Part shown: positions 1-64,000 of the stretch, piece after piece
Layout: each line of letters starts with the position of its first letter
Position numbering within the stretch: the stretch's first letter is position 1
From: an uncultured Dongia sp.
Lineage (GTDB): Bacteria; Pseudomonadota; Alphaproteobacteria; Dongiales; Dongiaceae
DNA length: 64,000 nucleotides
NCBI RefSeq assembly: GCF_936916975.1
Contig: NZ_CAKZGO010000003.1
Span: 1 to 64,000, forward strand
Reading direction: 5' to 3'
Made by a program: the position numbers and the translations under genes
Notes under the pieces: generated by a model
The model's database searches: none
What the model was told of the DNA's origin: nothing
What the model saw: only the letters and a program-made list of their open reading frames with translations

Positions 1-135
1 CCCCCCCGCGTGCCCCCGTGTGGGGCGTCGTCCTCTCCCCTCCCCCGCTGGCGGGGGGGGGCGCCCCCCCCCCCCGCGCCCCGCCCCGCCCGGCGCCCCC
101 CCCCTCTCCCCCCCCGGCCCGCCCCCCGACTTTAG
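1..135. other. Low-complexity C/G runs at the window edge
   Basis: These bases are almost entirely runs of C and G with very few A or T. Composition changes abruptly to normal coding sequence at about position 130, just past the end of the solute-binding protein gene. No frame here reads like a protein. Real genomic DNA of this kind would be exceptional, so I read it as a low-quality read end or assembly artefact at a contig terminus. Confidence 0.75.
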
Positions 136-149
136 ATCCTGGCATCGCA

Positions 150-1478
150 TCACTTGATATAGCCGGCGCGGGTCATTTCACGCTCGACTGCAGCCTGTGC
201 TGCGGCAAGCGCCTCGTCGACTGTCATGTTGCCGGAGAGGGCAGCGGCGAACTGCTGACCCACGGCTGTGCCAAGGCCCTGGAATTCAGGGATGGCGGCG
301 TATTGCACGCCGACATAGGGCACCGGCTTCACGGTCGGCTTGTCCGGATCGGCCGAGTTGATCGAGTCGATCGTCGGCTTGGCAAACGGGGCAGCCTTCA
401 GATATTCCGGGTTGCTGTAGAGCGAGGTGCGGGTGCCCGGCGGTACGTTCGCCCAGCCTTCCTTGGAAGCGACGAGCTCGGTATAGGCCTTGCTGGTTGC
501 CCAGGCGATGAACTTCTCCGCCGCTTCGACCTTCTGCGAGCCAGCCGGAATGGCGAGGCTCCAGGCCCACAGCCAGTTGGCGTTCTTGCCGAGGCCCTTA
601 TTGGGCGCCAGCGCGAAGCCGACCTTGTCGGCAACCTTGGATTCCTTCGGGTTGGTCACGAAGGAAGCAGCCACCGTGGCATCGATCCACATGCCGCATT
701 TGCCGGCGTTGAACAGCGCGAGGTTTTCGTTGAAGCCGTTGGAGCTGGCACCCGGAGGACCGGATTCATTCATCAGATTGACGTAGGTCGTGAGCGTGTC
801 TTTCCATTCCGGGCTGTCGAACTGCGGATGCCACTGCTCGTCGAACCAGCGCGCGCCGAAGGAGTTCGACATGGCGGTCAGGAACGCCATGTTCTCGCCC
901 CAGCCGGCCTTGCCACGCAGGCACACGCCATAGGTTTCGGTCGATTTGTCGGTCATCTTCTTCGCCGCATCGACGATGAAGTCCCAGGTGGGCGCATCCG
1001 GCATCTTGAGGCCGGCCTTTTCCATGAGGTCGGTGCGGTACATGACCATCGAGCTCTCGCCGTAGAACGGTGCGGCATAGAGCTTGCCGTCGACCGAGAG
1101 GGCGGCGCGGATCTTGGGCAGCAGATCGTCGACGTCATAATCGGGCCCTAGATTGTCGAGCGGCACCAGCCATTCCTTGCCGGCCCAGATCGGCACTTCA
1201 TAGGTGCCGATGGTCAGCACGTCGAACTGGCCGCCCTTGGTCGCGATATCGGTCGTGACCTTCTGGCGGAGCACGTTCTCCTCCAGCGTCACCCATTTCA
1301 CGGAGATGTCGGGATTGGCCTTGGTGAATTCATCGGTCAGACCCTGCATGCGGATCATGTCGCCGTTGTTCACGGTGGCGATGGTGAGCGTGGTGTCGGC
1401 AAAGGCCGTGCTGGTCGCTACCAGCGAGGCGGCACCCATCAGGGCGCCCAGAATCATTTTCTTAGGCAGCTTGTTCAT
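150..1478 (-). CDS. Polyol (sorbitol/mannitol-type) ABC transporter substrate-binding protein
   Basis: A 442-residue periplasmic family 1 extracellular solute-binding protein, the usual length for SmoE/MtlE-like sorbitol/mannitol receptors. Residues 1-27 are a Sec signal peptide (basic KLPKK, hydrophobic core, cut near AFA). The mature part begins with the TLTIATVNNGDM strand typical of the family. The ATG follows a GGAGG site 8 nt upstream. It is the third gene of a leftward group after the HAD phosphatase and SorC regulator, the order seen in alphaproteobacterial smo operons. The permease, ATPase and dehydrogenase genes that should follow are missing because the window ends. An operator-like pair lies 25-57 bp upstream of the start. 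Polyol specificity is inferred from similarity and neighbours. Confidence 0.85.
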   Translation of the reverse strand: MNKLPKKMILGALMGAASLVATSTAFADTTLTIATVNNGDMIRMQGLTDEFTKANPDISVKWVTLEENVLRQKVTTDIATKGGQFDVLTIGTYEVPIWAGKEWLVPLDNLGPDYDVDDLLPKIRAALSVDGKLYAAPFYGESSMVMYRTDLMEKAGLKMPDAPTWDFIVDAAKKMTDKSTETYGVCLRGKAGWGENMAFLTAMSNSFGARWFDEQWHPQFDSPEWKDTLTTYVNLMNESGPPGASSNGFNENLALFNAGKCGMWIDATVAASFVTNPKESKVADKVGFALAPNKGLGKNANWLWAWSLAIPAGSQKVEAAEKFIAWATSKAYTELVASKEGWANVPPGTRTSLYSNPEYLKAAPFAKPTIDSINSADPDKPTVKPVPYVGVQYAAIPEFQGLGTAVGQQFAAALSGNMTVDEALAAAQAAVEREMTRAGYIK

Positions 1479-1502
1479 TATGTATCCTCCCAGAGCCTAT
1501 CG

Positions 1503-1535
1503 TGAGCATTTGCCCCGATATTGAGCATACGCTCA
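1503..1535. promoter_or_regulatory. Tandem operator-like repeats upstream of the polyol-binding protein
   Basis: TGAGCATACGCTCA at 1522-1535 is a perfect inverted repeat (TGAGC, 4-nt spacer, GCTCA). A degenerate copy, TGAGCATTTGCCCC, starts exactly 19 bp earlier at 1503. The same motif pair with the same 19-bp step occurs upstream of the HAD gene at 3299-3331. The likely binder is the SorC-family regulator encoded between the two sites. That assignment is inferred from position and repetition. Confidence 0.6.
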
Positions 1536-1609
1536 CATCAAGACATGGCCTTGTCAATGCAGAATCGATTTTGCAGCGCAGCAAGCGGCGCTGTTTTCTG
1601 CGAACAGGC

Positions 1610-2563
1610 TTAACGCTGGAGGAGCTGCTTGGCGGTCGCTTCGTCGGTGATCAGGCCGTTGAGCAGGCGGCCCTTGAGGGCGGCGCGAATGGCCGTGATC
1701 TTGGCCGGCCCGAGGGCCGCCCCCACGGTCAGGGTCTGGGCCGGCACTCGGTGGGGCACCGATGTGACGCGGAGATTGCTGGCGCCCTCGATCACCCGTC
1801 CTTCGGCGTCGAAGGCATAGGCCGTGATCTCCCCCACCGCACCGAGGCGCATGAGTTCGAGGAGTTCTTCCCGGGTGATGAAGCCATCGACATGGAGCTG
1901 GGCGCCCTGGTCGATCTGGCCGATGCCGACCAGGCGCAGATCGGCATTCTCGGCGATGGTGCGCACGCGCGTGACGGCGGCGATGCGCAGCAATTGTTCG
2001 CGTTCCGCTTCCGAGGAGACGAAGACCGGCAAGGGCATCGGATAATGCCGCGCCTTGGTGAGGTCGGCCAGGCGCGCCACCGTATCGAAGAAGCTCGCCG
2101 AACCGTCGGGCGAGATGTTGCCGACCAGCGAGACGACCTGATGGTTGGGGCAATCCATGGGGGCGATCTGCTCGACCGCGGCGCGCATCACGCGGCCGGT
2201 ACCAATGGCGATGATGGTGGGTTTTTCCGCGCGCAGAGTCTGCTCCAGCAAGGCGGCGGCACGTTCAGCGAGACCAGCCACATTGCCGGGGTTTGCCGGA
2301 TCAGTCGGCGCCACTTCGCAATAGCGTAGATCGAACATATCCTTCAGGCGCTTTGCCAATTCCATGCACGCAGCGATAGGATGTTCCAGCCGGAACGTGA
2401 TCAGTCGTTCGGAAAGACACAGCGAAACCAAGCGTTGCGCCGTTGCGCGCGACACGCTCAGCTTCTTGGCGATCTCGTCCTGGGTGTGGCCGGCGATGTA
2501 ATACAGCCAACCTGCGCGAGCGGCATCGTCGAGACGTGATTTGTCATTGTCGCTGGCTGCCAT
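1610..2563 (-). CDS. SorC-family sugar-responsive transcriptional regulator
   Basis: A 317-residue DNA-binding regulator. The N-terminal helix-turn-helix (about residues 15-55, containing HTQDEIAKKLSVSRATAQRL) is followed by a SorC-type phosphosugar-binding domain with the IAIGTGRVMRA and VVSLVGN strands. Proteins of this family sense a sugar or polyol phosphate and control the adjacent transport operon. A TTG at 2575 overlaps the preceding gene. I chose the ATG at 2563 because it sits 4 nt past the stop of the HAD gene with AAGG just upstream, implying translational coupling. It lies between the HAD gene and the binding-protein gene on the same strand. The repeated operator motifs at 1503-1535 and 3299-3331 are probably its targets. 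Confidence 0.86.
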   Translation of the reverse strand: MAASDNDKSRLDDAARAGWLYYIAGHTQDEIAKKLSVSRATAQRLVSLCLSERLITFRLEHPIAACMELAKRLKDMFDLRYCEVAPTDPANPGNVAGLAERAAALLEQTLRAEKPTIIAIGTGRVMRAAVEQIAPMDCPNHQVVSLVGNISPDGSASFFDTVARLADLTKARHYPMPLPVFVSSEAEREQLLRIAAVTRVRTIAENADLRLVGIGQIDQGAQLHVDGFITREELLELMRLGAVGEITAYAFDAEGRVIEGASNLRVTSVPHRVPAQTLTVGAALGPAKITAIRAALKGRLLNGLITDEATAKQLLQR

Positions 2564-2567
2564 GGCC

Positions 2568-3245
2568 TTAGCCAACGCTCGGTTGCAGCGCCAGGGCCAG
2601 CTCGATGTCGATCATGCGCTGGAACACGCGATCGGCGCCGGCAGCGCGCAACAGCGCGTCGCCGTCGCGGCCTGCATAGTGGCTGCCACCGACAAACCCC
2701 CATACCGTCATGCCCGCGGCCTTTCCGGCTTCCACGCCACTGATACTATCCTCAATCACCAGGCTGCGCTGCGGCGCCGCTTTCATCCGGTCAGCCGCCA
2801 GCAGGAACAGATCCGGCGCCGGTTTTGCGTGCGTCACCAACCCGGCGGTAAAGACGCGCTCCTCGAAGTAGGGGGAAAGCCCTGCGAGATTCAAGGAAAA
2901 ATTGACCCGGTCGAGATCGCTGGAAGATGCCAGGCAATAGGCGCCGGGCAATCGCTGCAGCAGGTTCTCGACATCCGGGATGGCCAGCAGGTTCTCCTCG
3001 AACGCCGCCCGCATATGCTGGCGCAGCTCGTGCACGAAGGAGTCCGGCATCGTCCGCTGCAGCGTCGCCTGATAGTGGCGTGACACTTCGTCGATGCTGC
3101 GGCCGAGGAAACGCTGCATCACCGCGGCAACGTCCATTGCGATGCCGTGACGCGCCAGCTGCTGGTGCAGGCAGGTGCAGGCCAGCACCTCGCTGTCGAT
3201 CAGCACGCCGTCGCAGTCAAAAATAATGAGGTCGAAATCTGCCAT
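2568..3245 (-). CDS. HAD-superfamily phosphatase/phosphomutase-like hydrolase
   Basis: A 225-residue haloacid-dehalogenase-type enzyme of the beta-phosphoglucomutase/phosphatase group. Motif I is FDCDGVLIDSE near the N terminus, with both Asp residues. Motif II lies in YCLASSSD, motif III is the Lys in HAKPAPDLFLLA, and motif IV is VIEDSISGVEAG. The all-helical cap lies between motifs I and II. In smo-type operons such an enzyme precedes the regulator and may act on sugar or polyol phosphates; the substrate here is unknown. An ATG at 3263 is an alternative start; neither start has a clear ribosome-binding site. It ends 4 nt before the SorC start. The paired operator-like repeats at 3299-3331 lie upstream, so this is probably the first gene of the transcript. 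Confidence 0.83.
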   Translation of the reverse strand: MADFDLIIFDCDGVLIDSEVLACTCLHQQLARHGIAMDVAAVMQRFLGRSIDEVSRHYQATLQRTMPDSFVHELRQHMRAAFEENLLAIPDVENLLQRLPGAYCLASSSDLDRVNFSLNLAGLSPYFEERVFTAGLVTHAKPAPDLFLLAADRMKAAPQRSLVIEDSISGVEAGKAAGMTVWGFVGGSHYAGRDGDALLRAAGADRVFQRMIDIELALALQPSVG

Positions 3246-3298
3246 GGGGATGGTCAGTTCCATCAAAGAAAGGCTGGAGCGGCGCTGTGTCGATCATT

Positions 3299-3331
3299 AG
3301 AGCATACGCCCAATATATGAGCAATAACTCG
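3299..3331. promoter_or_regulatory. Tandem operator-like repeats upstream of the HAD gene
   Basis: AGAGCATACGCCCA at 3299-3312 matches 12 of 14 bases of the perfect site at 1522-1535. A weaker copy, TGAGCAATAACTCG, begins 19 bp later at 3318. The 19-bp step equals that of the other pair, so a regulator dimer binding twice on nearly the same face of the helix is plausible. SorC binding is an inference. Confidence 0.5.
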
Positions 3332-3361
3332 ACCGGCTGCCGGTGAGTCTCGAATGCCAGC

Positions 3362-4528
3362 CTACCAGCCGGTATAGACGTCGAGGCCGCGCTTGCGGAT
3401 CTGGCCCGCGACGACAACACGCTGGATTTCCGAGGTGCCTTCCCAGATGCGGTCGACACGGATGTCGCGGTAGAGGCGCTCGACCGGGTTTTCGCGCATA
3501 TAGCCGCGCCCGCCCAGTACCTGCAGCGCCTTGTCGATCACTCGCCCCGCCATCTCCGAGCAGTGAAGCTTCAAGGCACTGGCATGGGCGTGGATCGTCT
3601 TGCGGTCGGCGCCACGGTCAATTTCCCAGGCAACTCGATAGAGCATCGATTTCGCGGCGAACAGCTCTACCGCCATATCGGCCAGCATGAACTCGACACC
3701 CTGGAAGTCGCGGATCGGCCGGTTGAACTGATGACGGTTGGTCGCATAATCATTGGCGATTTCTGCGGCACGCGTCGCAGCACCCAAGGCGTGCGCGGAA
3801 ATCTGCAGCCGCGCTTCCACGAACCAATCCTTGGTCAGTTCCAGCCCTTGGCCCACCGCGCCCAGCATCTTGTCATCGCTGAGTTCGGTTTCCTCGAAGC
3901 GTAGCTCGGCATGATCGAACGCGAAGTTGTGCATGAATTTGGGCGAACGCAGATGCACCATGTTATTCACGGGTTTGTCGACCAGGAACAGGGTCGGCTT
4001 GTCGGGATCGTCGTCGACATGAGCGTGCACGATGATGAAATCGGCCGCGTTATAGGAGGTGACAAACCACTTCTCGCCGGAGAGATACCATTTGCCGCCC
4101 TTCTGGATGGCCTTGGTCTTCACACGGCGCGGATCGGAGCCGGCCTCCGGCTCGGTGATCGCGAAGCAGCCGCGGCGCTCGCCCTGGATCGAGGAGACGA
4201 GATACTCTTTCTTCTGTGCGGCGGTGCCGAATTTAAGACTGACCGGCGGTCGCCAGACGCAGCTCCACAGACCGTTGGTGACGCGGCCAAGCTGCTCCTC
4301 GATCACCGTCTGCTCGACCATGGTAAGGCCGAGGCCGCCATATTCCTTCGTGTGGTTGATCCCCGCCAGGCCCCAATCGCGCACTGCCTGCCGCACGGCG
4401 GCGCGGCGCTCCATCGGCAATTCGCCATGCTCATCAGTGATGATTTCGAGCGGCATCAGGACCTGCTCGCAGAAGGCGCGGCCCTTGGCTGCCAGCTCTT
4501 TTTCCCGGGGGCTGAGGTCGAGATCCAT
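3362..4528 (-). CDS. Acyl-CoA dehydrogenase
   Basis: A 388-residue FAD-dependent acyl-CoA dehydrogenase, full length for the family, catalysing alpha,beta-desaturation of an acyl-CoA. The three family regions are visible: N-terminal helical domain, middle beta domain (FAITEPEAGSDPRR, then WYLSGEKWFVTS), and C-terminal helical domain with QVLGGRGYMRENPVER. The presumed catalytic base is Glu363 in RIWEGTSEIQR. The acyl substrate cannot be read from the sequence. It lies 121 bp downstream of the galacturonate operon on the same strand and beside the polyol operon, without an obvious functional link to either. No electron-transfer flavoprotein or CoA ligase gene is nearby. The start ATG at 4528 is unambiguous. 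Confidence 0.9.
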   Translation of the reverse strand: MDLDLSPREKELAAKGRAFCEQVLMPLEIITDEHGELPMERRAAVRQAVRDWGLAGINHTKEYGGLGLTMVEQTVIEEQLGRVTNGLWSCVWRPPVSLKFGTAAQKKEYLVSSIQGERRGCFAITEPEAGSDPRRVKTKAIQKGGKWYLSGEKWFVTSYNAADFIIVHAHVDDDPDKPTLFLVDKPVNNMVHLRSPKFMHNFAFDHAELRFEETELSDDKMLGAVGQGLELTKDWFVEARLQISAHALGAATRAAEIANDYATNRHQFNRPIRDFQGVEFMLADMAVELFAAKSMLYRVAWEIDRGADRKTIHAHASALKLHCSEMAGRVIDKALQVLGGRGYMRENPVERLYRDIRVDRIWEGTSEIQRVVVAGQIRKRGLDVYTGW

Positions 4529-4580
4529 CGTCTTGCTCCATGCGATACCGGTACGAATGGCACGAAACTGCCAAACACAT

Positions 4581-4591
4581 CAGGTCACCTG
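4581..4591. promoter_or_regulatory. Short palindrome upstream of the acyl-CoA dehydrogenase
   Basis: CAGGTCACCTG is a perfect 11-bp palindrome centred in the 121-bp gap before the acyl-CoA dehydrogenase, 53-63 bp upstream of its ATG. It could be an operator, but a palindrome this short may be chance. Confidence 0.25.
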
Positions 4592-4649
4592 TAGCACCGC
4601 TATTTGACGTTTGTCCATTAAGCCCCGGGCAGTTGCATACCCTGAATGC

Positions 4650-5507
4650 TCAGGACGCCTTAAATCCATAGAGTTGGGCGGGATTGTCGACCAGGATCTT
4701 CCGCTGCACGGCCTCATCCGGGGCCCAATCCAGCAGCCGGTCGAGCATATGGGCGTCATCCGGATAGCCGATCTTTTCCGCCAAGGCATGCGGCCAGTTG
4801 CTGCCCCAGATCACACGGTCCGGCGCCGCCTGGGTGAGAATCCGCATCAAACGACCGACATCTTCGAAAGCCGGACCGCCCTCCTTCGAAAACTCATAGA
4901 AGCCGGCGATCTTGACCCAGCAGCGACCTGTTTCGACCAGGCGCAGCAGCGTCTTGAAGGCAGCGCTATCCGGAGCCACCGGCTCCATGAAGCGGCCGCA
5001 ATGGTCGATCACATAATTGATCGGCAGGCCGCGCAGCTGCGCCTCATGTTCCGGCAAGGTGCAGCCATCGAGCTGGACGATGGCGCTCCAGCCGAAGGGC
5101 TGAACCCGTGCCGTCATCTCGTCCATATGCTCCCAGGTGAGCGTCCCACCGAAGAGATTCATGAAGCGGATACCGACCGCGCCATCCCTGGTCAGCTGGT
5201 CCAATTCGACATCGTCGATGCCCGGCTTCACGACGACCACGCCGCGCGCCGCGTCGCCCAGCGCCTTGACACCTGCCATGGTTTGCCGGTTGTCGGCGCC
5301 ATAGGCATTGGGCTGCACCACGACAGCGCGGTCGATGCCGAGCCATTTCATGACCTGGCGATAATCCTCGACCGAGGCATCCGGCGGGTTGAGCGTATTG
5401 GGCAGCGCCGGATATTGCCGGCTGTAGAAATGCATATGCGTGTCGCAGGTCCCGGCCGGCGCCTTCAATCTGGGTGGCTTGCCGGTCAGCGTTCGTACCA
5501 AAGTCAT
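4650..5507 (-). CDS. gli: D-galactarolactone isomerase-like amidohydrolase (COG3618)
   Basis: A 285-residue TIM-barrel hydrolase of the amidohydrolase superfamily. The metal-binding HxH is in CDTHMHFY near residue 25. Other marks are VIDHCGRF and the terminal RVIWGSNWPHAL strand with its conserved Asn and Trp. It closely recalls D-galactarolactone isomerase of Agrobacterium (Atu3138 type), which converts the 1,4-lactone to the 1,5-lactone of galactarate. The neighbours support this: it is the last gene of a leftward operon with udh, kdgD and an enolase-superfamily enzyme, starting 4 nt after the previous stop. Related 2-pyrone-4,6-dicarboxylate lactonases are the main alternative, but the context favours galactarolactone. 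Confidence 0.8.
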   Translation of the reverse strand: MTLVRTLTGKPPRLKAPAGTCDTHMHFYSRQYPALPNTLNPPDASVEDYRQVMKWLGIDRAVVVQPNAYGADNRQTMAGVKALGDAARGVVVVKPGIDDVELDQLTRDGAVGIRFMNLFGGTLTWEHMDEMTARVQPFGWSAIVQLDGCTLPEHEAQLRGLPINYVIDHCGRFMEPVAPDSAAFKTLLRLVETGRCWVKIAGFYEFSKEGGPAFEDVGRLMRILTQAAPDRVIWGSNWPHALAEKIGYPDDAHMLDRLLDWAPDEAVQRKILVDNPAQLYGFKAS

Positions 5508-5511
5508 CTGC

Positions 5512-6606
5512 TCAATCCGTCACGGTGAAATTCTGCAAGGCGGTGGGGTCCGGCTCGAAACCAAGGCCGGGTGCGTCGGGGATGGCAACCATGCCGTTCT
5601 GCGGCAGGGGATAGTCGCGGCCGACCCAGCTCCTGGGCTGGATATAAAGATGTTCCAGCATACCAAGCTCCGGCAGGAAGGCTGCCAGCTGCAGACTGGC
5701 CCACCAGCCGGGACCGGAGTACGGACAATGCGGCATCAGGACCTTGCCGGCGGCCTTGGTCATCTCCGCCACCTTGATGAATTCGAGGATGCCGCCGATC
5801 TTGGTGACGCTGGGCTGCACGAAGGTCACCGCGGGCACGATCCCTTTGAACTGGAAAGCGGTGCAGGCGTTCTCGCCGGTCGCCAGCGCCACGCCGAATT
5901 TCTTTTCCAGAACCGCCAGCGTCTCGAAATCCTCCGGCGGAAAGATCGGTTCTTCGACCCAATAGAGGTCGAGCGCCTTCATGCGCGGCAGCATGTCTTC
6001 ACATTGCGCGAGACTCCAATTGCAATTGACGTCGGTGGTGAGGCGCAAGTCCTTGCCGCCGGCATCGCGCGCCGCTGTGATCGTATCCAGGGCGATCTCA
6101 TGCAGCTTCACGTCGGTATAGCCGGCATGCAATGCCGTCTCAGTGACATGGGCCACCGGCAGAACTTCTCCATAGCGCACCAGGCTGGCATAGGCGGGCA
6201 CCGAAGCGCGCTTTCGGCCGCCCAGCAGCCGGGCGAGCGAAACACCTTCGCGCTTTGCGGCAATGTCCCACAGGGCCATCTCGATGCCGGACCAGGCAAA
6301 GATCGTAATGCCATAGCGTCCCTGGATATGAAGTTGCCGTTGCATTTCCCGGCTCAGCGCTGCGATATCACGGCAATCCTGGCCGATGAGGCGCGGCGTG
6401 AACATGTCACGCACGGCCGCGCGTGTCGCTGTGCGGCAGGCATAGGCGAAGCTTTCGCCCCAGCCGACGATGCCGTCATCCGTCTCGACCTTGACCAGCA
6501 GGGTATCGCGCTGCGTCCAGCCGCGCGGCTTGGTGCGTGGCCCGTCATAAAAATCATCGAACGGGATGTCGAGGAGGATGGTGTCGATGCGGGCGATCTT
6601 GCTCAT
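5512..6606 (-). CDS. Enolase-superfamily enzyme (mandelate racemase/muconate lactonizing group), candidate galactarolactone cycloisomerase
   Basis: A 364-residue capping-domain plus barrel protein. The metal ligands are visible as Asp192 (TTDVNCNW), Glu218 (YWVEEPIF) and Glu245 (ATGENACTA). Catalytic positions are atypical. The second barrel strand reads VKLHE (Lys167-x-His169 rather than Lys-x-Lys). The Asp of the His-Asp dyad is Ser266 (QPSVTKIGG), while the His partner is His293 (MPHCPYSG). Its place between udh and gli suggests it opens galactaro- or glucaro-lactone to a 3-deoxy-2-keto-hexarate, as Gci does in Agrobacterium. The active-site differences make a distinct reaction, such as an acid-sugar dehydratase, possible. 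Gene gaps are 2 nt upstream (to udh) and 4 nt downstream (to gli). Confidence 0.72.
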   Translation of the reverse strand: MSKIARIDTILLDIPFDDFYDGPRTKPRGWTQRDTLLVKVETDDGIVGWGESFAYACRTATRAAVRDMFTPRLIGQDCRDIAALSREMQRQLHIQGRYGITIFAWSGIEMALWDIAAKREGVSLARLLGGRKRASVPAYASLVRYGEVLPVAHVTETALHAGYTDVKLHEIALDTITAARDAGGKDLRLTTDVNCNWSLAQCEDMLPRMKALDLYWVEEPIFPPEDFETLAVLEKKFGVALATGENACTAFQFKGIVPAVTFVQPSVTKIGGILEFIKVAEMTKAAGKVLMPHCPYSGPGWWASLQLAAFLPELGMLEHLYIQPRSWVGRDYPLPQNGMVAIPDAPGLGFEPDPTALQNFTVTD

Positions 6607-6608
6607 GG

Positions 6609-7427
6609 TCAGTCTCGCTGCTTGAGACGCTCGAAATCCCCTTGGAAACCCTGCGAGCAGAACGGTCCGCCCTGGAAATAGTCGCCGACCGGATCTGCTG
6701 GTTTCGCAACCTGCCCTTCCAGTGCCATCTGAACGAAGTCCTCCGACTCACCGCTGGGCTTATAGCCATAGCGATAGGCATTGGCATTGTCCCACCAGCC
6801 GCGGACGTTGTCGGAAACGCCGTAGAAGATCTCATAATTGAGGTCGGGATGTTCGACACCGATCCGGATCAGCTGCACGAGGTCTTCGGGCTTCAGCCAG
6901 ATCGACAGATGTCGCAGGTCAAGCGCCTGTTCGTTGATATTGCCGATGCGCAGGCACAGCACGCGCAGGCCGAACTTATGGGCATAGAACGCCGCCAGCC
7001 CCTCGCCGAAGGTCTTGCTGACGCCATAGAGCGTATCCGGCAAGGCGGTGGCTTCAGTGTTGATGCGCTGGTCGCGCGGATAGAAGCCGACCACATGATT
7101 GCTGGAGGCGAACACCACGCGTTTCACGCCCTGGCGCCTGGCAGCTTCGAACAGATTATAGGTGCCGACGATGTTGGCGTTGAGGATGGTGTCCCATGGC
7201 CCTTCGACAGAGAAGGCACCGAAATGGATGATGGCATCCATGCCTTCCGCCATGCGCTCGACGGCGGCAGCGTCGGCAAGGTCGGCCGCGACAAATTCCT
7301 CGTCCGACCGCAGATCCGTTGGCGGCTGCAGATCGGACAAGCGAAGCTGCGGATAGTGCGCGGGGAGCAGCTTGCGCAGCCGTGTGCCGACACCGCCGCT
7401 GGCCCCGGTCAGGAGAACGCGTGTCAT
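6609..7427 (-). CDS. udh: Uronate dehydrogenase (NAD-dependent)
   Basis: A 272-residue extended short-chain dehydrogenase that oxidises D-galacturonate or D-glucuronate to the aldarolactone with NAD+. The N-terminal Rossmann motif is TGASGGVG (residues 7-14). The catalytic Tyr134-x3-Lys138 lies in YGVSK, and the Ser of VFASSNHVVGFY completes the triad. Length and sequence style match Agrobacterium Udh. I chose the ATG at 7427 because GAGGGGG sits 5 nt before it; the longer reading from 7454 would overlap kdgD. It lies between kdgD (13-nt gap) and the enolase-family gene (2-nt gap), as expected for the oxidative uronate pathway. Confidence 0.88.
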   Translation of the reverse strand: MTRVLLTGASGGVGTRLRKLLPAHYPQLRLSDLQPPTDLRSDEEFVAADLADAAAVERMAEGMDAIIHFGAFSVEGPWDTILNANIVGTYNLFEAARRQGVKRVVFASSNHVVGFYPRDQRINTEATALPDTLYGVSKTFGEGLAAFYAHKFGLRVLCLRIGNINEQALDLRHLSIWLKPEDLVQLIRIGVEHPDLNYEIFYGVSDNVRGWWDNANAYRYGYKPSGESEDFVQMALEGQVAKPADPVGDYFQGGPFCSQGFQGDFERLKQRD

Positions 7428-7440
7428 GACATCCCCCTCG

Positions 7441-8352
7441 TTATTGCGGCCCAAGCTTGTCGATCAGCACCTTCAGGGCAGCGCGCTCCTCGGCATTGCA
7501 ATCGACCAATGGCGTCCGCACGGGGCCGGCCGAACGGCCGACAAGATCGGCGCCGGCCTTGACGATGCTGACGGCATAGCCAGCGCGTTTGTTGCGGATC
7601 GCCGCATAGGGCATGAAGAACGTGTCGAGCAGATGGTTGACGGTCGCCACGTCGGCGTCGGTCACCGCACGGTAGAAGTCCATCGCCATCTTGGGCACGA
7701 AATTGAACACCGCCGAGGAATAGACCGGCACACCCATCGCCTTGTAGGGCGAGGCGAAGAACTCGGCCGTGGGCAGGCCGCCGAGATAGGCGAAGCGATT
7801 GCCCATGCGCCGGCGCACCGAGACCATCAGTTCCAGATCGCCGATACCGTCCTTGAAGCCGATAAGATTCGGACAGACAGCCGCAAGCTTTTCCAGTGCA
7901 TCGGGACCGAGGCGGCAAACGTTGCGATTGTAGACGATGACGCCGATTTTGACCGCGGCACAGATCGCCGCCACATGGCGCGAAATGCCTTCGGAATCAG
8001 CCTCGACCAGATAATGCGGCAGTACCAGTAGGCCCGCGGCTCCGGCCTTCTCCGCTTCGCGCGCATAGGCGATGGCTTGGCGCGTGCCGAAACCGACACC
8101 CGCGATGATCGGGACCTGGCCCTTGCAGGTCTCGACCGCCGTGCGGATGACGGTCGGATATTCGTCGGGGGCAAGCGAGAACAGCTCGCCCGTGCCACCC
8201 GCCGCGAATAAAGCGGTGGCGCCATAGGGCATCAGCCATTCCAGGCGCTTGCGGTAGCCCTTGGGCTCGAATTCACCCGCGCTATCAAAATCCGTCACCG
8301 GAAAGGACAACAGGCCGGCGCCGAGGATCGATTTCAGTTCTTCTGGACGCAT
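7441..8352 (-). CDS. kdgD: 5-dehydro-4-deoxy-D-glucarate dehydratase (decarboxylating)
   Basis: A 303-residue class I aldolase-type enzyme of the DapA superfamily that converts 3-deoxy-2-keto-hexarate to 2-oxoglutarate semialdehyde, CO2 and water. Lys167 in IGFKDGIG is the Schiff-base residue, Tyr141 in VIVYNRNV is the conserved tyrosine, and GGTGEL is the carboxylate-binding loop. I chose the ATG at 8352 (MRPEELKS) because AAGGA lies 6 nt upstream and the resulting 303 residues equal the usual KdgD length; an in-frame ATG lies 3 nt earlier. It is the first catabolic gene after the FadR-type regulator. The next enzyme, 2-oxoglutarate semialdehyde dehydrogenase, is absent from this cluster. 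Confidence 0.9.
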
Positions 8353-8403
8353 CATTCTTCCTTCACCCGATGAGTATTTTCTGGCGTTGCCGGTACATGG
8401 CAA

Positions 8404-9126
8404 TCAGTGACCGTCGTTCTCGGCCATGGCGAGGCGCAGCCGCTCGCGCGAATTGCTGAGATGGAGCCGCATGGCGGAGCGTGCCGCCTCGGTATCCTGG
8501 CGGTGGATCGCATGATAGATGTCTTCATGCTCCCGGTTGACGCGGCGCAGATATTCGGTCCGGTCCGGGGCGAAGTAGCGGAATGTCTGCAACCGTGCCC
8601 GCGGGATCAGCAGCGAGCCCAGATAGCTGAAAAGATGCGTGAAATGCGGATTGCCGGTGGCTTCGGCAATCGTGCGGTGGAAATCGAAATCCGGCGACAC
8701 AGCATCTTCGGATTTATCGATCGCGAGCGCCATCCTGTCGAGCGCTGCGCGCATCGCCACCAGATGCTCATCGTTCCGGCGCAAGGCGGCCAGCGCCGCT
8801 GCATCGGATTCCAGCGCGATGCGCAGTTCAAGGACCGAGATCACGTCCTTGATCAGGTTGAGGCTGGTACCCTCGATGCGAAAGGATGGGTTGGCGCCGG
8901 ACTGCAGCACAAAGGCGCCGACACCCTGCTGCGATGTGGCCAAGCCCGCCGCCTTCAGGCTGGAAATCGCCTCGCGCACCACGGTGCGGCTCACCGAGAA
9001 CTCCTCGATCAACTCCTGTTCGGTCGGCAAGCGATCGCCGGGCTTCAACTGACCGCTGTGAATACGTTCGGTCAGCGCCTTGACCACTTGTGAGGTCAGT
9101 GTTTGACGCTGGGGCAGGGCCGCCAC
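8404..9126 (-). CDS. FadR-subfamily GntR transcriptional regulator of the uronate operon
   Basis: A 240-residue repressor-type protein. The winged helix (about residues 10-75) has LKPGDRLPTEQELIEEFSVSRTVVREAI, followed by an all-helical FCD ligand domain. The metal-binding pattern is visible: Asp/His in DFDFHRTIAEATGN, His in NREHEDIYHAI and His in MRLHLSNSRERL. The start is a GTG with AAGGAA 5 nt upstream. It lies 51 nt before kdgD in the same direction and diverges from the TRAP importer, so it probably controls both transcripts in response to an aldarate or uronate. An inverted repeat at 9356-9374 is a good candidate operator. Confidence 0.87.
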   Translation of the reverse strand: MAALPQRQTLTSQVVKALTERIHSGQLKPGDRLPTEQELIEEFSVSRTVVREAISSLKAAGLATSQQGVGAFVLQSGANPSFRIEGTSLNLIKDVISVLELRIALESDAAALAALRRNDEHLVAMRAALDRMALAIDKSEDAVSPDFDFHRTIAEATGNPHFTHLFSYLGSLLIPRARLQTFRYFAPDRTEYLRRVNREHEDIYHAIHRQDTEAARSAMRLHLSNSRERLRLAMAENDGH

Positions 9127-9355
9127 GATGATTCCTTCCTGGAAGACACACTCAGTTGCCTCTTCCTATCATCGATCATGATGTATGACAACTGAACCGT
9201 ATACCGCAGCACGAAGGCGAGAAGAACATCTACTGAACAAAAATGCGCATCTATTGCATTCAGTTATAGAACATCAATTCAACCATCTGAAATTACTAAA
9301 TATTAAAACGATTCTTCGCTCCAAATGAGACTCGATTGATCTCACGGAACGGCTG

Positions 9356-9374
9356 TTATATGATCATCATACAA
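9356..9374. promoter_or_regulatory. Candidate FadR/GntR operator in the divergent uronate promoter region
   Basis: TTATATGATCATCATACAA is an inverted repeat with 8-nt arms (7 of 8 paired) around a 3-nt centre, typical in size for FadR-group operators. It lies in the 322-bp AT-rich gap (9127-9448) between the regulator and the TRAP binding-protein gene, about 75 bp upstream of the latter. The rest of the gap has no gene; an AT-rich stretch at about 9230-9310 probably holds promoters. Confidence 0.55.
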
Positions 9375-9448
9375 GTAAGGGAAACAACCCCAGAGATAAC
9401 ATGAGCGGCGATCTTCGAAATCGTCCGCCGACACAGGAGGAGATTGTC

Positions 9449-10423
9449 ATGAGCAAGCTGATTCCGATTCTCACCAGCGTGGCCATGGGCCTGGCCCTCA
9501 CCAGCCCGGCCTTTGCCAAAGAATTCCGCTCGTCGGATGTGCATCCGGATGACTACCCGACCGTCATGGCGGTCAAGAAGCTGGGCGAAATCATTGCGGA
9601 GCGCACTGGCGGCAAGCATTCCGTCAAAGTGTTCGGGCAGAGCGCACTGGGCTCCGAGAAGGACACAGTCGAGCAGGTGAAGCTCGGCGCCCTCGACATG
9701 GTCCGCGTCAACGTGGCGGCCTTCAACAATATCGTGCCGGAAACCATCGTCCCGGCCCTGCCCTTCCTGTTCAAGTCGAAGGAGCATATGAGGAAGACTC
9801 TCGACGGTCCGATCGGCGACGAAATCCTGAGTGCCTTGGAAGCACAAGGCTATATCGGCCTTGCCTTCTATGACAGCGGCTCGCGTTCCTTTTATACGGT
9901 CGAAAAACCCATCAAGACCGTGGCCGACATGAAAGGCCTGAAACTGCGCGTGCAGCAATCGGACCTCTGGGTCATGCTGATCGAACTGCTCGGCGGCAAC
10001 CCGACACCGCTCCCCTATGCCGAAGTCTACACCGCGCTGAAGACCGGTGTGGTCGACGGCGCGGAAAACAACTGGCCGTCCTATGAATCCTCGCATCATT
10101 ACGAAGTGGCGAAATTCTATAGCCTCACTGAACATTCGATGTCGCCGGAACTGTTGGTCTTCTCCAAGGCCGTGTGGGACACGCTGCCGAAGGAAGAGCA
10201 GGACATCATCCGCCAAGCCGCCAAGGAATCGGTCCCCTATATGCGCGAATTGTGGGACGCGCGTGAGGAACAGTCGCGCAAAGCCGTCGAAGCTGCCGGT
10301 GCCACCATCACCAGCGATGTCGACCGCGCGGCTTTCGCCGCCGCCGCCCAGCCGATCTATGAAAAGTTCGCTGGCGATCCCAAGCTGCAGGATTTGATCA
10401 AGCGCATCCAGGCGACGGAATAA
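9449..10423 (+). CDS. TRAP transporter substrate-binding protein (DctP family), probable uronate receptor
   Basis: A 324-residue periplasmic receptor. A Sec signal peptide (MSKLIPIL..., cut after PAFA) is followed by a mature DctP fold with KLGEIIAERTGGKHSVKVFG and LKLRVQQSD. The Arg of that second motif is the conserved carboxylate-binding residue of DctP proteins. The late motif EVYTALKTGVVDGAENNW is also characteristic. The ATG at 9449 has an AGGAGG site 8 nt before it; the longer reading from 9401 does not. It heads the dctPQM operon divergent from the uronate regulator, so the ligand is probably galacturonate or glucuronate. That is inference from context. Confidence 0.88.
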   Translation: MSKLIPILTSVAMGLALTSPAFAKEFRSSDVHPDDYPTVMAVKKLGEIIAERTGGKHSVKVFGQSALGSEKDTVEQVKLGALDMVRVNVAAFNNIVPETIVPALPFLFKSKEHMRKTLDGPIGDEILSALEAQGYIGLAFYDSGSRSFYTVEKPIKTVADMKGLKLRVQQSDLWVMLIELLGGNPTPLPYAEVYTALKTGVVDGAENNWPSYESSHHYEVAKFYSLTEHSMSPELLVFSKAVWDTLPKEEQDIIRQAAKESVPYMRELWDAREEQSRKAVEAAGATITSDVDRAAFAAAAQPIYEKFAGDPKLQDLIKRIQATE

Positions 10424-10449
10424 GAGAACCAGATCGCCGGGAAACGCAG

Positions 10450-10950
10450 ATGTTGCGCTGGCTTTCACCACTCAACGCCTGGATTTCGCGGCTCTGCATG
10501 TATGTGGCGGTCGCAGGCCTGTTCAGCATCGTCGTTGTCGTTGCCTGGCAGGTCTTCGGCCGCTACGTGCTCAACAACACGCCCACCTGGGCGGAGAGTA
10601 TTGCGCTTGTACTGGTACTCTACGTCACCTTGCTGGGTGCTGCCGTCGGCGTGCGTGACGCGCGGCATATCGGGCTCGATTCTCTCATCATCTATCTCAT
10701 TCCGGAACAGCATCGCATCTGGTTCGAACTGACTTGCCATTTTCTGGTCGGCCTGTTTGGTGGCCTGATGATGTGGAACGGGGCGGTCCTCGCCAAATCG
10801 GTCATGCCCTACAAAATTCCCATCCTGGGCATTTCCGAAGGCATCAATCACATCCCGCTCGTTATCTCCGGGGTGCTCATCATGCTGTTCTCGCTGGAGC
10901 ATATCCTGGCGCGGATCCAAGACAAGAAAGTCGCCCCCTCTTGGCATTGA
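10450..10950 (+). CDS. TRAP transporter small permease (DctQ family)
   Basis: A 166-residue inner-membrane protein with four hydrophobic helices, the normal DctQ layout. The second segment begins LNNTPTWAESIALVLVLYVTLLGA, containing the conserved Trp-Ala-Glu of the family, followed by GVRDARHIGLDSLI. It pairs with the large permease to form the membrane part of a sodium-driven importer. The start is 26 nt after the binding-protein stop, and the end overlaps the large permease gene by 10 nt if that starts at the TTG at 10941. Confidence 0.9.
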   Translation: MLRWLSPLNAWISRLCMYVAVAGLFSIVVVVAWQVFGRYVLNNTPTWAESIALVLVLYVTLLGAAVGVRDARHIGLDSLIIYLIPEQHRIWFELTCHFLVGLFGGLMMWNGAVLAKSVMPYKIPILGISEGINHIPLVISGVLIMLFSLEHILARIQDKKVAPSWH

Positions 10951-12227
10951 TCATCCTGTGCGTCAGCTTCCTCATCCTGCTGCTGATCGGCGTGCCGGTG
11001 GCTTTTGCCATCGGCCTTTCCGCGGTCGCCACCATCTTCTATGAAGGCCTGCCGCTCGCCGTCGTGTTCCAGCGGATGAGCTCGGGCATGAACATCTTCT
11101 CGTTCCTGGCCATTCCTTTCTTCATCTTCGCCGGCGAGTTGATGCTCTATAGCGGGGTCGCCGAGCGCATCGTCACCTTCGCGCGCAATCTGGTCGGCCA
11201 TATCCGCGGCGGCCTCGGTATGTCCAACGTGGTGGCCTGTACGCTGTTCGGTGGTGTCTCCGGGTCGCCGGTCGCCGACGTCTCCGCCATGGGCTCGGTC
11301 ATGATCCCGATGATGAAGCGGGAGGGCTACGACGCCGACTATGCCGTCAACGTGACCACTCACGCTTCCCTGGTCGGCGCCTTGATGCCGACCAGCCACA
11401 ACATGATCATCTATGCGCTGGCGGCCGGCGGCAAAGTCTCCATCGCCGCCCTCATCCTGGCCGGACTGGTGCCCGCATTGCTGCTGACGGTCTGCATGCT
11501 GGTCGCGGCCTATCTGGTTGCCATCAAGCGCGGCTATCCCGCCGGCATCTTTCCGGGGTGGTTTCCCGTCCTGCAATCCTTCGCCGCCGCCATGCCGGGC
11601 CTCTTCGTCATCGTCATCATTATCGTCGGCATTCTGTCCGGCGCCTTTACCGCCACGGAATCGGCGGCAGTGGCCGTCATCTATTCCATCCTCCTTGGCC
11701 TCTTTCTCTATCGCTCCCTCAAGGTCGAGCATCTGCTGAAGGCTGCGGCGAAGGCGGTCAAGACCACCGGCATCGTGTTGCTGCTGATCGGCATCTCCAA
11801 TACCTTCGGCTACCTCATCAGTCTTTATGGCGTGGCGCAGTTGACGGCCGATGCGCTGTCACAGATATCGACCTCGCCTTGGGTTATCTTCCTGCTGGTC
11901 AACATCATCCTGTTTGTGCTCGGCACCTTCCTCGACATGGCCGCCACAATCCTCATCTGCACGCCAATCTTCCTGCCGATCTGCATGCAGTTCGGCATGG
12001 GGCCGGTGCAGTTCGGCATGCTGATGCTGATCAACTGCGCGCTCGGCCTCAACACGCCCCCGGTCGGCACCACGCAGTTCGTCGGCTGCGCCATCGGCGG
12101 CGTGTCGGTGGCCCATGTCATGCGCACCATTCTGCCCTTCTATGGGGCGCTGGTGGCGGCGCTGTTCCTGGTTACCTATGTGCCGAGCTTCTCCCTCGCC
12201 CTGCCGAACTTCCTGCTGGGCAACTGA
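10941..12227 (+). CDS. TRAP transporter large permease (DctM family)
   Basis: A 428-residue inner-membrane protein with about twelve hydrophobic segments, matching the usual DctM length of about 425. It carries family sequences such as FLAIPFFIFAGELM, GGVSGSPVADVSAMGSVMIPMM and LGLNTPPVGTTQF. The reading frame is open from 10734, but the protein should begin near LIILCVSFLILLL. The only start codons there are TTG at 10941 and 10947, and 10941 gives the standard length. Weak initiation by TTG inside the dctQ stop region implies translational coupling. It completes the uronate TRAP system. Confidence 0.87.
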   Translation: MALIILCVSFLILLLIGVPVAFAIGLSAVATIFYEGLPLAVVFQRMSSGMNIFSFLAIPFFIFAGELMLYSGVAERIVTFARNLVGHIRGGLGMSNVVACTLFGGVSGSPVADVSAMGSVMIPMMKREGYDADYAVNVTTHASLVGALMPTSHNMIIYALAAGGKVSIAALILAGLVPALLLTVCMLVAAYLVAIKRGYPAGIFPGWFPVLQSFAAAMPGLFVIVIIIVGILSGAFTATESAAVAVIYSILLGLFLYRSLKVEHLLKAAAKAVKTTGIVLLLIGISNTFGYLISLYGVAQLTADALSQISTSPWVIFLLVNIILFVLGTFLDMAATILICTPIFLPICMQFGMGPVQFGMLMLINCALGLNTPPVGTTQFVGCAIGGVSVAHVMRTILPFYGALVAALFLVTYVPSFSLALPNFLLGN

Positions 12228-12447
12228 ACCAGCGAGACACGTTAAGCTTTTCGTCGGCAATTGTGCGGCAGTGCAGCAGAGATATGTTGCGCCATGCATA
12301 GACCTTGGTCGTAGCCGGACTGATGTGATTGCCCTCGACCCCCGGATAGGGGCGAACTAATGTTGCTTCAGACCGGTCCATCGGGGCAGGTTGCGCATTC
12401 AATCAGGGGTACCTATCAACGAAAATCCTTAACCTGGGAGGCTTGCT

Positions 12448-13575
12448 ATGAGCAAACGGGAGAAGACAACTCAGATCGACCCATCGCGCCGCAAATTCCT
12501 CGGCGCAGCGGCCGCCGCCGGCGTAGGTGCCACGGCCCTTGCCGCGCCAAATGTGGCGCGCGCCCAAGATCCCATCACGATGAAGTGGCAGAGCACCTGG
12601 CCTGCCAAGGATATCTTCCACGAATACGCCCTGGATTTCGCCAGCAAGGTCAATTCGATGTCCGGCGGACGCCTGAAGATCGACGTGCTGCCGTCCGGTG
12701 CCGTGGTGAAGGCGTTCGATCTTCTCGATGCGGTGAGCAGTGGCACGCTGGATGGCGGCCACGGGGTCATCGCCTATTGGTACGGCAAGAACTCGGCGCT
12801 GGCGCTCTGGGGTTCGGGTCCCGCCTTCGGTATGGACCCGAACATGATGCTGTCCTGGCATTATTACGGCGGCGGCAAGGAACTGCAGCAGGAGGTCTAT
12901 GCGAGCCTCAACATGAACGTGGTCTCGTTCCTCTATGGGCCGATGCCGACGCAGCCTTTGGGCTGGTTCAAGAAGCCGGTCGCCAAGGTCGACGATCTGA
13001 AGGGGCTCAAATTCCGCACCGTAGGGCTCTCCATCGACGTGTTCACGGCGCTGGGTGCTGCCGTCAACGCCCTGCCCGGCGGCGAGATCGTGCCGGCGCT
13101 GGATCGTGGCCTGCTCGATGCGGCGGAGTTCAACAACGCCTCATCCGACAAGACGCTGGGCTTCCCGGACGTCTCGAAGATCTGCATGCTGCAGAGTTTC
13201 CATCAGTGCTCCGAGCAGTTCGAGATCCTGTTCAACAAGGCGAAATACGATGCGTTGCCGGAGGATATGCGGAGCATCATCACTCAGGCGGCGTCAGCCT
13301 CCTCCGCCGACATGTCCTGGAAGGCGATTGATCGCTATTCCAAGGACTATGAGGCGCTGAAGGCGGATGGCGTGAAGTTCTACAAGACGCCGGATGCGAT
13401 CCTGCAGGCCCAACTCGACGCGTGGAGCAAGATCATCGAAGCGAAGTCGGCTGAGAACGCGATGTTCAAGAAAGTTCTCGACTCGCAACGCGCCTATGCC
13501 GAGCGGACGGTGCGCTGGCAAAGTGACACGTTGGTCAATTTCCGCATGGCCTACAACCACTTCTTCAAAGCCTGA
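12448..13575 (+). CDS. TRAP transporter substrate-binding protein, Tat-exported (COG4663 type)
   Basis: A 375-residue periplasmic receptor of the mannitol/chloroaromatic-annotated TRAP group. Residues 14-19 (RRKFLG) form a twin-arginine motif followed by an Ala-rich hydrophobic core, so export should be folded and Tat-dependent, unlike the Sec-type DctP upstream. The mature protein contains MKWQSTWPAKD, GLKFRTVG with the conserved Arg, and GGEIVPALDRGLLDAAEF. A GGGAGG site precedes the ATG. The 220-bp gap before it (12228-12447) holds no gene. A strong stem-loop follows the gene before the next operon member. The ligand is unknown; relatives are reported for keto acids and other carboxylates. 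Confidence 0.87.
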   Translation: MSKREKTTQIDPSRRKFLGAAAAAGVGATALAAPNVARAQDPITMKWQSTWPAKDIFHEYALDFASKVNSMSGGRLKIDVLPSGAVVKAFDLLDAVSSGTLDGGHGVIAYWYGKNSALALWGSGPAFGMDPNMMLSWHYYGGGKELQQEVYASLNMNVVSFLYGPMPTQPLGWFKKPVAKVDDLKGLKFRTVGLSIDVFTALGAAVNALPGGEIVPALDRGLLDAAEFNNASSDKTLGFPDVSKICMLQSFHQCSEQFEILFNKAKYDALPEDMRSIITQAASASSADMSWKAIDRYSKDYEALKADGVKFYKTPDAILQAQLDAWSKIIEAKSAENAMFKKVLDSQRAYAERTVRWQSDTLVNFRMAYNHFFKA

Positions 13576-13594
13576 CGGGGCGAACGATGGCGAG

Positions 13595-13631
13595 GGGGAG
13601 CGGCACAATTGCCGCTCCCCTATTCTTTCTT
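13595..13631 (+). terminator. Stem-loop with U-rich tail after the TRAP binding-protein gene
   Basis: GGGGAGCGGCA (13595-13605) pairs perfectly with TGCCGCTCCCC (13610-13620) across a CAAT loop and is followed by TATTCTTTCTT. It has the form of an intrinsic terminator, yet it stands inside an operon between the receptor and the small permease. Partial termination or 3'-end protection would raise receptor levels above permease levels. Confidence 0.75.
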
Positions 13632-13658
13632 GGCGAATGGTTTGCGTAGGGAAGATTG

Positions 13659-14297
13659 ATGGGAAAAGCGCTCAAATTTATCGATTCACTCAGCACCTGG
13701 TCGGGCCGCGCCTGTGCCTGGGCGATCGTCGCCCTCACCCTCATGATCAGCTACGAGGTCTTCTCGCGCTATGCGCTGGGGGCGCCCCACGCCTGGGTGT
13801 ACGATGTCTCGGCCATGTTCTATGGCCTGCTGTTCATGATGGCCGGCGCCTATACGCTGGCCCATGGCGGGCATGTGCGTGGTGACGTGCTCTATGGCTT
13901 CTTCCCGGTGCGCCTGCAGGCAGCGATCGATCTCGTGCTCTATATTCTGTTCTTCGTGCCCGGCATCGTCGCCATGGTCTGGGCGGGCTGGATCTATGCC
14001 GGTGAGTCCTGGGCAATCAACGAGCATTCTTCGATCTCAGCGGACGGGCCGCCCATCTATCCCTTTAAAACCATCATCCCCGTGGCCGGCGCTCTATTGC
14101 TGTTGCAAGGGATTGTCGAGATGGCTCGCTGCTATCGCTGTCTTCAGGACGGTAAATGGCCACCCCGCGCCAGCGATGTCGAGGAGGTCGATGTCGAAAA
14201 GCTGAAGGAGATGGTGCATGTTCGCGACGAGGATATCGCGGCCCTCGACCGCTATGTGATCGACGACGCCGACAAGTCGGGCGGGCCAAAATCATGA
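13659..14297 (+). CDS. TRAP transporter small permease (DctQ family)
   Basis: A 212-residue DctQ-type membrane protein, longer than usual because of a charged C-terminal tail (about residues 165-212) rich in Glu, Asp and Lys that should be cytoplasmic. Four hydrophobic segments are visible, with GAPHAWVYDVSAMFYGLLFMMAGAY carrying the family aromatic motif and HGGHVRGDVLY after it. The ATG at 13659 follows AGGGAAG; a TTG just upstream at 13656 is less likely. It overlaps the large permease gene by 4 nt (ATGA). Confidence 0.87.
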   Translation: MGKALKFIDSLSTWSGRACAWAIVALTLMISYEVFSRYALGAPHAWVYDVSAMFYGLLFMMAGAYTLAHGGHVRGDVLYGFFPVRLQAAIDLVLYILFFVPGIVAMVWAGWIYAGESWAINEHSSISADGPPIYPFKTIIPVAGALLLLQGIVEMARCYRCLQDGKWPPRASDVEEVDVEKLKEMVHVRDEDIAALDRYVIDDADKSGGPKS

Positions 14298-16216
14298 GGA
14301 AGGAACTTTGGTTCGGCCTGGTGCTCGTCGCCATTATCCTTATCGGCACGGCCATCATCCTGCCCGCCCCCTCCGATATGAGCCGTGGACATCTCGGCCT
14401 GTTGATGCTGGCTTTGGTCGTCGTCACCATCATGCTGGGTTTTCCCACCGCCTTCACCCTCATGGGCATGGGCATGATCTTTGCCTGGGTCGCCTTTGAC
14501 TTCAACACCAGACACACACTCGATTTGATGGTCCAGCGCACTTATGGCGTGATGACCAACGACGTGCTCATCTCCGTGCCGCTGTTCGTCTTCATGGGCT
14601 ATCTGGTCGAGCGTGCCAACCTCATCCAGCGGCTGTTCACCAGCCTGCATCTCGCAACCGCCTGGCTGCCGGGGTCGCTTGCCGTGGCGACGCTCGTCAC
14701 CTGCGCCATCTTCGCGACAGCGACCGGCATTGTCGGCGCGGTGGTGACCCTGATGGGCCTGCTCGCTCTGCCCGCCATGTTGAAATCGGGCTATGATATT
14801 CGCCTCTCCGCTGGCGTCATCACCGCCGGCGGCTGCCTGGGGATCCTCATTCCACCCTCCGTGCTGCTCATCGTCTATGGCGCTACCGCAGGCGTGTCGG
14901 TCGTGCAGCTTTATGCCGGTGCGCTGTTTCCAGGCCTGATGCTGACGGCACTCTATGTCGGCGCGGTCATCATCGTGAGCTGGCTGAAGCCGAGCCTCGC
15001 CCCGCCTTTGCCGAAATCGGAGCGGCAGGTCACCCTGTCGCCCCTTCTTGCCGCCATCGCCGGCGAACAGCGGCGGCCCTGGGCACCGATGGCGATTCTA
15101 TACGCGGCGCTGGGATCAAAGCCGGCGAATACCTCGCGCGCGGGACTCTGGCGCGAATTGCTGCTGCTCGCCTTGCCGCTTCTTACTTTCGTCCTGCTGA
15201 TGGGGCTCATCTATCGCGGCGTCACCGCGCCGGTGGCCCTGTCGGACGACACGATGATGGAGATCGGCGCAGAAGAAAGCGGCACCGACAGCAGCGGTCT
15301 GGCCGAGCCGCCCATGGAAGGTGATCTTGCCGAGCCGCCGACCGATTCCGGTGATCTTGCCGAACCACCGGGTGCGGAAGCTGTGCCAAGTCCGTCACTG
15401 GAGGAACCGGCGAGTACGCCCGCAGCGGCAGAGGCAGGTGCGCCAGCTGCAGCTGAGCGTGTGGCAGCGCCGAACGCCTTCTGGTGGGTGTTCGGCATCG
15501 GCGCTTTGTGCCTGCTGGTCTTCTACGCGGTCCTCAGTTTTCCGCGCTATCAGATCTATCGCCTGCTGCTGGAATCCTTCGTGCCCTTGAGTCTCCTCAT
15601 CCTGTCGGTCCTGGGGACGATCGTGTTCGGTCTCGCCACACCGACGGAAGCCGCCGCCATCGGCGCGCTGGGCGGCGTTCTGCTGGCGCTGCTCTATCGC
15701 CAGCTGACGCGGCGGGTCATGACGGAATCGGTGTTCCTCACCGCCAAGACCTCCGCCATGGTGTGCTGGCTGTTCGTCGGCTCCTCAATCTTCTCAGCGG
15801 CCTTCGCCCTGCTGGGCGGGCAGGAGCTGATCGAGAATTGGGTTCTCGGCATGGATTTAACGCCGATCCAGTTCATGCTGCTGTCCCAGGTGATCATCTT
15901 CATTCTCGGCTGGCCGCTGGAATGGACCGAGATCATCGTGATCTTCATGCCGATCTTCATTCCGCTGCTGGGCCATTTCAACATCGACCCGCTGTTCTTC
16001 GGCCTGATGGTGGCACTCAATCTGCAGACGGCTTTCCTCTCGCCGCCGGTGGCGATGGCGGCGTTCTACCTCAAAGGTGTCTCGCCACCCCATGTGACGC
16101 TCAACCAGATATTCGCCGGCATGATCCCGTTCATGCTGATCCAGGTCCTGGCCATGTTCCTGCTCTACATGTTCCCAGGGATAGGGCTGTGGCTGCCGCA
16201 CATTCTTTACGATTAA
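14294..16216 (+). CDS. TRAP transporter large permease (DctM family) with a Pro/Ala/Glu-rich insert
   Basis: A 640-residue member of the COG4664-type large permeases, about 200 residues longer than standard DctM. The N-terminal half has family segments including PLFVFMGYLVERANL and ATATGIVGAVVTLMGLLALPAML. Residues about 316-395 form a hydrophilic, low-complexity insert with three LAEPP copies and an Ala/Pro/Glu-rich stretch, placed between hydrophobic helices. Membrane segments then resume with FPRYQIYRLLLESFVPLSLLI and the conserved LQTAFLSPPVAMAAFYLK end. The start ATG overlaps the dctQ stop. Large permeases of this group often carry a central insert; the repeated motif here is notable. 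It should form a sodium-coupled importer with the two preceding genes. Confidence 0.86.
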   Translation: MRKELWFGLVLVAIILIGTAIILPAPSDMSRGHLGLLMLALVVVTIMLGFPTAFTLMGMGMIFAWVAFDFNTRHTLDLMVQRTYGVMTNDVLISVPLFVFMGYLVERANLIQRLFTSLHLATAWLPGSLAVATLVTCAIFATATGIVGAVVTLMGLLALPAMLKSGYDIRLSAGVITAGGCLGILIPPSVLLIVYGATAGVSVVQLYAGALFPGLMLTALYVGAVIIVSWLKPSLAPPLPKSERQVTLSPLLAAIAGEQRRPWAPMAILYAALGSKPANTSRAGLWRELLLLALPLLTFVLLMGLIYRGVTAPVALSDDTMMEIGAEESGTDSSGLAEPPMEGDLAEPPTDSGDLAEPPGAEAVPSPSLEEPASTPAAAEAGAPAAAERVAAPNAFWWVFGIGALCLLVFYAVLSFPRYQIYRLLLESFVPLSLLILSVLGTIVFGLATPTEAAAIGALGGVLLALLYRQLTRRVMTESVFLTAKTSAMVCWLFVGSSIFSAAFALLGGQELIENWVLGMDLTPIQFMLLSQVIIFILGWPLEWTEIIVIFMPIFIPLLGHFNIDPLFFGLMVALNLQTAFLSPPVAMAAFYLKGVSPPHVTLNQIFAGMIPFMLIQVLAMFLLYMFPGIGLWLPHILYD

Positions 16217-16234
16217 GCGGCAGCCCGTGATCGC

Positions 16235-17071
16235 CTAGGCGGCGCGCAGAATCCGAAAGCCCTCGATCTCGCGCACGATCGGCAAATTCGGCCAGCGTTT
16301 GCTGTCATGAAGAATGATGAGCCGGTCGAGATCGCCGCCGATCTCCGTATTGATCCGGTCCATCGTCTTCAGCTGTTCCCAGATGCTGCCGACCCCGTTC
16401 GCCAGTGGCACATAGACGCCATCATTGTTATGGCCCTTGATGTTGCGCCCGTCATAGACGCAGTCGCCGGAGATGACCAGGCGACCCTTGGCGGTCTCAA
16501 GGATGGCGAATTGCTGGCCCAGCGTGTGGCCCTGGCCGAAGCGGACATGAAGGCCGGGAAGGATGTTATCGCGGTCCCCCTCCAGCAGAGTCAGGCGATG
16601 CTCGACGGACGCATCGAAGGCATCGCGAAGGTCGTCGGGATTGATGATGGCAGTCAGAAAACCGAATTGCGGCGGCAGCGCCATCGCCTCGATCCAGGAC
16701 AGGATCTCGGTCTTCTGTACCCAGATATGGGCGTTCGGGAACTTGCCGATCGAGCCCATATGGTCGAAATGGGCGTGGGAGATGACGATGTCGGTCACCG
16801 CCTCCGGTGTCACGCCAAGCTCGCCCAGCATGCGCAAGGGCGACACCCAATCGGGAATGCCGAAGCGGACACTCATCTCGGCCCCGATCCCCTCCTGCAT
16901 GAAGCCGGTATCGACGAGAGCAATCTCGTCGCCACGCCGCGCCATGACGAAAGAGAACGGCAGATCGACGACGCCATCATCATGGGCGCCGCTGATCAGG
17001 CCATCGAGCGGCTGGTCCTTCGACCTCGCGAACTCGATGACATAGACCTCCCAGTGGGTCGCTTCGGCCAT
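16235..17071 (-). CDS. Metallo-beta-lactamase-fold hydrolase (N-acyl-homoserine lactonase-like)
   Basis: A 278-residue MBL-fold enzyme. The dinuclear metal motif is SHAHFDH (His99, His101, Asp103, His104). The later ligands are His in FGQGHTLGQ, Asp in VISGDCVYD and His in IILHDSKRW. The layout and the Tyr of CVYD resemble AHL lactonases and related lactonases of the AttM group. The ATG at 17071 follows GGGAG 7 nt upstream; a TTG at 17086 is an upstream alternative. It starts 11 nt after the stop of the sugar ABC permease gene on the same strand, so it may open a sugar lactone made in that pathway. Lactonase activity and substrate are inferences. It faces the TRAP operon convergently with an 18-nt gap. 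Confidence 0.8.
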   Translation of the reverse strand: MAEATHWEVYVIEFARSKDQPLDGLISGAHDDGVVDLPFSFVMARRGDEIALVDTGFMQEGIGAEMSVRFGIPDWVSPLRMLGELGVTPEAVTDIVISHAHFDHMGSIGKFPNAHIWVQKTEILSWIEAMALPPQFGFLTAIINPDDLRDAFDASVEHRLTLLEGDRDNILPGLHVRFGQGHTLGQQFAILETAKGRLVISGDCVYDGRNIKGHNNDGVYVPLANGVGSIWEQLKTMDRINTEIGGDLDRLIILHDSKRWPNLPIVREIEGFRILRAA

Positions 17072-17082
17072 GACGGACTCCC

Positions 17083-18078
17083 TCAATTCTCAGCCATCTG
17101 CCGACCCATGCTGGACAGGCCGACAGCGATGATCAGGATGGCACCTTGCAGGATGTATTGCGAGTAGGTCGGTGCGCCGAAGATGTTGAGGCCGTTGAAC
17201 GCGAAGGCGATGATCAGCGCACCGACGAACGTGCCGATGATGTGGAACTCGCCATCCCGCAAGGTGGCGGACCCCAGGAACACCGCGGCAAATGCCGTCA
17301 GCAAATAGCTGTCCGCCGCACTGGTGGTGCCGCTGCCCAGCCGCGAAGCCAGCAAGGTGCCGGTGAGGGCCGCGCAAACACCGGACAGGATGAAGCCTAA
17401 GATCTTGATGCGGTCGACATTGATGCCGGCGAGGCGTGCTGCCGCCGGATTGCCGCCGACCGCCTGGATCTCCTGGCCGATGGCACTCTTTTCCACCAGC
17501 AGCCACAGGCTGGCCAGCACCGCGACCATGATGACGATGTTGTTGGGAATACCGAACAACCAACGCCCCAGTGATAATTGCAGGAAAGCCTCCGGAACGC
17601 CCGCCACGATCGGCACACCGGCGGAATACGCAAAGGCGAGGCCGGTCAGGATCGTGCCGACACCCAGAGTGGCGATCACCGAATTGACCTTGGCTTTGGT
17701 CACAATGAGGCCGTTGACGAGACCGATGAGGGCGCCCATGAGCAGGATGACGACGATGGCAGCCGGAATCGGCAGGCCGTGGCGGACAACGAGGCCGGTC
17801 ACGAACACACCGTGCAGGCTGGCGGCAAAGCCGATGGACAGATCGAGTTCGCCAACGATAACCGCCATGGTGAGACCGCCGGCGATGATCATGGCCAGCG
17901 ACGCCTGGTTGATCACGTTGGTGAAATTGCCCAGCGTCGGAAACGCCTTGGGCGACAGAAGCGAAAACGCAATCAGCATGCCGGCGAGGCCGATGATCGT
18001 GGCATAGCGGGCAAAGAGGCTAAGCGCTCGCTTGGCCTGAGGCGAAAGCCGGCGATTGCTAAGGACGATATCGGTCAT
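17083..18078 (-). CDS. Sugar ABC transporter permease (RbsC family)
   Basis: A 331-residue inner-membrane permease with about nine to ten hydrophobic segments. It has the RbsC-type signature VGELDLSIGFAASLHG after the third segment and ATLGVGTILTGLAF. The cytoplasmic coupling region is around AVGGNPAAARLAGINV, which matches the EAA-like loop of the family. It follows the ATPase gene by 14 nt and precedes the lactonase-like gene by 11 nt in one leftward operon. The substrate is likely a pentose, hexose or polyol, but the sequence alone does not say which. Confidence 0.9.
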   Translation of the reverse strand: MTDIVLSNRRLSPQAKRALSLFARYATIIGLAGMLIAFSLLSPKAFPTLGNFTNVINQASLAMIIAGGLTMAVIVGELDLSIGFAASLHGVFVTGLVVRHGLPIPAAIVVILLMGALIGLVNGLIVTKAKVNSVIATLGVGTILTGLAFAYSAGVPIVAGVPEAFLQLSLGRWLFGIPNNIVIMVAVLASLWLLVEKSAIGQEIQAVGGNPAAARLAGINVDRIKILGFILSGVCAALTGTLLASRLGSGTTSAADSYLLTAFAAVFLGSATLRDGEFHIIGTFVGALIIAFAFNGLNIFGAPTYSQYILQGAILIIAVGLSSMGRQMAEN

Positions 18079-18092
18079 GGTGTCAGTTCCTT

Positions 18093-19652
18093 TTAGGCCG
18101 CTTGGCCGACATAGCTTGCAGCCACGATCGCGGCGCGCGAAATCCCGTCGCCCGCCAGTTCGGTGACCACCTTGCCTTCCGCCATCACCAGCACCCGGTC
18201 ACACAGATCCGGTAGCTCGTCAGGCTCGGAGGAGATCACCAGGACCGCCATACCGTTTTCCGCCAGCTTACGAATCAGCCGATGGATTTCTGCCCGCGCC
18301 CCGATATCGACACCGCGGGTCGGCTCGTCGAGGATGAGGATGCGGGGACCGCGGCGCAACCACCGACCAATCACGACCTTCTGCTGGTTGCCGCCGCTCA
18401 GCCGGCCGACCGGCGCATGGATGCTGGCCGTCTTGATGGCGAGTTCGGCGACGGTCGCCAGCGACATTGCGTTACGCTTCCGGCTGCTCATCATCGGCAG
18501 GAACGACGACAAAGTGAGGCTGCACAGATTGGCCAGCGACAGATTGAAGGCAATGCTTTTGGTCAGCAGCAGGCCTTCGCTGCGCCGTTCTTCCGGCACC
18601 AGCCCGATGCCGGCCCGGTAGGCTTGCGTTGAATTGCGGGGGGCGAAGGGCTGACCGTCGATGGTCATGCTACCGGTATCGACCCGGTCCGCACCATAGA
18701 TCAGCTTTACCAATTCGGAGCGCCCGGCACCGACCAGCCCGCCGATGCCGAGCACCTCGCCACGATGCAGGCTGAAGGAGATTCCCCTGACCTTCGGCTG
18801 CCGCGTGAGATTGGAAATGGAGAGGACCGGCTGGCCTGCCGGCACCCGGCGCACGATCTCTGTCCCGACCTGTTCGCGGTGGCCAACGATCGCCTCGACC
18901 AACACCTGCTGGCTTAGGCCTGCGCGATCGAAATTAGCGATTGAGCTGCCGTCGCGCAGGACGGTCACGCGATCGCACAAGCGTAAAACCTCGTCCAGGC
19001 GGTGCGACACATACACAATCGCTACCCCGGAACGGGAGAGATCCTCGATAATGCCAAACAGACGTTCACACTCGCCGACCGAGAGCGATGCCGTCGGCTC
19101 GTCCATGACGATGAGGCGCGCCTTGTGCACAAGCGCGCGGCAGATGCTAACCATCCAGCTTTCGGCGGTCGAGAGCGTCATCACCTTGGCGTCCAAACTG
19201 GCACGAATGCCCAACCGCTTGGCAAGGGGTGCCACGTCCCGGGCGATCGCCGCCCAGTCGACCAGGCCGAAGCGGGTCTTCTTCGGGGATCCCAGCATGA
19301 TGTTTTGGAGTACGGTCATCGACGGGACCAAGGCGACATCCTGGTGGATGAAGCTCATTCCGTTGGCGGTCGCCTTGTGCGGCGTGTCGATGACGATGGG
19401 CTTGCCGCCGAGCTGGATCTCGCCGCGATCGGGCTGCACCAACCCGGCCAGCACTTTGATCAGGGTCGATTTTCCAGCGCCATTGGCGCCGACCAACCCA
19501 TGAACCTCGCCGGGCCGCAGATCCAGCGAGACGCCTTTCAGTGCCTGGGCGCCGCCAAAGGACTTCCAGATGCCGGTGGCGGTCAGAAAGGGGAGCGTGG
19601 ACTCTGGCGCGGCTGTCTTCAAATCATTCATCGCCAGAACGCACGCCCCCAT
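18093..19652 (-). CDS. Sugar ABC transporter ATPase with two nucleotide-binding domains (RbsA/MglA family)
   Basis: A 519-residue tandem ATPase. The first domain has Walker A GANGAGKST, a signature region STAESWMVSICRAL (degenerate at LSGGQ) and Walker B LIVMDEPTASLS. The second has a degenerate P-loop (GLVGAGRSE), the canonical signature LSGGNQQKV and Walker B LILDEPTRGVD. One weakened P-loop and one weakened signature are normal for this family. The start is uncertain: GTG at 19655, ATG at 19652 (chosen, 3 nt after the preceding stop) or ATG at 19631. It powers the adjacent RbsC-type permease. Confidence 0.9.
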   Translation of the reverse strand: MGACVLAMNDLKTAAPESTLPFLTATGIWKSFGGAQALKGVSLDLRPGEVHGLVGANGAGKSTLIKVLAGLVQPDRGEIQLGGKPIVIDTPHKATANGMSFIHQDVALVPSMTVLQNIMLGSPKKTRFGLVDWAAIARDVAPLAKRLGIRASLDAKVMTLSTAESWMVSICRALVHKARLIVMDEPTASLSVGECERLFGIIEDLSRSGVAIVYVSHRLDEVLRLCDRVTVLRDGSSIANFDRAGLSQQVLVEAIVGHREQVGTEIVRRVPAGQPVLSISNLTRQPKVRGISFSLHRGEVLGIGGLVGAGRSELVKLIYGADRVDTGSMTIDGQPFAPRNSTQAYRAGIGLVPEERRSEGLLLTKSIAFNLSLANLCSLTLSSFLPMMSSRKRNAMSLATVAELAIKTASIHAPVGRLSGGNQQKVVIGRWLRRGPRILILDEPTRGVDIGARAEIHRLIRKLAENGMAVLVISSEPDELPDLCDRVLVMAEGKVVTELAGDGISRAAIVAASYVGQAA

Positions 19653-19655
19653 CAC

Positions 19656-20597
19656 TCATTTAATCGCGTCGGGATGGTCTTTGACGAATTGGTCGACCGT
19701 GTCCTTGGTCACCAGGACCGCAGGGACTTCGGCTGCCTTCGGCTGCCATGCGTCACCGGCCTTTTTGATCTCGTCCAGCATCTTCACCATGTTGTAGCCC
19801 TCGGTGTAGCTGTCCTGCCAGGCGGTCGCGGTCATGTGACCGTTGCGGATGTTCTCCAGCGCCTGTGCGTTGCCGTTGATGCCGTAGACCTTGACGTCAT
19901 CACGACCCTGCGCGCGCAAGGCGCCGATGGCACCGATCGAAGGATCGTCCCAGCAGCCCCAGATGGCAAGCGGCTCAGCTCCGGCCGGATGCGATGCCAG
20001 CCAGGCATTGGCGTATTGCGCGCCGTCCTCGAAATAGCCCGGGATGCGCACTTCATTCTTGGTGACGTTGATATCAGGGTGCTGAGCGAGGATTTCGTCC
20101 ATCACCACTTCTCGGTTGCGGCAGACTTCGCCGGTCCGATAGGTGAGCGCCAGAACACTGCCCTTCCCACCCATATCCTTCACCATCATGTCGACCACGG
20201 GGATCGCCATTGGTGCACCCGAGCCATTGGTGGCAGCTACCGTGCTGCCCAATCCGCCGCCCCAGGTCACGACGGGGATGCCGGCGCTCTTGGCCGCATC
20301 AAGCCCGGCGCCGATCGAGGAGAACGGAAATACCATGTCGATGATCACATGAGCGCCGCGCTGGGCAAAATTCTGAATGCCGGCATTGGCCTGATCGGCA
20401 TTGCCGGCGGCATCGATAACCGAAACTTCCCAGCCGAGTTCGGCGGCCGCAGCCTCCGCACCCTTGATGTAGCGCACATTATTGGCTTCGGTGGCGGCGA
20501 TGGACACGATGCCGACCAGCGGCTTGTCCGCGACAGCCATATTGGCGCCCAAGGTCATGGCGGCGCCGAGAACGCATAGTGCGATCGTCTGTCTCAT
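19656..20597 (-). CDS. Sugar ABC transporter periplasmic binding protein (RbsB/peripla_BP_4 type)
   Basis: A 313-residue receptor. A Sec signal peptide (MRQTIALCVLGAAMTL, cut near AVADK) is followed by a type I periplasmic-binding fold. Visible elements are the alternating Rossmann strands VGIVSIAATEAN and VSVIDAAGNADQANAGIQNF, the hinge segment GIPVVTWGGG, and YGINGNAQALENIRNG near the end, which resembles the ribose-binding family. It is the first gene of the leftward importer operon and is controlled by the divergent LacI gene through the operator pair at 20651-20749. Somewhat unusual are two cysteines, in VCRNRE and WGCWDD. The ligand is unknown. Confidence 0.87.
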   Translation of the reverse strand: MRQTIALCVLGAAMTLGANMAVADKPLVGIVSIAATEANNVRYIKGAEAAAAELGWEVSVIDAAGNADQANAGIQNFAQRGAHVIIDMVFPFSSIGAGLDAAKSAGIPVVTWGGGLGSTVAATNGSGAPMAIPVVDMMVKDMGGKGSVLALTYRTGEVCRNREVVMDEILAQHPDINVTKNEVRIPGYFEDGAQYANAWLASHPAGAEPLAIWGCWDDPSIGAIGALRAQGRDDVKVYGINGNAQALENIRNGHMTATAWQDSYTEGYNMVKMLDEIKKAGDAWQPKAAEVPAVLVTKDTVDQFVKDHPDAIK

Positions 20598-20650
20598 TTT
20601 TCCCTCCCAAGGAAACGGGGCTGCGCGCCTTGCTGTTTGGCGAACATGTC

Positions 20651-20749
20651 CTAACCGTTTCGCCAGAATACCGATAGGCTGCCCCGGAGCAAGTAGAATC
20701 TGGCAGTAGACATTTCATTTTCTAGAGGTACATTTGGCGAAACGGTTAG
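20651..20749. promoter_or_regulatory. Pair of identical inverted LacI-type operators
   Basis: CTAACCGTTTCGCCA at 20651-20665 and its exact reverse complement TGGCGAAACGGTTAG at 20735-20749 lie 84 bp apart, between the divergent binding-protein and LacI genes. Each contains a GAAACG-like core as in LacI-family sites. The right copy ends 11 bp before the regulator's ATG, so it should autoregulate; the left copy controls the transport operon. Spacing of eight helical turns suits looping by a tetramer or two dimers. Confidence 0.78.
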
Positions 20750-20760
20750 CTGGAAGACTT

Positions 20761-21792
20761 ATGGCGACGATCAGGGATGTTGCGAAAACTGCCGGCGTGT
20801 CGATTGCCACCGTCTCGGCCGTGGTCAATGACTCGGCCTATGTCAGCCCGGAATTGCGCCGGCGTGTGCTGGCGGCGATCGAGGAACTTAACTACGAACC
20901 CTCGACCCTGGCGCGCAACCTCAACAGTGGCAAAAGCCAGCTCATCGCCATCGTCGTCGCCGACCTCTCCAATCCGTTTTACAGCCATGTCGTCTGCCTG
21001 GCGGAGGCAGCGGCCGCCGCCTGGGATTATTCGCTGGTGGTGTTCAACAGCGATGAAAAGACCGAAGCCGAGAAGCGAATCATGTCACGGATCCGCATGC
21101 TGTCCTGCGACGGCGTGATCCTGGTGCCCGTGGGCGAAACCGGCCAGCATCTGCAGCGCGACCATGAAGGAAAGTCGATTCCCACAGTGCTGTTCGGCCG
21201 CGTGTTCGAGGATCGCCGGTCGGATACCGTGACGATCGACAATGAATCGGCCGGCCGCCAGGCCACCAATTACCTGCTCGACCTCGGCCATCGCCGGATC
21301 GGCTCGATCACCGGCCCGTTGCATCTGACCACCGGGCGCGGTCGGCATGAGGGCATGATGCAGGCCCTGCAGGCACGTGGTGTGACACCTTTGCAGCATC
21401 ATATACGCCAGGGTGAATTCCGGGAGGAGGTCGCCTATGCCATGGCGCGCGAGATTCTCGAGCAGCCGGACCGGCCGACGGCGATGTACGTCGCCAACGG
21501 TGTGATGGCCCTGGGACTGATGCGGGCAATCGCCGATCTCGGCCTCAAATGCCCCGACGACATCTCGATCGCCTCGACCGACACGATCAACGGCATCAGC
21601 GGCATGCGGCCTCGCCTGACCCGGACGGAGCACCCGATCAACGAGATGATCAACGAATCCTTCCGCATGCTGCTCGGGCGCATCAACACGAATCCGTCGC
21701 AATCACCACGCAATGTGGTGTTCCAGCCAAAACTGGTCGTGGGCGAAAGCTGCGCCCCCGTGGCGCCCGCCTTGGTGACTGCCGCCCCTTAA
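20761..21792 (+). CDS. LacI-family transcriptional regulator of the sugar importer
   Basis: A 343-residue LacI-type repressor. The N-terminal helix-turn-helix is ATIRDVAKTAGVSIATVSAVVN, followed by the hinge helix region (YEPSTLARNLNSGKS). The ligand domain opens with LIAIVVADLSNPFY and continues with MSCDGVILVPVGE and NESAGRQATNYLLDLGHRRIGSITG. The ATG at 20761 gives the standard N terminus; the open frame starts upstream inside the operator. It is divergent from the importer operon and probably binds the two identical 15-bp operators between them. The effector is presumably the imported sugar or a metabolite of it. Confidence 0.9.
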   Translation: MATIRDVAKTAGVSIATVSAVVNDSAYVSPELRRRVLAAIEELNYEPSTLARNLNSGKSQLIAIVVADLSNPFYSHVVCLAEAAAAAWDYSLVVFNSDEKTEAEKRIMSRIRMLSCDGVILVPVGETGQHLQRDHEGKSIPTVLFGRVFEDRRSDTVTIDNESAGRQATNYLLDLGHRRIGSITGPLHLTTGRGRHEGMMQALQARGVTPLQHHIRQGEFREEVAYAMAREILEQPDRPTAMYVANGVMALGLMRAIADLGLKCPDDISIASTDTINGISGMRPRLTRTEHPINEMINESFRMLLGRINTNPSQSPRNVVFQPKLVVGESCAPVAPALVTAAP

Positions 21793-22092
21793 GACAGGCG
21801 TTTTTGAGCAATCTCGGGCATTAATGCGACCGCGTGTCATCAAACACGCGCACCAAAGTTCACTCGGCTAGTTGTCCCATTGAATTATAAGGAAAATTAT
21901 TAACATAGGTCAGTCAACCCTCATATAGTTGAGGGATTCTGACATAAATTCCACATTTTTTGACCATCTTCTGTCAATTTCCATGCTCATTCACACGCTC
22001 GCGCACATGGTGCGCATCCATCTTCCGGCCACCCCGAGCGACCCGCCCTGCTGCGGCCAGCCGGTTTTTTGGACAGGAAGATGGAGTTACCG
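21793..22092. other. 300-bp AT-rich intergenic region with a long imperfect palindrome
   Basis: No gene is visible. The segment 21870-21965 is much more AT-rich than its surroundings and probably holds the promoter of the DUF1127 gene. Within it, 21909-21943 forms nested arms: GTCAG (21909-21913) with CTGAC (21939-21943) outside, and CCCTCA (21918-21923) with TGAGGG (21930-21935) inside. A T6 run follows shortly after. A second small hairpin, CGCGTGT/ACACGCG at 21831-21850, may be the weak end of the LacI transcript. Confidence 0.5.
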
Positions 22093-22317
22093 ATGTTCTC
22101 GAACATCACCACCAGACCAGCGGACGCCGTTCATCCGGTGATCCGGGCGGCGGATGCCATCCGCGCCCTCATAACGCGGATGGTCAGGTACCAGGCGGAA
22201 CGTCGCGCCATTCACGCGGTGACGGCGTTGTCCGACCACATGCTGAAAGACCTTGGCATCGGCCGATCGCAGATCGTCCGAACGATCCGCCACGGCCGCT
22301 TCGATCACGACTGCTGA
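22093..22317 (+). CDS. Small DUF1127 (YjiS-like) protein
   Basis: A 74-residue basic protein. Its C-terminal half, RRAIHAVTALSDHMLKDLGIGRSQIVRTIRHGRF, is a clear DUF1127 domain (Arg-rich, with the L.DIGI/LGIGRS core). Some alphaproteobacterial DUF1127 proteins are small regulators linked to phosphate, RNA turnover or stress; no role can be fixed here. I chose the ATG at 22093 because GGAG lies 6 nt upstream; an ATG at 22081 is an alternative. It is 33 nt before the diiron-protein gene and probably co-transcribed with it. Confidence 0.78.
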   Translation: MFSNITTRPADAVHPVIRAADAIRALITRMVRYQAERRAIHAVTALSDHMLKDLGIGRSQIVRTIRHGRFDHDC

Positions 22318-22350
22318 CCCAACGATAGAACCCAGACAGAGGAATGCATC

Positions 22351-23265
22351 ATGCTGACCCATAGCTACAACTACAAAGAAACGCTGGCCAACGCGCAGAA
22401 GATCAACTGGCGTATCGAAGACATCATCGGCGGCGACCGGCAGCTCGATTTCTCGCGGCCCTTCATGCCCGAAGCGATCGCACGGACCGAACCGCTGGCC
22501 TTTCTGAAACCGGCGGAGCGCGTGGTTCTCAACCAGATCCGCGGCTATGGCTATCTGTCGACCTTTGGTCTGTCGGAAGAATTTATCCTGCCTTTCATCA
22601 TGGACCATGCCCGCCAGGTCGTGAGCGGCGATGACTGGCAGATTCGCGCCCTGCTGCAATTCGCCGGCGAGGAAGCCAAGCATATCCATCTCTTCAAGCG
22701 CTTCTGCGCCGAGTTCGAGGACGGGTTTGGCACCGATTGCCAGATCATCGGGCCGGCCGAGGATATCGCCAAGGCGATCCTGGCGCATCCGCCGCTCGCC
22801 GTGGCCCTGCTCATTCTTCACATCGAATGGATGACGCAGTCGCATTACCTCGACAGCGTCAAGGATGACCGTGACCTCGATACGCAGTTCAAGAGCCTGC
22901 TGCGGCACCATTGGATGGAAGAAGCGCAGCATGCCAAGCTCGACACGATGATCGTCCAGCATCTGGCAATGCAAACCGACGCTGCCGGCATTGCCGAAGC
23001 AATCGACGGTTACATGGCCATCGGCGCCTTCCTGGACGCTGGTCTTGAGCAGCAATCGAAGTTCGATCTCGACAGCTTCCAGGCCGCGACCGGCCGCCGT
23101 CTCAGCAATGATGAGTGCCACACCTTCCTTGGTGTCCAGCATCAGGCATTGCGCTGGACGTTCATCGGATCGGGCATGACACATCCTAATTTCCTCACGA
23201 CCCTCGGCCAGTTGTCGCCGGACGGCCGCAAGAAGATCCAGGAAGTGGCCCCGACATTCTGTTAA
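22351..23265 (+). CDS. Ferritin-like diiron protein (AurF-like, function unknown)
   Basis: A 304-residue, mostly helical soluble protein. The diiron pattern is complete: Glu76/Glu77 (SEEFI), Glu108-x2-His111 (EEAKH), Glu159 (HIEW) and Glu191-x2-His194 (EEAQH). This is the E...ExxH...E...ExxH arrangement of ferritin-like oxidases and oxygenases, including the p-aminobenzoate N-oxygenase type. It has no signal peptide and no ferritin-cage length or sequence. An oxygenase or oxidase role is inferred from the metal site alone. It follows the DUF1127 gene closely and precedes two large regulators. An uncharacterised member of a large superfamily is the safe description. Confidence 0.7.
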   Translation: MLTHSYNYKETLANAQKINWRIEDIIGGDRQLDFSRPFMPEAIARTEPLAFLKPAERVVLNQIRGYGYLSTFGLSEEFILPFIMDHARQVVSGDDWQIRALLQFAGEEAKHIHLFKRFCAEFEDGFGTDCQIIGPAEDIAKAILAHPPLAVALLILHIEWMTQSHYLDSVKDDRDLDTQFKSLLRHHWMEEAQHAKLDTMIVQHLAMQTDAAGIAEAIDGYMAIGAFLDAGLEQQSKFDLDSFQAATGRRLSNDECHTFLGVQHQALRWTFIGSGMTHPNFLTTLGQLSPDGRKKIQEVAPTFC

Positions 23266-23309
23266 CGGACCAAGCCGGGGGGTGGCAGTGCTGCTCCCTG
23301 GTCAGGTTC

Positions 23310-23335
23310 CCAGGCCGCATCCCCAGGCCGCATCC
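23310..23335. repeat. Perfect 13-bp tandem duplication
   Basis: CCAGGCCGCATCC occurs twice in direct succession (23310-23322 and 23323-23335) in the roughly 200-bp gap between the diiron-protein gene and the large regulator. Two copies of 13 bp are most simply a replication-slippage duplication. Nothing else stands out in the gap. Confidence 0.8.
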
Positions 23336-23474
23336 TTTGCGTCTTGGCCATTCGATCCAGTATTGCCTCGCTAGAAGTTAACGCCGAGGGGCTATACCGG
23401 GACCGCGCGCTAGCCTCTGCAGAACGGAAGCGCTGCCGGCGGCAAAATCCAATCGCCGCCACATGGGAAGAGAC

Positions 23475-26400
23475 ATGACGCCCCAGCCGGAATCCGGCAT
23501 GATCGGAGGGGTGCGTCATGTGATCGGGAAGGGCAGCCCGTTGACTGAGGTCCAGGCAGATACCCAACCGCGTCTCCGCCTGTTGGGCGAGGTCGCGCTG
23601 TTTCGTCACGGCGCGTTCGTCGCCCTGCCACCGTCGAAGAAAACGCGGGCGCTGCTGGCCTATCTTGCCGCAACCGCACGACCGCATCGGCGCGATCGAT
23701 TATGCACGCTGTTCTGGGACATCCCGGATGACCCCCGAGGATCGCTGCGCTGGAGCCTCAGCCGTCTGCGGCCATTGCTCGATGATGCCGATTGCCAACG
23801 TATCCAGGCCGACCGCGAGAGCGTGTCGCTCGCTCTCTCATCGCTCACGGTCGACCTCGATATCGTCGAGCGGGCACTGGCGCGGGAAAATTGCCCGATC
23901 GGCGATCTTGCCGCTGCCGCTGATCTGTTCGAGGGGGAGTTCGCAGAAGGCCTCGATCTCCACGGCTGTCCCGACTTCCAGGTCTGGCTGACCATCCAGC
24001 GCGAGGCGGTACGTCGCCTGCATCTCCAACTCCTGCAGAAGCTGGTCGAAGGACTACCGGCTGGTGAGGCATTGCCTTTTGCCCAGCGACGGTTGGAGAT
24101 TGATCCCGACAGTACCGAACATCATCGCGATCTCCTCACCCTGCTCGTGGCCGCTGGTCGTCGCCACGAGGCGGAGCAGCAGGTCGCCCTATCCATCGAT
24201 CGGATCGCGACGATCGATGGACCGGCGGCCGAAGCCCTGGCGCTGCATTGGCGCAAACTGCAGCAGCCCGCGCAGAGCAAGGCAGACAGGACGTCGCGGC
24301 CCCTCATCCTTGCCGGCGAAATACAGATTGATGCAGAGCCGGATTGGCCGGAAGAGCGCAAGCAGGTCACCGTGCTGCATGTCAATCTGCGCGACGAATC
24401 GCTGGTCGACGATCCGGAAATTGCCGCCAGCCGGCTGGATCCGTTCGTCTCCAGCATGATCGCGGCGGTCGAACGCTATGGCGGCGTGGTCACGCAACGC
24501 AGGCCCGAAGGGATCACCGCCTTGTTCGGGGCGCCAGCTGCCAGTGAGAACCATCCGACGCGCGCATGCCTCGCAGCCCTTGCCATCCAGGGGGCTTGTG
24601 CCGGCGCCATGATCGGCATCGCGGTTCACGCTGGCGAAGTCGTGGCGCGCAGCCAGAAGGGACGGGTTGAGGCCTTCGGTCCCGCCCTCAAGATCGCCGA
24701 GGAAATCGAGCGGGTGACGCCGGTCCACATGATCTATCTGGGGCGTCAGACCTTTCGGCTGGTCGAGGGCATGTTCCTCGGCGAGCCCTGCGATGCGCTG
24801 AGCCTTCCGGGTTTCAACGAACCGATTGAGCTGCTGTCGCTGACCGGACAGGCCGCCATGGCGGGCGGCTGGTATGCACGCGTGATACGTGGCCTCACCG
24901 CCTTCGCCGGGCGACAACACGAATTGGCCAACCTGTTGCGCGTGGCCGATAAAGCGCGCGCCGGAAAGGGGCAAGTGGCGGTCGTGGTCGGTGAGCCGGG
25001 TCTCGGCAAATCACGCCTGTTGCATGAACTGATGCAGCATGACGCCTTCCAGCCCGCGATTTGGCGACAGTTGGAAGGCGCCGCCACACCTTACGATATC
25101 GATACGCCCTATTTCTTGATCGGCCGTGTGCTGCGCTTCTGGCTGCAGATCACGAGGCCGCTGCCGGAAGCGGCAGTCCGCGCGCGGCTTCACACGGCCT
25201 TGATGATGCTTGATCCGGCCTTGACCTGGGTGGAGCCGGCCCTGGGTGTGCCGTTGGACCTGCCGGCCGATGCGGCATGGAACGCGCTCGATGCCAGTGT
25301 GCGCCGCCGCCAGATTACCGATGCCGTCGACACCGTCATCAACGCCCTGGTTGCCAAGCAACCCGTGGTTCTGCTGATTGAGGATTTACACTGGGCCGAT
25401 GCCGAGAGCGCCTCGATCATCGAAACACTGGTTAATCATCTGGCGCGGCGGCGCGTGCTACTGCTCGTGACGGCACGGCCTGAAGGTGCGCCGGGCTGGA
25501 TGGCAAAGGGCGTTTGCCATCCGCTGCGCCTCACCTCGCTTGACGACCTGTCGGCCGAGCAGATGACCGAGGCGCTGCTGGGCGACGACACCTCGCTTGC
25601 AGATCTCAAGCGCCGGCTGGTGCAGCGAACAGCAGGAACGCCGCTGTTCCTGGAGGAAGTCGTCAACACACTCGTAGAATCCGGCAGTTTGATCGGCAAA
25701 CGTGGCGCCTATCGGATGGCCCAGGTGCAGAACGAACTCAGTCTCCCTGCAACAATTCAGGCCGTGCTGGGCGAGCGCATTGATCGGCTGCCGAAGCCGC
25801 TCAAGATGCTTCTTCAGGTCGCCGCTGTGATTGGCGAGGATGTGCCGGTCGACATTCTGTTGCCGTTGATGGAGTTGCCGGCGGATGGTCTCGCCACACA
25901 GCTTGAGGCGTTGCAGGAGGCTGAGCTCCTGTTCGAAAACGAGCCGCCACCACGGCGCCGTTTCGCCTTCAAGCACGCGCTCATACGCGATGTTGCCTAT
26001 GCCAGCCTGCTCGTCGCGCAACGCCGCAAGCTGCATCGCCGGCTATTGAAGATCATCCTGCCCAAGGAGCGCCAGCGCCGCGAGGCGATGATCGAGCGCC
26101 TGGCGCATCATGCGGCACATGCGGAAAGGTGGAGCCTGGCGGCCAAATTCCTGCGCCAGGCCGGCGACAAGAGCGTACGCCGTTCCGCCTATCATGAAGC
26201 TGTCCGTTCTTATGAAGCGGCGCTGCAGATGCTGTCGCACCTACCGTCGACATCGGCCACGCAACTGTTCTCGGCGATCGTGCGGTTGCGACTGCGGCCA
26301 CCGCTCGGCGCGATCACCGCCTTTACACGGGCCTTCGAGCATCTGGAGGTTGCCGAGCAGATTGTCGAGGCACGCGGCGATATTCAGCGGATGATCGCCA

Positions 26401-27365
26401 TAGCCATACACAAAAGCTACATCTTGAGCTCGCAAGGGAAAATTGAAGCGGCGCTGGAAGCCGCTGGGCGGGCCTGCTCGTTGTCCCAGAACACCACCGA
26501 TCCGTTATGGCAGATGGAGTCGCATTTGGCATTTGGGCAGGCCTGTGCTTTCCGTGGCGATATCGCCGGCGTGTTGGAAGCGGTCAGCCCGCTCCGCGCC
26601 CGGCTGACCACGGAATTTCGCCATGAGAGAATGGGGCAAACCGGCTTGCGATCAGTCTGGTGCCTCATGCATCTGGCTGATGCGATGACGTTGAAGGGCG
26701 ATCTTGCGGAGGCACGGCTGCTTACGCAGGAGGCAATGGTCATCGCCGAAGAAGCGAACAAGCCCTATGACCGGGCAGTCGTACATATACGCGACGGATT
26801 CATCCAATTGCAGGACGCCAATCCACAAAAAGCTGTGGCTGCGTTCGATCGCGCACGCGCACTTGCCGAAGGCAGCGATCTGGGTTGGGTGGCGGCATGG
26901 GCCCGTACCGGCCTTGGCTACGCTTATGTCTTGAGCGGCCATGCCGAGGCTGGGCTGCATCTGCTGGCAGCGACCAAGCGCCAGGCGATTGAGGCCGAGT
27001 TCCCGTCGGTCGAAGCGATGAGCGCCGTCTATCTTGCCGATTCGCGGCGGCGTTGTGGCCAATGGCGCGCGGCGGCCGAGGAGGCCGAAATCGCTCTGGC
27101 GACGGCGCGGCGCTGGGGTTACTGGGATATCGAGGTGATGGCCCTTTTATGTCTGGGACAAGCAACACGGCATCTGGATGAATCTGGTGCGACTGCCATG
27201 ACCTATCTGAATGAGGTCATCGTTCTGGCACGGAGCAGGGGCTATCGCTTGATGCTGGCCGAGGCGCATCAGTCGATGGCGCCTATTCTGGAAATGCACG
27301 GCGACATGCAGGGTGCTGCAGCAGCGGTCAGTCTTGCAGACGGGCTGCTGCGATTGGAAAACTGA
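23475..27365 (+). CDS. Very large SARP/BTAD - cyclase-like - AAA ATPase - TPR signalling protein
   Basis: A protein of about 1,296 residues. Residues ~20-260 form a transcription-activator-like N terminus and bacterial transcriptional activation domain (LRLLGEVALFRHGAFVALPPS, SLRWSLSRLRPLL). Residues ~290-420 resemble a class III adenylate cyclase, but the two metal-binding Asp positions read VNL and PEG instead of the usual Asp-containing motifs, so catalysis is unlikely. A STAND-type AAA ATPase follows, with Walker A GEPGLGKS (~residue 510) and Walker B VLLIEDLHWAD (~635). Residues ~880-1290 are helical TPR-like repeats. The ATG at 23475 follows GGAAGAG; an ATG at 23463 is possible. Such proteins are ATP-driven signal-sensing regulators. 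Its target may be the flanking diiron or monooxygenase genes. Confidence 0.82.
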   Translation: MTPQPESGMIGGVRHVIGKGSPLTEVQADTQPRLRLLGEVALFRHGAFVALPPSKKTRALLAYLAATARPHRRDRLCTLFWDIPDDPRGSLRWSLSRLRPLLDDADCQRIQADRESVSLALSSLTVDLDIVERALARENCPIGDLAAAADLFEGEFAEGLDLHGCPDFQVWLTIQREAVRRLHLQLLQKLVEGLPAGEALPFAQRRLEIDPDSTEHHRDLLTLLVAAGRRHEAEQQVALSIDRIATIDGPAAEALALHWRKLQQPAQSKADRTSRPLILAGEIQIDAEPDWPEERKQVTVLHVNLRDESLVDDPEIAASRLDPFVSSMIAAVERYGGVVTQRRPEGITALFGAPAASENHPTRACLAALAIQGACAGAMIGIAVHAGEVVARSQKGRVEAFGPALKIAEEIERVTPVHMIYLGRQTFRLVEGMFLGEPCDALSLPGFNEPIELLSLTGQAAMAGGWYARVIRGLTAFAGRQHELANLLRVADKARAGKGQVAVVVGEPGLGKSRLLHELMQHDAFQPAIWRQLEGAATPYDIDTPYFLIGRVLRFWLQITRPLPEAAVRARLHTALMMLDPALTWVEPALGVPLDLPADAAWNALDASVRRRQITDAVDTVINALVAKQPVVLLIEDLHWADAESASIIETLVNHLARRRVLLLVTARPEGAPGWMAKGVCHPLRLTSLDDLSAEQMTEALLGDDTSLADLKRRLVQRTAGTPLFLEEVVNTLVESGSLIGKRGAYRMAQVQNELSLPATIQAVLGERIDRLPKPLKMLLQVAAVIGEDVPVDILLPLMELPADGLATQLEALQEAELLFENEPPPRRRFAFKHALIRDVAYASLLVAQRRKLHRRLLKIILPKERQRREAMIERLAHHAAHAERWSLAAKFLRQAGDKSVRRSAYHEAVRSYEAALQMLSHLPSTSATQLFSAIVRLRLRPPLGAITAFTRAFEHLEVAEQIVEARGDIQRMIAIAIHKSYILSSQGKIEAALEAAGRACSLSQNTTDPLWQMESHLAFGQACAFRGDIAGVLEAVSPLRARLTTEFRHERMGQTGLRSVWCLMHLADAMTLKGDLAEARLLTQEAMVIAEEANKPYDRAVVHIRDGFIQLQDANPQKAVAAFDRARALAEGSDLGWVAAWARTGLGYAYVLSGHAEAGLHLLAATKRQAIEAEFPSVEAMSAVYLADSRRRCGQWRAAAEEAEIALATARRWGYWDIEVMALLCLGQATRHLDESGATAMTYLNEVIVLARSRGYRLMLAEAHQSMAPILEMHGDMQGAAAAVSLADGLLRLEN

Positions 27366-27537
27366 CTGCCGTCAGTCCTCAGTGAGCATTCCGCTCCACA
27401 GCGGGACGGTTCGATGGCAGCGTCATGCATAGCCCAGCCAGCGGAGCCCGACAAAGAGGGAGCTTGTTCGATTCACAGAAATTGTTACTTTCGTTGCAGA
27501 ACGCGCGGACGATCATTTTTGCTGATGTAAGGTGGCC

Positions 27538-29301
27538 ATGAGCTTCAGACTCACTGAACGCATTCGAAGTCTCGGGCACATCGCCAATCTGATAAATGCC
27601 GGGCATGAACTGAGTGAGGTGCTCAATCTCATCGTGACTGCCGTCTGCCAGCGATCTTCATGGTCCAGCAGTGCCATCATGGCGGCGGACGAGAATGTCG
27701 ACCTCTCCGTTCTGGTTGCACGTTTTGATCCCCTGTTCCAGATCGGCCGAAACACCGTCGACACCTGGACTCTTTCAACCAGCCCCACGCGATCAGTCCT
27801 CGGCAATCGCCGCCCACTCGTCATCGAAGATGCACAACAAAGTGCTGATTTTCCCGGATACCGGCTTGAGGCGGTCGAACGCGACTATCACACCGTTGTC
27901 CTCCTTCCATTCAGCACCGTCGATGAAATGGACCGCGGCCTCGTGCTCTCCGTGCATGCGCATGAGCGACGCGATGTCGACGAGGAAGAAATGGCCTTTC
28001 TGGAAACAGTCGCACTGTTGGGTTCGCTGGCCGTCGAGAAAGCGCGCCGCACCAGCCTTGACAGCTCTCAGAGACTCCAGCTGCGTGCCGCCCTCGATAT
28101 TTCGCAGATTGCAATGGACCATGTACTGACGACCGAAGATGTCGAGGGCTTCACCGAGCTCGCGCAACAACATCTGAAGATCCCGTTCCTGTTTCTCGAT
28201 TTCGTGACCAATCGCGTGCATTTAGGATCCGGCGCCAAGCTTCCGGCGAAAGTCACCCAACAATCGCTCGTCAGAACCTTGCGAGATCGCTTGCGCCGGG
28301 CAGACGCCCGGCAATTCGATCTCGTGGACGCCGTACAACTGGGCACGGCTGCGTCCGATAAGCAGCAATCGATGATCGTCGAACCCTGCATTGCTGCGGG
28401 CAGTGTTCTTGGCGGCATTGCTTTGCTGACAGATCGCCCTTTGGTCGCCGCCGCCGCCTTGACAGCCCAGCAATTGCGCGCGGCATTGACCGTCCTCTTG
28501 CTACGTCAGCATATCCGCTTCGACGTGGAGGCAGAGACTCACGGCGCTTTCTTTGCCCGTCTGTTCTCAGCCGATTGGCGGGATCACGCCGCCATGCTGG
28601 CGCGGGCCCACCGCCTCAATCTCGCCCTTGATGAACCCGGCCGCCTCGCCGCGATCAGCTTGCGCGCTGCCGGCGACAAGACCAGCGACATCGAGCATGC
28701 GGTCGTCCGCGAACTGCGTCGGCTGATGCCGGGCGGGAGCGCCTTCCGCGACCGCGATGCGATTATCATCTTCATGCCTGAGCGCCATTCAGGCGGCGCT
28801 GCTGCCCGCCAAACGTTGGACCAGCTCCTGCGTGAAGTGGAATGGCTGACGCGTGCCGCACCGCTCGCCTGCCTCGGGCAGGTTTGCGATCGATTGGAGG
28901 ATTACTCGCCTGCCCGCCGGCAACTCGAAACGCTTCTCGCTTTGGCCGAAAAATTGGGGCGCACCGGCATCACCGAGACAGCCGATTTCGGGCCTCTCGC
29001 CCGGCTCGTGGCCCTCGCGGATTCTGAGGGACTACGGGATTTCGTCAGCGAAATCGTCGGCCGCATCGAACAGTACGATGCCGAGCATGACGGCGACTTC
29101 ATTCTGACCCTGGAGCAATATTTGGCCAATCGCACGCGCCTGCAGGCGACGGCTGGGGCTCTCGGAATACACGTCACCACTTTGCGCTACCGGTTGCAGC
29201 GCATCGCCGAGCTTTTCGACGTCGACCTCGACGAACAGGAAACCCGGCTCGGACTGGAATTGGCCTTGCGGGTCCGGCGCCTCCTTGGCCAGCATGGGTG
29301 A
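27538..29301 (+). CDS. GAF-domain PucR/CdaR-family transcriptional regulator
   Basis: A 587-residue regulator. The N-terminal ~170 residues look like a GAF sensory domain (VLLPFSTVDEMDRGLVLSVHAH). The middle has the CdaR GGDEF-like region. The C terminus, starting about residue 515, is the PucR helix-turn-helix: TLEQYLANRTRLQATAGALG followed by HVTTLRYRLQRIAELF. PucR-type proteins usually activate catabolic operons for purines, phenolics or other N- or aromatic compounds. The ATG at 27538 is preferred over the GTG at 27532. It lies 116 bp upstream of the flavin reductase operon in the same direction, so that operon is its likeliest target, perhaps through the palindromes at 29309-29359. The 172-bp gap upstream holds nothing recognisable. 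Confidence 0.84.
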   Translation: MSFRLTERIRSLGHIANLINAGHELSEVLNLIVTAVCQRSSWSSSAIMAADENVDLSVLVARFDPLFQIGRNTVDTWTLSTSPTRSVLGNRRPLVIEDAQQSADFPGYRLEAVERDYHTVVLLPFSTVDEMDRGLVLSVHAHERRDVDEEEMAFLETVALLGSLAVEKARRTSLDSSQRLQLRAALDISQIAMDHVLTTEDVEGFTELAQQHLKIPFLFLDFVTNRVHLGSGAKLPAKVTQQSLVRTLRDRLRRADARQFDLVDAVQLGTAASDKQQSMIVEPCIAAGSVLGGIALLTDRPLVAAAALTAQQLRAALTVLLLRQHIRFDVEAETHGAFFARLFSADWRDHAAMLARAHRLNLALDEPGRLAAISLRAAGDKTSDIEHAVVRELRRLMPGGSAFRDRDAIIIFMPERHSGGAAARQTLDQLLREVEWLTRAAPLACLGQVCDRLEDYSPARRQLETLLALAEKLGRTGITETADFGPLARLVALADSEGLRDFVSEIVGRIEQYDAEHDGDFILTLEQYLANRTRLQATAGALGIHVTTLRYRLQRIAELFDVDLDEQETRLGLELALRVRRLLGQHG

Positions 29302-29308
29302 AAAGCCT

Positions 29309-29359
29309 ACTATGTTTCATAGTATATAATATTGCGTACTTCCTATTTTAAATAGGAAG
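29309..29359. promoter_or_regulatory. Two perfect palindromes in the promoter of the monooxygenase operon
   Basis: ACTATG-TTT-CATAGT (29309-29323) is a perfect inverted repeat with a 3-nt centre. Sixteen bp further on, CTTCCTATTT (29339-29348) pairs exactly with AAATAGGAAG (29350-29359) across one base. The whole segment is AT-rich and lies 58-109 bp upstream of the flavin reductase ATG. The centres are 33 bp apart, about three helical turns. These are strong operator candidates; the adjacent PucR-type regulator is the obvious binder, but this is inference. Low GC in the arms argues against a terminator. Confidence 0.65.
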
Positions 29360-29417
29360 ACCGCCCCCTCTTGCACCTACATCCTCGGCCCGACACGACG
29401 ATCAGGGGCGATAGGAT

Positions 29418-29942
29418 ATGGCAGCAACTACCACGGCCGAAGCAGTAGATGCTGCGTCCGCTAGACACGCCATCGAGCCGCGGGCCTTGCGCCAGGCATT
29501 CGGCTGTTTCGCCACCGGCGTCACCATCGTGACCGCCTGCGACGAACTCGGCCAGCCGCGCGGTATGACGGCGAATTCCTTCACCTCGGTCTCCCTGACA
29601 CCTCCCCTCATTCTCGTTTGCGTCGCCACCGACGCGCCGATCTGGCCCACCTTCGCCACCGCCGAGGCGTTTGCCGTGAACGTCTTGGCCGACGGTCAGC
29701 AAGCACTGTCACAAGGTTTCGCGCGTCCGGCACCGGACAAATTCGCTGGGGTCGACTGGCAACCCGGTGGCCTCGGCGCGCCCATCCTTGGCGGTGTCGC
29801 CGCCCATCTTGAATGCCGGCGGGTGCGTGAAATCACGGCGGGCGACCACATGATCCTGCTCGGCGAGGTCATGGGCTTTGCACATGCCCCAGCCCTTCCG
29901 CTCATTTTCCACCGCGGCGGCTATGCCGCTTTGGCGCACTAA
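29418..29942 (+). CDS. NAD(P)H:flavin reductase of a two-component monooxygenase
   Basis: A 174-residue member of the flavin reductase-like (HpaC/RutF) family, which supplies reduced FMN or FAD to a partner oxygenase. The core is clear: LRQAFGCFATGVTIVTA, GMTANSFTSVSLTPPLILVCV, FAVNVLADGQ and the terminal HLECRRVREITAGDHMILLGEV with PLIFHRGGY. A poorly conserved tail of about 20 residues precedes the domain. It is the first gene of a rightward operon, followed 27 nt later by the luciferase-like monooxygenase it presumably serves. Confidence 0.9.
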   Translation: MAATTTAEAVDAASARHAIEPRALRQAFGCFATGVTIVTACDELGQPRGMTANSFTSVSLTPPLILVCVATDAPIWPTFATAEAFAVNVLADGQQALSQGFARPAPDKFAGVDWQPGGLGAPILGGVAAHLECRRVREITAGDHMILLGEVMGFAHAPALPLIFHRGGYAALAH

Positions 29943-29969
29943 TCCCTTTCGAACAAGGATGCTTCCAAC

Positions 29970-31046
29970 ATGAAATTCAGCCTCGCCATAAACTTCGAGC
30001 GCATGAGCCCCACTACCGACATGCGCGATGTCGCCAGGCACACGCTGGAAATGGTGCAATTGGCGGAAACCGGCGGGTTCGAAATTGCTTGGGCGGCGGA
30101 GCACCATGCCATTGAGATGACGATCGCGCCCAATCCCTTTCAGCAGCTGACCTGGTGGGGCCAGCATACAAACCGGATTCGACTGGGCCTTGCCGTCGCC
30201 GTCGCCGCCTACTGGCACCCGATCCGCCTCGCCGGTGAAGCCGCCATGTGCGACCTGCTGACCGATGGCCGCCTCGAATTCGGCATCGGCTGCGGCGCCT
30301 ATCAACGCGAGTTTGATCGCATGGCGGGTGGTCTCAAGGCGCAGGAAAGCGTGCCCTATATGCTGGAAATGCTGCCGCTGCTGAAGCAGCTGTGGCAAGG
30401 CGACGTCGAGCATCACGGCAAGTTCTGGTCGTTCCCAAAGGCCACTGCCTGTCCGAAGCCGCTGCAGAAGCCCTATCCGTCGATCTGGGCTGCCGTCCGC
30501 AACCCGGTGTCATTCGATTGGGCGGTCGCGAACGACCTCAACGTGATGACCTGGGCGTTGACCAGGGAGTTTGCCGAGGTCGAACTTTACATGCAGCGGT
30601 TCCATGACTCGCTGGCCAAGGCGCCGGCCGGCACACGCCGGCCACGTTTCTCGACCATGCGCCACACCGGCGTCTACGGCACGCAGCAAGAGGCAGAGTT
30701 GTACGTCAACTCCCTGAAGCGGGTCGCCGGTCAGTTTGAAAACCTGTTCCGCGGCGATGGCGGGGTGGATAACGGCTTCCCCTCCGAAGTCGAGTTGGCC
30801 AGCCTCGATAACCGGGCCGAATACGACAGCAAGATGCTGCAGACCAATCTGATGTTCGGCACCCCGGACCAGATCATCGACAAGCTGCAGCGCTATGAAA
30901 CGCTCGGCGTCGACAATTTCATTTACTACGCGACCTATGGCTTGCCCATGGCGCAGCAACGCAAGTCATTAAAGCTCTTCGTCGACGAGGTCATGCCCGC
31001 CTTCGCCGACAAATCTCCCAAACGCGCCCTTGCCGGTGCCAGCTGA
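29970..31046 (+). CDS. Luciferase-like flavin-dependent monooxygenase
   Basis: A 358-residue bacterial luciferase-family (LLM) barrel protein that should use reduced flavin and O2 to oxygenate an organic substrate. Family marks are GGFEIAWAAEHH near the N terminus, RIRLGLAVAVAAYWHPIRLA, LLTDGRLEFGIGCGAYQREFDRM, and the C-terminal GTPDQIIDKLQRYETLGVDNF. It is the catalytic half of a two-component system with the flavin reductase just upstream. The substrate is not readable from the sequence. The operon order resembles the rut pyrimidine pathway in having an LLM oxygenase, a flavin reductase and an alpha/beta hydrolase, but ring-specific rut genes such as rutB and rutC are missing. Confidence 0.88.
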   Translation: MKFSLAINFERMSPTTDMRDVARHTLEMVQLAETGGFEIAWAAEHHAIEMTIAPNPFQQLTWWGQHTNRIRLGLAVAVAAYWHPIRLAGEAAMCDLLTDGRLEFGIGCGAYQREFDRMAGGLKAQESVPYMLEMLPLLKQLWQGDVEHHGKFWSFPKATACPKPLQKPYPSIWAAVRNPVSFDWAVANDLNVMTWALTREFAEVELYMQRFHDSLAKAPAGTRRPRFSTMRHTGVYGTQQEAELYVNSLKRVAGQFENLFRGDGGVDNGFPSEVELASLDNRAEYDSKMLQTNLMFGTPDQIIDKLQRYETLGVDNFIYYATYGLPMAQQRKSLKLFVDEVMPAFADKSPKRALAGAS

Positions 31047-31101
31047 GAGATCGGCGACATGAGATGACGCGATATACCGCCCACCAAGGAAAGACCGCCC
31101 G

Positions 31102-31695
31102 ATGCCGATAGAGATCCGCAAGATCGTCACCTACCAGGAAGACGTTTTCATCGAAGGCGGAAAGGCCGGCGCGCGCCCCGTCCGCATGGTGGCGGTGGCA
31201 GCCATCGTCAACAATCCCTGGGTTGGCCAAGGTTTCGTCGACAATTTGCGCCCGGAACTTCTGGCGGCTGCCCCGATTCTGGGTGCTGCCATAGTGCCGA
31301 TCATTCTGGAACGCTGCGGCGGGGGCGACCGTGTCGAAGCCTATGGCAAGGCCGCAATCGTTGGCACATCGGGCGAAGTGGAACATGCATCGGCGCTCAT
31401 ACACACCCTGCGCTTCGGCAACGTTTTTCGCGAGGCCGTCGGCGGCACGTCCTATCTCAGCTTCACCAACAAGCGTGGTGCACCAGGTTGCGCCATCGCC
31501 GTGCCGATGATGCACAAGCTCGACGAAGGGGCACGGTCACATTACCTGACTGTCGAATTCACCATCAATGACGCGCCGGCGCCGGATGAGATCGTCGTGG
31601 CGCTTGGTGCCAGCACAGGTGGCCGGTTGCATCCGCGCATTGGCAATCGCTATATCGATAAGGCCGAGATCGACGCCGAGAAGGTCGTCGGCTGA
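31102..31695 (+). CDS. DUF1185 / amino acid synthesis family protein
   Basis: A 197-residue cytoplasmic protein of the PF06684-type family named amino acid synthesis protein. The family's real activity is not known to me. Recognisable segments are EIRKIVTYQEDVFIEGG, VAAIVNNPWVG, EAYGKAAIVGTSGEVEHASALIH and the closing GGRLHPRIGNR. Members are often found beside luciferase-like oxygenases and amide-handling genes, as here. GAAAG precedes the start by 8 nt, and the stop overlaps the next start by one base, implying coupling. A role in processing the monooxygenase product is inferred from context only. Confidence 0.82.
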   Translation: MPIEIRKIVTYQEDVFIEGGKAGARPVRMVAVAAIVNNPWVGQGFVDNLRPELLAAAPILGAAIVPIILERCGGGDRVEAYGKAAIVGTSGEVEHASALIHTLRFGNVFREAVGGTSYLSFTNKRGAPGCAIAVPMMHKLDEGARSHYLTVEFTINDAPAPDEIVVALGASTGGRLHPRIGNRYIDKAEIDAEKVVG

Positions 31696-32516
31696 TGCCC
31701 GTGATCGATCAGATCCTTGCAGACGGCACGCATCTCCGCTTGGAAGGCACCGGTCGGCCGCTGGTCCTCATCCACGGCGTCGGCATGGATCTGACGATGT
31801 GGGATTGCCTGTCGGCTCAGCTGACCGATTTCCAAGTGATTCGATACGACATGATCGGTCACGGCAGCAGCCCGAAGCCCGCCGGCCCGTATTACCTGGA
31901 GGAGTATGTCGATCAACTCCTGCGCCTTGCCCATGCGTTGCATCTGAAGAAGTTCAACCTCTTGGGCTTCTCCATGGGTGGCTTGGTCGCTCAGGGTTTC
32001 GCCGTGCAGCATGGCCACCTGCTAGACCGCCTGTTCCTACTCAATACGGTCTATCGCCGATCGGCAGATGAACGCGCTGCCATCGCCCGGCGCGTGATCG
32101 ACGTGGGAAATGGTGGCTACCCGGCCAGTGTCGAGGCCGCGATCGAGCGCTGGTTCACGCCGACCTTCCTGCAAGACAATGCCGATGTTGTGGAAAACGT
32201 GCGCCGACATTTGCTCGACAACGATCTCGCCGCCTACGCCGCCGCCTATCAGGTTTTCGCCACCGCCGATGCGGAGCTGGCCGATATCGTGGCGAACATA
32301 ACCGCGCCGACACTGGTCATGACCGGCAGTGACGACCAACGCTCGACTGTCGCCATGGCGGAGGCGCTGGCCGCATGCATGCCACGAGCGCAGGCCTCTG
32401 TCATCGCCGGGCAAAGGCATCTGACGCCGATCGAATGTCCCGACGAAATCGCTGCGCGCGTCCGCGCCTACCAGGCGCTAGCCCATCCTATGCAAGGCGG
32501 GTCGCAACATGGCTGA
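31695..32516 (+). CDS. Alpha/beta hydrolase
   Basis: A 273-residue alpha/beta-fold hydrolase. The oxyanion-hole motif is LIHGVGMD (HG at ~27-28). The nucleophile elbow is LGFSMGG with Ser93. The acid is likely an Asp in TGSDDQRS and the base is the His in AGQRHLTPIECPDEI. The general form resembles 3-oxoadipate enol-lactonase and RutD-like enzymes, so ester, lactone or carbamate cleavage is plausible. The preceding gene's stop shares a base with this start, and the next gene overlaps the end by 8 nt, so it belongs to a tightly coupled operon. Confidence 0.87.
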   Translation: MPVIDQILADGTHLRLEGTGRPLVLIHGVGMDLTMWDCLSAQLTDFQVIRYDMIGHGSSPKPAGPYYLEEYVDQLLRLAHALHLKKFNLLGFSMGGLVAQGFAVQHGHLLDRLFLLNTVYRRSADERAAIARRVIDVGNGGYPASVEAAIERWFTPTFLQDNADVVENVRRHLLDNDLAAYAAAYQVFATADAELADIVANITAPTLVMTGSDDQRSTVAMAEALAACMPRAQASVIAGQRHLTPIECPDEIAARVRAYQALAHPMQGGSQHG

Positions 32517-33993
32517 AATTCGCAGCTATCAGATGTTCATCGACGGCGCGTGGTCCGAAGCTGCAGACGGCGCTTTGCTGGATAGCATTAATCCGGCAAC
32601 CGGAAAGGTATGGTGCCGCTTTCCAGCAGCCACATCAAGCGATGTCGACCGCGCGGTTGAGGCAGCGCACCGCGCCATGGCGGTTGGACCTTGGGCCACG
32701 ATGACAGCGACCGCCCGCGGCAAGCTGCTGCGGCGCCTTGCTGATCTTCTAGCAGAGCGGGCCGATCGGTTGGCGGAGGTTGAAACCACCGATACCGGCA
32801 AGCTCATTCGCGAGACGCGAGCGCAGATCCGCTATGTCGCCGACTACTTCCACTATTTTGCCGGCGCTGCGGACAAGCTCGAAGGCTCGACGCTGCCGAT
32901 CGACAAGAACGACATGTTTGTCATGACGGTGCGCGAACCGATCGGTGTCGTCGCGGCGATCGTGCCCTGGAATTCCCAGCTCATGCTGGCCGCGGTCAAG
33001 ATCGGGCCGGCTTTGGCGGCGGGCAATGCCGTCGTCTTGAAAGCCTCCGAACATGGGCCGGCACCGCTGCTGGAACTGGCACAGCTCTGCGCCGATGCCG
33101 GCTTCCCTGCTGGTGTTGTCAATGTGGTGACCGGGTTGGGCGATCCCTGTGGTGCGCGCTTGACACAGCACCCACTGGTCGCACGCATCGCCTTTACCGG
33201 TGGGCCCGCCACCGCCCGCCATGTTGTGCGCAACAGCGCCGAGAACTTTGCCACCGTCACGCTGGAACTGGGCGGCAAGTCACCCATCGTCGTGTTTGAC
33301 GATTGCGACATAGAAAGCGCTGTGAACGGCATTGTCGCCGGCAATTTCGGCGCCTCGGGGCAAAGCTGCGTCGCCGGCTCGCGTGTCATCATTCAATCCG
33401 GGGTGTTCGACGAGGTGACCGCCCGCGTCGCCGAGCGAGCCGGTCGGATTCGTATCGGCGATCCCCAGGATGCGGCAACCGAGATGGGGCCATTAGCCAC
33501 GAAGGCGCAGCTCGATCATGTCGAAGCTGTTCTGGCGCGGTCGCTGGCCGGCGGGGCGACACTCATGGGCGGTGGCAATCGCCCCCAAGGCTTCGCCCAG
33601 GGCTGGTATTTCGAACCGACCATCCTCCTTTGCCCGCATCCCGATATTGCCTCGGCCCGCGAAGAATTGTTCGGGCCAGTCCTCAGCGCGCTCCGTTTTG
33701 AGACTGAAGCTGATGCGGTCCGGCTGGCCAATGACACGGCTTACGGCCTCGCTGCCGGAATCTTCACCCGAGACGGCGCACGCAGCCTGCGCATGATGCG
33801 GCAGATCCGGGCAGGCATCATTTGGATCAATACCTATCGCGCGGTTTCGCCGATGGCGCCCTTCGGCGGTTATGGCCAAAGCGGTGCCGGGCGGGAGGCG
33901 GGCTTCGAAAGCCTGCTCGACTATTCGCGGACAAAAACAGTCTGGATCAACACCGGCTCGGCGCCGATGGGCGATCCGTTCGCAATGCGCTGA
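32509..33993 (+). CDS. NAD(P)-dependent aldehyde dehydrogenase
   Basis: A 494-residue aldehyde dehydrogenase of the betaine/gamma-aminobutyraldehyde-type group. The cofactor region has VVAAIVPWNSQLM, followed by the catalytic Glu in TLELGGKSP (~253) and catalytic Cys287 in GASGQSCVAG. EELFGPVL and PFGGYGQSGAGREAG complete the family pattern. It should oxidise an aldehyde released in the monooxygenase pathway to an acid. It is unlikely to be the missing uronate-pathway semialdehyde dehydrogenase, because it is locked into this operon (8-nt overlap with the hydrolase gene). The exact aldehyde is unknown. Confidence 0.9.
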   Translation: MAEIRSYQMFIDGAWSEAADGALLDSINPATGKVWCRFPAATSSDVDRAVEAAHRAMAVGPWATMTATARGKLLRRLADLLAERADRLAEVETTDTGKLIRETRAQIRYVADYFHYFAGAADKLEGSTLPIDKNDMFVMTVREPIGVVAAIVPWNSQLMLAAVKIGPALAAGNAVVLKASEHGPAPLLELAQLCADAGFPAGVVNVVTGLGDPCGARLTQHPLVARIAFTGGPATARHVVRNSAENFATVTLELGGKSPIVVFDDCDIESAVNGIVAGNFGASGQSCVAGSRVIIQSGVFDEVTARVAERAGRIRIGDPQDAATEMGPLATKAQLDHVEAVLARSLAGGATLMGGGNRPQGFAQGWYFEPTILLCPHPDIASAREELFGPVLSALRFETEADAVRLANDTAYGLAAGIFTRDGARSLRMMRQIRAGIIWINTYRAVSPMAPFGGYGQSGAGREAGFESLLDYSRTKTVWINTGSAPMGDPFAMR

Positions 33994-34006
33994 CGGAAAG
34001 ATGACC

Positions 34007-34321
34007 ATGATCTATGAGCATCGCACCTATCGGCTGAAAAACGGCAGCGCCGGCGAGTATCTGCAGCTGGTGGGTGGCGAAGGCATCGCGATCCAGCGCC
34101 GCCACCTTGGCCAACTCGTCGGCTACTTCACCACCGAGATCGGACCGCTCAACGAAATCACGCATATCTGGGCCTATGCCGATCTGGCGGACAGGGACCG
34201 CCGCCGCGCGGCCTTGTTGACCGATCCGGAATGGCTCGCTTTCCTGCCGAAGATCCAGGTCCTGATCGAGGAAGGAACCAACAAGATCCTGAAACCGGCT
34301 CCGTTCTCTCCTTTGGCTTAG
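34007..34321 (+). CDS. NIPSNAP-family small protein
   Basis: A 104-residue dimeric alpha/beta-barrel type protein. The N-terminal MIYEHRTYRLKNGSAGEYL and the HIWAYADLADRDRRRAALL region are typical of bacterial NIPSNAP proteins, which often accompany catabolic enzymes but have no settled function. I chose the ATG at 34007, 6 nt after GGAAAG; an ATG at 34001 is too close to it. It follows the aldehyde dehydrogenase by 13 nt and precedes the ABC importer by 93 nt. Confidence 0.82.
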   Translation: MIYEHRTYRLKNGSAGEYLQLVGGEGIAIQRRHLGQLVGYFTTEIGPLNEITHIWAYADLADRDRRRAALLTDPEWLAFLPKIQVLIEEGTNKILKPAPFSPLA

Positions 34322-34414
34322 CGGCCGGCGATTCGTCACGGATTGCAGTGATCTCGGGGCGCTGCAGTTCAAAAACAAAAACCCTGAAAATCGCCAATAT
34401 GGGAGGCTAGAGAA

Positions 34415-35458
34415 ATGATTTCGCGTAGAAGGTTGCTCGGAACGACGGGCTTGGGTCTTGGCGCATTGACCCTGGGCAGTGCATTGCCGGCGTCTCGCTT
34501 GCTGGCGGCTCAGGAAATCACTTTTGTGAGCTGGGGTGGGACGACGCAGGACGCCCAGAAGGCTTCCTGGGCGGATCCGTTTACCGGCACCACGGGCATG
34601 AATGTTCTGCAGGATGGGCCGACCGATTATGGCAAGCTGAAAGCCATGGTCGATGCCGGCAATTCGGTGTGGGATGTCGTCGATGTCGAGGGCGACTACG
34701 CCTTCCAGGCGGCGGAGTTGGGCCTGCTCGAGCCGATCGATTACTCGATCGTGAAAAAGGATACGCTCGATCCGCGCTTTTCTTTCGATCACGGCGTGGG
34801 CAGCTTCTACTACTCCTTCGTGCTTGGCTTTAACAAGGACTCGACGGGTGGCAAGACACCCGAAGGCTGGGCGGCGATCTTCGACACAGCGAAATTCCCC
34901 GGCAAGCGATCGTTCTGGAAATGGTCGAGCCCGGGTGTCCTGGAAATGGCCTTGTTGGCCGATGGCGTACCGGCCGACAAGCTCTACCCGTTGGATCTCG
35001 ACCGTGCCTTTGCCAAGCTGGATACGATCAAGAAGGATATCTTGTGGTGGGCGAGCGGTGCGGAATCGCAGCAGCAGCTTGCGTCGGGTGAAGTCGCGCT
35101 TGGCAGCTTCTGGAACGGCCGCATGTTTGCACTGAACCAGTCTGGCGCCAATGTCGGCACGTCCTGGGCGCAGAACATGGCGCTGGCCGACATCCTGGTT
35201 GTTCCGAAGGGTGCCAAGAACAAGGACGCCGCGATGAAATTCATCGCCCAGGCCAGCAGCCCGGAAGGACAAGCCGCTCTGGCGGTCGCAACGGCCTATG
35301 CACCAGTCAACACGGCGGCTATCCCGCTCCTGAGCAAGGACATGATCGCCATGTTGCCCTCGGAGCATACCGACAGCCAGATCACGCTCGATATGAAGTA
35401 TTGGGCCAGCAATCGCGATAAGATTGGTGAACGCTGGTACGCTTGGCAATCGGCGTAA
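34415..35458 (+). CDS. Spermidine/putrescine-type ABC transporter substrate-binding protein
   Basis: A 347-residue periplasmic receptor of the PotD-like group. The N terminus MISRRRLLG followed by a hydrophobic stretch is a twin-arginine-like signal, with cleavage near LLAAQ. The mature part has ITFVSWGGTTQDAQ, WDVVDVEGDYAFQAAELGLLEPID and the late AMKFIAQASSPEGQAALA. A GGAGG site precedes the ATG. It begins the transport half of the monooxygenase operon, so the ligand is probably that pathway's substrate, likely a polar or cationic N-compound. A strong stem-loop lies just after the gene. Confidence 0.87.
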   Translation: MISRRRLLGTTGLGLGALTLGSALPASRLLAAQEITFVSWGGTTQDAQKASWADPFTGTTGMNVLQDGPTDYGKLKAMVDAGNSVWDVVDVEGDYAFQAAELGLLEPIDYSIVKKDTLDPRFSFDHGVGSFYYSFVLGFNKDSTGGKTPEGWAAIFDTAKFPGKRSFWKWSSPGVLEMALLADGVPADKLYPLDLDRAFAKLDTIKKDILWWASGAESQQQLASGEVALGSFWNGRMFALNQSGANVGTSWAQNMALADILVVPKGAKNKDAAMKFIAQASSPEGQAALAVATAYAPVNTAAIPLLSKDMIAMLPSEHTDSQITLDMKYWASNRDKIGERWYAWQSA

Positions 35459-35478
35459 CCTGATCGCCTGACAATGCG

Positions 35479-35508
35479 GGCGCGGGGCGGTATTGGCCGC
35501 CCCGCGCC
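35479..35508 (+). terminator. Strong GC stem-loop between ABC receptor and permease genes
   Basis: GGCGCGGGGCGG (35479-35490) pairs perfectly with CCGCCCCGCGCC (35497-35508) across a 6-nt TATTGG loop. There is no T tract behind it, so it is more likely an mRNA-stabilising or attenuating hairpin inside the operon than a full terminator. Confidence 0.7.
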
Positions 35509-35545
35509 GTTGGCAATACTGGCCGATTGGGCCCGGTTGATTGAT

Positions 35546-36415
35546 ATGACAATGAGTTTCGCAATGGCGCCATCGATACCGGAACAACGGCGCAATCGCC
35601 TGCATTTCGGCGGCCTGGGACCAGCCATGCCCGCGCTGGTGTTTCTGTTCCTGTTCCTGGTCCTGCCACTGTCCAGCCTCTTCCTCGTCAGCGTGACGGA
35701 GCCAAGCCTGGGCCTCGGCAATTACGCAAAACTGCTCGGCGATGCGGCCTATGGGCGCGTGCTCTTCAATACGTTTTTCGTGGCCGGTGTCGTCACCTGC
35801 GTCACCTTGGTGATCGGCTATCCGGTTGCCTGGCTGCTCGCCATTCTACCGGCCCGTACGGCACACCTCCTGATGGCCGCCATCCTCCTCTCGATGTGGA
35901 CCAACCTGCTCGCGCGCACCTATGGCTGGATGGTCCTGCTACAGCGTACCGGCATCATCAATCGCACGCTCATCGACCTCGGCCTCATCAACGAGCCTCT
36001 GCCGCTGATCAACAATCTGTTCGGGGTCACCATCGGCATGACTTACATCATGCTGCCTTATGTCATCCTGCCGTTGCATGCCACGCTGTCCGGCATCGAC
36101 CCTGCGATCATGCAGGCGGCGGCGATCACTGGTGCGAAACCACGGCAGATTTTCTGGCGCATCCTGCTGCCGCTCTCCCTGCCGGGGATTGGTGCCGGCT
36201 GCCTGATGGTTTTCGTGATGGCACTCGGATATTACGTGACGCCAGCTCTGCTGGGCGGTACCGCCAACATGATGCTGGCTGAAATGATTGCTCAGCAGGT
36301 GCAGTCGCTGCTCAATTGGGGCCTGGGCAGTGCCGCCGCCTTCATTCTGCTAGCCGTGACATTGGTCTTCTTTGCAATCTATGTCCGCGTCGTCGGTCTT
36401 GGCAAGCGGAGCTAG
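35546..36415 (+). CDS. ABC transporter permease (PotB-like)
   Basis: A 289-residue inner-membrane permease with six hydrophobic segments. The coupling loop near residues 190-210 reads QAAAITGAKPRQIFWRILLPLSLPG, the EAA motif of spermidine/putrescine-type permeases. I placed the start at the ATG at 35546, which leaves a short hydrophilic N terminus before the first membrane helix (LGPAMPALVFLFLFLVLPL); ATGs at 35552 and 35564 are close alternatives. The open frame upstream to 35474 runs through the stem-loop and is not coding. It is followed 3 nt later by the second permease. Confidence 0.88.
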   Translation: MTMSFAMAPSIPEQRRNRLHFGGLGPAMPALVFLFLFLVLPLSSLFLVSVTEPSLGLGNYAKLLGDAAYGRVLFNTFFVAGVVTCVTLVIGYPVAWLLAILPARTAHLLMAAILLSMWTNLLARTYGWMVLLQRTGIINRTLIDLGLINEPLPLINNLFGVTIGMTYIMLPYVILPLHATLSGIDPAIMQAAAITGAKPRQIFWRILLPLSLPGIGAGCLMVFVMALGYYVTPALLGGTANMMLAEMIAQQVQSLLNWGLGSAAAFILLAVTLVFFAIYVRVVGLGKRS

Positions 36416-36418
36416 ATC

Positions 36419-37219
36419 ATGATCCTGACACTCAATCGAATGGGTCGCGGCCGTTTCGTTCTCTATGCCATCGCTGGTGCAACATCCGCCTTTCTGTTGC
36501 TGCCGGTCGTGTTCATTGCCTTCCTCTCCTTCGGCTCGTCGCAATGGCTGCAGTTTCCGCCACCCGGCTGGACGCTCAAATGGTACGAGGTGCTGTTTGC
36601 CGATCCGCGCTGGCTGGCATCCATGCTGGTCAGTCTCAAAGTAGGGCTCTGTGTCATGGCGCTCTCCATAGCATTGGGGCTGCCGGCGGCCTTTGCGATT
36701 GTCCGTGGTCGTTTCCCAGGCCGCGCGGCGCTGCACGCATTCTTCATCAGCCCGATGATTGTGCCGGTGATCATTCTGGCGATCGCCCTTTATGCATTGA
36801 TCCTCAAACTAGGGCTGAACGGCAGTTTTCTCGCCTTCGTGGCGGCACATCTCATCCTGGCCTTGCCGTTTTCGGTCATCTGCATCGTCAACTCGCTGGA
36901 GGGATTCGATATCTCAGTTGAGAAAGCGGCGATCATTTGCGGCGCGACACGCCTACAGGCCATTCGGCGGGTGACACTGCCCGCCATACGCCTCGGCATC
37001 CTATCAGGCGCCCTGTTTTCCTTCCTGGTCTCTTGGGACGAGGTGGTGCTCAGCATCTTCATGGCAAGCCCGGGCACGCAGACCTTGCCCGTGAAGATGT
37101 GGACGACCTTGCGCCAGGATCTGACACCCGTCATTGCTGCCGTTTCCACCTTGCTGATCGTGATGACCATAGCCGTGATGCTTGTCGCGGCATTCCTGCG
37201 ACGGAGAATTGCCCGATGA
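36419..37219 (+). CDS. ABC transporter permease (PotC-like)
   Basis: A 266-residue inner-membrane permease with six hydrophobic segments, partner of the preceding PotB-like protein. The EAA-type loop is EKAAIICGATRLQAIRRVTLP. Next comes FSFLVSWDEVVLSIFMAS, characteristic of PotC. The C terminus is short and basic (RRRIAR). The stop overlaps the ATPase start by 4 nt (ATGA), implying coupled translation. Confidence 0.89.
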   Translation: MILTLNRMGRGRFVLYAIAGATSAFLLLPVVFIAFLSFGSSQWLQFPPPGWTLKWYEVLFADPRWLASMLVSLKVGLCVMALSIALGLPAAFAIVRGRFPGRAALHAFFISPMIVPVIILAIALYALILKLGLNGSFLAFVAAHLILALPFSVICIVNSLEGFDISVEKAAIICGATRLQAIRRVTLPAIRLGILSGALFSFLVSWDEVVLSIFMASPGTQTLPVKMWTTLRQDLTPVIAAVSTLLIVMTIAVMLVAAFLRRRIAR

Positions 37220-38322
37220 CCTCGCTCACAAAGAATGCGGTCGAAATTCACCATCTGGTGAAGAGGTTCGGGCAAGTGACGGCGGTCGATGATGTGTCGC
37301 TCAGCGTAGCCGACGGCGAATTTCTGACCTTTCTCGGGTCGTCGGGCTCCGGCAAGACGAGCACGTTGTTCATCGTGGCCGGCTTTGAAGACCCGACATC
37401 CGGCTCTGTCGAGATCGACGGCCGATCGGTTCTGTCCGTGCCGCCGAATGAGCGCAACATCGGCATGGTCTTCCAGCGCTATACGCTGTTTCCGAACATG
37501 TCGGTACGCGACAATATCGCTTTCCCACTCAGCGTGCGCGGCAGGCCACAGAACGAGATCGACCGGGCCGTGGCCGAGATGCTGGATATGGTCCGGCTCG
37601 GCAGCTACGCCGGCCGTCGCCCCAGCGAATTGTCCGGCGGGCAGCAGCAGCGTGTCGCCTTGGCCCGCGCCCTGGTCTACCGGCCACGCCTGCTCCTGAT
37701 GGATGAGCCGTTGGCGGCCCTTGATAAGCGGCTGCGCGAAGATATTCAGCAGGAAATTCGGCGCATTCACCGCGAGCTGGGCGTCACCATCCTTTATGTC
37801 ACCCATGACCAGGAAGAAGCGCTGCGGATGTCGGACCGCATCGCCGTCTTCAGCCACGGCAAGATTGCCCAGATCGGCAGCGGATCAGATCTCTACGAAC
37901 GACCTGCCAACGGATTTGTCGCCAGCTTCGTCGGCAACTCCAATATGCTGCGCGGGCGCCTGCGCGGCGTGAGCGAGCGCATGGCCAGTGTTGAACTGGC
38001 AGATGGCACCGTCCTGCATGGCTTGAGCGACGCAAATCTGATCCATGGCACTCAGGTCGAGATCATGGTGCGGCCGGAACGGCTGATCCCATCCTCATCC
38101 AGGGCCGGTGACCTGACGTCGCTCCAATCCGTCGAGGGCACTGTCATTGACGTGAGTTATCTCGGTGAAGCCGTGCAATACGAAATCGCCACAAGATGGC
38201 AGCAGAATATTGTCGTCCGCAACGATAGTCGGGCCAGTGGGCTCGAACTGGGCGCCTCGGCACATTTCTCGTTCCATGTCCATGATGCCTTGGTTTTCCC
38301 GACGCAACCCAGCGCTTCTTGA
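37216..38322 (+). CDS. ABC transporter ATPase (PotA-like, with TOBE domain)
   Basis: A 368-residue ATP-binding subunit. Walker A is GSSGSGKTS, the signature is LSGGQQQRVALARAL, Walker B is LLLMDEPLAALD and the switch His is in YVTHDQEEALRMSD. A C-terminal TOBE-type regulatory domain starts about residue 240 (MLRGRLRGVSERMASVELADG). The ATG at 37216 overlaps the permease stop; the open frame extends further upstream but is not used. It energises the importer of the monooxygenase operon and is the operon's last gene. The next gene is convergent, 34 bp away. Confidence 0.92.
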   Translation: MTSLTKNAVEIHHLVKRFGQVTAVDDVSLSVADGEFLTFLGSSGSGKTSTLFIVAGFEDPTSGSVEIDGRSVLSVPPNERNIGMVFQRYTLFPNMSVRDNIAFPLSVRGRPQNEIDRAVAEMLDMVRLGSYAGRRPSELSGGQQQRVALARALVYRPRLLLMDEPLAALDKRLREDIQQEIRRIHRELGVTILYVTHDQEEALRMSDRIAVFSHGKIAQIGSGSDLYERPANGFVASFVGNSNMLRGRLRGVSERMASVELADGTVLHGLSDANLIHGTQVEIMVRPERLIPSSSRAGDLTSLQSVEGTVIDVSYLGEAVQYEIATRWQQNIVVRNDSRASGLELGASAHFSFHVHDALVFPTQPSAS

Positions 38323-38356
38323 GACGGCAGTGTGTCGCTGGATGGAGTAGGCTACC

Positions 38357-40738
38357 TCAACCGGCCACATCGCGCTTGCCGGAAGGCTGTGACGTCAGGA
38401 CATTTTCTTCCCAGAAGGGTGATATATGCGGAAACGTCAGTTGCGTGTTCTTGCCCAGGATGAGTTCCAGCACGCGAGGTGGCGTGAGTGGGATTTCGCA
38501 GACGGGTCTGCCTGTCGCATTTGATACAGCGCAGGCAATTGTGGCCGCGACATTGAGAATGGGCACCTCTCCGGCTCCCTTCGTACCCAACGGTCCGATC
38601 GATGGTGCGCCTTCGTGAAGACTGATCTCTACCGGCACAACATCCTGTGCGAGCGGGACGCGGTAGGTTTCCAAACCCTCCTGGCGCATCCGGCCATCGG
38701 CATCGATCGTGATTTCCTCATGCAGCGCATAGCCCAGGCCTTGTACCACACCGCCTTGGATCTGCCCGAACACGGCGCGCGGGTTGATCGCATGTCCGAC
38801 ATCCTGAACAACGGTATAACCAAGAACCTCGACATGCCCTGTCTCGGGATCTACCGCGACTTCACATTCGTGGACGGCAAAGACCGGAATGTCGATGGCG
38901 TCGATAAAATGCCCCCTCGCACAACCGGCCATGGCCGGCACCCCCGGTCTGGTAAATGATCCACTGCCTGACAAAGGGCCGAGTAGTTGCTGGGCACGCT
39001 CGACGACTTTGGCAATTGTGGTGCCGGATCCCTTTGCTCCCGCGATCTCGACCCGCCCTCCAGCGAGCACCAACCGCTCGGGTGCGGTCTGCAACATTTC
39101 TCCAGCCACACTCAGCAACTTCTTGCGAACCTCCTCGGAAGCCGACTGACTGGCGGCCCCCAATGAAACAGTCGTTCTCCCGCCGCCGACGCCGAGGTCA
39201 AACCCGGATCCGTCCGTGTCTGCCGTACGGACGATGACTTGCTCAGGATGCAGGCCGAGTGTATTGGCGACAATCTGCGGCAATGCCTGCATCATTGACC
39301 CAGATCCGATTTCGACTCCCGCTGTCACGAGCGTTGCACTGCCGTCAGTGTTGAGATTGACGGTCGCTGCAGACGGCCCCACGAAAATGAACCAGGTTCC
39401 AACGGTGGTCGCCCGTCCATAGAGGCGCCGGCCCGCCGTACCTTTCTTGGATGGTCTGGCGCTCCGCAGGTCGGCCATCCGATCGAGCATTGGTCGCAGC
39501 ACGTCTCCCTCAAAAACCTGGCCGGTCGAGCCAATGTCCTTATCGCCCAGAACATTGCGCCGACGAAATTCAAACTGATCCATGCCGATTGCCGCGCATA
39601 TCTCGTCGGTGTGGCGTTCCAGGGCAAACGTGTTGTAGACGCCGTTGCACGCGCGGAACGCGCCATTTGGTGCCGTATTGGTGTAGATGGCGCGGCTGGA
39701 GATTCTGACTGATCCCAGCCGATAATTCCCGCCGAGCGTATGGGCCGTCATGGTCGTCAGGAATATCTGCTCGCCGCCATAGGCGCCGCAATCCATCAGA
39801 ACGACCGCTTCGCGCCCAACGATCTCTCCCTCTTTCGTCACAGCCGAGCGAAGCTTGATCTCTGCGTTCTCGCGGCAGAGGCATGTGAACATTTCCTCCT
39901 GCCTCGAATTGGCCAATCGTACCGGCCGCCCTGATGCCCGGGCCAAGAGCGCAGCAAAAGGCTCGAGCGCGCAATCGAACTTCAAGCCGAATGCCCCGCC
40001 CACTGCCGGGACAGTCACACGAACATGCGATGCGGGGATCCCCAAAATGCGTGCCGTCACGTTCCGAATGGTCCAGGGAACCTGCGTCGACGTTTCGATA
40101 TGAAAACGTCCGTCCTCATAGGACGCGATCGCCACGCGCGGTTCAAAGGAGAGGTGATTCTGGCGCCCCACCCGGAAATTGCTCTCGACAACGGTCACGT
40201 CTGCTCGGGAAAAGGCCGCGCCGGTATCACCGCGCACGACAGTTGCCTCCCACGCTATGTTGCCGGCATGAGCGGCACCTTCGAACAGGACCTCGTAGTT
40301 TCGCCAATCGGGATGAACAAGGTGGGCTTCAGGTGCCAGTGCATCTGCCATCGAAATCGCCGTCGGCAACAAGTCGATTTCGGTGGTGATCGCCGCGACC
40401 GCGGCCTCCGCCTGCTCCAGCGTATCTGCGGCAACCGCCGCAATCGGCTCGCCGACATATCGGATGAGATCTACAGCGAACAGCGGTTGATCGGCTATAC
40501 CAATGCCATGCAGACCCGGCGCATCTGCAGCGGTGACGATCGCGCGGACACCCGGCATCTTGCAGGCACGAGAAACATCCACGGCAAGCAACCTGGCAGA
40601 CGGGACCTCGGCGCGCAACAAAACAGCATGAAGCATGCCGGGTCGTCCTTGATCAACAGTGTAAAGCGTACGACCGCGCAGCTTGTCGCGCGCATCGCGC
40701 CTTGGGAAATCCATGGTGGCGCCGGACGAATTTGGCAT
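38357..40738 (-). CDS. Molybdenum hydroxylase large subunit (xanthine dehydrogenase/CoxL family)
   Basis: A 793-residue molybdopterin-cytosine-dinucleotide-type catalytic subunit. The N-terminal hammerhead domain starts ARDKLRGRTLYTVD. Cofactor-binding segments follow (VGGAFGLKFDCALEPF, GAFRACNGVYNTFALE, GVEIGSGSMMQALPQ, and QDVGHAINPRAVFGQIQGGVVQGLG). The catalytic base is Glu724 in GTKGAGE. The CODH active-loop Cys signature is not seen, so a hydroxylase of heterocycles or aldehydes fits better than CO dehydrogenase. It is the last of the coxM-coxS-coxL trio, behind a Liv importer and hyuBA. Hydroxylation of an N-heterocycle at a carbon beside nitrogen is the working inference. Confidence 0.9.
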   Translation of the reverse strand: MPNSSGATMDFPRRDARDKLRGRTLYTVDQGRPGMLHAVLLRAEVPSARLLAVDVSRACKMPGVRAIVTAADAPGLHGIGIADQPLFAVDLIRYVGEPIAAVAADTLEQAEAAVAAITTEIDLLPTAISMADALAPEAHLVHPDWRNYEVLFEGAAHAGNIAWEATVVRGDTGAAFSRADVTVVESNFRVGRQNHLSFEPRVAIASYEDGRFHIETSTQVPWTIRNVTARILGIPASHVRVTVPAVGGAFGLKFDCALEPFAALLARASGRPVRLANSRQEEMFTCLCRENAEIKLRSAVTKEGEIVGREAVVLMDCGAYGGEQIFLTTMTAHTLGGNYRLGSVRISSRAIYTNTAPNGAFRACNGVYNTFALERHTDEICAAIGMDQFEFRRRNVLGDKDIGSTGQVFEGDVLRPMLDRMADLRSARPSKKGTAGRRLYGRATTVGTWFIFVGPSAATVNLNTDGSATLVTAGVEIGSGSMMQALPQIVANTLGLHPEQVIVRTADTDGSGFDLGVGGGRTTVSLGAASQSASEEVRKKLLSVAGEMLQTAPERLVLAGGRVEIAGAKGSGTTIAKVVERAQQLLGPLSGSGSFTRPGVPAMAGCARGHFIDAIDIPVFAVHECEVAVDPETGHVEVLGYTVVQDVGHAINPRAVFGQIQGGVVQGLGYALHEEITIDADGRMRQEGLETYRVPLAQDVVPVEISLHEGAPSIGPLGTKGAGEVPILNVAATIACAVSNATGRPVCEIPLTPPRVLELILGKNTQLTFPHISPFWEENVLTSQPSGKRDVAG

Positions 40739-40758
40739 GATCGTCTCTCTATTTGCGT

Positions 40759-41217
40759 CTACCCGGCCGATGCCAGTGAAAATGCTGCATCGACGATGCG
40801 TTCGTAACCTGTGCAGCGACAGACATTGCCAACCAGAGCCGCCTTTATCTCCTCTCGTGTGGCGCGGGGTTCACGATCGAGAAAGCTCGTCAGCGTCATC
40901 AGCATGCCGGGAAAGCACATCCCGCATTGGACAGCGTCATGATCTTCAAATGCCTTTTGCAACACAGACAGGTCTCCATTGGTCGACAAGGATTCGACCG
41001 TATGAATCTTGCAATCGACAGCCAATCCGACGGGCAGCAAGCAGGAGACGACCGGACGGCCATCCACCCACACGGTACAAGCGCCGCAAAAGCCTTCGCG
41101 GCACACAATCTTCGCACCGGTCAGAAAGAACTCGTCCCTCAATACATCGACCAAGGGTGTCAGCGGATCTCGCACAGATACGCGATCCTCGTCGTTGACA
41201 GTCAGATGGAGTGGCAT
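40759..41217 (-). CDS. Molybdenum hydroxylase iron-sulfur subunit (CoxS family)
   Basis: A 152-residue electron-transfer subunit with two 2Fe-2S clusters. The N-terminal plant-ferredoxin cluster uses Cys39, Cys44, Cys47 and Cys59 (CREGFCGACTVWVDG). The C-terminal cluster uses Cys98, Cys101, Cys133 and Cys135 (CGMC and CRC). All eight cysteines are present, and the length is normal for the family. I placed the start at the ATG at 41217; the open frame upstream overlaps the FAD subunit gene. It lies 25 nt after coxM and 20 nt before coxL. Confidence 0.93.
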   Translation of the reverse strand: MPLHLTVNDEDRVSVRDPLTPLVDVLRDEFFLTGAKIVCREGFCGACTVWVDGRPVVSCLLPVGLAVDCKIHTVESLSTNGDLSVLQKAFEDHDAVQCGMCFPGMLMTLTSFLDREPRATREEIKAALVGNVCRCTGYERIVDAAFSLASAG

Positions 41218-41242
41218 GGTTCGGCTTCCTTGGTTGCGGCGC

Positions 41243-42088
41243 TCAGCACTGGCCTCGGATGTTTCGGACTGCCCTGCCGACCAGGCTGGGAAGAACCTTG
41301 ATGCGATACCAACCCGGCGCCTCGACACCCTCCCGCCCGTGCAGCTCGTCGGCACAAAGCGTCGCTTTTTCGGTCACGTCTGCGGGGTCGAGCGGGTGGC
41401 CGATCAGCAATCTCTCAAACTTCTCCCACCGTCGCGCCGTCGTTTCCACAGAACCTATTGCCACCCGAGCGCTCTTGACGACACCAGTGGAGCCCAGTTC
41501 GGCAGCAAGACTCACGATCACCACCGGGTAGTCGCCGCCTTTGCGCAAGGTGAGCCGGACATGATCTGACCGGTATGTCGTTCGCGGCACCATCACGCGC
41601 CTGACAAGGCAGCCGTGCGGAAGATCCGTCCGCATCGTCAAAAATGCCTCGACCGAAACACGCGTGCTTTCGCCGGGCATGGCGAGCTCTATTTGGGCAT
41701 CGAGGCAAATGAGGGCCGGCACCAAATCGGCCGCCGCGAAGCCGGCAGCACACAGGTTTCCCCCGATGGTAGCCATTTGACGGATCGCAGGATTTGCGGA
41801 ACTGCCCGCTGCCACCGCGAGAGCGCGGAATTCCGGCAGCGGTGCGAGCGCTGCCGCCAACCGGGCATGCGTAACGCAGGCGCCAATGCTCAGGTAGTCA
41901 TGCAGCAGTTCCACACGCTGCAATTCGTCGATCTTGGCGAGCGCAACATACGAACGAGGGTGCTGCTCCTTTCGGATCGGCGCACGCATGATCCAGGTGG
42001 CGCCGGCCAGAGGCGCCCCGCCATCTCCTCGATCCGCCAGGGCGGCAATGGCATCAGCCACAGAGGTCGCCACATGAAGACTGTTCAT
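41243..42088 (-). CDS. Molybdenum hydroxylase FAD-binding subunit (CoxM family)
   Basis: A 281-residue flavoprotein subunit carrying electrons from the iron-sulfur subunit to an acceptor. FAD-contact segments are visible: APLAGATWIMRAP near the N terminus and the pyrophosphate loop ANPAIRQMATIGGNLC. The C-terminal CO_deh_flav_C-like domain lies around VRLTLRKGGDYPVVIVSLAAELG. I took the ATG at 42088; a GTG at 42118 is an alternative. It is the first cox gene, separated from the binding-protein gene upstream by a 143-bp gap that contains a hairpin. Confidence 0.86.
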   Translation of the reverse strand: MNSLHVATSVADAIAALADRGDGGAPLAGATWIMRAPIRKEQHPRSYVALAKIDELQRVELLHDYLSIGACVTHARLAAALAPLPEFRALAVAAGSSANPAIRQMATIGGNLCAAGFAAADLVPALICLDAQIELAMPGESTRVSVEAFLTMRTDLPHGCLVRRVMVPRTTYRSDHVRLTLRKGGDYPVVIVSLAAELGSTGVVKSARVAIGSVETTARRWEKFERLLIGHPLDPADVTEKATLCADELHGREGVEAPGWYRIKVLPSLVGRAVRNIRGQC

Positions 42089-42182
42089 GGCTACGCGCCC
42101 AGATCCTTCCCACAGCACATCGTGACGGACAGCGGCGGCCCTCCACCGACGCTACCGGCGGTACCTGCCACATTCTTGGAAG

Positions 42183-42212
42183 AATGGTTGCCCCGGCTTC
42201 GAGGCAACCATT
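42183..42212 (-). terminator. Stem-loop between the Liv binding-protein gene and coxM
   Basis: In the transcribed direction AATGGTTGCC pairs perfectly with GGCAACCATT over a 10-nt loop. It begins 19 nt after the stop of the binding-protein gene and is followed by CTTCC without a real T tract. It probably stabilises the upstream mRNA or causes partial termination before the hydroxylase genes. Confidence 0.6.
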
Positions 42213-42231
42213 GCAATGTTCAGTCCTGTAG

Positions 42232-43428
42232 CTACTGCTTCAGCAACGCTTCGAGTGGCACGGATTCGCTGATCGTCCATTCGTCGACGATCTTCGGCTT
42301 GCCTGCAGTCACCTCCGAGATGAGGTAACGGCCCTTGTTCTGGTGATGAATCTCGTTCGTGAAGGTACGCGGGCCAAACAAGGTCGCCTCGTCCTTCATT
42401 TTCTCGAGTTCCGCCACGACAGCGTCGGCATCTGTGCTTTTTGCTCGGTCGACGGCCTTCGCCCAGATATCGATCAGGACATATCCCGGATAGACATACT
42501 GGCTGGAAGGACGCGCGCCCGTAACCGTTTCGTACTTCTTGTTGAACTCCTCGACGGCCGGATTGGGATCATCACCATAGATCGATCCCTGCACCGGCAC
42601 GAAGAAGTTGGAGAGATCCGGCACCGCGTTCAGCCAGTAGCTGCCGTCCACACCCGAACCATTGAGAATCATCGATTTGATTCCGGCGGCTCGGATCTGT
42701 TTAATTGCGCTGACGACACCTGGCATCATCGAGCACAACATAATGGCATCCGGCTCCTTCGCCAGACTCTTGATGCGCGTGATCTGCGATGCAATCGACG
42801 CATCTTCGTTCTTGAAAGTATCCCGGCCGACAACTTCGGCGCCTTCAAGCTTCGGGGCCATCCAATCGAAACCGTCGCAGATGCCCTTGTTGTACTCTGT
42901 CCAGGTATCAAGCAGGACATAGAACGAGCGTGCATTCTTCTTCTTGAACGACCATTCGGCCATGGTGGCACCCTGCACGGCCGCCAGCACCGAAGCACTG
43001 AAGGAATGCGGACCGACACCCTGAATACCCGCCTTGATCGATTCCGCGCAGAGGAAGAACGAGACCTTTCCGGCCGCCTCCGCGGCAAGCGCCGCCGGCG
43101 AACCAAAGTCGTAATCACAGGACACGATCACCAGATCGGCCCCTTTGTCGAGCACTTCGAGCCCGGCTTTGGCACCCTCTGCGCGGTCGGTCTTGGTATC
43201 GGCAGTAACCACCTTGATCTGTTTACCAAGCAGGCCACCAGCCTTGTTGATCTCGTCGATCCGAATCATCGCCGCTTCCTGGGCCGGCTTGTCATAGGCT
43301 TGCATGAAACCGGATTCCGCTGTGGCCATGCCGACGACGATCTCGTCGTCATCGGCAAAAGCGGCACCCGTCGCCATCACCAGGCCGCTGGTCGCCGCAA
43401 TGACGCCCAACCGTAAGATGTTCTTCAT
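42232..43428 (-). CDS. Branched-chain amino acid/amide-type ABC transporter substrate-binding protein
   Basis: A 398-residue periplasmic receptor of the Leu/Ile/Val-binding (peripla_BP_6) group. A signal peptide (MKNILRLGVIAATSGL, cut near AFADD) is followed by EIVVGMATAESGFMQAYDKPAQEAAMIRIDEIN. The motif GGLLGKQIKVVTADTKTD is the family hallmark, and later GPRTFTNEIHHQNKG. The ATG at 43428 has GGAGGAG 3 nt upstream. It follows the two Liv permease genes, an unusual last position within the transporter set. The ligand is probably the heterocycle or amide degraded by the flanking hydroxylase and hydantoinase. A stem-loop follows. Confidence 0.88.
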   Translation of the reverse strand: MKNILRLGVIAATSGLVMATGAAFADDDEIVVGMATAESGFMQAYDKPAQEAAMIRIDEINKAGGLLGKQIKVVTADTKTDRAEGAKAGLEVLDKGADLVIVSCDYDFGSPAALAAEAAGKVSFFLCAESIKAGIQGVGPHSFSASVLAAVQGATMAEWSFKKKNARSFYVLLDTWTEYNKGICDGFDWMAPKLEGAEVVGRDTFKNEDASIASQITRIKSLAKEPDAIMLCSMMPGVVSAIKQIRAAGIKSMILNGSGVDGSYWLNAVPDLSNFFVPVQGSIYGDDPNPAVEEFNKKYETVTGARPSSQYVYPGYVLIDIWAKAVDRAKSTDADAVVAELEKMKDEATLFGPRTFTNEIHHQNKGRYLISEVTAGKPKIVDEWTISESVPLEALLKQ

Positions 43429-43493
43429 AGTCTCCTCCATTTTGACACTGGCACTCCCCGACTCATCCTCGAACCGCAACCGGTTTCCCCCGG

Positions 43494-44540
43494 TTATTTG
43501 TTCTCAGAAGCCCGTTCGAACGGCCACCGACTCCAGCGGAGCTCCCTGTTCCGCATGAGACCGCTCGGCCGGAAAATCAGAATGACGATCATGGCGATCC
43601 CGATGGCAATTTCCTGCACACCGTTTGGAATGGCGAGCGTGGCCTCACCGATCGGAATGCCTTTCTCCAACGTCCGCAAAATCTCGATCACCGCCGAGAT
43701 CGCGACGACGCCGATTACTGCCCCCGACAGGCTGTTCATGCCACCGACGACCAGCATGGCGAGCGAGATAAAGGTCAGGCTGAGATAGAAGGCGTCCGGA
43801 TTGACGACACCCAGAAAATGGGCATAGAGCACACCGGCGATACCGATCACGAAGGCGCTGATGACAAAGGCGATCAGCCGTTGCCGCTCGATATCGACGC
43901 CGGATGCTGCGGCGGCAATGGCCTCGTCGCGTGCGGAACGCAGCGCCAGTCCATAGCGCGATATGCCATAGCCATAGGCAACGATCACCGCGAACAGCGC
44001 ACCACCGAACGACAGCCACACACCCGTCTTCATCGGAATGCCGACTACGGAACTGGTGGCGCCGGTGACCGTTTCCCAGTTGGAATAGACCGTATTGATG
44101 ACCGCCAGCATGGCAAAGGTCGCGATCGATGCGGCGATGCCGGCAAGACGCATCAATATCCGGCCGATCAGCAACGCGAACACCGCTGCCAGCAGGGGTG
44201 ACAGTACCAGCGACAAGGCAATCGGCGCCTGATGCTGAAGGATAAAGTCCGGCAAGCCGGTAAGTGCGAATTTCTTCATCGCCGGGGGTATGGTGAGCCA
44301 TGCCGTGCCATAGGCACCCAGGCACATGAAGCCGACATGACCGAAACTCATCACACCGGAATTGCCGATGAAGATGTAGAGCCCCACAACCAACACGATG
44401 CGGATGAATAGTTCGGTGACCGTCCGCTCAAAGGGGCTGGACCCGGACAGCTTGGCGATAAGGGCGATGGCCAGCAAAACGAGAATCAACACGGCGGGCG
44501 TTGATACGGTTCGGGCAAGGACGGATCTATGCGCGTTCAT
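43494..44540 (-). CDS. livM: Branched-chain amino acid-type ABC permease LivM
   Basis: A 348-residue inner-membrane permease with about nine hydrophobic segments. LivM marks are GNSGVMSFGHVGFMCLGAYGTAW and the coupling helix RSARDEAIAAAASGVDIERQRLIAFVISAF, followed by GGMNSLSGAVIGVVAI. It follows livH by 4 nt and precedes the binding-protein gene by 65 nt. In this family the ligand can be an amide, urea or an aromatic rather than a branched-chain amino acid. Confidence 0.9.
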   Translation of the reverse strand: MNAHRSVLARTVSTPAVLILVLLAIALIAKLSGSSPFERTVTELFIRIVLVVGLYIFIGNSGVMSFGHVGFMCLGAYGTAWLTIPPAMKKFALTGLPDFILQHQAPIALSLVLSPLLAAVFALLIGRILMRLAGIAASIATFAMLAVINTVYSNWETVTGATSSVVGIPMKTGVWLSFGGALFAVIVAYGYGISRYGLALRSARDEAIAAAASGVDIERQRLIAFVISAFVIGIAGVLYAHFLGVVNPDAFYLSLTFISLAMLVVGGMNSLSGAVIGVVAISAVIEILRTLEKGIPIGEATLAIPNGVQEIAIGIAMIVILIFRPSGLMRNRELRWSRWPFERASENK

Positions 44541-44544
44541 CGCC

Positions 44545-45459
44545 TCAGACCCTCTGCTTCGCGGATTTGGGTGCGAACAGACCCTGCGGCCGCCAGATCA
44601 AGCAGGCGATGACTGCGGCGTAGACGAAGGCGTCGCGGAACGGCCGTGCCTCCAGCGGCAGGATGACTTGCATCAACACGCTGGCGGCGCCGATAAGATA
44701 GCCGGCGACCACAGCCCCGGCCAGGCTGCCGAGGCCGCCGATGACCGTTGCGATGAAGGCAACCAGCATCACCGAAACACCCATCTGGATGTCGGACGTG
44801 CCGGTCTGCGCGGCCAGGATGAGGCCGATGCTGGCAGCCAGCATACCGCTGATCGCGAAGGCGATGAGAATCACCTGGTTGGCCTTGACCCCCAGCATGC
44901 GCGCCATCGTGAAATTCTCCGCTGCCGCACGCATTTCAAGGCCGAACCGCGTCCGTTTCAGGAAGGCAGAGAGGGCAACCAGGATAATAATGGTGATGCC
45001 GATGGCGATGAGCTGCAGCAGCGGCAGCCGTGCCCCCAGAATCTCGACCGGCAGGCCGAGATCAGGCCACAGATTGATCGATTTCGGCCGGGACGAAAAC
45101 AGCATCAGCAGAAAATGCTTCAGGATGAAGCCGAGGGCGAACGATGCGATCATCATCGTCGCTGGATTGGCGTCGCGCAGCCGCCGGAAGACAATAATTT
45201 CCGACAGCACCGAAACGCCGGCACCGATCAGCAGGATGACCGGAATCAGCACAATGGTCGGCAGACTGCCGAGAAACATCTCCGACATGGCATCGGTCGA
45301 TGGCACCAGCATCGCGAAGACACAGAACGAGATGTAGTCGCCATGGGCGAAGTTGACGAGCCGCATGACACCGAAAATAAGGGCGATGCCGAGGGCGCCC
45401 AATGCATAGATGCTGCCCAGGCTGAGAGCATCGAAGACAATCTGGAGTATTGCGGTCAT
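44545..45459 (-). CDS. livH: Branched-chain amino acid-type ABC permease LivH
   Basis: A 304-residue inner-membrane permease with eight to nine hydrophobic segments. It opens with the LivH-type LSLGSIYALGALGIALIFGVMRLVNFAHGD. The coupling helix is RAAAENFTMARMLGVKANQVILIAFAIS, and GGLGSLAGAVVAGYLIG follows. It lies 17 nt after livF and forms the membrane channel with LivM. The start ATG at 45459 is clear. Confidence 0.91.
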   Translation of the reverse strand: MTAILQIVFDALSLGSIYALGALGIALIFGVMRLVNFAHGDYISFCVFAMLVPSTDAMSEMFLGSLPTIVLIPVILLIGAGVSVLSEIIVFRRLRDANPATMMIASFALGFILKHFLLMLFSSRPKSINLWPDLGLPVEILGARLPLLQLIAIGITIIILVALSAFLKRTRFGLEMRAAAENFTMARMLGVKANQVILIAFAISGMLAASIGLILAAQTGTSDIQMGVSVMLVAFIATVIGGLGSLAGAVVAGYLIGAASVLMQVILPLEARPFRDAFVYAAVIACLIWRPQGLFAPKSAKQRV

Positions 45460-45476
45460 GATGTCTGAATGCCCCC

Positions 45477-46187
45477 TTAGCCGAAATATGCTTGTTTGAG
45501 AGCATCGCCGCGCAGCAATTCGCGCGCGTCGCCTTCCATGACGATCTCGCCGCTCCGCATCAGCAGCATGCGACCGCCCGTCAGCAGGGCGCGGGTCGAG
45601 CTCTGTTCGACGATGAGGAGCGTCAGGCCGCGTTCATCGCGCAGCCGCAGCAATACGTCATAGACCTGATCGATGATCTTCGGCGCCAGGCCAAGCGACG
45701 GCTCGTCGATGGCAATAAGCTGTGGTCCGGTCATCAGGGCCCGGGCGATCACCAGCATCTGTTGCTGACCGCCTGAAAGAACCGCCGCCGGCGCATCCCT
45801 GCGCTCACGCAGCATCGGGAACACCTCGTAGCAGCCGGCCAGATCCGCCGCGACGGCGTCCTTGTCCGCCCGCATGCCGGCGCCAAGGCGCAAATTCTCT
45901 TCGATCGTCAGGGTACCGAAGACGTGACGGCCTTCCGGCACCATGGAGAAGCCGCGGCGCGCGATGTCCTCCGGGACCGTGCCCGAGATGACTTGACCCG
46001 CCAGCTGTATCTGACCCTCGACGGGCGTTACCACACCGGCAATGGCCTTCAGCAAGGTGGATTTGCCGGCCCCGTTTGGACCGGTGACAAACAGCGTCTC
46101 CCCCGCCGCCATCTTGAAGTTGGCATGACGCAGAGCGGTCAGGCGGCCATAGCGTACCGTGACATTGGTGACAGAGAGGAAGCTCAT
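45477..46187 (-). CDS. livF: ABC transporter ATPase LivF
   Basis: A 236-residue ATP-binding subunit. Walker A is GPNGAGKST, the signature is LSGGQQQMLVIARALM, Walker B is LIAIDEPSLGLA and the switch His region is replaced by the LivF-type VEQSSTRALLTG. GFSMVPEGRHVF is a hallmark of LivF. It overlaps livG by 4 nt and, with LivG, drives the importer encoded by the next three genes. Confidence 0.92.
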   Translation of the reverse strand: MSFLSVTNVTVRYGRLTALRHANFKMAAGETLFVTGPNGAGKSTLLKAIAGVVTPVEGQIQLAGQVISGTVPEDIARRGFSMVPEGRHVFGTLTIEENLRLGAGMRADKDAVAADLAGCYEVFPMLRERRDAPAAVLSGGQQQMLVIARALMTGPQLIAIDEPSLGLAPKIIDQVYDVLLRLRDERGLTLLIVEQSSTRALLTGGRMLLMRSGEIVMEGDARELLRGDALKQAYFG

Positions 46188-46939
46188 AGGATCGCCTCCT
46201 CGACCGCCTGAGCAACGTCGCCTTGCGTCCCCATATAGGCGTGACGCACCCTTTCGCTCGATCGGATCAACGCGGAATCGCCCACTTCGATGATTTCACC
46301 GGAATCGAGAACATGGATGGTGTCGCAGATCTCCAGCACCAGACCGATATTGTGTTCAATCAACAGGACACCACAGGTCATCTCATCGACGATGCGACGG
46401 ATCAGCCGTGCCAGGTCCATCGCTTCGTCATGCGACATGCCGGCGGCAGGCTCATCGAGCAGCAGAAATCGCGGCTCCATCATCAGGGCGCGACCGATGG
46501 CGACTCGGCGTTCATCCGTATAAGGCAACGCGCCGGCGATCCGGTCGGCAAGATGCCCGATACCCATCCAATCAAGCATGTCCGACGCCAGGCGGAATGC
46601 CGCACGCCGCTTCAGGCCGAGCGCCACCGCCGTTACTTCCAGATTGTCGACAACGGTCAGGTCACTGAACAGCCGGCCCGACTGGAATGTGCGGGCGATG
46701 CCGAGGCGCCGGATGACGTGGGCGGGGCGACCGGTAATGTCACCTTCGTCCATGAGCACCCGGCCTGTGGTCGGTGACTGGAAACCGGTGAGCACATTGA
46801 CCAACGTGGTCTTGCCGGCGCCGTTCGGTCCGATCAAGCCGGTGACATGGCCGGGCGCTATCGCCAACGCAACATTCGTCAGGGCTTTCAAGCCCTCGAA
46901 TGAAACCGAAACATCGTCCGCCCGCAATGTCGTGCTCAT
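46184..46939 (-). CDS. livG: ABC transporter ATPase LivG
   Basis: A 251-residue ATP-binding subunit. Walker A is GPNGAGKTT and RRLGIARTFQSGRLFSDLTV is the LivG-type Q-loop region. The signature motif is degenerate (LPYTDERRVAIGRALM replacing LSGGQ), an oddity also seen in other family members, and Walker B is FLLLDEPAAGMS. The C-terminal HVLDSGEIIEVGD segment is standard. The ATG at 46939 lies 10 nt after the hyuA stop, showing that the hydantoinase and transporter genes form one transcript. Confidence 0.9.
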   Translation of the reverse strand: MSTTLRADDVSVSFEGLKALTNVALAIAPGHVTGLIGPNGAGKTTLVNVLTGFQSPTTGRVLMDEGDITGRPAHVIRRLGIARTFQSGRLFSDLTVVDNLEVTAVALGLKRRAAFRLASDMLDWMGIGHLADRIAGALPYTDERRVAIGRALMMEPRFLLLDEPAAGMSHDEAMDLARLIRRIVDEMTCGVLLIEHNIGLVLEICDTIHVLDSGEIIEVGDSALIRSSERVRHAYMGTQGDVAQAVEEAIL

Positions 46940-46949
46940 TTGTCCCCGT

Positions 46950-49025
46950 TTATTTACGCATCGTGATGACGTAGGAGCCGCTGGCATCCAGCTTGGCGGC
47001 CCAACCCGGCTCGATCACGATCGTGGTGGTCACTTCCTCGATGATGGCCGGCCCTTTAATCGCGGCGCCGGCACCCAATTGACTGCCGTCATAGACCGGC
47101 ACCCGCTCCGACTTGCCGCTCGCCCGGAAGATCGCCTTGCGATGGCCCTTGATGGCCTTTGACAACGTGGCACCCTTGCCGAGCTTAGGCGATTTCGGTT
47201 TTACGACGCGCCCATAGAGCGTGCTTTCGATATTGACCACTTCGACAGCGTTATGGCGTTCGGAATAGGTATAGAGTTCTTCGTGACGCTTGTGGAAAGC
47301 GTCGATCACCTTGACGATTGTCTTCTCGCTAATGTCGAAATTGCCGATTTCCACCGTGCACTCATGCACCTGTCCCACATAGCGCATGTCGAGACTGCGC
47401 TTGATGACCATGTCGGTCGGCTTAAAGCCATCGGCCTTCAGGTGCTTGATGCCTTCCGCCTCGATCTCGTGGAACAGCGTGGTGATGCGGCGATAGGCCT
47501 TGTCATGGTCCAGGCGCAGCGGCGCCGTCGCCATGTAGTTATATTTGACGTCCGAGATGATCTGACCAAAGGCGCAAAGGCCCGACGCCAATTTCGGCAA
47601 GATCACCGTAGTAATGCCCATTTCGCGCGCGAGCGACGTGATATGCGCCGCCGTGGCGCCACCCGCACCTACCAGCACAAAATCACGCGGATCGTAGCCG
47701 CGTTCCACGGAAACACGGCGAATGCCGTTCACCATGTTATTGTTGACGATGGTGTAGATGCCATAGGCGGCCCGCTCGACCGAGATGCCGAGTGGATCTG
47801 CGATCCGGCGCATCGCCTTGCGGGCCTTTTCCAGATCGAGCGGCAGTCGACCGCCCAGCAATCCGTCCGGATTAAGATAACCCAGCACGAGATTGGCGTC
47901 CGACACTGTGGGCTCGGTGCCGCCCTGGCCATAGCAGGCTGGGCCGGGATCGGAACCGGCGCTCTGTGGCCCGACCTGCAGGATGCCCATGGTATCGATC
48001 CATCCGATCGATCCGCCACCGGCGCCCAGCGTCTCGACCTGGATCATCGGCACACCGATGCGATAGCGCAGGAAGTCGATGTTTTTGTTGACGTTGGTCA
48101 AGCTGTCCTTGGTCAAGGTGATGTCAAACGACGTCCCACCCATATCGACCGTGATAACGTTCTTTTGCTTGAACGGCGCGCAAACATAGAGACCGGCCTG
48201 CGGTGCCGATGCTGGACCCGAATTGATCGCATAGACTGAACGGTCCGTCATCGCCTGGCCGATCGCCAAGCCGCCATTCGACTGGAAATAGCGAACCGGA
48301 TGCTTGGCGCCGAGCGCCCGGAAATAGGCGTCAACCGCGGTCACATAGCGCTTCAGAATCGGACCGAGATAAGCATTCGTGATCGCCGTCGACGTACGGG
48401 TGTATTCGCGGATCTGCGGATAGAGCTCACCGCCCACCGTCAGTGCGACATGGGGCAGCATCTCGCGCACGATTTCCGCCGCGCGCCGCTCATGCTGTGG
48501 ATTGAGCACCGACCAGACGAAGGAAATCGCGACCGCCTCTATCTTCTCCGCCTGGAACAGGCGGCAGGCTTCCCGGACATCCTCCTCATGCATCGGCGTC
48601 TTGACCGAACCATCGGAAATGACCCGTTCGCGAATCCCGCGCCGCAGATAGCGAGGCACCAGCATGACGGCCGATGGGTATTCCGGATCGTAGCGATAGC
48701 CATCTTCTTTATGGCCAAGGCGAATCTCGATCGAATCTTCATGACCGGCCGTGCAAATAAGACCGGTTTTGCCGCCTTTGTGCTGAATGAGCGCATTCAG
48801 GCCGACCGTGGTGCCATTGATGCACAGATCGCAGTTGGAAATGACCGAGGCGGGGCTTTCGTTCAATTCTTCTGAGATCAGTTTCAGGCCGTTCTCAATG
48901 GCCTTGGTCGGGTCGGTCGGTGTCGACAGGGCCTTGAACAGACGCACATTGCCCTTCTGATCGGCCAGGACGAAGTCAGTGAACGTCCCGCCGGCATCGA
49001 TGCCAAGACGATATTTGGAACGCAT
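46950..49025 (-). CDS. hyuA: Hydantoinase/oxoprolinase subunit A (ATP-dependent)
   Basis: A 691-residue subunit of the HyuA/N-methylhydantoinase A family. The N-terminal actin-like ATPase signature is YRLGIDAGGTFTDFVL, with NGTTVGLNALIQHKG following. The central domain has VITVDMGGTSFDITL and GAGGGSIGWID. The C-terminal domain contains DMRYVGQVHECTVE. With HyuB it hydrolyses a cyclic amide using ATP, or carboxylates a ketone in the acetophenone carboxylase branch. The ATG at 49025 follows GAGAG; an ATG at 49055 overlapping the hyuB stop is an alternative. A molybdenum hydroxylase in the same operon makes a lactam substrate plausible. Confidence 0.88.
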   Translation of the reverse strand: MRSKYRLGIDAGGTFTDFVLADQKGNVRLFKALSTPTDPTKAIENGLKLISEELNESPASVISNCDLCINGTTVGLNALIQHKGGKTGLICTAGHEDSIEIRLGHKEDGYRYDPEYPSAVMLVPRYLRRGIRERVISDGSVKTPMHEEDVREACRLFQAEKIEAVAISFVWSVLNPQHERRAAEIVREMLPHVALTVGGELYPQIREYTRTSTAITNAYLGPILKRYVTAVDAYFRALGAKHPVRYFQSNGGLAIGQAMTDRSVYAINSGPASAPQAGLYVCAPFKQKNVITVDMGGTSFDITLTKDSLTNVNKNIDFLRYRIGVPMIQVETLGAGGGSIGWIDTMGILQVGPQSAGSDPGPACYGQGGTEPTVSDANLVLGYLNPDGLLGGRLPLDLEKARKAMRRIADPLGISVERAAYGIYTIVNNNMVNGIRRVSVERGYDPRDFVLVGAGGATAAHITSLAREMGITTVILPKLASGLCAFGQIISDVKYNYMATAPLRLDHDKAYRRITTLFHEIEAEGIKHLKADGFKPTDMVIKRSLDMRYVGQVHECTVEIGNFDISEKTIVKVIDAFHKRHEELYTYSERHNAVEVVNIESTLYGRVVKPKSPKLGKGATLSKAIKGHRKAIFRASGKSERVPVYDGSQLGAGAAIKGPAIIEEVTTTIVIEPGWAAKLDASGSYVITMRK

Positions 49026-49051
49026 GGACGTCTCTCTCTTGCTGGCGTTGA

Positions 49052-50908
49052 TCATTGGGCAGCCACCGCAGCACGCAGCCGCGCCGTCGCCGCTTTATCG
49101 ACTTCCAGAGAGAGGACATCCTTGATGACGACCCCGTAATCCTCTTTGGCACCTTTAATGGAAACCAACCCGTTCTTAACGTCCCAGACGACCTTGTCGA
49201 CGGGCCGTTCCCGAGGATCGCCATAGCCCCCACCACCGGGATTCATGTTGGTCACGGATTCGCCCGGCTGCAATTTGTCGATCACATTGGTCTTAATGAT
49301 CTGGACCTGGCCGTGGCGGTTGAGTTCCAGGCGCCCGACCTTGGATTCGATCATCTCCGACTTCGCGCCGGCCGCGCCGACCGCCGGGATGCGGCGACCC
49401 TCGCCAAAGGTGATGAATGTCATCTCCTTGTCGAGCGGCTCAACTTCCCAGGCCGTGCCCGACCCACCGCGGAATTTGCCGGCCCCGCCGGAATCGGTCA
49501 TCAGCGAATAGCGGTGAATGATAATGGGATAGGAATATTCCAGCAGCTCGATATCGCCAGATGTCAGCGCACCGAAACAGCATTCCGGTCCGCAGGCGTG
49601 CCAGCCATCCTGCTGGGGTGTGGCACCGGCACCCGAGATGATGGTGGCCAGCACCATCGTTACATATTCTTCGTCATTGCGGGAATCCCAACCGGCGATG
49701 TTGAGCCCGTTGGCATGGCCCCACGATGCCGCCACTTTCGACGGCATGGCTTTCTCAAAAGCAAGACGAACCGCATCGGTCAGCGTTTCCATCGGCGTCG
49801 TCGTGCAATTCATATGCGGCGCCGGTTCGCTGGCGTTGCAGAGCGTACCCTTAGGTCCGAAATCGAGACTGACGCATCGATAGAGCCCCTCATTGTAGGG
49901 CGGCGGCAATTGCGCGAACATCATCAGACCGAGATAGACGCCGGAATGCGAATTGCCTTCATACGAGTTAATAAAATAGGGAATCTGCGGCGGGCTCTTG
50001 ATCGCGATATGGCAATTGTCCTGCTTGATCGTCACCGTCGCCGTGATCTCGAAGTCGCCGAAGCCGTGGCCAGCATCTTCCAGAATGGCCGTACCGACGT
50101 AGGTTCCGTCAGGCACGGATTTGATCAATGACCGCATGTGCCGATCGGCCATGGCCAGCAACTCATCGACACAGGCATCAATTGTCGGGACGCCATATTT
50201 ATCCAGCATCGCGATGAGATTCCGCTCGCCGACCTGGCAGGCACCGATCAGTGCATTGAGATCGCCCTCCTGGTCGCGCCGCGCCCGCATGTTGGTGAGG
50301 ATCATGTTGATGACGTCATGCCGCGGCTTGCCGCGATCCCAGATCTTCACCGGCGGAATACGCAGGCACTCACCGTAGATCTCGGTGGCGTTCGGGTTGT
50401 AGCCGGCCGGCACGGGACCACCGATATCGGTCAAGTGCCCCTTGCACACCGTCCAATATTTGAGCGTCCCCTTGTAGAAGACCGGCTTGTACATACACAG
50501 ATCGATGGCGTGGCTGCCACCGTAGGCGGGGTCGTTGTGCAGAATGAGATCGCCTTCACGGATGTCGTCGCCGAAGAATCGCACGATCGCCTTGGCGGCC
50601 GGAATCAGCGATCCCAGATGGATCGGAATATCCTGACCCTGCAGGATCATCTCCGGCTTGGCATTGAACAGCGCGGTGGAATAATCATGCGCCAGATTGA
50701 ACACGCTGGAGCGCGCGGTCTTCTCGAGCGTCAAGGTCATCTCGCGCTGAGTCGTCTCAAGTACGCCGCGCACGACAGAGAGCGTGATGGGATCGACCTT
50801 GACGCGACCCGGTGCTTTCTTGACCGTCCGGTCGGGTTTGTGGGCCGGGGCACGTTTACTGCTGGTCGCTTTGATTCTGGCTTTGGATTTGGCGGTCGTT
50901 CTGCTCAT
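49052..50908 (-). CDS. hyuB: Hydantoinase/oxoprolinase subunit B, with a basic N-terminal tail
   Basis: A 618-residue HyuB-family subunit. The family core begins at about residue 41 with VDPITLSVVRGVLETTQREM. Further marks are GDLILHNDPAYGGSHAIDLCMYKPVF, HLTDIGGPVPAGYNPNATEIYGE, the glycine-rich GGAGKFRGGSGTAWEVEP and NMNPGGGGYGDP near the end. Residues 1-40 are an unusual Lys/Arg/Ala/Thr-rich extension not needed for the core. The ATG at 50908 has GAGGA just upstream; the frame remains open further upstream. It heads the ten-gene operon and is divergent from an AraC regulator. Confidence 0.88.
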   Translation of the reverse strand: MSRTTAKSKARIKATSSKRAPAHKPDRTVKKAPGRVKVDPITLSVVRGVLETTQREMTLTLEKTARSSVFNLAHDYSTALFNAKPEMILQGQDIPIHLGSLIPAAKAIVRFFGDDIREGDLILHNDPAYGGSHAIDLCMYKPVFYKGTLKYWTVCKGHLTDIGGPVPAGYNPNATEIYGECLRIPPVKIWDRGKPRHDVINMILTNMRARRDQEGDLNALIGACQVGERNLIAMLDKYGVPTIDACVDELLAMADRHMRSLIKSVPDGTYVGTAILEDAGHGFGDFEITATVTIKQDNCHIAIKSPPQIPYFINSYEGNSHSGVYLGLMMFAQLPPPYNEGLYRCVSLDFGPKGTLCNASEPAPHMNCTTTPMETLTDAVRLAFEKAMPSKVAASWGHANGLNIAGWDSRNDEEYVTMVLATIISGAGATPQQDGWHACGPECCFGALTSGDIELLEYSYPIIIHRYSLMTDSGGAGKFRGGSGTAWEVEPLDKEMTFITFGEGRRIPAVGAAGAKSEMIESKVGRLELNRHGQVQIIKTNVIDKLQPGESVTNMNPGGGGYGDPRERPVDKVVWDVKNGLVSIKGAKEDYGVVIKDVLSLEVDKAATARLRAAVAAQ

Positions 50909-51045
50909 GGGATCCTCGCTCCATCGCTGCGCCGGAACACGTGACGACGATCGGACCCTTTGTTGCAGGTCGTTCTCCGCCACCCTGTCCGGCATCTTGT
51001 CGTACCGTGATCGCCCAGATTAGGAGCAGCGGATCGGCTTGGTCT

Positions 51046-51082
51046 TTGCGCTGTGTGCACGGCAGTTTGCCGTTTTGTGCAG
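51046..51082. promoter_or_regulatory. Direct repeats in the hyuB/araC divergent region (candidate AraC sites)
   Basis: TTTGC-N4-TGTGCA (51046-51060) is repeated as TTTGC-N5-TGTGCA (51067-51082), putting the TGTGCA boxes 22 bp apart, two helical turns. Directly repeated half-sites at this spacing are typical of AraC-family binding. They lie 138-174 bp upstream of the hyuB start and 81-117 bp before the regulator's own start, within the 254-bp gap. Confidence 0.5.
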
Positions 51083-51162
51083 TCGCGATGATTAGAGGCC
51101 GGGACGCCATTGCAGGGCGCCGGGCGCTGGATTAGTGTTTCCGCACATTCGCGGAGCGGCCG

Positions 51163-52143
51163 ATGAAGACGACGTTTACCACCAGCGACGTTGCGGCGAC
51201 GGAACGCAGCCAGCATTGGCATGACGCGATTGCCCGCGCCTACTTTCCGCTCGAGCTCAAATTCCGGCAGGCGGAGAGTTTCGATGGCGAACTCGCTCTC
51301 TGGCAGCTCGGCGACGTCTCCCTCTCGCGCCTCACCTCCGAAGCACTGCTCTATCGTCGCCAGAAGCAGCATCTCTCGGCCGAACGCAGCGAGCAGTTCC
51401 TGGTTACCGTGCCGGCACGCTCCGACGTCTTCTTCTCGCAATGTGGCCAGGACGTGCGCTGCAGTCCCGGCGGCTTCCTGCTGGAACGCAGTCATGAGCC
51501 TTACGAGTTCAGCCATACGGAGGCAGCCGATCTCTGGGTTCTCAAAGTCGACGCCAAAGCGCTCGGTGGCCGCATCCGTGCACCTGACCGATTCTGCAGC
51601 ATGGTCTTTGACGCGGGCAATGGTGCCGGTGGCATGTTCGTCGACATGCTGCATCTCATCCCCGGCCGCTTCGGCGCCATGACGGCGGAGGTGCGTAGCA
51701 CGGTCGGCCAGCAATTGATCGACCTTCTGGTTCTGTCTCTGAAAGGTGACGAGCGGACCCTCACCTCGGCAAGCTCGACGGTGCGCGAGGCGCATCTCAC
51801 CCGCATCGAGACGTTCGTGCGCCGGAACCTGCACAATCCCGAGCTCGACATGGAGGGGATCGCGCGCGCCTGCGGCATCTCCACCCGCTATCTTCATGAA
51901 CTCTTTCGCGACACGAACCAGACCCTGGGGCAATGGATCCGCGACCAACGCCTGGCGGCCTGCGAGGCGACGCTGCGCGATCCGGCCAATCGGCAGACGG
52001 TCGCGGAGATCGCCTACCGTTGGGGGTTCGGCGACCAGGCCCAGTTCTCGCGTGCCTTCAAGACTCATTTCGGTCTATCGCCCAAAGAGTTTCGTGAGCA
52101 GATTCGACGCGCCCGGCCAACGCCCTTGCCCGAGCACGCCTGA
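51163..52143 (+). CDS. AraC-family transcriptional regulator
   Basis: A 326-residue regulator. The N-terminal ~190 residues are an AraC-binding-like sensing domain (ERSQHWHDAIARAYFPLELKF and later GGFLLERSHEPYEFSH). The C-terminal domain has two helix-turn-helix motifs: LDMEGIARACGISTRYLHELF and TVAEIAYRWGFGDQAQFSRAFK, ending in the hallmark GLSPKEFREQ. It is divergent from hyuB and probably activates the hyu-liv-cox operon. No AraC-type gene partner is evident on its downstream side, where bioY is convergent 8 bp away. Confidence 0.88.
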   Translation: MKTTFTTSDVAATERSQHWHDAIARAYFPLELKFRQAESFDGELALWQLGDVSLSRLTSEALLYRRQKQHLSAERSEQFLVTVPARSDVFFSQCGQDVRCSPGGFLLERSHEPYEFSHTEAADLWVLKVDAKALGGRIRAPDRFCSMVFDAGNGAGGMFVDMLHLIPGRFGAMTAEVRSTVGQQLIDLLVLSLKGDERTLTSASSTVREAHLTRIETFVRRNLHNPELDMEGIARACGISTRYLHELFRDTNQTLGQWIRDQRLAACEATLRDPANRQTVAEIAYRWGFGDQAQFSRAFKTHFGLSPKEFREQIRRARPTPLPEHA

Positions 52144-52151
52144 TCCTTCAG

Positions 52152-52709
52152 TCATCGGCGCGCAGCACGCCAGGCGATCGGCAGAACGGCGCAAGCCAAG
52201 ACCACCTTGATCGCCTCGCCCGGCAGGAACGGCAACAACCCCGCACTGAGCGCCTTATCCAGGCCGACCAGCGTCGCCAGCCATCCCGCCCCCAGCGCGA
52301 AGATCACGGCCTCGCCAGCAGCGAAGGCCGCCAGCGTCGTGAGCAATGAACGACCGAAGCCTTTATCGGCCAACCAACCGACAAGAACCGCCGCCGCCAG
52401 AAAGCCGAACAGATAGCCACCCGTCGGGCCGGTGAGATAGGCCGGCCCGGCACCACCCGCAAAGACGGGCAGGCCGGCAGCACCTTCGACGAGATAGGCG
52501 AGCACCGTCGCACCGGCGAGCCGCGCACCGAGGCTGGCGCCGATCATGAGAACCACGAATGTCTGCATCGTCATCGGCACCGGCCAGAATGGCACCTGCA
52601 CCTTGGCCGAGACGGTGAGCAGCAGCGTTCCGCCCAGAACCACCAACACCTGATAGAGTCGGCTTCTGGCGAGGCCCGACCATAGATTGGCGGCGAGTGT
52701 CGTATTCAT
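52152..52709 (-). CDS. bioY: Biotin transporter BioY
   Basis: A 185-residue S-component biotin importer of the ECF type, with six hydrophobic helices. It contains the conserved VSAKVQVPFWPVPMTMQTFVVLMIGASLG and GPAYLTGPTGGYLFGFL segments of BioY. The bioM and bioN genes are not visible here; solitary BioY proteins can work alone or with a shared energising module. It is the last gene of an operon encoding a biotin carboxylase and a biotin carrier, so it supplies the cofactor for the enzyme made by the same transcript. It starts 18 nt after pxpC. Confidence 0.92.
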   Translation of the reverse strand: MNTTLAANLWSGLARSRLYQVLVVLGGTLLLTVSAKVQVPFWPVPMTMQTFVVLMIGASLGARLAGATVLAYLVEGAAGLPVFAGGAGPAYLTGPTGGYLFGFLAAAVLVGWLADKGFGRSLLTTLAAFAAGEAVIFALGAGWLATLVGLDKALSAGLLPFLPGEAIKVVLACAVLPIAWRAARR

Positions 52710-52727
52710 GTCTTCATTCTCCCTTTG

Positions 52728-53705
52728 TCATGATGCCAAGGCCGCGCGCACGCGGCCCAGGAGCGACGCGCGATCGTGACGCGCTGTCAGGGCGCCTTTC
52801 ATATCGACTTTTACGAAGCGGGCCGGCGTGTGCGGCTGCAACTGACCGATGAGATCCATGTCGGCCGAAATGACCGTACCCACCATGAAGTAGCCGCCAC
52901 CCGAGACCGCATCACGGTGAAGCACGATCGGCTCCGTTCCGCCCGGCACCTGGATCGATCCATAGGGATAGCAGGCATCGACGATGTTGGAGGGATCCGA
53001 CCCGGCGCCAAAGGGCTGCTTGCGCGGCACGAAGCCAAGCGGCCTGCCGCCCCGGAAGCGGTAGCCGATGCGGTCCGCCTCGGGCGCCACCTTCCAGGTA
53101 TCGTCGAAGAACTGCCGCCCCGACTCATCCGTGATGCGATGCCAGTAGAGTCCCGGCAATACGCGGAGTTCGGCAGGCGCGCCCGGCGCGCGGCGCAAGG
53201 ACTCGGCAAGGCTGCGGCCGGCCGCGACACTTTTCACCGCCGAACCCAAAGCGAGCTCATCGCCCGCCTGCAGCTTGCGGCCCTGATGGCCGCCGAGAGC
53301 GCCCAGCGTATAGGTCGAACGGCTGCCGAGCACGACCGGCACGTCGATCCCGCCGGCGATCGCGATATAGGCGCGGGCACCTTTCTGCAGGAAGTCAAAA
53401 CTGAGTTTCTGCCCGGCCTTGATTTTGAAGCTGGTCCAGGCTGCCTGCACGGCACCGTCGACCTTGGCCGGCATATCCGCCCCGGTGACAGCCACCACGG
53501 CGTCGGCGGTGAATTCTATTTCCGGCCCCATGAAAACGGCCTCAAGTACCGCAGCGCCTTCGTCATTACCGACCAGTAGGTTGGCGACACGCAGGGCAAA
53601 GCGATCCATGCCGCCCGACAGCGGAATACCGAGATGGTAGTAGCCAGGCCGGCCGAGGTCCTGGACGGTGGTCGACAGGCCGGGGGCAAGTATCTTAATG
53701 GCCAT
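52728..53705 (-). CDS. pxpC: Biotin-dependent carboxyltransferase-like / 5-oxoprolinase subunit PxpC
   Basis: A 325-residue protein of the AHS2/KipA family. The N terminus reads MAIKILAPGLSTTVQDLGRPGYYHLGIPLSGGMD, and ANLLVGNDEGAAVLE follows. AVTGADMPAKVDG, GLYWHRITDESG and the late IQVPGGTEPIVLHRDAVSGGGY are also typical. In bacteria PxpABC forms ATP-dependent 5-oxoprolinase. In urea carboxylase the same module joins the biotin carboxylase and carrier domains. The ATG at 53705 overlaps pxpB by 11 nt, indicating stoichiometric subunits. Confidence 0.88.
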   Translation of the reverse strand: MAIKILAPGLSTTVQDLGRPGYYHLGIPLSGGMDRFALRVANLLVGNDEGAAVLEAVFMGPEIEFTADAVVAVTGADMPAKVDGAVQAAWTSFKIKAGQKLSFDFLQKGARAYIAIAGGIDVPVVLGSRSTYTLGALGGHQGRKLQAGDELALGSAVKSVAAGRSLAESLRRAPGAPAELRVLPGLYWHRITDESGRQFFDDTWKVAPEADRIGYRFRGGRPLGFVPRKQPFGAGSDPSNIVDACYPYGSIQVPGGTEPIVLHRDAVSGGGYFMVGTVISADMDLIGQLQPHTPARFVKVDMKGALTARHDRASLLGRVRAALAS

Positions 53706-54570
53706 AGAGGACCCCCTCGAGCTTGCGGTTATAGCCATCGATATCCAGCTGGAACTCGTCGAGCGAGAAGGTCACGTCGCGCATCAAGGGCGCGAACTTG
53801 CCGGCCTCCACGTCGGCTACCGCCTGATCATAGGCAGGGCGATCGATCGGCTTCCATTTGACGATGTCGCCTGGCCGGAAAAACACCATGAAGTCGCGCA
53901 GATAGCCGATCTGCTGATTGGGGTCGTAGATCGGCATCGGCGTGATGCCGAACATCTGATAGCCGCCCGCGCCGCGCACGGAGTAGATGCAGCTGAAGCA
54001 GCCGCCATGGCCGACAGTCAGCTTCGGTGTATCGGTCCGGGGTCGCAGATATTTGGGCACTTCCAGCTGCCGCGGGCGGTCCACCATCTGATAGAGGAAC
54101 GGCAATCCGGCAACGAAGCCCACCATCGACACGAACCAGGGTGCCCCGGAATGCGCCTTGATGAAATTGTCGACTGATCCCAGATTATTCACCTGCGCCG
54201 CATATTCGAGATCCGTGCTCTTGGGATCCTGGTGGCGTTCGCGAAAACGCATCAAGGTTTCGTGGGTCCAGGGATCGTTATAGAGAACGGGGATTTCCAC
54301 GATTCGTGTCTTGAGCGTCGAGTCCGCTTTCTCTGCCGTCCCCTCCAGGCGCTTCAATTCCGCCAGCATGTCATCCGGACTGATTTGGTCCGGATCAAAT
54401 TTGATCTGGAAGGACGCATTGGCCGGACAGATCTCCGTGACGCCCTTGATACGGCTTTCCCGAACGGCATTTGTCATCGAGAGGCTCTTGAAGAAGGCGG
54501 CAAGCGACATCTCTTCGTCAACCTCGACAAAGATGTGCTCATCGCCGCCAAATGAGTACCGCGTGTTCAT
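53695..54570 (-). CDS. pxpB: 5-oxoprolinase/urea carboxylase-like subunit PxpB (AHS1/KipI family)
   Basis: A 291-residue AHS1-family protein, somewhat longer than the 220-240 residues usual for KipI/PxpB because of added N-terminal sequence. The hallmark FVSMVGFVAGLPFLYQM segment is followed by SCIYSVRGAGGYQMFGITPMPIYD. The VEIPVLYND strand matches the family start of the C-terminal lobe. An AGGAGG site precedes the ATG at 54570. It resembles the AHS1 part of urea carboxylase. It sits between accC (59-nt gap) and pxpC (overlap). Confidence 0.86.
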   Translation of the reverse strand: MNTRYSFGGDEHIFVEVDEEMSLAAFFKSLSMTNAVRESRIKGVTEICPANASFQIKFDPDQISPDDMLAELKRLEGTAEKADSTLKTRIVEIPVLYNDPWTHETLMRFRERHQDPKSTDLEYAAQVNNLGSVDNFIKAHSGAPWFVSMVGFVAGLPFLYQMVDRPRQLEVPKYLRPRTDTPKLTVGHGGCFSCIYSVRGAGGYQMFGITPMPIYDPNQQIGYLRDFMVFFRPGDIVKWKPIDRPAYDQAVADVEAGKFAPLMRDVTFSLDEFQLDIDGYNRKLEGVLYGH

Positions 54571-54629
54571 TGTCGCGCCACCTCCTGATTGGGGCCATTC
54601 CAGCAAAGCAATTTGTTCCGCCAGCGGCT

Positions 54630-55994
54630 TCACGCTAGGCGGGTCGCGTTCTCCTCCAGCCAGCGTTCCAGCCAGCGCGTATCGAAACGTCCCGCCTGCA
54701 CCTCACGATCGGCCACGAGTGCTTGGTGCAGCGGCTTTGTCGTCTTGATGCCGTCGATTTCCAGCTCGCCCAGGGCCCGGCTCAATCGCGCAATCGCTGA
54801 CGCGCGGTCCTCGTCCCAGACGATCAGCTTGCCGAGCAGGGAATCATAGAAAGGCGGAATGACGTAGCCGGGGTAAAGCAAGGTATCGAACCGCACGCCA
54901 TTGCCGCCGGGTATACGCAGGCCGCTGACCAGGCCCGGATTGGGCATGAAGTTCTGAGCTGGGTCCTCGGCATTGATGCGCACTTCTATGGCGTGGCCAC
55001 GCGCGACGATATCTTCCTGGCGCAGGCGCAGCTTCTCCCCACCGGCCACGCGGATCATCTCGCGCACGAGGTCGATGCCGGTGATGAATTCCGTCACCGG
55101 GTGTTCGACCTGAATGCGGGTGTTCATCTCGATAAAATAGAAGGCGCGCGTTTGATCGTCATAAAGGTATTCCAACGTACCGGCGCCGCGATAATGGACG
55201 GCCTTGGCGAGCGACACAGCAGTTCGGCACAGTTCCGCGCGGATATCGGCCGGCAGCACCGGCGAGGGCGCTTCCTCCCAAACCTTCTGGCGCCGTCGCT
55301 GTAGCGAGCATTCACGCTCGAAGCAATGCACCACATTCTCGCCATCGCCCAAAATCTGAACCTCGATATGGCGCGCCCGCTCGATCACTTTCTCCAGATA
55401 GAGGCCGCCGTCGCCGAAGGCCGCGAGCGCCTCGGCCCGGGCCTGGGGCATCAGGCGTTCAAATTCTTCGGCATTGTTGGCGATGCGGATGCCGCGGCCG
55501 CCACCACCGGCGGCCGCTTGGATCATCACAGGATAGCCGGTGTGCGCGACCACCGCGCGTGCGGTTTCGACATCATCGACTCGGCCATCGCTGCCCGGCA
55601 CGGTCGGAACGCCCGCTGCCGCCGCTGCCTGGCGGGCGGCAACCTTGTCGCCCATCAACCGAATGGCGTTCGCACTTGGTCCCACGAAGGTAAGGCCAGC
55701 CACGGCGACGGCGTCGGCAAATTCCGCATTTTCGGCAAGAAAGCCATAACCGGGGTGGATGGCATCGGCGCCGCTGCGCTGCGCGGCATCGATCACCGCC
55801 GGAATATTGAGATAGGATTTCGCAGCCTGCGCCGGCCCGATATCGATTGCCTCATCCGCCAGCTTCACGGCCAGCGAGTCCACGTCAGCCTTGCTGTGGA
55901 CCTGCACCGTGCGAATGCCCAACTCGCGTGCGGCCCGGATGATGCGCACCGCGATCTCACCGCGATTGGCTATGAGCAGGGTCCTGATGGCCAT
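54630..55994 (-). CDS. accC: Biotin carboxylase subunit (AccC family), dedicated to the Pxp-type enzyme
   Basis: A 454-residue ATP-grasp biotin carboxylase of normal length. It has LLIANRGEIAVRIIRAARELG at the start, HPGYGFLAENAEFA, the glycine loop GGGGRGI, FERECSLQRRRQKVWEEAPS, and the active-site EMNTRIQVEHPVTE. The otherwise conserved ATP-contact Lys just before the glycine loop (Lys159 in E. coli AccC, in VIIKAS) is Gln159 here (VMIQAA). Lys117 in GDKVAA is kept. It is placed with accB and pxpABC, not with accA/accD, so it is probably not the housekeeping acetyl-CoA carboxylase subunit. It carboxylates the carrier encoded by the preceding gene. Confidence 0.9.
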   Translation of the reverse strand: MAIRTLLIANRGEIAVRIIRAARELGIRTVQVHSKADVDSLAVKLADEAIDIGPAQAAKSYLNIPAVIDAAQRSGADAIHPGYGFLAENAEFADAVAVAGLTFVGPSANAIRLMGDKVAARQAAAAAGVPTVPGSDGRVDDVETARAVVAHTGYPVMIQAAAGGGGRGIRIANNAEEFERLMPQARAEALAAFGDGGLYLEKVIERARHIEVQILGDGENVVHCFERECSLQRRRQKVWEEAPSPVLPADIRAELCRTAVSLAKAVHYRGAGTLEYLYDDQTRAFYFIEMNTRIQVEHPVTEFITGIDLVREMIRVAGGEKLRLRQEDIVARGHAIEVRINAEDPAQNFMPNPGLVSGLRIPGGNGVRFDTLLYPGYVIPPFYDSLLGKLIVWDEDRASAIARLSRALGELEIDGIKTTKPLHQALVADREVQAGRFDTRWLERWLEENATRLA

Positions 55995-56019
55995 ACTGGG
56001 TTCCAGCTCTCTGCGCGTT

Positions 56020-56274
56020 TCAGGCGTCGATTTCGGCTAAAGGCTGGCCAGCCATCACGGCGTCTTCGTTTTCGACCAGGAAGCGGACGATCTTGCCGAC
56101 CTGGCCCGCCTTGACTTCGTTAAACGACTTCATGACCTCGACCAGGCCAATAACATCGCCCGCCGTCACGCTGTCGCCATCGTTCTTATAGAGCGGCTGG
56201 TCCGGCGCTGGCCGACGATAGAAGGTGCCGGGGAGCGGCGAGAGGATCTGCTTGATGGCCATGATATCTGTCAT
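56020..56274 (-). CDS. accB: Short biotin carboxyl carrier protein (AccB-like)
   Basis: An 84-residue biotinyl-lipoyl domain with almost nothing outside the core. The biotinylated residue is Lys49 in the canonical EVMKSF. The N terminus ILSPLPGTFYRRPAPDQPLY and the end VMAGQPLAEIDA mark the two symmetric halves. Housekeeping AccB has a Pro/Ala-rich linker and about 150 residues, so this short form suits a dedicated complex. ATGs at 56274 and 56262 are both possible starts. It lies 5 nt after pxpA and 25 nt before accC. Confidence 0.9.
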   Translation of the reverse strand: MTDIMAIKQILSPLPGTFYRRPAPDQPLYKNDGDSVTAGDVIGLVEVMKSFNEVKAGQVGKIVRFLVENEDAVMAGQPLAEIDA

Positions 56275-56279
56275 CCCTC

Positions 56280-57020
56280 TTATCTGGTCGGGTCGCTGGT
56301 ATCGAGATAGGGCGCTACTGCCTTGCGCACCATTTGCGCGATATCGACGGCGTTGGGCGTATCCGAATGCACGCAGATCGAATCGGCGCGCACGGCGATT
56401 TCCTGGCCGCCGACACTGCTCACCTTGCCCTCGGTCACGGCGCGCAGGCAACGCCGCGCCGCCTCGGCCGGATCCTTGGCGTCATGCTCGCGGGTGACGA
56501 TCAGCCCGCCGTCGTCGCTGTAATCGAGATCCGCGTAGAATTCGGCGATCAGCCGGTGACCGCGCGCCGGGTAGATCTTCTCATGCAGCGTGCCGATCAT
56601 GCCGAGGACCGGCACCTTGAAGACGTCAGCCGCGTCGCACACCGCGTGCGCGATATGCTCGAGCCTCGCCGCCATGCCGTAGAGCGAACCATGCGGCTTG
56701 ATGTGATTGAGTGGCATGCCCTCCGCTTCCAGGAATCCCTTCAGCGCGCCCACCTGATAGATCAGGCAATTGGCCATTTCCTCGCGCGAGATTTTCATCT
56801 CGCGGCGGCCGAAGCCTTGCAGATCCGGCAAAGACGGATGGGCACCCACCTTGACGCCATGCTGCTTGGCGAGGCGGACCGTGGTGTGCATATGGTTGAA
56901 ATCCGAGGCATGAAAGCCGCAGGCAACGTTGGCGACATTGATCAGCGGCATCAGCCCCTCATCGTCACCCATGCGGTACAGGCCGAAAGCTTCGCCCATA
57001 TCACAGTTAATAACTGTCAA
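56280..57020 (-). CDS. pxpA: LamB/YcsF family 5-oxoprolinase subunit PxpA
   Basis: A 246-residue LamB/YcsF-family protein. It contains VINCDMGEAFGLYRMGDDEGL, SVNVACGFHASD-like sequence (VANVACGFHASDFNHM), VKVGAHPSLPDLQGFGRREM, HIKPHGSLYGMA and the closing ICVHSDTPNAV. In 5-oxoprolinase PxpA is the amide-cleaving partner of PxpBC. The start is probably the TTG at 57020, because GGAGG lies 6 nt upstream; a GTG at 57035 is an alternative. It is the first gene of the operon, divergent from a LysR regulator. Confidence 0.88.
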   Translation of the reverse strand: MTVINCDMGEAFGLYRMGDDEGLMPLINVANVACGFHASDFNHMHTTVRLAKQHGVKVGAHPSLPDLQGFGRREMKISREEMANCLIYQVGALKGFLEAEGMPLNHIKPHGSLYGMAARLEHIAHAVCDAADVFKVPVLGMIGTLHEKIYPARGHRLIAEFYADLDYSDDGGLIVTREHDAKDPAEAARRCLRAVTEGKVSSVGGQEIAVRADSICVHSDTPNAVDIAQMVRKAVAPYLDTSDPTR

Positions 57021-57169
57021 ATCGGTCCTCCCCACTTCACTGGCGGAACACGGTCGTTTTAGCGTGGCAGTTCGTTTTGGATGTGCGGTCTGCGCCGCCT
57101 TCTCCCTGTCTCAGGCGTGATTTTTGCGCCGAATGTCCGTATAGTAAAATCGTAAAAAATGGTTATCGA

Positions 57170-57186
57170 TATCTGGAAAACAGATA
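57170..57186. promoter_or_regulatory. LysR-type palindrome abutting the regulator's start codon
   Basis: TATCTG-GAAAA-CAGATA is a perfect inverted repeat containing a T-N11-A core (57172-57184), the classic LysR box. It ends on the base before the regulator's ATG, where a ribosome-binding site would normally be, and lies about 150 bp upstream of pxpA. It is the obvious autoregulatory site. Confidence 0.6.
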
Positions 57187-58110
57187 ATGACTCTGTCGAT
57201 CAAACAGGTTCGCTATTTCATCGCCGCCGCGGATGCCGGCCAGATCTCCATTGCGGCGATCGAACTCAACGTCTCTCAATCCGCCGTGACGGCCGCGATC
57301 CAGCAATTGGAAGCCGATCTGCGCGTGTCGCTATTCCGCCGGCATCCGGGCGGCGTTTCGCTGACGACCGAGGGGGCCCGCTTCCTCTTGCACGCGCGCA
57401 ACATCATGGCGGCAGTCAACGAGGCGGTGCATACGCCACTGACCGATTACGCTCATTTGTCCGGGCATGTCCGTGTTGGCGTGACCTATACCGTTGCCGG
57501 CTACTTCCTGCCGCGACATCACGCCCGCTTCACGCGCATCTATCCCGGGATTGATGTCGAGCTGATCGAATTGCCGCGCAACGCTATTGAGAACGGCTTG
57601 TTGAAAGGCTCGCTCGACCTTGCGGTGCTGCTGGTCTCCAATCTCCAGGACCGTATCCATCTCGCTTATGAGGTTCTCATTCGCTCCCGTCGGCGGTTGT
57701 GGCTGCCGGTCGAGCATCCGTTACTGAAAGTTGACAGCATTACGCTGGCCGATGTCGCCACCGTGCCCTACATCATGCTGACCGTGGACGAGGCCAGCAG
57801 CACAGTCGATCGCTACTGGAAGCCGGCCGGGTTGCATCCCAACACCGTGTTCCGGACGTCGTCGGTCGAAGCAGTGCGCAGCCTCGTCGCCGCTGGCCTG
57901 GGCGTCACGGTGCTGTCGGACATGGTCTATCGCCCGTGGTCGCTTGAAGGGCAACGCATCGAGACGCGCGGTCTCGTCGCCGACATTCCCACGATGGACG
58001 TCGGTGTCGTCTGGGACCCACATGCCGAACAATCTGTTGCCGCAAGAACCTTCCGCGACTTCCTCGGCCTTACCTTCAACGGGCCAGGCCACGAACATGA
58101 CGTGCCCTGA
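57187..58110 (+). CDS. LysR-family transcriptional regulator of the pxp operon
   Basis: A 307-residue LysR regulator. The N-terminal winged helix is MTLSIKQVRYFIAAADAGQI, then IAAIELNVSQSAVTAAIQQLE. The effector domain begins about residue 92 (HVRVGVTYTVAGYFLPRHHARF) and includes SSVEAVRSLVAAGLGVTVLSDMVY. The family-typical N terminus supports the ATG at 57187 even though no Shine-Dalgarno sequence precedes it; a perfect palindrome occupies that place. It is divergent from pxpA and presumably controls the whole pxpA-bioY operon in response to an amide or lactam. The gap after it (58111-58274) shows no gene. Confidence 0.88.
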   Translation: MTLSIKQVRYFIAAADAGQISIAAIELNVSQSAVTAAIQQLEADLRVSLFRRHPGGVSLTTEGARFLLHARNIMAAVNEAVHTPLTDYAHLSGHVRVGVTYTVAGYFLPRHHARFTRIYPGIDVELIELPRNAIENGLLKGSLDLAVLLVSNLQDRIHLAYEVLIRSRRRLWLPVEHPLLKVDSITLADVATVPYIMLTVDEASSTVDRYWKPAGLHPNTVFRTSSVEAVRSLVAAGLGVTVLSDMVYRPWSLEGQRIETRGLVADIPTMDVGVVWDPHAEQSVAARTFRDFLGLTFNGPGHEHDVP

Positions 58111-58274
58111 CCGGGCGGGCCGACCGCGCACCACCACAAGAACTAGCCAATCTGCGTCGCCGCCACTGCGGATGGAGAAGGCCCGTTCGGTGCCTGGGTA
58201 TGAACCACGGCGCCAATTTCCAGAGCCGTAGGATCCAGCTGATCCTGGCCAGTCACCAGGCCGCACAGTCGGGC

Positions 58275-59525
58275 TCAGCGATCGCAAGCTGATTGAGGCG
58301 TTCGCGCCAGGGCCGGCAGCGCCAGAGTAAACAGCCAGCATGCGGTCAGCATCACGGCGGAGCCTGCGAGGCAAGCTACAAGTCCACCCCAGCCGTAGAG
58401 CAAACCCGACAGCAATGTGCCCATGAAACGCCCGGCCGCGTTGGCGGCATAATAGAAGCCGACATCCTCGGCGGCTTTCTCCGAACCCGCATAGGCAAGG
58501 ACCAGGTAGGAATGGACCGAGGAATTGAGAGCAAAGGCGATGCCGAAAAGGATCAGTCCCGCCACCACTACGATGAGTTGGTATCCGTCGCCGAGCATCA
58601 ACCACACGAGCATCGCGGCTGGAATCAGCGCGAGGAAAAAGGACCATAGACGCGCCGCCGCGATGCCATCTTGATGGTGGTGACCGCCCCCGCGTACCAA
58701 CGCGGGTGCTGCCGCCTGCACCAGACCATAGCCGATGGTCCAGAGCGCGAGAAACGTGCCGACCATCGTGAAGGTCCAGCCGGCGGCATAGAGAAAGATC
58801 GGCAGCCCGACCACGAACCACACATCCCGCGCACCGAAGAGGAATATCCGCGCTGCCGCCAGAAGGTTGATGCCGCGCCCCTTGGCGAAGAACTCACGCG
58901 CCGATTTGGAGGCGCGCGCCTTGCCCATCTGCACCGGCAGCGACAGCAGGACGCCCGTCAGCACGCAAGCGAGGAGTCCCGCCATCGTCCAAAGCGCGCC
59001 CCGGAAGCCAAGTTCTTCGAGGAGCACGCCGCCCAGGAAGAAGCCGAATCCCTTCATGGCATTCTTGCTGCCCGTGAACCAGGCGACCCAGCGAAAGAGC
59101 CGCCCGGGAGTGGCACCTCCCGAAGCCTGATCGGCCGTCAGCTTGATCGCCGATTTGCTGGCGGTCTTGGTGAGATCCTTCGCGACGCCGCAGATGCCCT
59201 GTGCTGCGACGACCCAAGCGATCGAGACCATAGCGCTCCATTGCGGCATTAGAGCCGACATCATCAGGAAGCCGCAGATCTGGGTGACGAGCCCAGCAGC
59301 CAGCATGCGGGCAATGCCGAAACGTGTCGCGAGCCAACCGCCGATCAGATTGGCAAGGATGCCCGCCGCTTCATAGAGCAGGAACAGGAAGGCAAGCGTC
59401 AGCGGTGAATAGCCGAGGCGGAAGAAATGCAGCAGCACCAACATGCGCAAGGCGCCGTCGGTCAGCGTGAAACCCCAATAGGCGGCCGTGACGATAGCGT
59501 AGTTGCGAGTGGCGCTCACGATCAC
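58275..59525 (-). CDS. arsJ: Organoarsenical efflux MFS transporter ArsJ
   Basis: A 416-residue, roughly 11-12-segment major facilitator protein that exports 1-arseno-3-phosphoglycerate. The N terminus VSATRNYAIVTAAYWGFTLTDGALRMLVLLHFFRLG is distinctive for ArsJ. AAQGICGVAKDLTKTASKSAIK and SKNAMKGFGFFLGGVLLE are likewise typical. The start is a GTG at 59525, directly after the GAPDH stop; a GTG at 59519 is an alternative. Its pairing with a GAPDH gene is the well-known signature of this arsenate-resistance route, in which arsenate is trapped as an unstable ester and expelled. Confidence 0.93.
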   Translation of the reverse strand: MIVSATRNYAIVTAAYWGFTLTDGALRMLVLLHFFRLGYSPLTLAFLFLLYEAAGILANLIGGWLATRFGIARMLAAGLVTQICGFLMMSALMPQWSAMVSIAWVVAAQGICGVAKDLTKTASKSAIKLTADQASGGATPGRLFRWVAWFTGSKNAMKGFGFFLGGVLLEELGFRGALWTMAGLLACVLTGVLLSLPVQMGKARASKSAREFFAKGRGINLLAAARIFLFGARDVWFVVGLPIFLYAAGWTFTMVGTFLALWTIGYGLVQAAAPALVRGGGHHHQDGIAAARLWSFFLALIPAAMLVWLMLGDGYQLIVVVAGLILFGIAFALNSSVHSYLVLAYAGSEKAAEDVGFYYAANAAGRFMGTLLSGLLYGWGGLVACLAGSAVMLTACWLFTLALPALARTPQSACDR

Positions 59526-60572
59526 TCAGAGCCCCGCGCGGCCGAGGATGCAGGCCAGATCCACCATGCGGCAAGCATAGCCCATCTCGTTGTCGTACCA
59601 GGCATAGATCTTGAGCAGCGTGCCGTCGGTCACCATGGTGGAAGGCGCATCGACGATGCTGCTCCTTGTATCGCGCGCGTAATCCGCCGAGACCAGGGGC
59701 CGGGTCTCGTAGCCAAGTATGCCCGCGAGCGATCCAGCGGCGGCTTGCCGGAAGAGCCCATTCACCTCCTCCGCCGTCGTCTCCCGCCGCAGCTCGAAGA
59801 CGCAATCGGTGAGGCTGGCATTGAGCACGGGTGCCCGCACCGCATGGCCATTCAGTTTGCCCTTGAGGTCGGGATAAATCAGCGCGATCGCGGTGGCACT
59901 GCCGGTCGTGGTCGGCTGCAGCGACAACAGGGCGCTGCGCGCCCGCCGGAGATCCTTGTGCGGCGCATCGGTCACGACATTTGTGTTGGTAGGATCATGG
60001 ATCGTGGTGATCTGGCCGTGGCGGATGCCGATGGCCTCATGCACCACCTTGACCACAGGTGCCAGGCAATTGGTCGTGCAGGACGCCGCCGTGACGATCG
60101 GATATTTCGCCGCGTCATAGAGATGGTCGTTCACCCCCACAACGACATTGAGCACGCTGTCGAATTTGACGGGGGCAGCGACAACAACGCGTTTGGCGCC
60201 GCGATCGAGATGGCCTTGCAGGACGGTCGGTGTCAGAAATTTGCCCGTGCATTCCAGCACCAGATCCACGCCAAGATCACCCCACGGGATGTTGTCAGGT
60301 TCGGCATGGGCAGAAAAGGTGAGGCGACGATTGCCAATGCGAATCGCCGCGTCGCCATCCGCCCCGATATCCGCCCGACGCCATCGGCCTTGAACGCTGT
60401 CGAACTCAAGAAGATGCGCCGTGGCGGCAGCACCGCCCTTAATCTCGTTTACATGAACAACCTCAAGCCGATTGTCTTTGCGAGGATCATCGTCCGGTCG
60501 CTCCGCTGCACCCAACGCCGCCCGCAAGGCCAAGCGCCCAATACGGCCCATGCCGCTGATACCGACACGCAT
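59526..60572 (-). CDS. Arsenic-resistance glyceraldehyde-3-phosphate dehydrogenase (ArsJ-associated)
   Basis: A 348-residue GAPDH. The NAD-binding start is [18 protein letters not shown], catalytic Cys165 is in [10 protein letters not shown] and the partner His lies in [10 protein letters not shown]. The C-terminal [15 protein letters not shown] is conserved. In this gene pair the enzyme uses arsenate in place of phosphate, making 1-arseno-3-phosphoglycerate for ArsJ. It directly precedes arsJ, with the stop and next start touching, and follows the ArsR-ArsC fusion by 5 nt. A small insertion rich in Asp and Arg ([11 protein letters not shown]) after the first helix is characteristic of this branch. 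Confidence 0.92.
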
Positions 60573-60577
60573 GATTT

Positions 60578-61471
60578 TTACCTTGTTGCTGCCGAGCCCT
60601 GAGCTGCCGCCAATCCTTGCGCCAGAACATGCGGATCGGCGAGTTCATCGAGCCGCGCCTTCAAAGACATGCGATTAAGTGCATTGAGCGGCAGGTTGAT
60701 AAAGATTTCCAGGCGCCTGCGCAGGCCTGCATAGATTTCGTTGATGAGCGTTGCGCGTTCGATCGCACTGCCGGTGAATTTCGAGGGATCAGGCAGTGGC
60801 CAAGCGCCGGTGATGACGCTGACACCGAAATCCGGACAGACCTGGCCGGCGACAGTATCGCAAAGAGCAATGACAAAATCGATCTGCGGAGCCTTAGGCT
60901 GAATGAACTCGTCCCAGGATTTGGACCGGAGGCCCGACACGTCGTGGCCCAAGGCCTTGAGTTGCGCCAGCACTTCCGGCAAGGGTCCCTCTTCGGCTGG
61001 ATCCGACCCGGCGGAATAGGCGCGAAAGCGCGTACCACCGATCTTCGACAGGATTGCCTCTGCCATGATCGAACGGGCGGAATTTCGGGTGCACAGGAAG
61101 AGGACGTTGAAGGGATCTGCCTGCATGGCTTTGGTCTCCGATGTGAGGGATGCGAGGAAGCCGCCCAGCTCTGCGTTCCGGCCTCTGTCGAAGCCGCAAC
61201 AGGTTTCAGCGAGGTAGGCGAGCAAGTCACGAAGGCGCGCCATATGCGCGGCATAGACAAGGCTGCGGCCATAGCGTCTGACGATGACAAGTTCAGCCTG
61301 CTCGAGAGCCCGCAGATGGAAGGACAGGGTCGAGGAGGCGACCCCCAACTGGTCGGCAATGTCGCCTGCCGGCATGCCACTCGGACCCGCCGCCAGGAGC
61401 GCCCGAATCAAATCCAACCGGGTGGTCTGGCCGAGTGCTGTAAAGAGCGCCGCTGCATCATACGATTCCAT
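60578..61471 (-). CDS. ArsR-ArsC fusion: arsenic-responsive repressor joined to arsenate reductase
   Basis: A 297-residue two-domain protein. Residues 1-~95 are an ArsR winged helix ([42 protein letters not shown]). It lacks the classic ELCVCDL site but has adjacent Cys91-Cys92 just after the domain, a possible As(III) site. Residues ~120-260 are a low-molecular-weight phosphatase-like arsenate reductase: the CX5R loop is Cys127-TRNSA-Arg133, and Cys204 and Cys212 are the probable redox relay for thioredoxin coupling. DPSKFTG contains the Asp general acid of the family. It is the first gene of the leftward operon with gap and arsJ. Confidence 0.9.
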
Positions 61472-61958
61472 AATTCAACAATAGTCGAAACGATGACGTA
61501 AGAGCATGAAGCTATTGTGACAATTCTTTCCATCCGTTGAGCGTTATCGGCAGGTGATGAGCTGGCACCTGCGCTATCCAATGCGGGGCAGGCGCAGGAA
61601 TGTGATGCGAAAGGGCTCACTGCGATCGACTTGGGCGAACAGACACAGATCGGGCATTCCGATCGGCCCCTTGAGAACGGTGGTGAACAATTCTCCCAAG
61701 GCGTCGCCGAGTTTCCGGCGCTAATCATTGTCGATAATCCCGTTGGTCGGCACGAGATCATGGACGTATTACCATTCTGGACGCACCCAATTTGGTCCGT
61801 GGTGGCAGCCATGCGGCACGGCTCGGAGGTCGGGAAGCGAAGCGGTGTTTACCGCGGACAATCCGCTGCGCATGACTGCTGGATCGATAAAATGAACGAC
61901 GGGTCGACTATTGTGCGGTTGGAATAGTACCGTCGCTCTCTGCCGCAAGCGCCTGGAG
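61472..61958. other. 487-bp gap between the ars fusion gene and arsA; possible decayed gene
   Basis: Apart from the operator-like site near 61474-61489 I see no convincing intact gene. A leftward reading between about 61720 and 61580 is protein-like but short: about 46 residues, with LGELFTTVLKGPIGMPDLCL before RITFLRLPRIG and a stop. It is interrupted upstream by stops in the same frame. The rightward frame 61631-61927 is its mirror and has no recognisable family. This may be the remnant of a lost ars-cluster gene. Confidence 0.35.
61474..61489. promoter_or_regulatory. Candidate ArsR operator
   Basis: TTCAA-CAATAG-TCGAA is an imperfect inverted repeat (4 of 5 arm pairs) with a 6-nt spacer, the spacing common in ArsR operators. 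It begins 3 bp from the ATG of the ArsR-ArsC fusion, overlapping the ribosome-binding region, so autorepression is plausible. Confidence 0.4.
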
Positions 61959-63728
61959 TCACCTGATCAAGCTCCGCAGCGCTGCAATCCCGGTGGGTGG
62001 CTCCGGCCGCCAAGCCACCAGTGCCAAGCGTTTTGCCAATCCGTCGCGCACGCGCGCAACCTGCTTGTTCTCGCTCGCAATGCGATGCTGGAGCAAGGGG
62101 TCCTTGGTGCCGGTTGGCTCAAGGCAGTTGTTGATGACCCAGGCGAATGGCTCGATCTCGGCTCGCCGTAGGTCCTCCTGCAGGGCAGCGGCCTCTGAGA
62201 CGGGTGTCGTCTCCGGCAATGCTACCAGCAGAATCTTGGTGTAGGCCGGATCCTGCAACCGCATGAGGGGTGTCACCAGGCGCCCACCTCTCTCAGGTTG
62301 CAGATAGTCCCGCATCACCTGACGATGATAGGCGCCTGTTGCATCCAGCAACAGAAAGGTATGACCGGTCGGCGCGGTGTCGATGACCACGAACCCGCTG
62401 CGCCCTTCATTTACCACGCGTGAAAAGGCATGGAACACAGCGACTTCTTCCGTGCAGGGCGACCGCAGATCCTCTAGAAGCAACGCCTTACCGTCGGTGT
62501 CCAGCTCCGCACCACGGGTCGTCATGATCTGGTCGATATATTTCTGCGTCTCGACGGCGGGATCGATGCGATCGACCTTGAGGTTGGGCAGTGTCTCGCT
62601 TGCCAACGTCCAGCTGACATGCGCGGCGGGGTCCGTTGTCGTCAGGTGGACTTGATGTCCTCGCGTGGCAAGCTCCACTGCAACGGCGGCGGCAATGGTC
62701 GTCTTGCCGACGCCTCCCTTTCCCATGACCATCACCAATCCATGACCTGCGGCTTCAATTTGGTTTATGATGCCACTCAATGTCGGTAGCGAAGCTTGAC
62801 TCGTTTGTGGTTGCGTCGGGAATGCGTCCTGCTCCAGCAAGAGGAAGCGACGCAGGGCCGAAAGCCCGACCATGTCATAGGGTCGCATTGGAATTTCGTC
62901 GCGTGGCAGCCGAGCGAGCGCTGGCGGCATCTGCGCCAAGGCCTGTTGGCATCGCTTCGCCATCGCTTGTGCAATCGCATCGTCTGGGACTGTGGCCTGA
63001 AACATGGCGTTGACGAGCAGCCTCTGATTGGCAAGGCCAAGCTCATTCAATTCGGCAGCTGACCGCCCTGCTTCCCGCAGGGCCGATACCTCGGGGCGCG
63101 TCACCAGCGCGATGGTGGTGAGTTTGGGGTCGGTGAGCGCCTTCAAGGCACCTTCGAACATCGCCAACTGCATCTGCAGGCCGGAATGCGGACCAAGACA
63201 GGATGCGCCATGTTCGTTGGTCTCCAGGAATGACGACCACGCCTTGGGGAGGCTGAGGAGTCGCAGAGTATGCCCCGTCGGGGCGGTGTCAAAGATGATG
63301 TGGTCGTAGTCATGACTGATGCCACCCTCGTCAGCCAATAATCCGGCGAACTCGTCAAACGCCGCAATTTCAACAGTGCAGGCCCCTGCAAGTTGCTCGC
63401 GGACCTTGGAGATCTCTCCTGCGGCGGCTGGTCCCATAGCCGCAATGACACGTGCCCGATAGGCCTCGGCGGCAGCCTCCGGGTCGATATTGAGGGCCCA
63501 AAGGCGCTCTACCGCGGGCACTGGCTTAGCCAATCGACCGAGTTCAACGCCGAGCATCTCGTCGAGATTCGAGGCCGGGTCGGTACTGAGAAGCAGCACC
63601 TTCTTCCCCATATCAGCCAACGCCAAAGCAACGGCGCAAGATAAGGCGGTCTTGCCGACACCGCCTTTGCCGGTAAAGAAGATGAAGCGCGTGGGCGAGG
63701 CGAGGATCTTTAGAGGAAGGAGGGTCAT
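61959..63728 (-). CDS. arsA: Arsenical pump-driving ATPase ArsA
   Basis: A 589-residue tandem ATPase that energises As(III) efflux. Both halves have the deviant Walker A GKGGVGKT (residues 20-27 and near 336-343) and the signal-transduction DTAPTGHTLRLL/DTAPTGHTFLLL motifs. The three metalloid-site cysteines are present as Cys117 (GACTVE), Cys177 (GASCLG) and Cys425 (SPCTEE). I placed the start at the ATG at 63728. Unusually, neither arsB/acr3 nor arsD is in view. The gene upstream encodes the tail of another multi-spanning protein, which might be the efflux partner. It lies in the same direction as the arsJ operon, separated by the 487-bp gap. Confidence 0.93.
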   Translation of the reverse strand: MTLLPLKILASPTRFIFFTGKGGVGKTALSCAVALALADMGKKVLLLSTDPASNLDEMLGVELGRLAKPVPAVERLWALNIDPEAAAEAYRARVIAAMGPAAAGEISKVREQLAGACTVEIAAFDEFAGLLADEGGISHDYDHIIFDTAPTGHTLRLLSLPKAWSSFLETNEHGASCLGPHSGLQMQLAMFEGALKALTDPKLTTIALVTRPEVSALREAGRSAAELNELGLANQRLLVNAMFQATVPDDAIAQAMAKRCQQALAQMPPALARLPRDEIPMRPYDMVGLSALRRFLLLEQDAFPTQPQTSQASLPTLSGIINQIEAAGHGLVMVMGKGGVGKTTIAAAVAVELATRGHQVHLTTTDPAAHVSWTLASETLPNLKVDRIDPAVETQKYIDQIMTTRGAELDTDGKALLLEDLRSPCTEEVAVFHAFSRVVNEGRSGFVVIDTAPTGHTFLLLDATGAYHRQVMRDYLQPERGGRLVTPLMRLQDPAYTKILLVALPETTPVSEAAALQEDLRRAEIEPFAWVINNCLEPTGTKDPLLQHRIASENKQVARVRDGLAKRLALVAWRPEPPTGIAALRSLIR

Positions 63729-63802
63729 GAAGCGCAAATCCCGCGATGCTGAGTCTAATAGTCTAACGCCCATCGGCCGGAGGCTATTTGATCTGCATCA
63801 AA

Positions 63803-64000
63803 CTAATTCGGGCGAATTGACCGCGTGTAGTGGAACAGCATCAACGCGATCAGCATGTTGATGACAGCCACAGCGACGACCACCCCAAGAGCCGTATCCG
63901 TGCCCCAGATTTCGATCATGATCGCACCGATCGACGGCGCCGCGGCCTGGGCGATCAGGCTGGGGCGGGCCAATTTTCCCATGATCGGGGCATAGTCATC
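63803..64000 (-). CDS. C-terminal end of an MFS-like membrane transporter (partial)
   Basis: The leftward frame from the window edge to the TAG at 63803-63805 gives 65 residues. It reads DDYAPIMGKLARPSLIAQAA and continues IGAIMIEIWG, followed by the hydrophobic helix TALGVVVAVAVINMLIALML and the tail FHYTRSIRPN. A loop with a conserved-looking Pro, one long hydrophobic helix and a short basic end fit the last two membrane segments of a major facilitator protein. It lies 74 nt upstream of arsA on the same strand, so it may be part of the arsenic cluster. The family is a guess from this short stretch. Confidence 0.6.
   Translation of the reverse strand, partial: DDYAPIMGKLARPSLIAQAAAPSIGAIMIEIWGTDTALGVVVAVAVINMLIALMLFHYTRSIRPN

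Follow-up and report, generated by a model that had tools for sequence, protein, structure and literature searches.

Much of what is understood of how one fold acquires new reactions is modelled on the enolase superfamily. In its mandelate racemase subgroup, the metal-ligand positions together with a first lysine form the machinery that makes an enediolate from a carboxylate, and the subgroup is further marked by a K-x-K motif on the second barrel strand and a His-Asp dyad (His on strand 7, Asp on strand 6); in mandelate racemase the second lysine is the usual (S)-side base and the seventh-strand histidine the (R)-side base. Function is often read from these residues, and here we describe a large clade in which a different set is fixed. 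The enzyme known from such a gene position is the galactarolactone cycloisomerase of Agrobacterium (Gci, EC 5.5.1.27; PDB 4ggb and 4hpn). As for GLI, an amidohydrolase encoded next to Gci, we take 4mup (titled amidohydrolase in its PDB record) to be the characterised representative; a 2014 paper on GLI reportedly identifies Asp248 as the hydrolytic base of LigI and explains isomerisation by the absence of this base from GLI. According to a Halomonas reconstruction, Udh, Gli, Gci and a UxuPQM transporter form one operon (PMC5507952), and another report likens the reaction of 3,6-anhydrogalactonate cycloisomerases to the Gci reaction (PMC9706016).

The window analysed in this study (the whole stretch of 64,000 nucleotides, from an uncultured Dongia sp.) contains an otherwise standard galacturonate cluster with an enolase-superfamily enzyme in the place of Gci (Table 1). 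The minus-strand order is GntR-type regulator, KdgD, uronate dehydrogenase (UDH), the enolase-superfamily enzyme and GLI, with the TRAP transporter diverging on the plus strand. The UDH gene ends 2 bases before the enzyme gene and the GLI gene starts 4 bases after it, so that the assignment of the enzyme to the Gci slot, made in the earlier note on this DNA, holds. A putative second TRAP transporter set, named by eye, lies directly beyond the first one (12448-16216, plus strand), and GLI is followed on the same strand by an acyl-CoA dehydrogenase-like gene (3362-4528), of which no match was found beside the cluster in 18 kb of G001 or of G015.

Table 1. Features of the galacturonate cluster and of the enzyme encoded in the Gci position
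Feature	Position	Strand	Basis
GLI-like amidohydrolase, Asn where LigI (4d8l) has Asp248	4650..5507	-	alignment
Enolase-superfamily enzyme, K-x-H-E / QPS clade; proposed galactarolactone cycloisomerase	5512..6606	-	homology, clade, predicted fold
His293, retained	5728..5730	-	conserved 75/75
Ser266, at the position of the Gci dyad Asp	5809..5811	-	conserved 74/75
Glu245, metal ligand by homology	5872..5874	-	conserved 75/75
Glu218, metal ligand by homology	5953..5955	-	conserved 75/75
Asp192, metal ligand by homology	6031..6033	-	conserved 75/75
Glu170, clade-specific	6097..6099	-	conserved 74/75
His169, replaces second Lys of K-x-K	6100..6102	-	conserved 75/75
Lys167, end of second barrel strand	6106..6108	-	conserved 75/75
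Capping-domain loop YDGPRTKPRGW	6517..6549	-	YxGPRxKxRGW in 12/12 GLI-linked members
Uronate dehydrogenase (UDH)	6609..7427	-	nearest solved relatives UDHs
KdgD, 5-dehydro-4-deoxyglucarate dehydratase	7441..8355	-	TIGR03249, 411.7 bits (curated cut-off 373.95)
GntR/FadR-type regulator	8404..9126	-	GntR-family models, all below cut-off among the matches listed; same place in relatives
TRAP transporter solute-binding protein, DctP type	9401..10423	+	above both cut-offs
DctM-type large permease of the TRAP transporter, identity assigned by eye	10842..12227	+	place conserved in relatives

The enzyme gene runs on the minus strand, which the earlier note had left unstated, from an ATG at 6606 to a stop at 5512 and encodes 364 aa, in agreement with the coordinates given there. 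The translation also places Lys167, His169, Ser266 and His293 exactly where that note had put them, and its statement that the Agrobacterium enzyme has the Asp is borne out by 4ggb, which aligns with K-x-K (CKIKIG), QPD and PHVWG.

Homologues were collected from three sources: a search of 143 genomes, 11 of which (own genome counted) had a match at 1e-60, a scan of named genomes that gave at least 80 loci from 592 relatives, and 12 of 774 matching plasmid records. Frames shorter than 250 aa (in one residue comparison) and five fragments or duplicates were left out before the counts. In the main tree (132 rows, 386 columns, quick search, catalytic columns kept in), whose long branches make deep placement unsure, a single branch with SH-aLRT support of 97 unites 74 K-x-H/Ser rows and one K-x-H/Asp row. 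K167, H169, D192, E218, E245, K269 and H293 are found in all 75 rows of this clade, S266 and E170 in 74 each, and K-x-H-E and QPS recur in all 13 further sequences fetched after that count. Since the residue set is conserved across the 75 members, both a single decayed gene and chance or sequencing error are ruled out. The same tree places the Gci rows in a K-x-K/Asp branch separate from the K-x-H clade, 4ggb and the enolase of an Agrobacterium bin (L089) grouping in a 6-row branch (99 SH-aLRT). On these sequences, the favoured reading is that the putatively altered acid/base set is a property of the whole clade, with no local loss. The sole Asp row, L065 (2149-3246; QPDVTK), is nested among Ser members. 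K-x-H by itself was ruled out as a clade marker, because L069 and L083, outside the clade, share it. In G122, a genome of the same class as that of the window, the gene is a near-copy of that of Nisaea denitrificans, which points to a probable alphaproteobacterial origin of the window.

A characterised subgroup with the same residues, whose existence would have spoken against the interpretation in the earlier note, was looked for in PDB and NCBIfam and not found. PDB sequence searches gave no clade-like chain by score: the best match to the enzyme was 3bjs with 136 bits, compared with 229 bits (36% identity) for L018, which is among the most distant clade members, and the clade therefore appears to have no solved structure in the PDB copy searched. 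Fourteen NCBIfam models match the enzyme and none reaches its cut-off (best 151.8 versus 311 bits). In a PDB short-peptide search QPS was absent from the five alignments, out of 29 matches, that were available, the only non-Asp case being QPA (3t4w), and such an active-site variant was not found in the portions of open-licence papers covered by our literature search.

The predicted model of the enzyme (pLDDT 95.6, pTM 0.94) has the two-domain (beta/alpha)8 barrel fold of the enolase superfamily, and a structure search aligned 987 of 999 chains at Z >= 8, the best 50 of the 999 all bearing titles of enolase-superfamily members or of putative isomerases and dehydratases. Among the matches listed, the Gci structure 4hpn comes first (Z 47.1 over 350 aligned residues, rmsd 1.7), but 3sjn ties with it at Z 47.0, and Gci is therefore not distinguished by fold. 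The three carboxylates at the metal-ligand positions of strands 3, 4 and 5 (D192, E218 and E245), present in 75/75 rows, are predicted to bind metal. Judged from the model, the fold of the enzyme is ordinary; its active-site set is unusual yet conserved.

Concerning the neighbouring genes, four solved relatives of the window UDH were found at E 1e-20, three of them titled uronate dehydrogenase (6mfh, 3rft, 3rfx) and the fourth NAD-dependent epimerase/dehydratase (3ay3), and the SSNH and YGxSK segments are kept (three alignments to solved relatives). The GLI-like protein scores 228 bits to 4mup versus 126 to LigI 4d8l, and its Asn237 aligns to LigI Asp248. An Asn at this position is found in all 12 GLIs that adjoin a K-x-H enzyme, in 4mup and in the GLIs of L080, L089, L098 and L178, while more distant GLI relatives (below about 40% identity) mostly have Asp. 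We also considered that this amidohydrolase might be a lactone hydrolase, as its first motif is HxH and that of 4mup QxH. This is not the lead reading, given the Asn and because HxH also occurs in Halomonas L080, in a GLI whose gene neighbour is a Gci of the K-x-K/Asp type.

Comparison across genomes (DISPLACEMENT) showed that GLI adjoins a K-x-K/Asp Gci in Halomonas L080, Agrobacterium bin L089 and Marinobacterium L098. In L080 the genes for KdgD, DctP, DctM, GLI, UDH and GntR surround an enolase that shares 71% identity with Gci 4ggb; L089 has the same gene complement around an enolase that shares 97%. Twelve genomes, from two bacterial families, encode the K-x-H enzyme beside GLI, namely four of the 17 genomes of the window's family (G000, which is the genome of the window, G001, G009 and G015) and eight of family f93; the GLIs of G001, G015 and G009 are 77-79% identical to that of the window. 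UDH adjoins the enzyme in 11 of these 12 genomes. The exception is G009, where UDH lies, together with KdgD, on another contig, UDH and the enzyme both being at contig ends. KdgD stands beside UDH in nine (G000, G001, G015, G217, G385, G402, G404, G405 and G406), and in G401 and G403 a regulator occupies its usual place and the K-x-H enzyme is kept. Family f93 has the K-x-H enzyme in 9 of 18 genomes, eight of them GLI-linked; that of the ninth (G108, L103) belongs to another branch, with no match to UDH, GLI or KdgD in 18 kb.

At the class level, a GLI relative was detected at 1e-40 in 76 of 385 genomes. Among the 28 new GLI loci retained from this search, two have the K-x-H enzyme alongside (L158 and L160, both of f93) and one a K-x-K/Asp Gci (L178); the other 25 gave no enolase match within about 1.5 kb. 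Within the window's family, G004 and G013 carry diverged UDHs with no enolase match in the 18 kb fetched, and in G010 (L117, 7558-9407) a third enolase type, 31% identical to the window enzyme, adjoins a diverged UDH. Two further loci differ in composition. L187 (7447-10038) comes from G308, which shares its genus with the GLI-linked genomes of f93, and has UDH, GLI, GntR and TRAP genes beside dnaA- and dnaN-like frames (by eye); across the whole genome, the best-scoring match to the K-x-H enzyme had only 30% identity, so that this enzyme is absent, and KdgD was not found at 1e-30. A joint loss of enzyme and KdgD, which G308 might suggest, is weakened by G401 and G403, which keep the enzyme without KdgD at the usual place. 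L189 of G137 (1206-3876) has a 2-hydroxyacid dehydrogenase-like frame (by eye) between GLI and UDH, with no enolase match on its 7.8 kb contig.

A more careful tree, built from 31 rows, unites the six GLI-linked enzymes known at first in a single clade (support 100/99), contained in a larger sub-clade of 20 rows (100/99) together with seven rows that have an adjoining UDH relative, 31-44% identical to the window UDH. Such a relative adjoins 7 of the 14 sub-clade rows outside the window's family and f93, compared with none of the 57 remaining clade rows, among which two UDH-like matches occur at a distance (L030, L058) and some contigs are short; as the sample is not random, the Fisher values of 2.6e-6 (0/57) or 1.9e-5 (1/57) serve only as a guide. 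The stretches examined around the seven UDH-linked rows gave no GLI or KdgD match, and their enzyme may take the 1,5-lactone or the open aldarate. Four of these seven, on plasmids (L130, L132, L134 and L138), combine, by annotation, UDH-like and K-x-H enzyme genes with RraA/dimethylmenaquinone methyltransferase and NTF2-like genes; YciI is present in three, aldehyde dehydrogenase in three, and often an IclR-type regulator, which looks like a different sugar-acid route. Over the whole clade, matches to the window UDH, GLI or KdgD lie near at most 16 of 75 rows, some of them weak or distant. The closest GLI-less relatives, L019, L020 (Nisaea), L021, L022 (Minwuia) and L102, have no match to any of the three, so the general function of the clade may be something else.

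The GLI-linked enzymes share a loop of the capping domain. A strict pattern, Y[DT]GPRxKxRGW, drawn from the six GLI-linked sequences first known, fits 6/6 of these rows and none of 71 other clade rows or 57 other enolase rows; in a later test it fitted four of six new GLI-linked rows and none of seven new unlinked ones, the two non-matching rows differing at one letter (A or E). The looser YxGPRxKxRGW, set after the fact, fits all 12. Loops of the N-terminal region usually close over the substrate in the enolase superfamily, and the basic residues of this one could hold the second carboxyl end of the substrate. In the model, this loop has low confidence (mean 62 for residues 21-30 of the enzyme), as might be seen for a mobile lid.

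A search for competing enzymes found no Gci orthologue in nine genomes of the window's family: the highest identity is 39%, from a match in G009 that is only partial, and in G000 the best-scoring one, on contig C23, reaches 34%, the window enzyme itself 36%. Another Gci elsewhere in these genomes was accordingly rejected. UxaC was not found in any of the eight genomes checked (found in 7 of 14 control genomes), and the GarD model gave matches in seven of eight, none above cut-off; our guess is that these are altronate-dehydratase relatives. The GarD-like paralogue of G000 (402 bits versus a cut-off of 731) could handle galactarate. Contig C23 of G000 also carries two tandem enolase-superfamily genes (L002/L007, 132745-134897), the first of which shows QPN and lacks both K-x-K and an aligned His on the seventh strand.

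We consider it probable, reading function from genomic context, that the gene encodes a non-orthologous galactarolactone cycloisomerase with another acid/base set. This is suggested by the spacing of 2 and 4 bases to UDH and GLI, the recurrence in 12 genomes, the GLI-like nature of the partner, the UDH link of the sub-clade, the fold match and the invariant metal-ligand positions, as well as by the lack of a visible rival (Gci orthologue, UxaC, or GarD above cut-off). Against it stand the scarcity of uronate genes across the clade, the seven UDH-linked members without GLI or KdgD, G308 without the enzyme, G401 and G403 without KdgD at its usual place, and the GarD-like paralogue of G000. The earlier note had left a choice between a different acid/base set and a replacement in the pathway by an enzyme of non-homologous function. 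The evidence favours both together: the replacement would have been made by a homologue, and non-orthologous displacement of Gci by a different enolase-superfamily clade is the favoured description.

In the proposed route, UDH would oxidise D-galacturonate (probably also D-glucuronate) to the 1,5-lactone, which GLI would convert to the 1,4-lactone. The enzyme would then hold the free carboxylate at Mg2+ through Asp192, Glu218 and Glu245, aided by Lys167, and the C5 proton would most likely be taken by His169, which replaces the second Lys found in other members. The leaving group would be the lactone's own carboxylate, which on chemical grounds should need little acid help, so that a weaker dyad might cost less than in a dehydratase; His293 could act without the Asp, and a full His-Asp dyad would not be essential. 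The carboxylate leaving group does not by itself explain the loss of the Asp, since true Gci keeps it. More tentatively, and with somewhat less than even confidence, we propose that the K-x-H-E/Ser clade is a mechanistically separate subgroup, with a second-strand His base, a dismantled dyad and a near-invariant Glu170 that may do some of the dyad's work, whose YxGPRxKxRGW branch was recruited as an independent galactarolactone cycloisomerase.

The same slot and the same product would also suit a galactarate/glucarate dehydratase acting on the open aldarate, the lactone opening spontaneously or through the neighbouring amidohydrolase and the same keto-acid passing to KdgD. We regard this as unlikely. 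Loss of water normally needs a general acid, usually supplied by the His-Asp dyad, which is here without its Asp, and the neighbour has the Asn of GLI instead of the Asp of LigI and should therefore isomerise the lactone, not open it. The UDH-linked plasmid relatives lack a GLI match, and at three of these loci an esterase or alpha/beta hydrolase gene lies at most two genes away, in keeping with a dehydratase. Dehydratases of acid sugars are numerous in the mandelate racemase subgroup (PMC7246345), and pathway variants with UxuL/UxuF lactonases are described (PMC6353982).

It is less likely still that the enzyme acts on another lactone or isomer of the pathway, GLI then serving a side branch; its substrate might be galactaro-1,5-lactone itself, or glucarolactones alone. 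The seven relatives beside UDH-like genes without a nearby GLI match would fit such a role, and UDH is presented as unspecific, making both lactones (PMC6353982), but each of the 12 enzymes that carry the YxGPRxKxRGW loop is encoded beside GLI, which suggests that this branch uses the 1,4-lactone. G000 does encode other enolase-superfamily proteins, and the clade mostly occurs in other contexts. Nevertheless, it is very improbable that the gene is a passenger of the cluster with an unrelated acid-sugar activity, and that a different enolase of the same genome is the true cycloisomerase, in view of the tight spacing, the same place in 12 genomes and the position of every other G000 enolase outside the 22-row branch holding Gci.

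If the cycloisomerase reading is correct, the galacturonate route has a second cycloisomerase. The clade is directly assayable, as one of its branches lies in a pathway with a nameable substrate and product, and an uncharacterised enzyme group thus probably has a testable role in the use of pectin sugars. The same route has been used in engineering the conversion of pectin sugars into chemicals (PMC6353982).

Among known systems, Agrobacterium Gci shares with the window enzyme the superfamily, the fold, the metal-ligand positions and the clustering of its gene with those of UDH, GLI and KdgD. The two are only 32% identical and fall in separate branches, so that the window enzyme is not an orthologue of 4ggb, and they differ in K-x-K versus K-x-H, in Asp versus Ser266, and in the loop after the second strand, which is longer in Gci. 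The 3,6-anhydrogalactonate cycloisomerases (5xd7, 5olc, SCO3480) belong to the same superfamily. Unlike the window enzyme with its K-x-H/Ser, SCO3480 has K164, K166, D270 and H297 (PMC9706016), and 5olc groups with the K-x-K/Asp rows, not with the clade of the window. The mandelate racemase subgroup shares the fold (1mdl and 1dtn, Z 43), the D/E/E ligand positions, the first Lys and the seventh-strand His; in the window enzyme the second Lys is missing (K167-x-H169) and His293 is present without the dyad Asp, for which Ser266 stands. Among engineered proteins, mandelate racemase D270N comes closest (1dtn and 1mra, by their titles only), and crystallisation of this mutant (1dtn, by title) indicates that a barrel without the dyad Asp still folds. 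Because the enzyme differs in clade, in K-x-K and in the dyad, it lies outside the Agrobacterium Gci family, and it is Gci-like by context.

Follow-up and report, generated by a model that had tools for sequence, protein, structure and literature searches.

A predicted SARP-STAND regulator and 12-bp direct-repeat operator at a DUF1127-diiron operon of an uncultured Dongia sp.

The giant SARP-STAND protein encoded downstream of an AurF/CmlI-fold diiron protein in an uncultured Dongia sp. is very probably the regulator of the DUF1127-diiron operon, acting through an operator that was predicted from sequence. This operator, which consists of 12-bp direct repeats and is common to the diiron loci with a SARP, also in distant bacterial relatives and with exchangeable sensor parts, is new here. 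An orphan diiron family of many phyla is now tied to a concrete switch, consisting of the regulator, its predicted operator and the promoter. No paper uniting the diiron family, the regulator and the 12-bp operator was found in the open-licence literature, a scope that does not prove absence.

Results

Organization of the locus

The genome (5.48 Mb, 47 contigs) was represented by a stretch of 64,000 nucleotides (i.e. positions 1 to 64,000 of contig NZ_CAKZGO010000003.1), hereafter referred to as the window. The closest named relative among the matches was Dongia mobilis, with 87% identity in the diiron protein. An ORF check of the window found four consecutive ORFs on the + strand (Table 1), in the order described by an earlier interpretation made from the DNA letters (i.e. 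the sequence-only reading). The DUF1127 assignment of that reading was confirmed by a Pfam score above cut-off and an in-frame ATG at 22093; the ORF spans 22069-22317, with possible earlier starts at 22069 and 22081. The DUF1127 gene is separated from the start of the diiron gene by 33 nt and is likewise found 5' of the diiron gene in D. mobilis. In sphingomonads, the place held by DUF1127 in Dongia is taken by a 35-50 aa ORF with a single hydrophobic stretch, located 18-32 nt 5' of the diiron gene, at loci of the SARP and AraC types alike (L061, L063, L065, L066, L069, L071, L073, L078 and L081).

Table 1. Features of the DUF1127-diiron locus and its flanks, in window coordinates.
Feature	Position	Strand	Basis
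Predicted SARP operator, two strong 12-bp direct repeats ATTTCCATGCTC / ATTCACACGCTC	21977..22000	+	Matrix score
Weak third repeat GCGCACATGGTG	22001..22012	+	In register
Possible -10 element CATCTT, 6 bp past third repeat	22019..22024	+	Recurrence in L020 and L057
DUF1127 small protein	22093..22317	+	PF06568, 39.2 bits vs cut-off 23.3
AurF/CmlI-fold diiron protein, 304 aa	22351..23265	+	AlphaFold2 model, ligand set
SARP - degenerate cyclase - AAA_16/STAND - TPR-like regulator, 1300 aa	23463..27365	+	AAA_16, 70.4 bits
SARP DNA-binding domain (winged helix + BTAD)	23553..24317	+	Fold, profile
Class III cyclase-like domain, predicted catalytically dead	24354..24842 (boundaries approximate)	+	Lost residues
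AAA_16/STAND ATPase, Walker A GEPGLGKS	24903..25463	+	PF13191, residues 481-667, E 3.4e-19
GAF-PucR protein	27532..29301	+	HTH_30, GGDEF_2, GAF_2 (Pfam)

The diiron protein

An AlphaFold2 model of the diiron protein (pLDDT 96) exhibited CmlI/AurF as its top structural match (Z 19.6, 266-275 residues aligned), followed by the NrdF/R2 family (Z 16.5; about 16 for both R2 of ribonucleotide reductase and R2lox). In Foldseek, R2lox and AurF were comparable by E-value and the TM-score was higher for AurF (0.66). Residues E76, E108, H111, E159, H187, E191 and H194 were invariant in an alignment of 56 homologues, and the resulting ligand order (i.e. E, ExxH, E, HxxxExxH) is the 3-His/4-Glu set of AurF. 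In DnfA, an enzyme of the AurF superfamily that acts on hydroxylamine, the ligands are Glu88, Glu123, His126, Glu182, His209, Glu213 and His216, with an identical order in AurF and CmlI (PMC9478400). The sequence-only reading had proposed a ferritin-like protein with an E...ExxH...E...ExxH site; all of these residues are present and invariant and the diiron site is complete, but the equally invariant H187 had been overlooked and the best match is CmlI/AurF, not a generic ferritin.

The score of the diiron protein against PF11583 (22.9 bits) fell under the gathering cut-off of 29.6, and 51 of the 56 homologues matched this family at E 0.01 or better. As identity to AurF/CmlI was only 10-14% in structure alignments and a search of PDB sequences with the diiron profile gave nothing significant, the protein is a distant, separate family within the AurF/CmlI superfamily and not AurF proper. 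Proteins 50-65% identical to it were found in Proteobacteria, Acidobacteria, Planctomycetes, Myxococcota and other groups, but the spread is patchy, as only 17 of the 143 related genomes that were searched had a family member. Its fold and its full set of ligands plausibly mark the protein as an O2-activating enzyme, leaving the oxygenase idea of the sequence-only reading plausible also, and O2-dependent oxidation is likely to be its chemistry.

A predicted 12-bp direct-repeat operator

Direct repeats were first noticed in the intergenic regions of SARP-type loci, and an operator matrix was trained on 13 loci of other genera, none from Dongia. The repeat unit in these loci was WTTCMMACGCY, with 18 neighbouring pairs at 12-bp spacing and one at 11. 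Since published SARP repeats stand 11 or 22 bp apart (PMC10936776), a spacing that is a common SARP feature and no defining criterion, the 12-bp spacing marks a variant among SARP operators. Applied blind to both strands of the window, the matrix gave its best pair at 21977-22000 (24.3 bits; runner-up 16.3), approximately 70-90 bp 5' of the DUF1127-diiron operon. Inclusion of the third repeat reduced the score to 22.5 for the triple, as compared to Markov-simulated maxima of 8.4-16.7, and D. mobilis holds a near-identical sequence at this repeat. The best site of D. mobilis was at the homologous place (28.8 vs 13.5 for the next), and all other held-out SARP loci (L010, L011/L057, L012/L064, L020, L042, L055 and L061) scored 18.7-27.4. 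Scores for the 22 AraC-classified diiron loci were 14.9 or lower. Three of the 51 other loci exceeded 20 bits (i.e. L003, L019 and L022); L003 duplicates D. mobilis, and the SARP of L019 sits just past the end of this short locus and is visible in L175. At L061, the SARP gene is inserted between the diiron and OsmC genes and the operator lies between SARP and OsmC.

A consensus pattern had its only 0-mismatch match in the 5.48-Mb genome at 21977-22000; this pattern combined the matrix with both Dongia sites, i.e. it was made with knowledge of the site, and the informative part is therefore that there were zero other perfect matches. A second genomic candidate (C22:43578; 2 mismatches, 18.1 bits) was rejected as a probable chance match inside a coding region. 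The candidate -10 hexamer recurs, similarly spaced, in L020 and L057, with similar hexamers in L010 and L019; for published SARPs the -10 element is 8 bp from the 3' repeat (PMC10936776).

The SARP-STAND protein and its clade

The N-terminal SARP domain (255 residues) was modelled by AlphaFold2 with a pLDDT of 94 and matched AfsR (Z 19.0) and EmbR (Z 17.9), with the next unrelated chain at 9.6. A profile of the domain matched EmbR and AfsR across its entire length; Pfam BTAD gave no match in the window protein and matched the relatives L049 and L051. The AAA_16 score was well over its cut-off of 32.6 bits with an intact Walker A motif, and the TPR_MalT match was weak (21.7 bits vs cut-off 45). 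In the cyclase-like domain the first metal Asp is replaced by Asn, the GD motif by PEG and the substrate-site Asn by Lys, and the domain is degenerate in L020 and L055 too. Active cyclase signalling by the giant protein was rejected on account of these lost metal- and substrate-binding residues. The SARP/cyclase-like/AAA/TPR composition named in the sequence-only reading was hence upheld for the SARP part by fold and for the ATPase by its Pfam score, weakly for the TPR part, and for the cyclase solely as a degenerate domain. Domain order is the same in L020 (66% identity) and L055 (35%), and in D. mobilis and Azospirillum canadense a protein of the same architecture is encoded next to the diiron gene. 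Other STAND proteins are encoded in the same genome.

In phylogenetic analysis, a long branch (length 0.99, support 100/100) set 20 diiron-locus SARP domains and two others apart from 12 generic SARPs encoded in related genomes. Both non-diiron SARPs within the clade carry the operator (23.7 and 27.8 bits), and none was found near the 12 generic SARPs (maximum 12.6 bits). Six clade members with short flanks (L174, L177, L180 and L182-L184) had no site within about 1.5 kb.

The operator was also found at loci with other genes. In G017 (L153), it precedes genes for a methyltransferase, a truncated haemoglobin and a class III cyclase, without a diiron gene; in G110 and G030, it precedes a methyltransferase (65-66% identical). 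Loci L034, L021, L026, L053 and others have a related methyltransferase gene close to the diiron gene, and a truncated haemoglobin and class III cyclase adjoin it in L020 and L097. A recurring pair is formed by a truncated haemoglobin gene and, immediately downstream, a class III cyclase gene whose N-terminal region is conserved (L153, L020:11020-12410 and L097). The shared operator and neighbours suggest that diiron, OsmC, methyltransferase and haemoglobin-cyclase genes form one functional set, of which lineages hold specific subsets. We propose, tentatively and as something that may well prove wrong, that a single clade of SARPs, with a 12-bp-repeat operator of its own and joined to exchangeable sensors (i.e. 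STAND, TPR, alpha/beta hydrolase or dead cyclase), governs a chemical-defence regulon not described before. Its members would be the AurF-like diiron oxygenase, the one-cysteine OsmC, the class I methyltransferase and the truncated haemoglobin-cyclase pair, with different subsets kept by different lineages. Searches of this genome found no close relative of OsmC and none of the D. mobilis haemoglobin-cyclase pair, and both were rejected on these grounds as missing partners encoded elsewhere in the genome.

Neighbourhoods of the diiron gene

The sequence-only reading had made the randomness of diiron neighbourhoods across genomes a test of its proposal. The test did not refute the proposal: these neighbourhoods were non-random, with OsmC, SARP and AraC genes enriched at specific positions. 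In counts that are approximate and probably too low (genes of foreign loci came from a home-made caller, with opposite-strand shadows and over-long starts), and with partial redundancy among the 93-96 loci (several short loci, L003-L012, duplicate longer ones), an OsmC gene was present at +1 in 33/93 loci for which a downstream gene was called, as compared to three OsmC matches over all other offsets, and regulators were present at -1 (SARP, 14/94; AraC, 18/94) and almost never farther away. Pfam tallies concurred (OsmC in 33 of 78 downstream proteins; Cupin_6 AraC in 15 of 72 upstream proteins).

A single-chain regulator usually adjoins the diiron gene, often divergently; the window SARP gene is downstream on the same strand, whereas most other loci are divergent. 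The regulator types were SARP-alpha/beta hydrolase, SARP-AAA-TPR, SARP-TPR, AraC-Cupin_6 with or without hydrolase, and sigma54-AAA-TPR, together with winged helix-hydrolase fusions recognised by sequence. Among diiron-adjacent regulators of the SARP, AraC and winged-helix types, the fused alpha/beta hydrolase domains were mostly 52-63% identical (34-44% for one AraC fusion). This likeness is unspecific, because regulators at loci without a diiron gene reach 51-60%, and a conserved hydrolase sensor was thus rejected as proof of a common ligand.

Several further arrangements were observed. Diiron-adjoining OsmC proteins (L063:10938-11501 and others) keep the first cysteine (NAC) and have a Ser/Thr-rich TSPNYFN later, as in a one-cysteine subfamily; in Ohr/OsmC proteins, the resolving cysteine is expected where the partner OsmC has TSPNYFN. 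An unusual enhancer-binding/STAND fusion, in which a sigma54-activator is joined to AAA_16 and TPR, is divergent from the diiron gene at L082:3434-7669 and L089:5531-9763. In Acidobacteria and Planctomycetes, the diiron gene may adjoin PF07638-type ECF sigma factors or Ser/Thr kinase-TPR proteins (L028:2449-3060, L059, L048 and L052). One AraC-Cupin_6 regulator (L074:6999-9695) contains two tandem alpha/beta hydrolase domains that are ~40% alike.

The GAF-PucR gene

Pfam matches to HTH_30, GGDEF_2 and GAF_2 agreed with the GAF-PucR domains assigned in the sequence-only reading. In five relatives (L164-L168), the PucR gene adjoins a luciferase-like monooxygenase, usually with flavin reductase, AA_synth, alpha/beta hydrolase and aldehyde dehydrogenase genes, and no diiron gene; neither in D. 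mobilis nor at the remaining loci did PucR adjoin the diiron gene. PucR was rejected as part of the diiron system since it heads this separate conserved cluster. The proposal that both neighbouring regulators control the diiron gene was accordingly supported for the giant STAND protein, with its common operator and kept neighbourhood, but not for GAF-PucR. The catabolic cluster of the window, kept in several relatives, spans 27532-35458 and comprises the genes for PucR, flavin reductase, luciferase-like monooxygenase, AA_synth (PF06684), alpha/beta hydrolase and aldehyde dehydrogenase, as well as those at 33935 and 34415.

Discussion

Proposed mechanism and alternatives

The locus may be viewed as a two-part unit, i.e. 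the DUF1127-diiron operon and a single-chain regulator gene directly after it. A chemical or redox signal might be taken in by the TPR part, the dead cyclase or both, which is a guess. The STAND ATPase would then leave an inhibited state for an ATP-bound one, as has been described for AfsR (PMC10936776); from the published architecture of AfsR, its ATP switch and its activation of its own target we infer the switch and activation in the giant protein. Freed SARP domains would sit side by side on the repeats at 21977-22000 and would recruit RNA polymerase to the DUF1127-diiron promoter, producing activation rather than repression. The diiron enzyme would spend O2 and two electrons on a small molecule; an amine or other nitrogen compound is our best guess at the substrate, and detoxification or signalling at the role. 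Taken as a whole, a signal-switched SARP-STAND protein that activates the DUF1127-diiron genes and an enzyme that oxidises a small molecule with O2 are rather likely, slightly less so than the oxidation considered by itself.

The regulator could control the operon while the diiron protein is no oxygenase but a redox protein (i.e. a scavenger of peroxide, NO or O2, or a metal-linked sensor) that takes part, along with OsmC and truncated haemoglobin, in a stress response. In favour of this, OsmC is the gene most often found downstream (33/93), truncated haemoglobin and class III cyclase genes adjoin the diiron gene in L020 and L097 and the same operator, without a diiron gene, in L153, and DnfA of the AurF superfamily works on hydroxylamine (PMC9478400). 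This explanation is given about one chance in four, as the complete AurF-type ligand set, with its extra histidine, is known from O2-activating, substrate-oxygenating enzymes, and as the partners vary by lineage and shared neighbourhoods say little about chemistry.

Two other explanations concern the regulators. The adjacency could be incidental and the SARP-STAND protein could control something else, given that SARP, STAND and cyclase-domain proteins are numerous and that this genome has other STAND proteins; the held-out operator test, the sole perfect genomic match, the clade specificity of the operator and the position-specific enrichment of neighbours render this improbable. Even less probable is a single system of all four genes with PucR as second controller of the diiron enzyme: the genes share a strand with small gaps and no strong terminator-like site separates them (7 found vs 6.0 expected in shuffles), but PucR belongs to the monooxygenase cluster of L164-L168 and is missing beside the diiron gene elsewhere. 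Control of the DUF1127-diiron operon by the SARP-STAND protein is thus the preferred reading. Points that weigh against it are the downstream, same-strand position of the SARP gene, the weak third repeat, the clade members that lack a site, the missing OsmC and haemoglobin-cyclase relatives in this genome and, for the enzyme, its distance from AurF/CmlI in score and identity. Because one SARP DNA-binding clade is fused to several unrelated sensors, comparison of the ligands of these sensors could reveal the diiron substrate. SARP regulators with a predicted 12-bp operator occur, moreover, outside antibiotic clusters.

Comparison with known systems

The giant protein resembles AfsR of Streptomyces coelicolor, a large SARP (SARP-NOD-TPR), in its SARP fold (Z 19.0), its STAND ATPase and a predicted direct-repeat operator close to the target promoter, and probably in the weakly detected TPR-like repeats at its C-terminus. 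It differs from AfsR in an additional degenerate cyclase domain between SARP and ATPase, in repeats that are 12 bp and not 11 or 22 bp apart, in having one predicted target, an enzyme operon, and in its alphaproteobacterial host. EmbR of Mycobacterium tuberculosis has the same SARP-type winged helix and BTAD (Z 17.9); its C-terminus is an FHA domain, whereas the SARPs here carry STAND, TPR or alpha/beta hydrolase sensors. The cyclase-AAA-TPR part matched the TOMM kinase/cyclase fusion protein (TIGR03903) with an E of 3.9e-68, but at 230 bits vs a cut-off of 705.75, and the giant protein lacks the kinase, has a SARP domain instead and has lost the cyclase residues.

The diiron protein shares its fold (Z 19.6) and length (~300 aa) with the AurF/CmlI arylamine N-oxygenases (PF11583, which also includes the hydroxylamine oxidase DnfA and AzoC), and the 3-His/4-carboxylate ligands are in the same order in AurF, CmlI and DnfA. 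It differs from AurF/CmlI in its 10-14% identity and in a score under the Pfam cut-off, and, unlike AurF, CmlI and DnfA, is encoded outside an antibiotic cluster and outside a dnf cluster. In contrast to AurF/CmlI, the partners of the diiron family are regulators and OsmC or methyltransferase genes, across many phyla.
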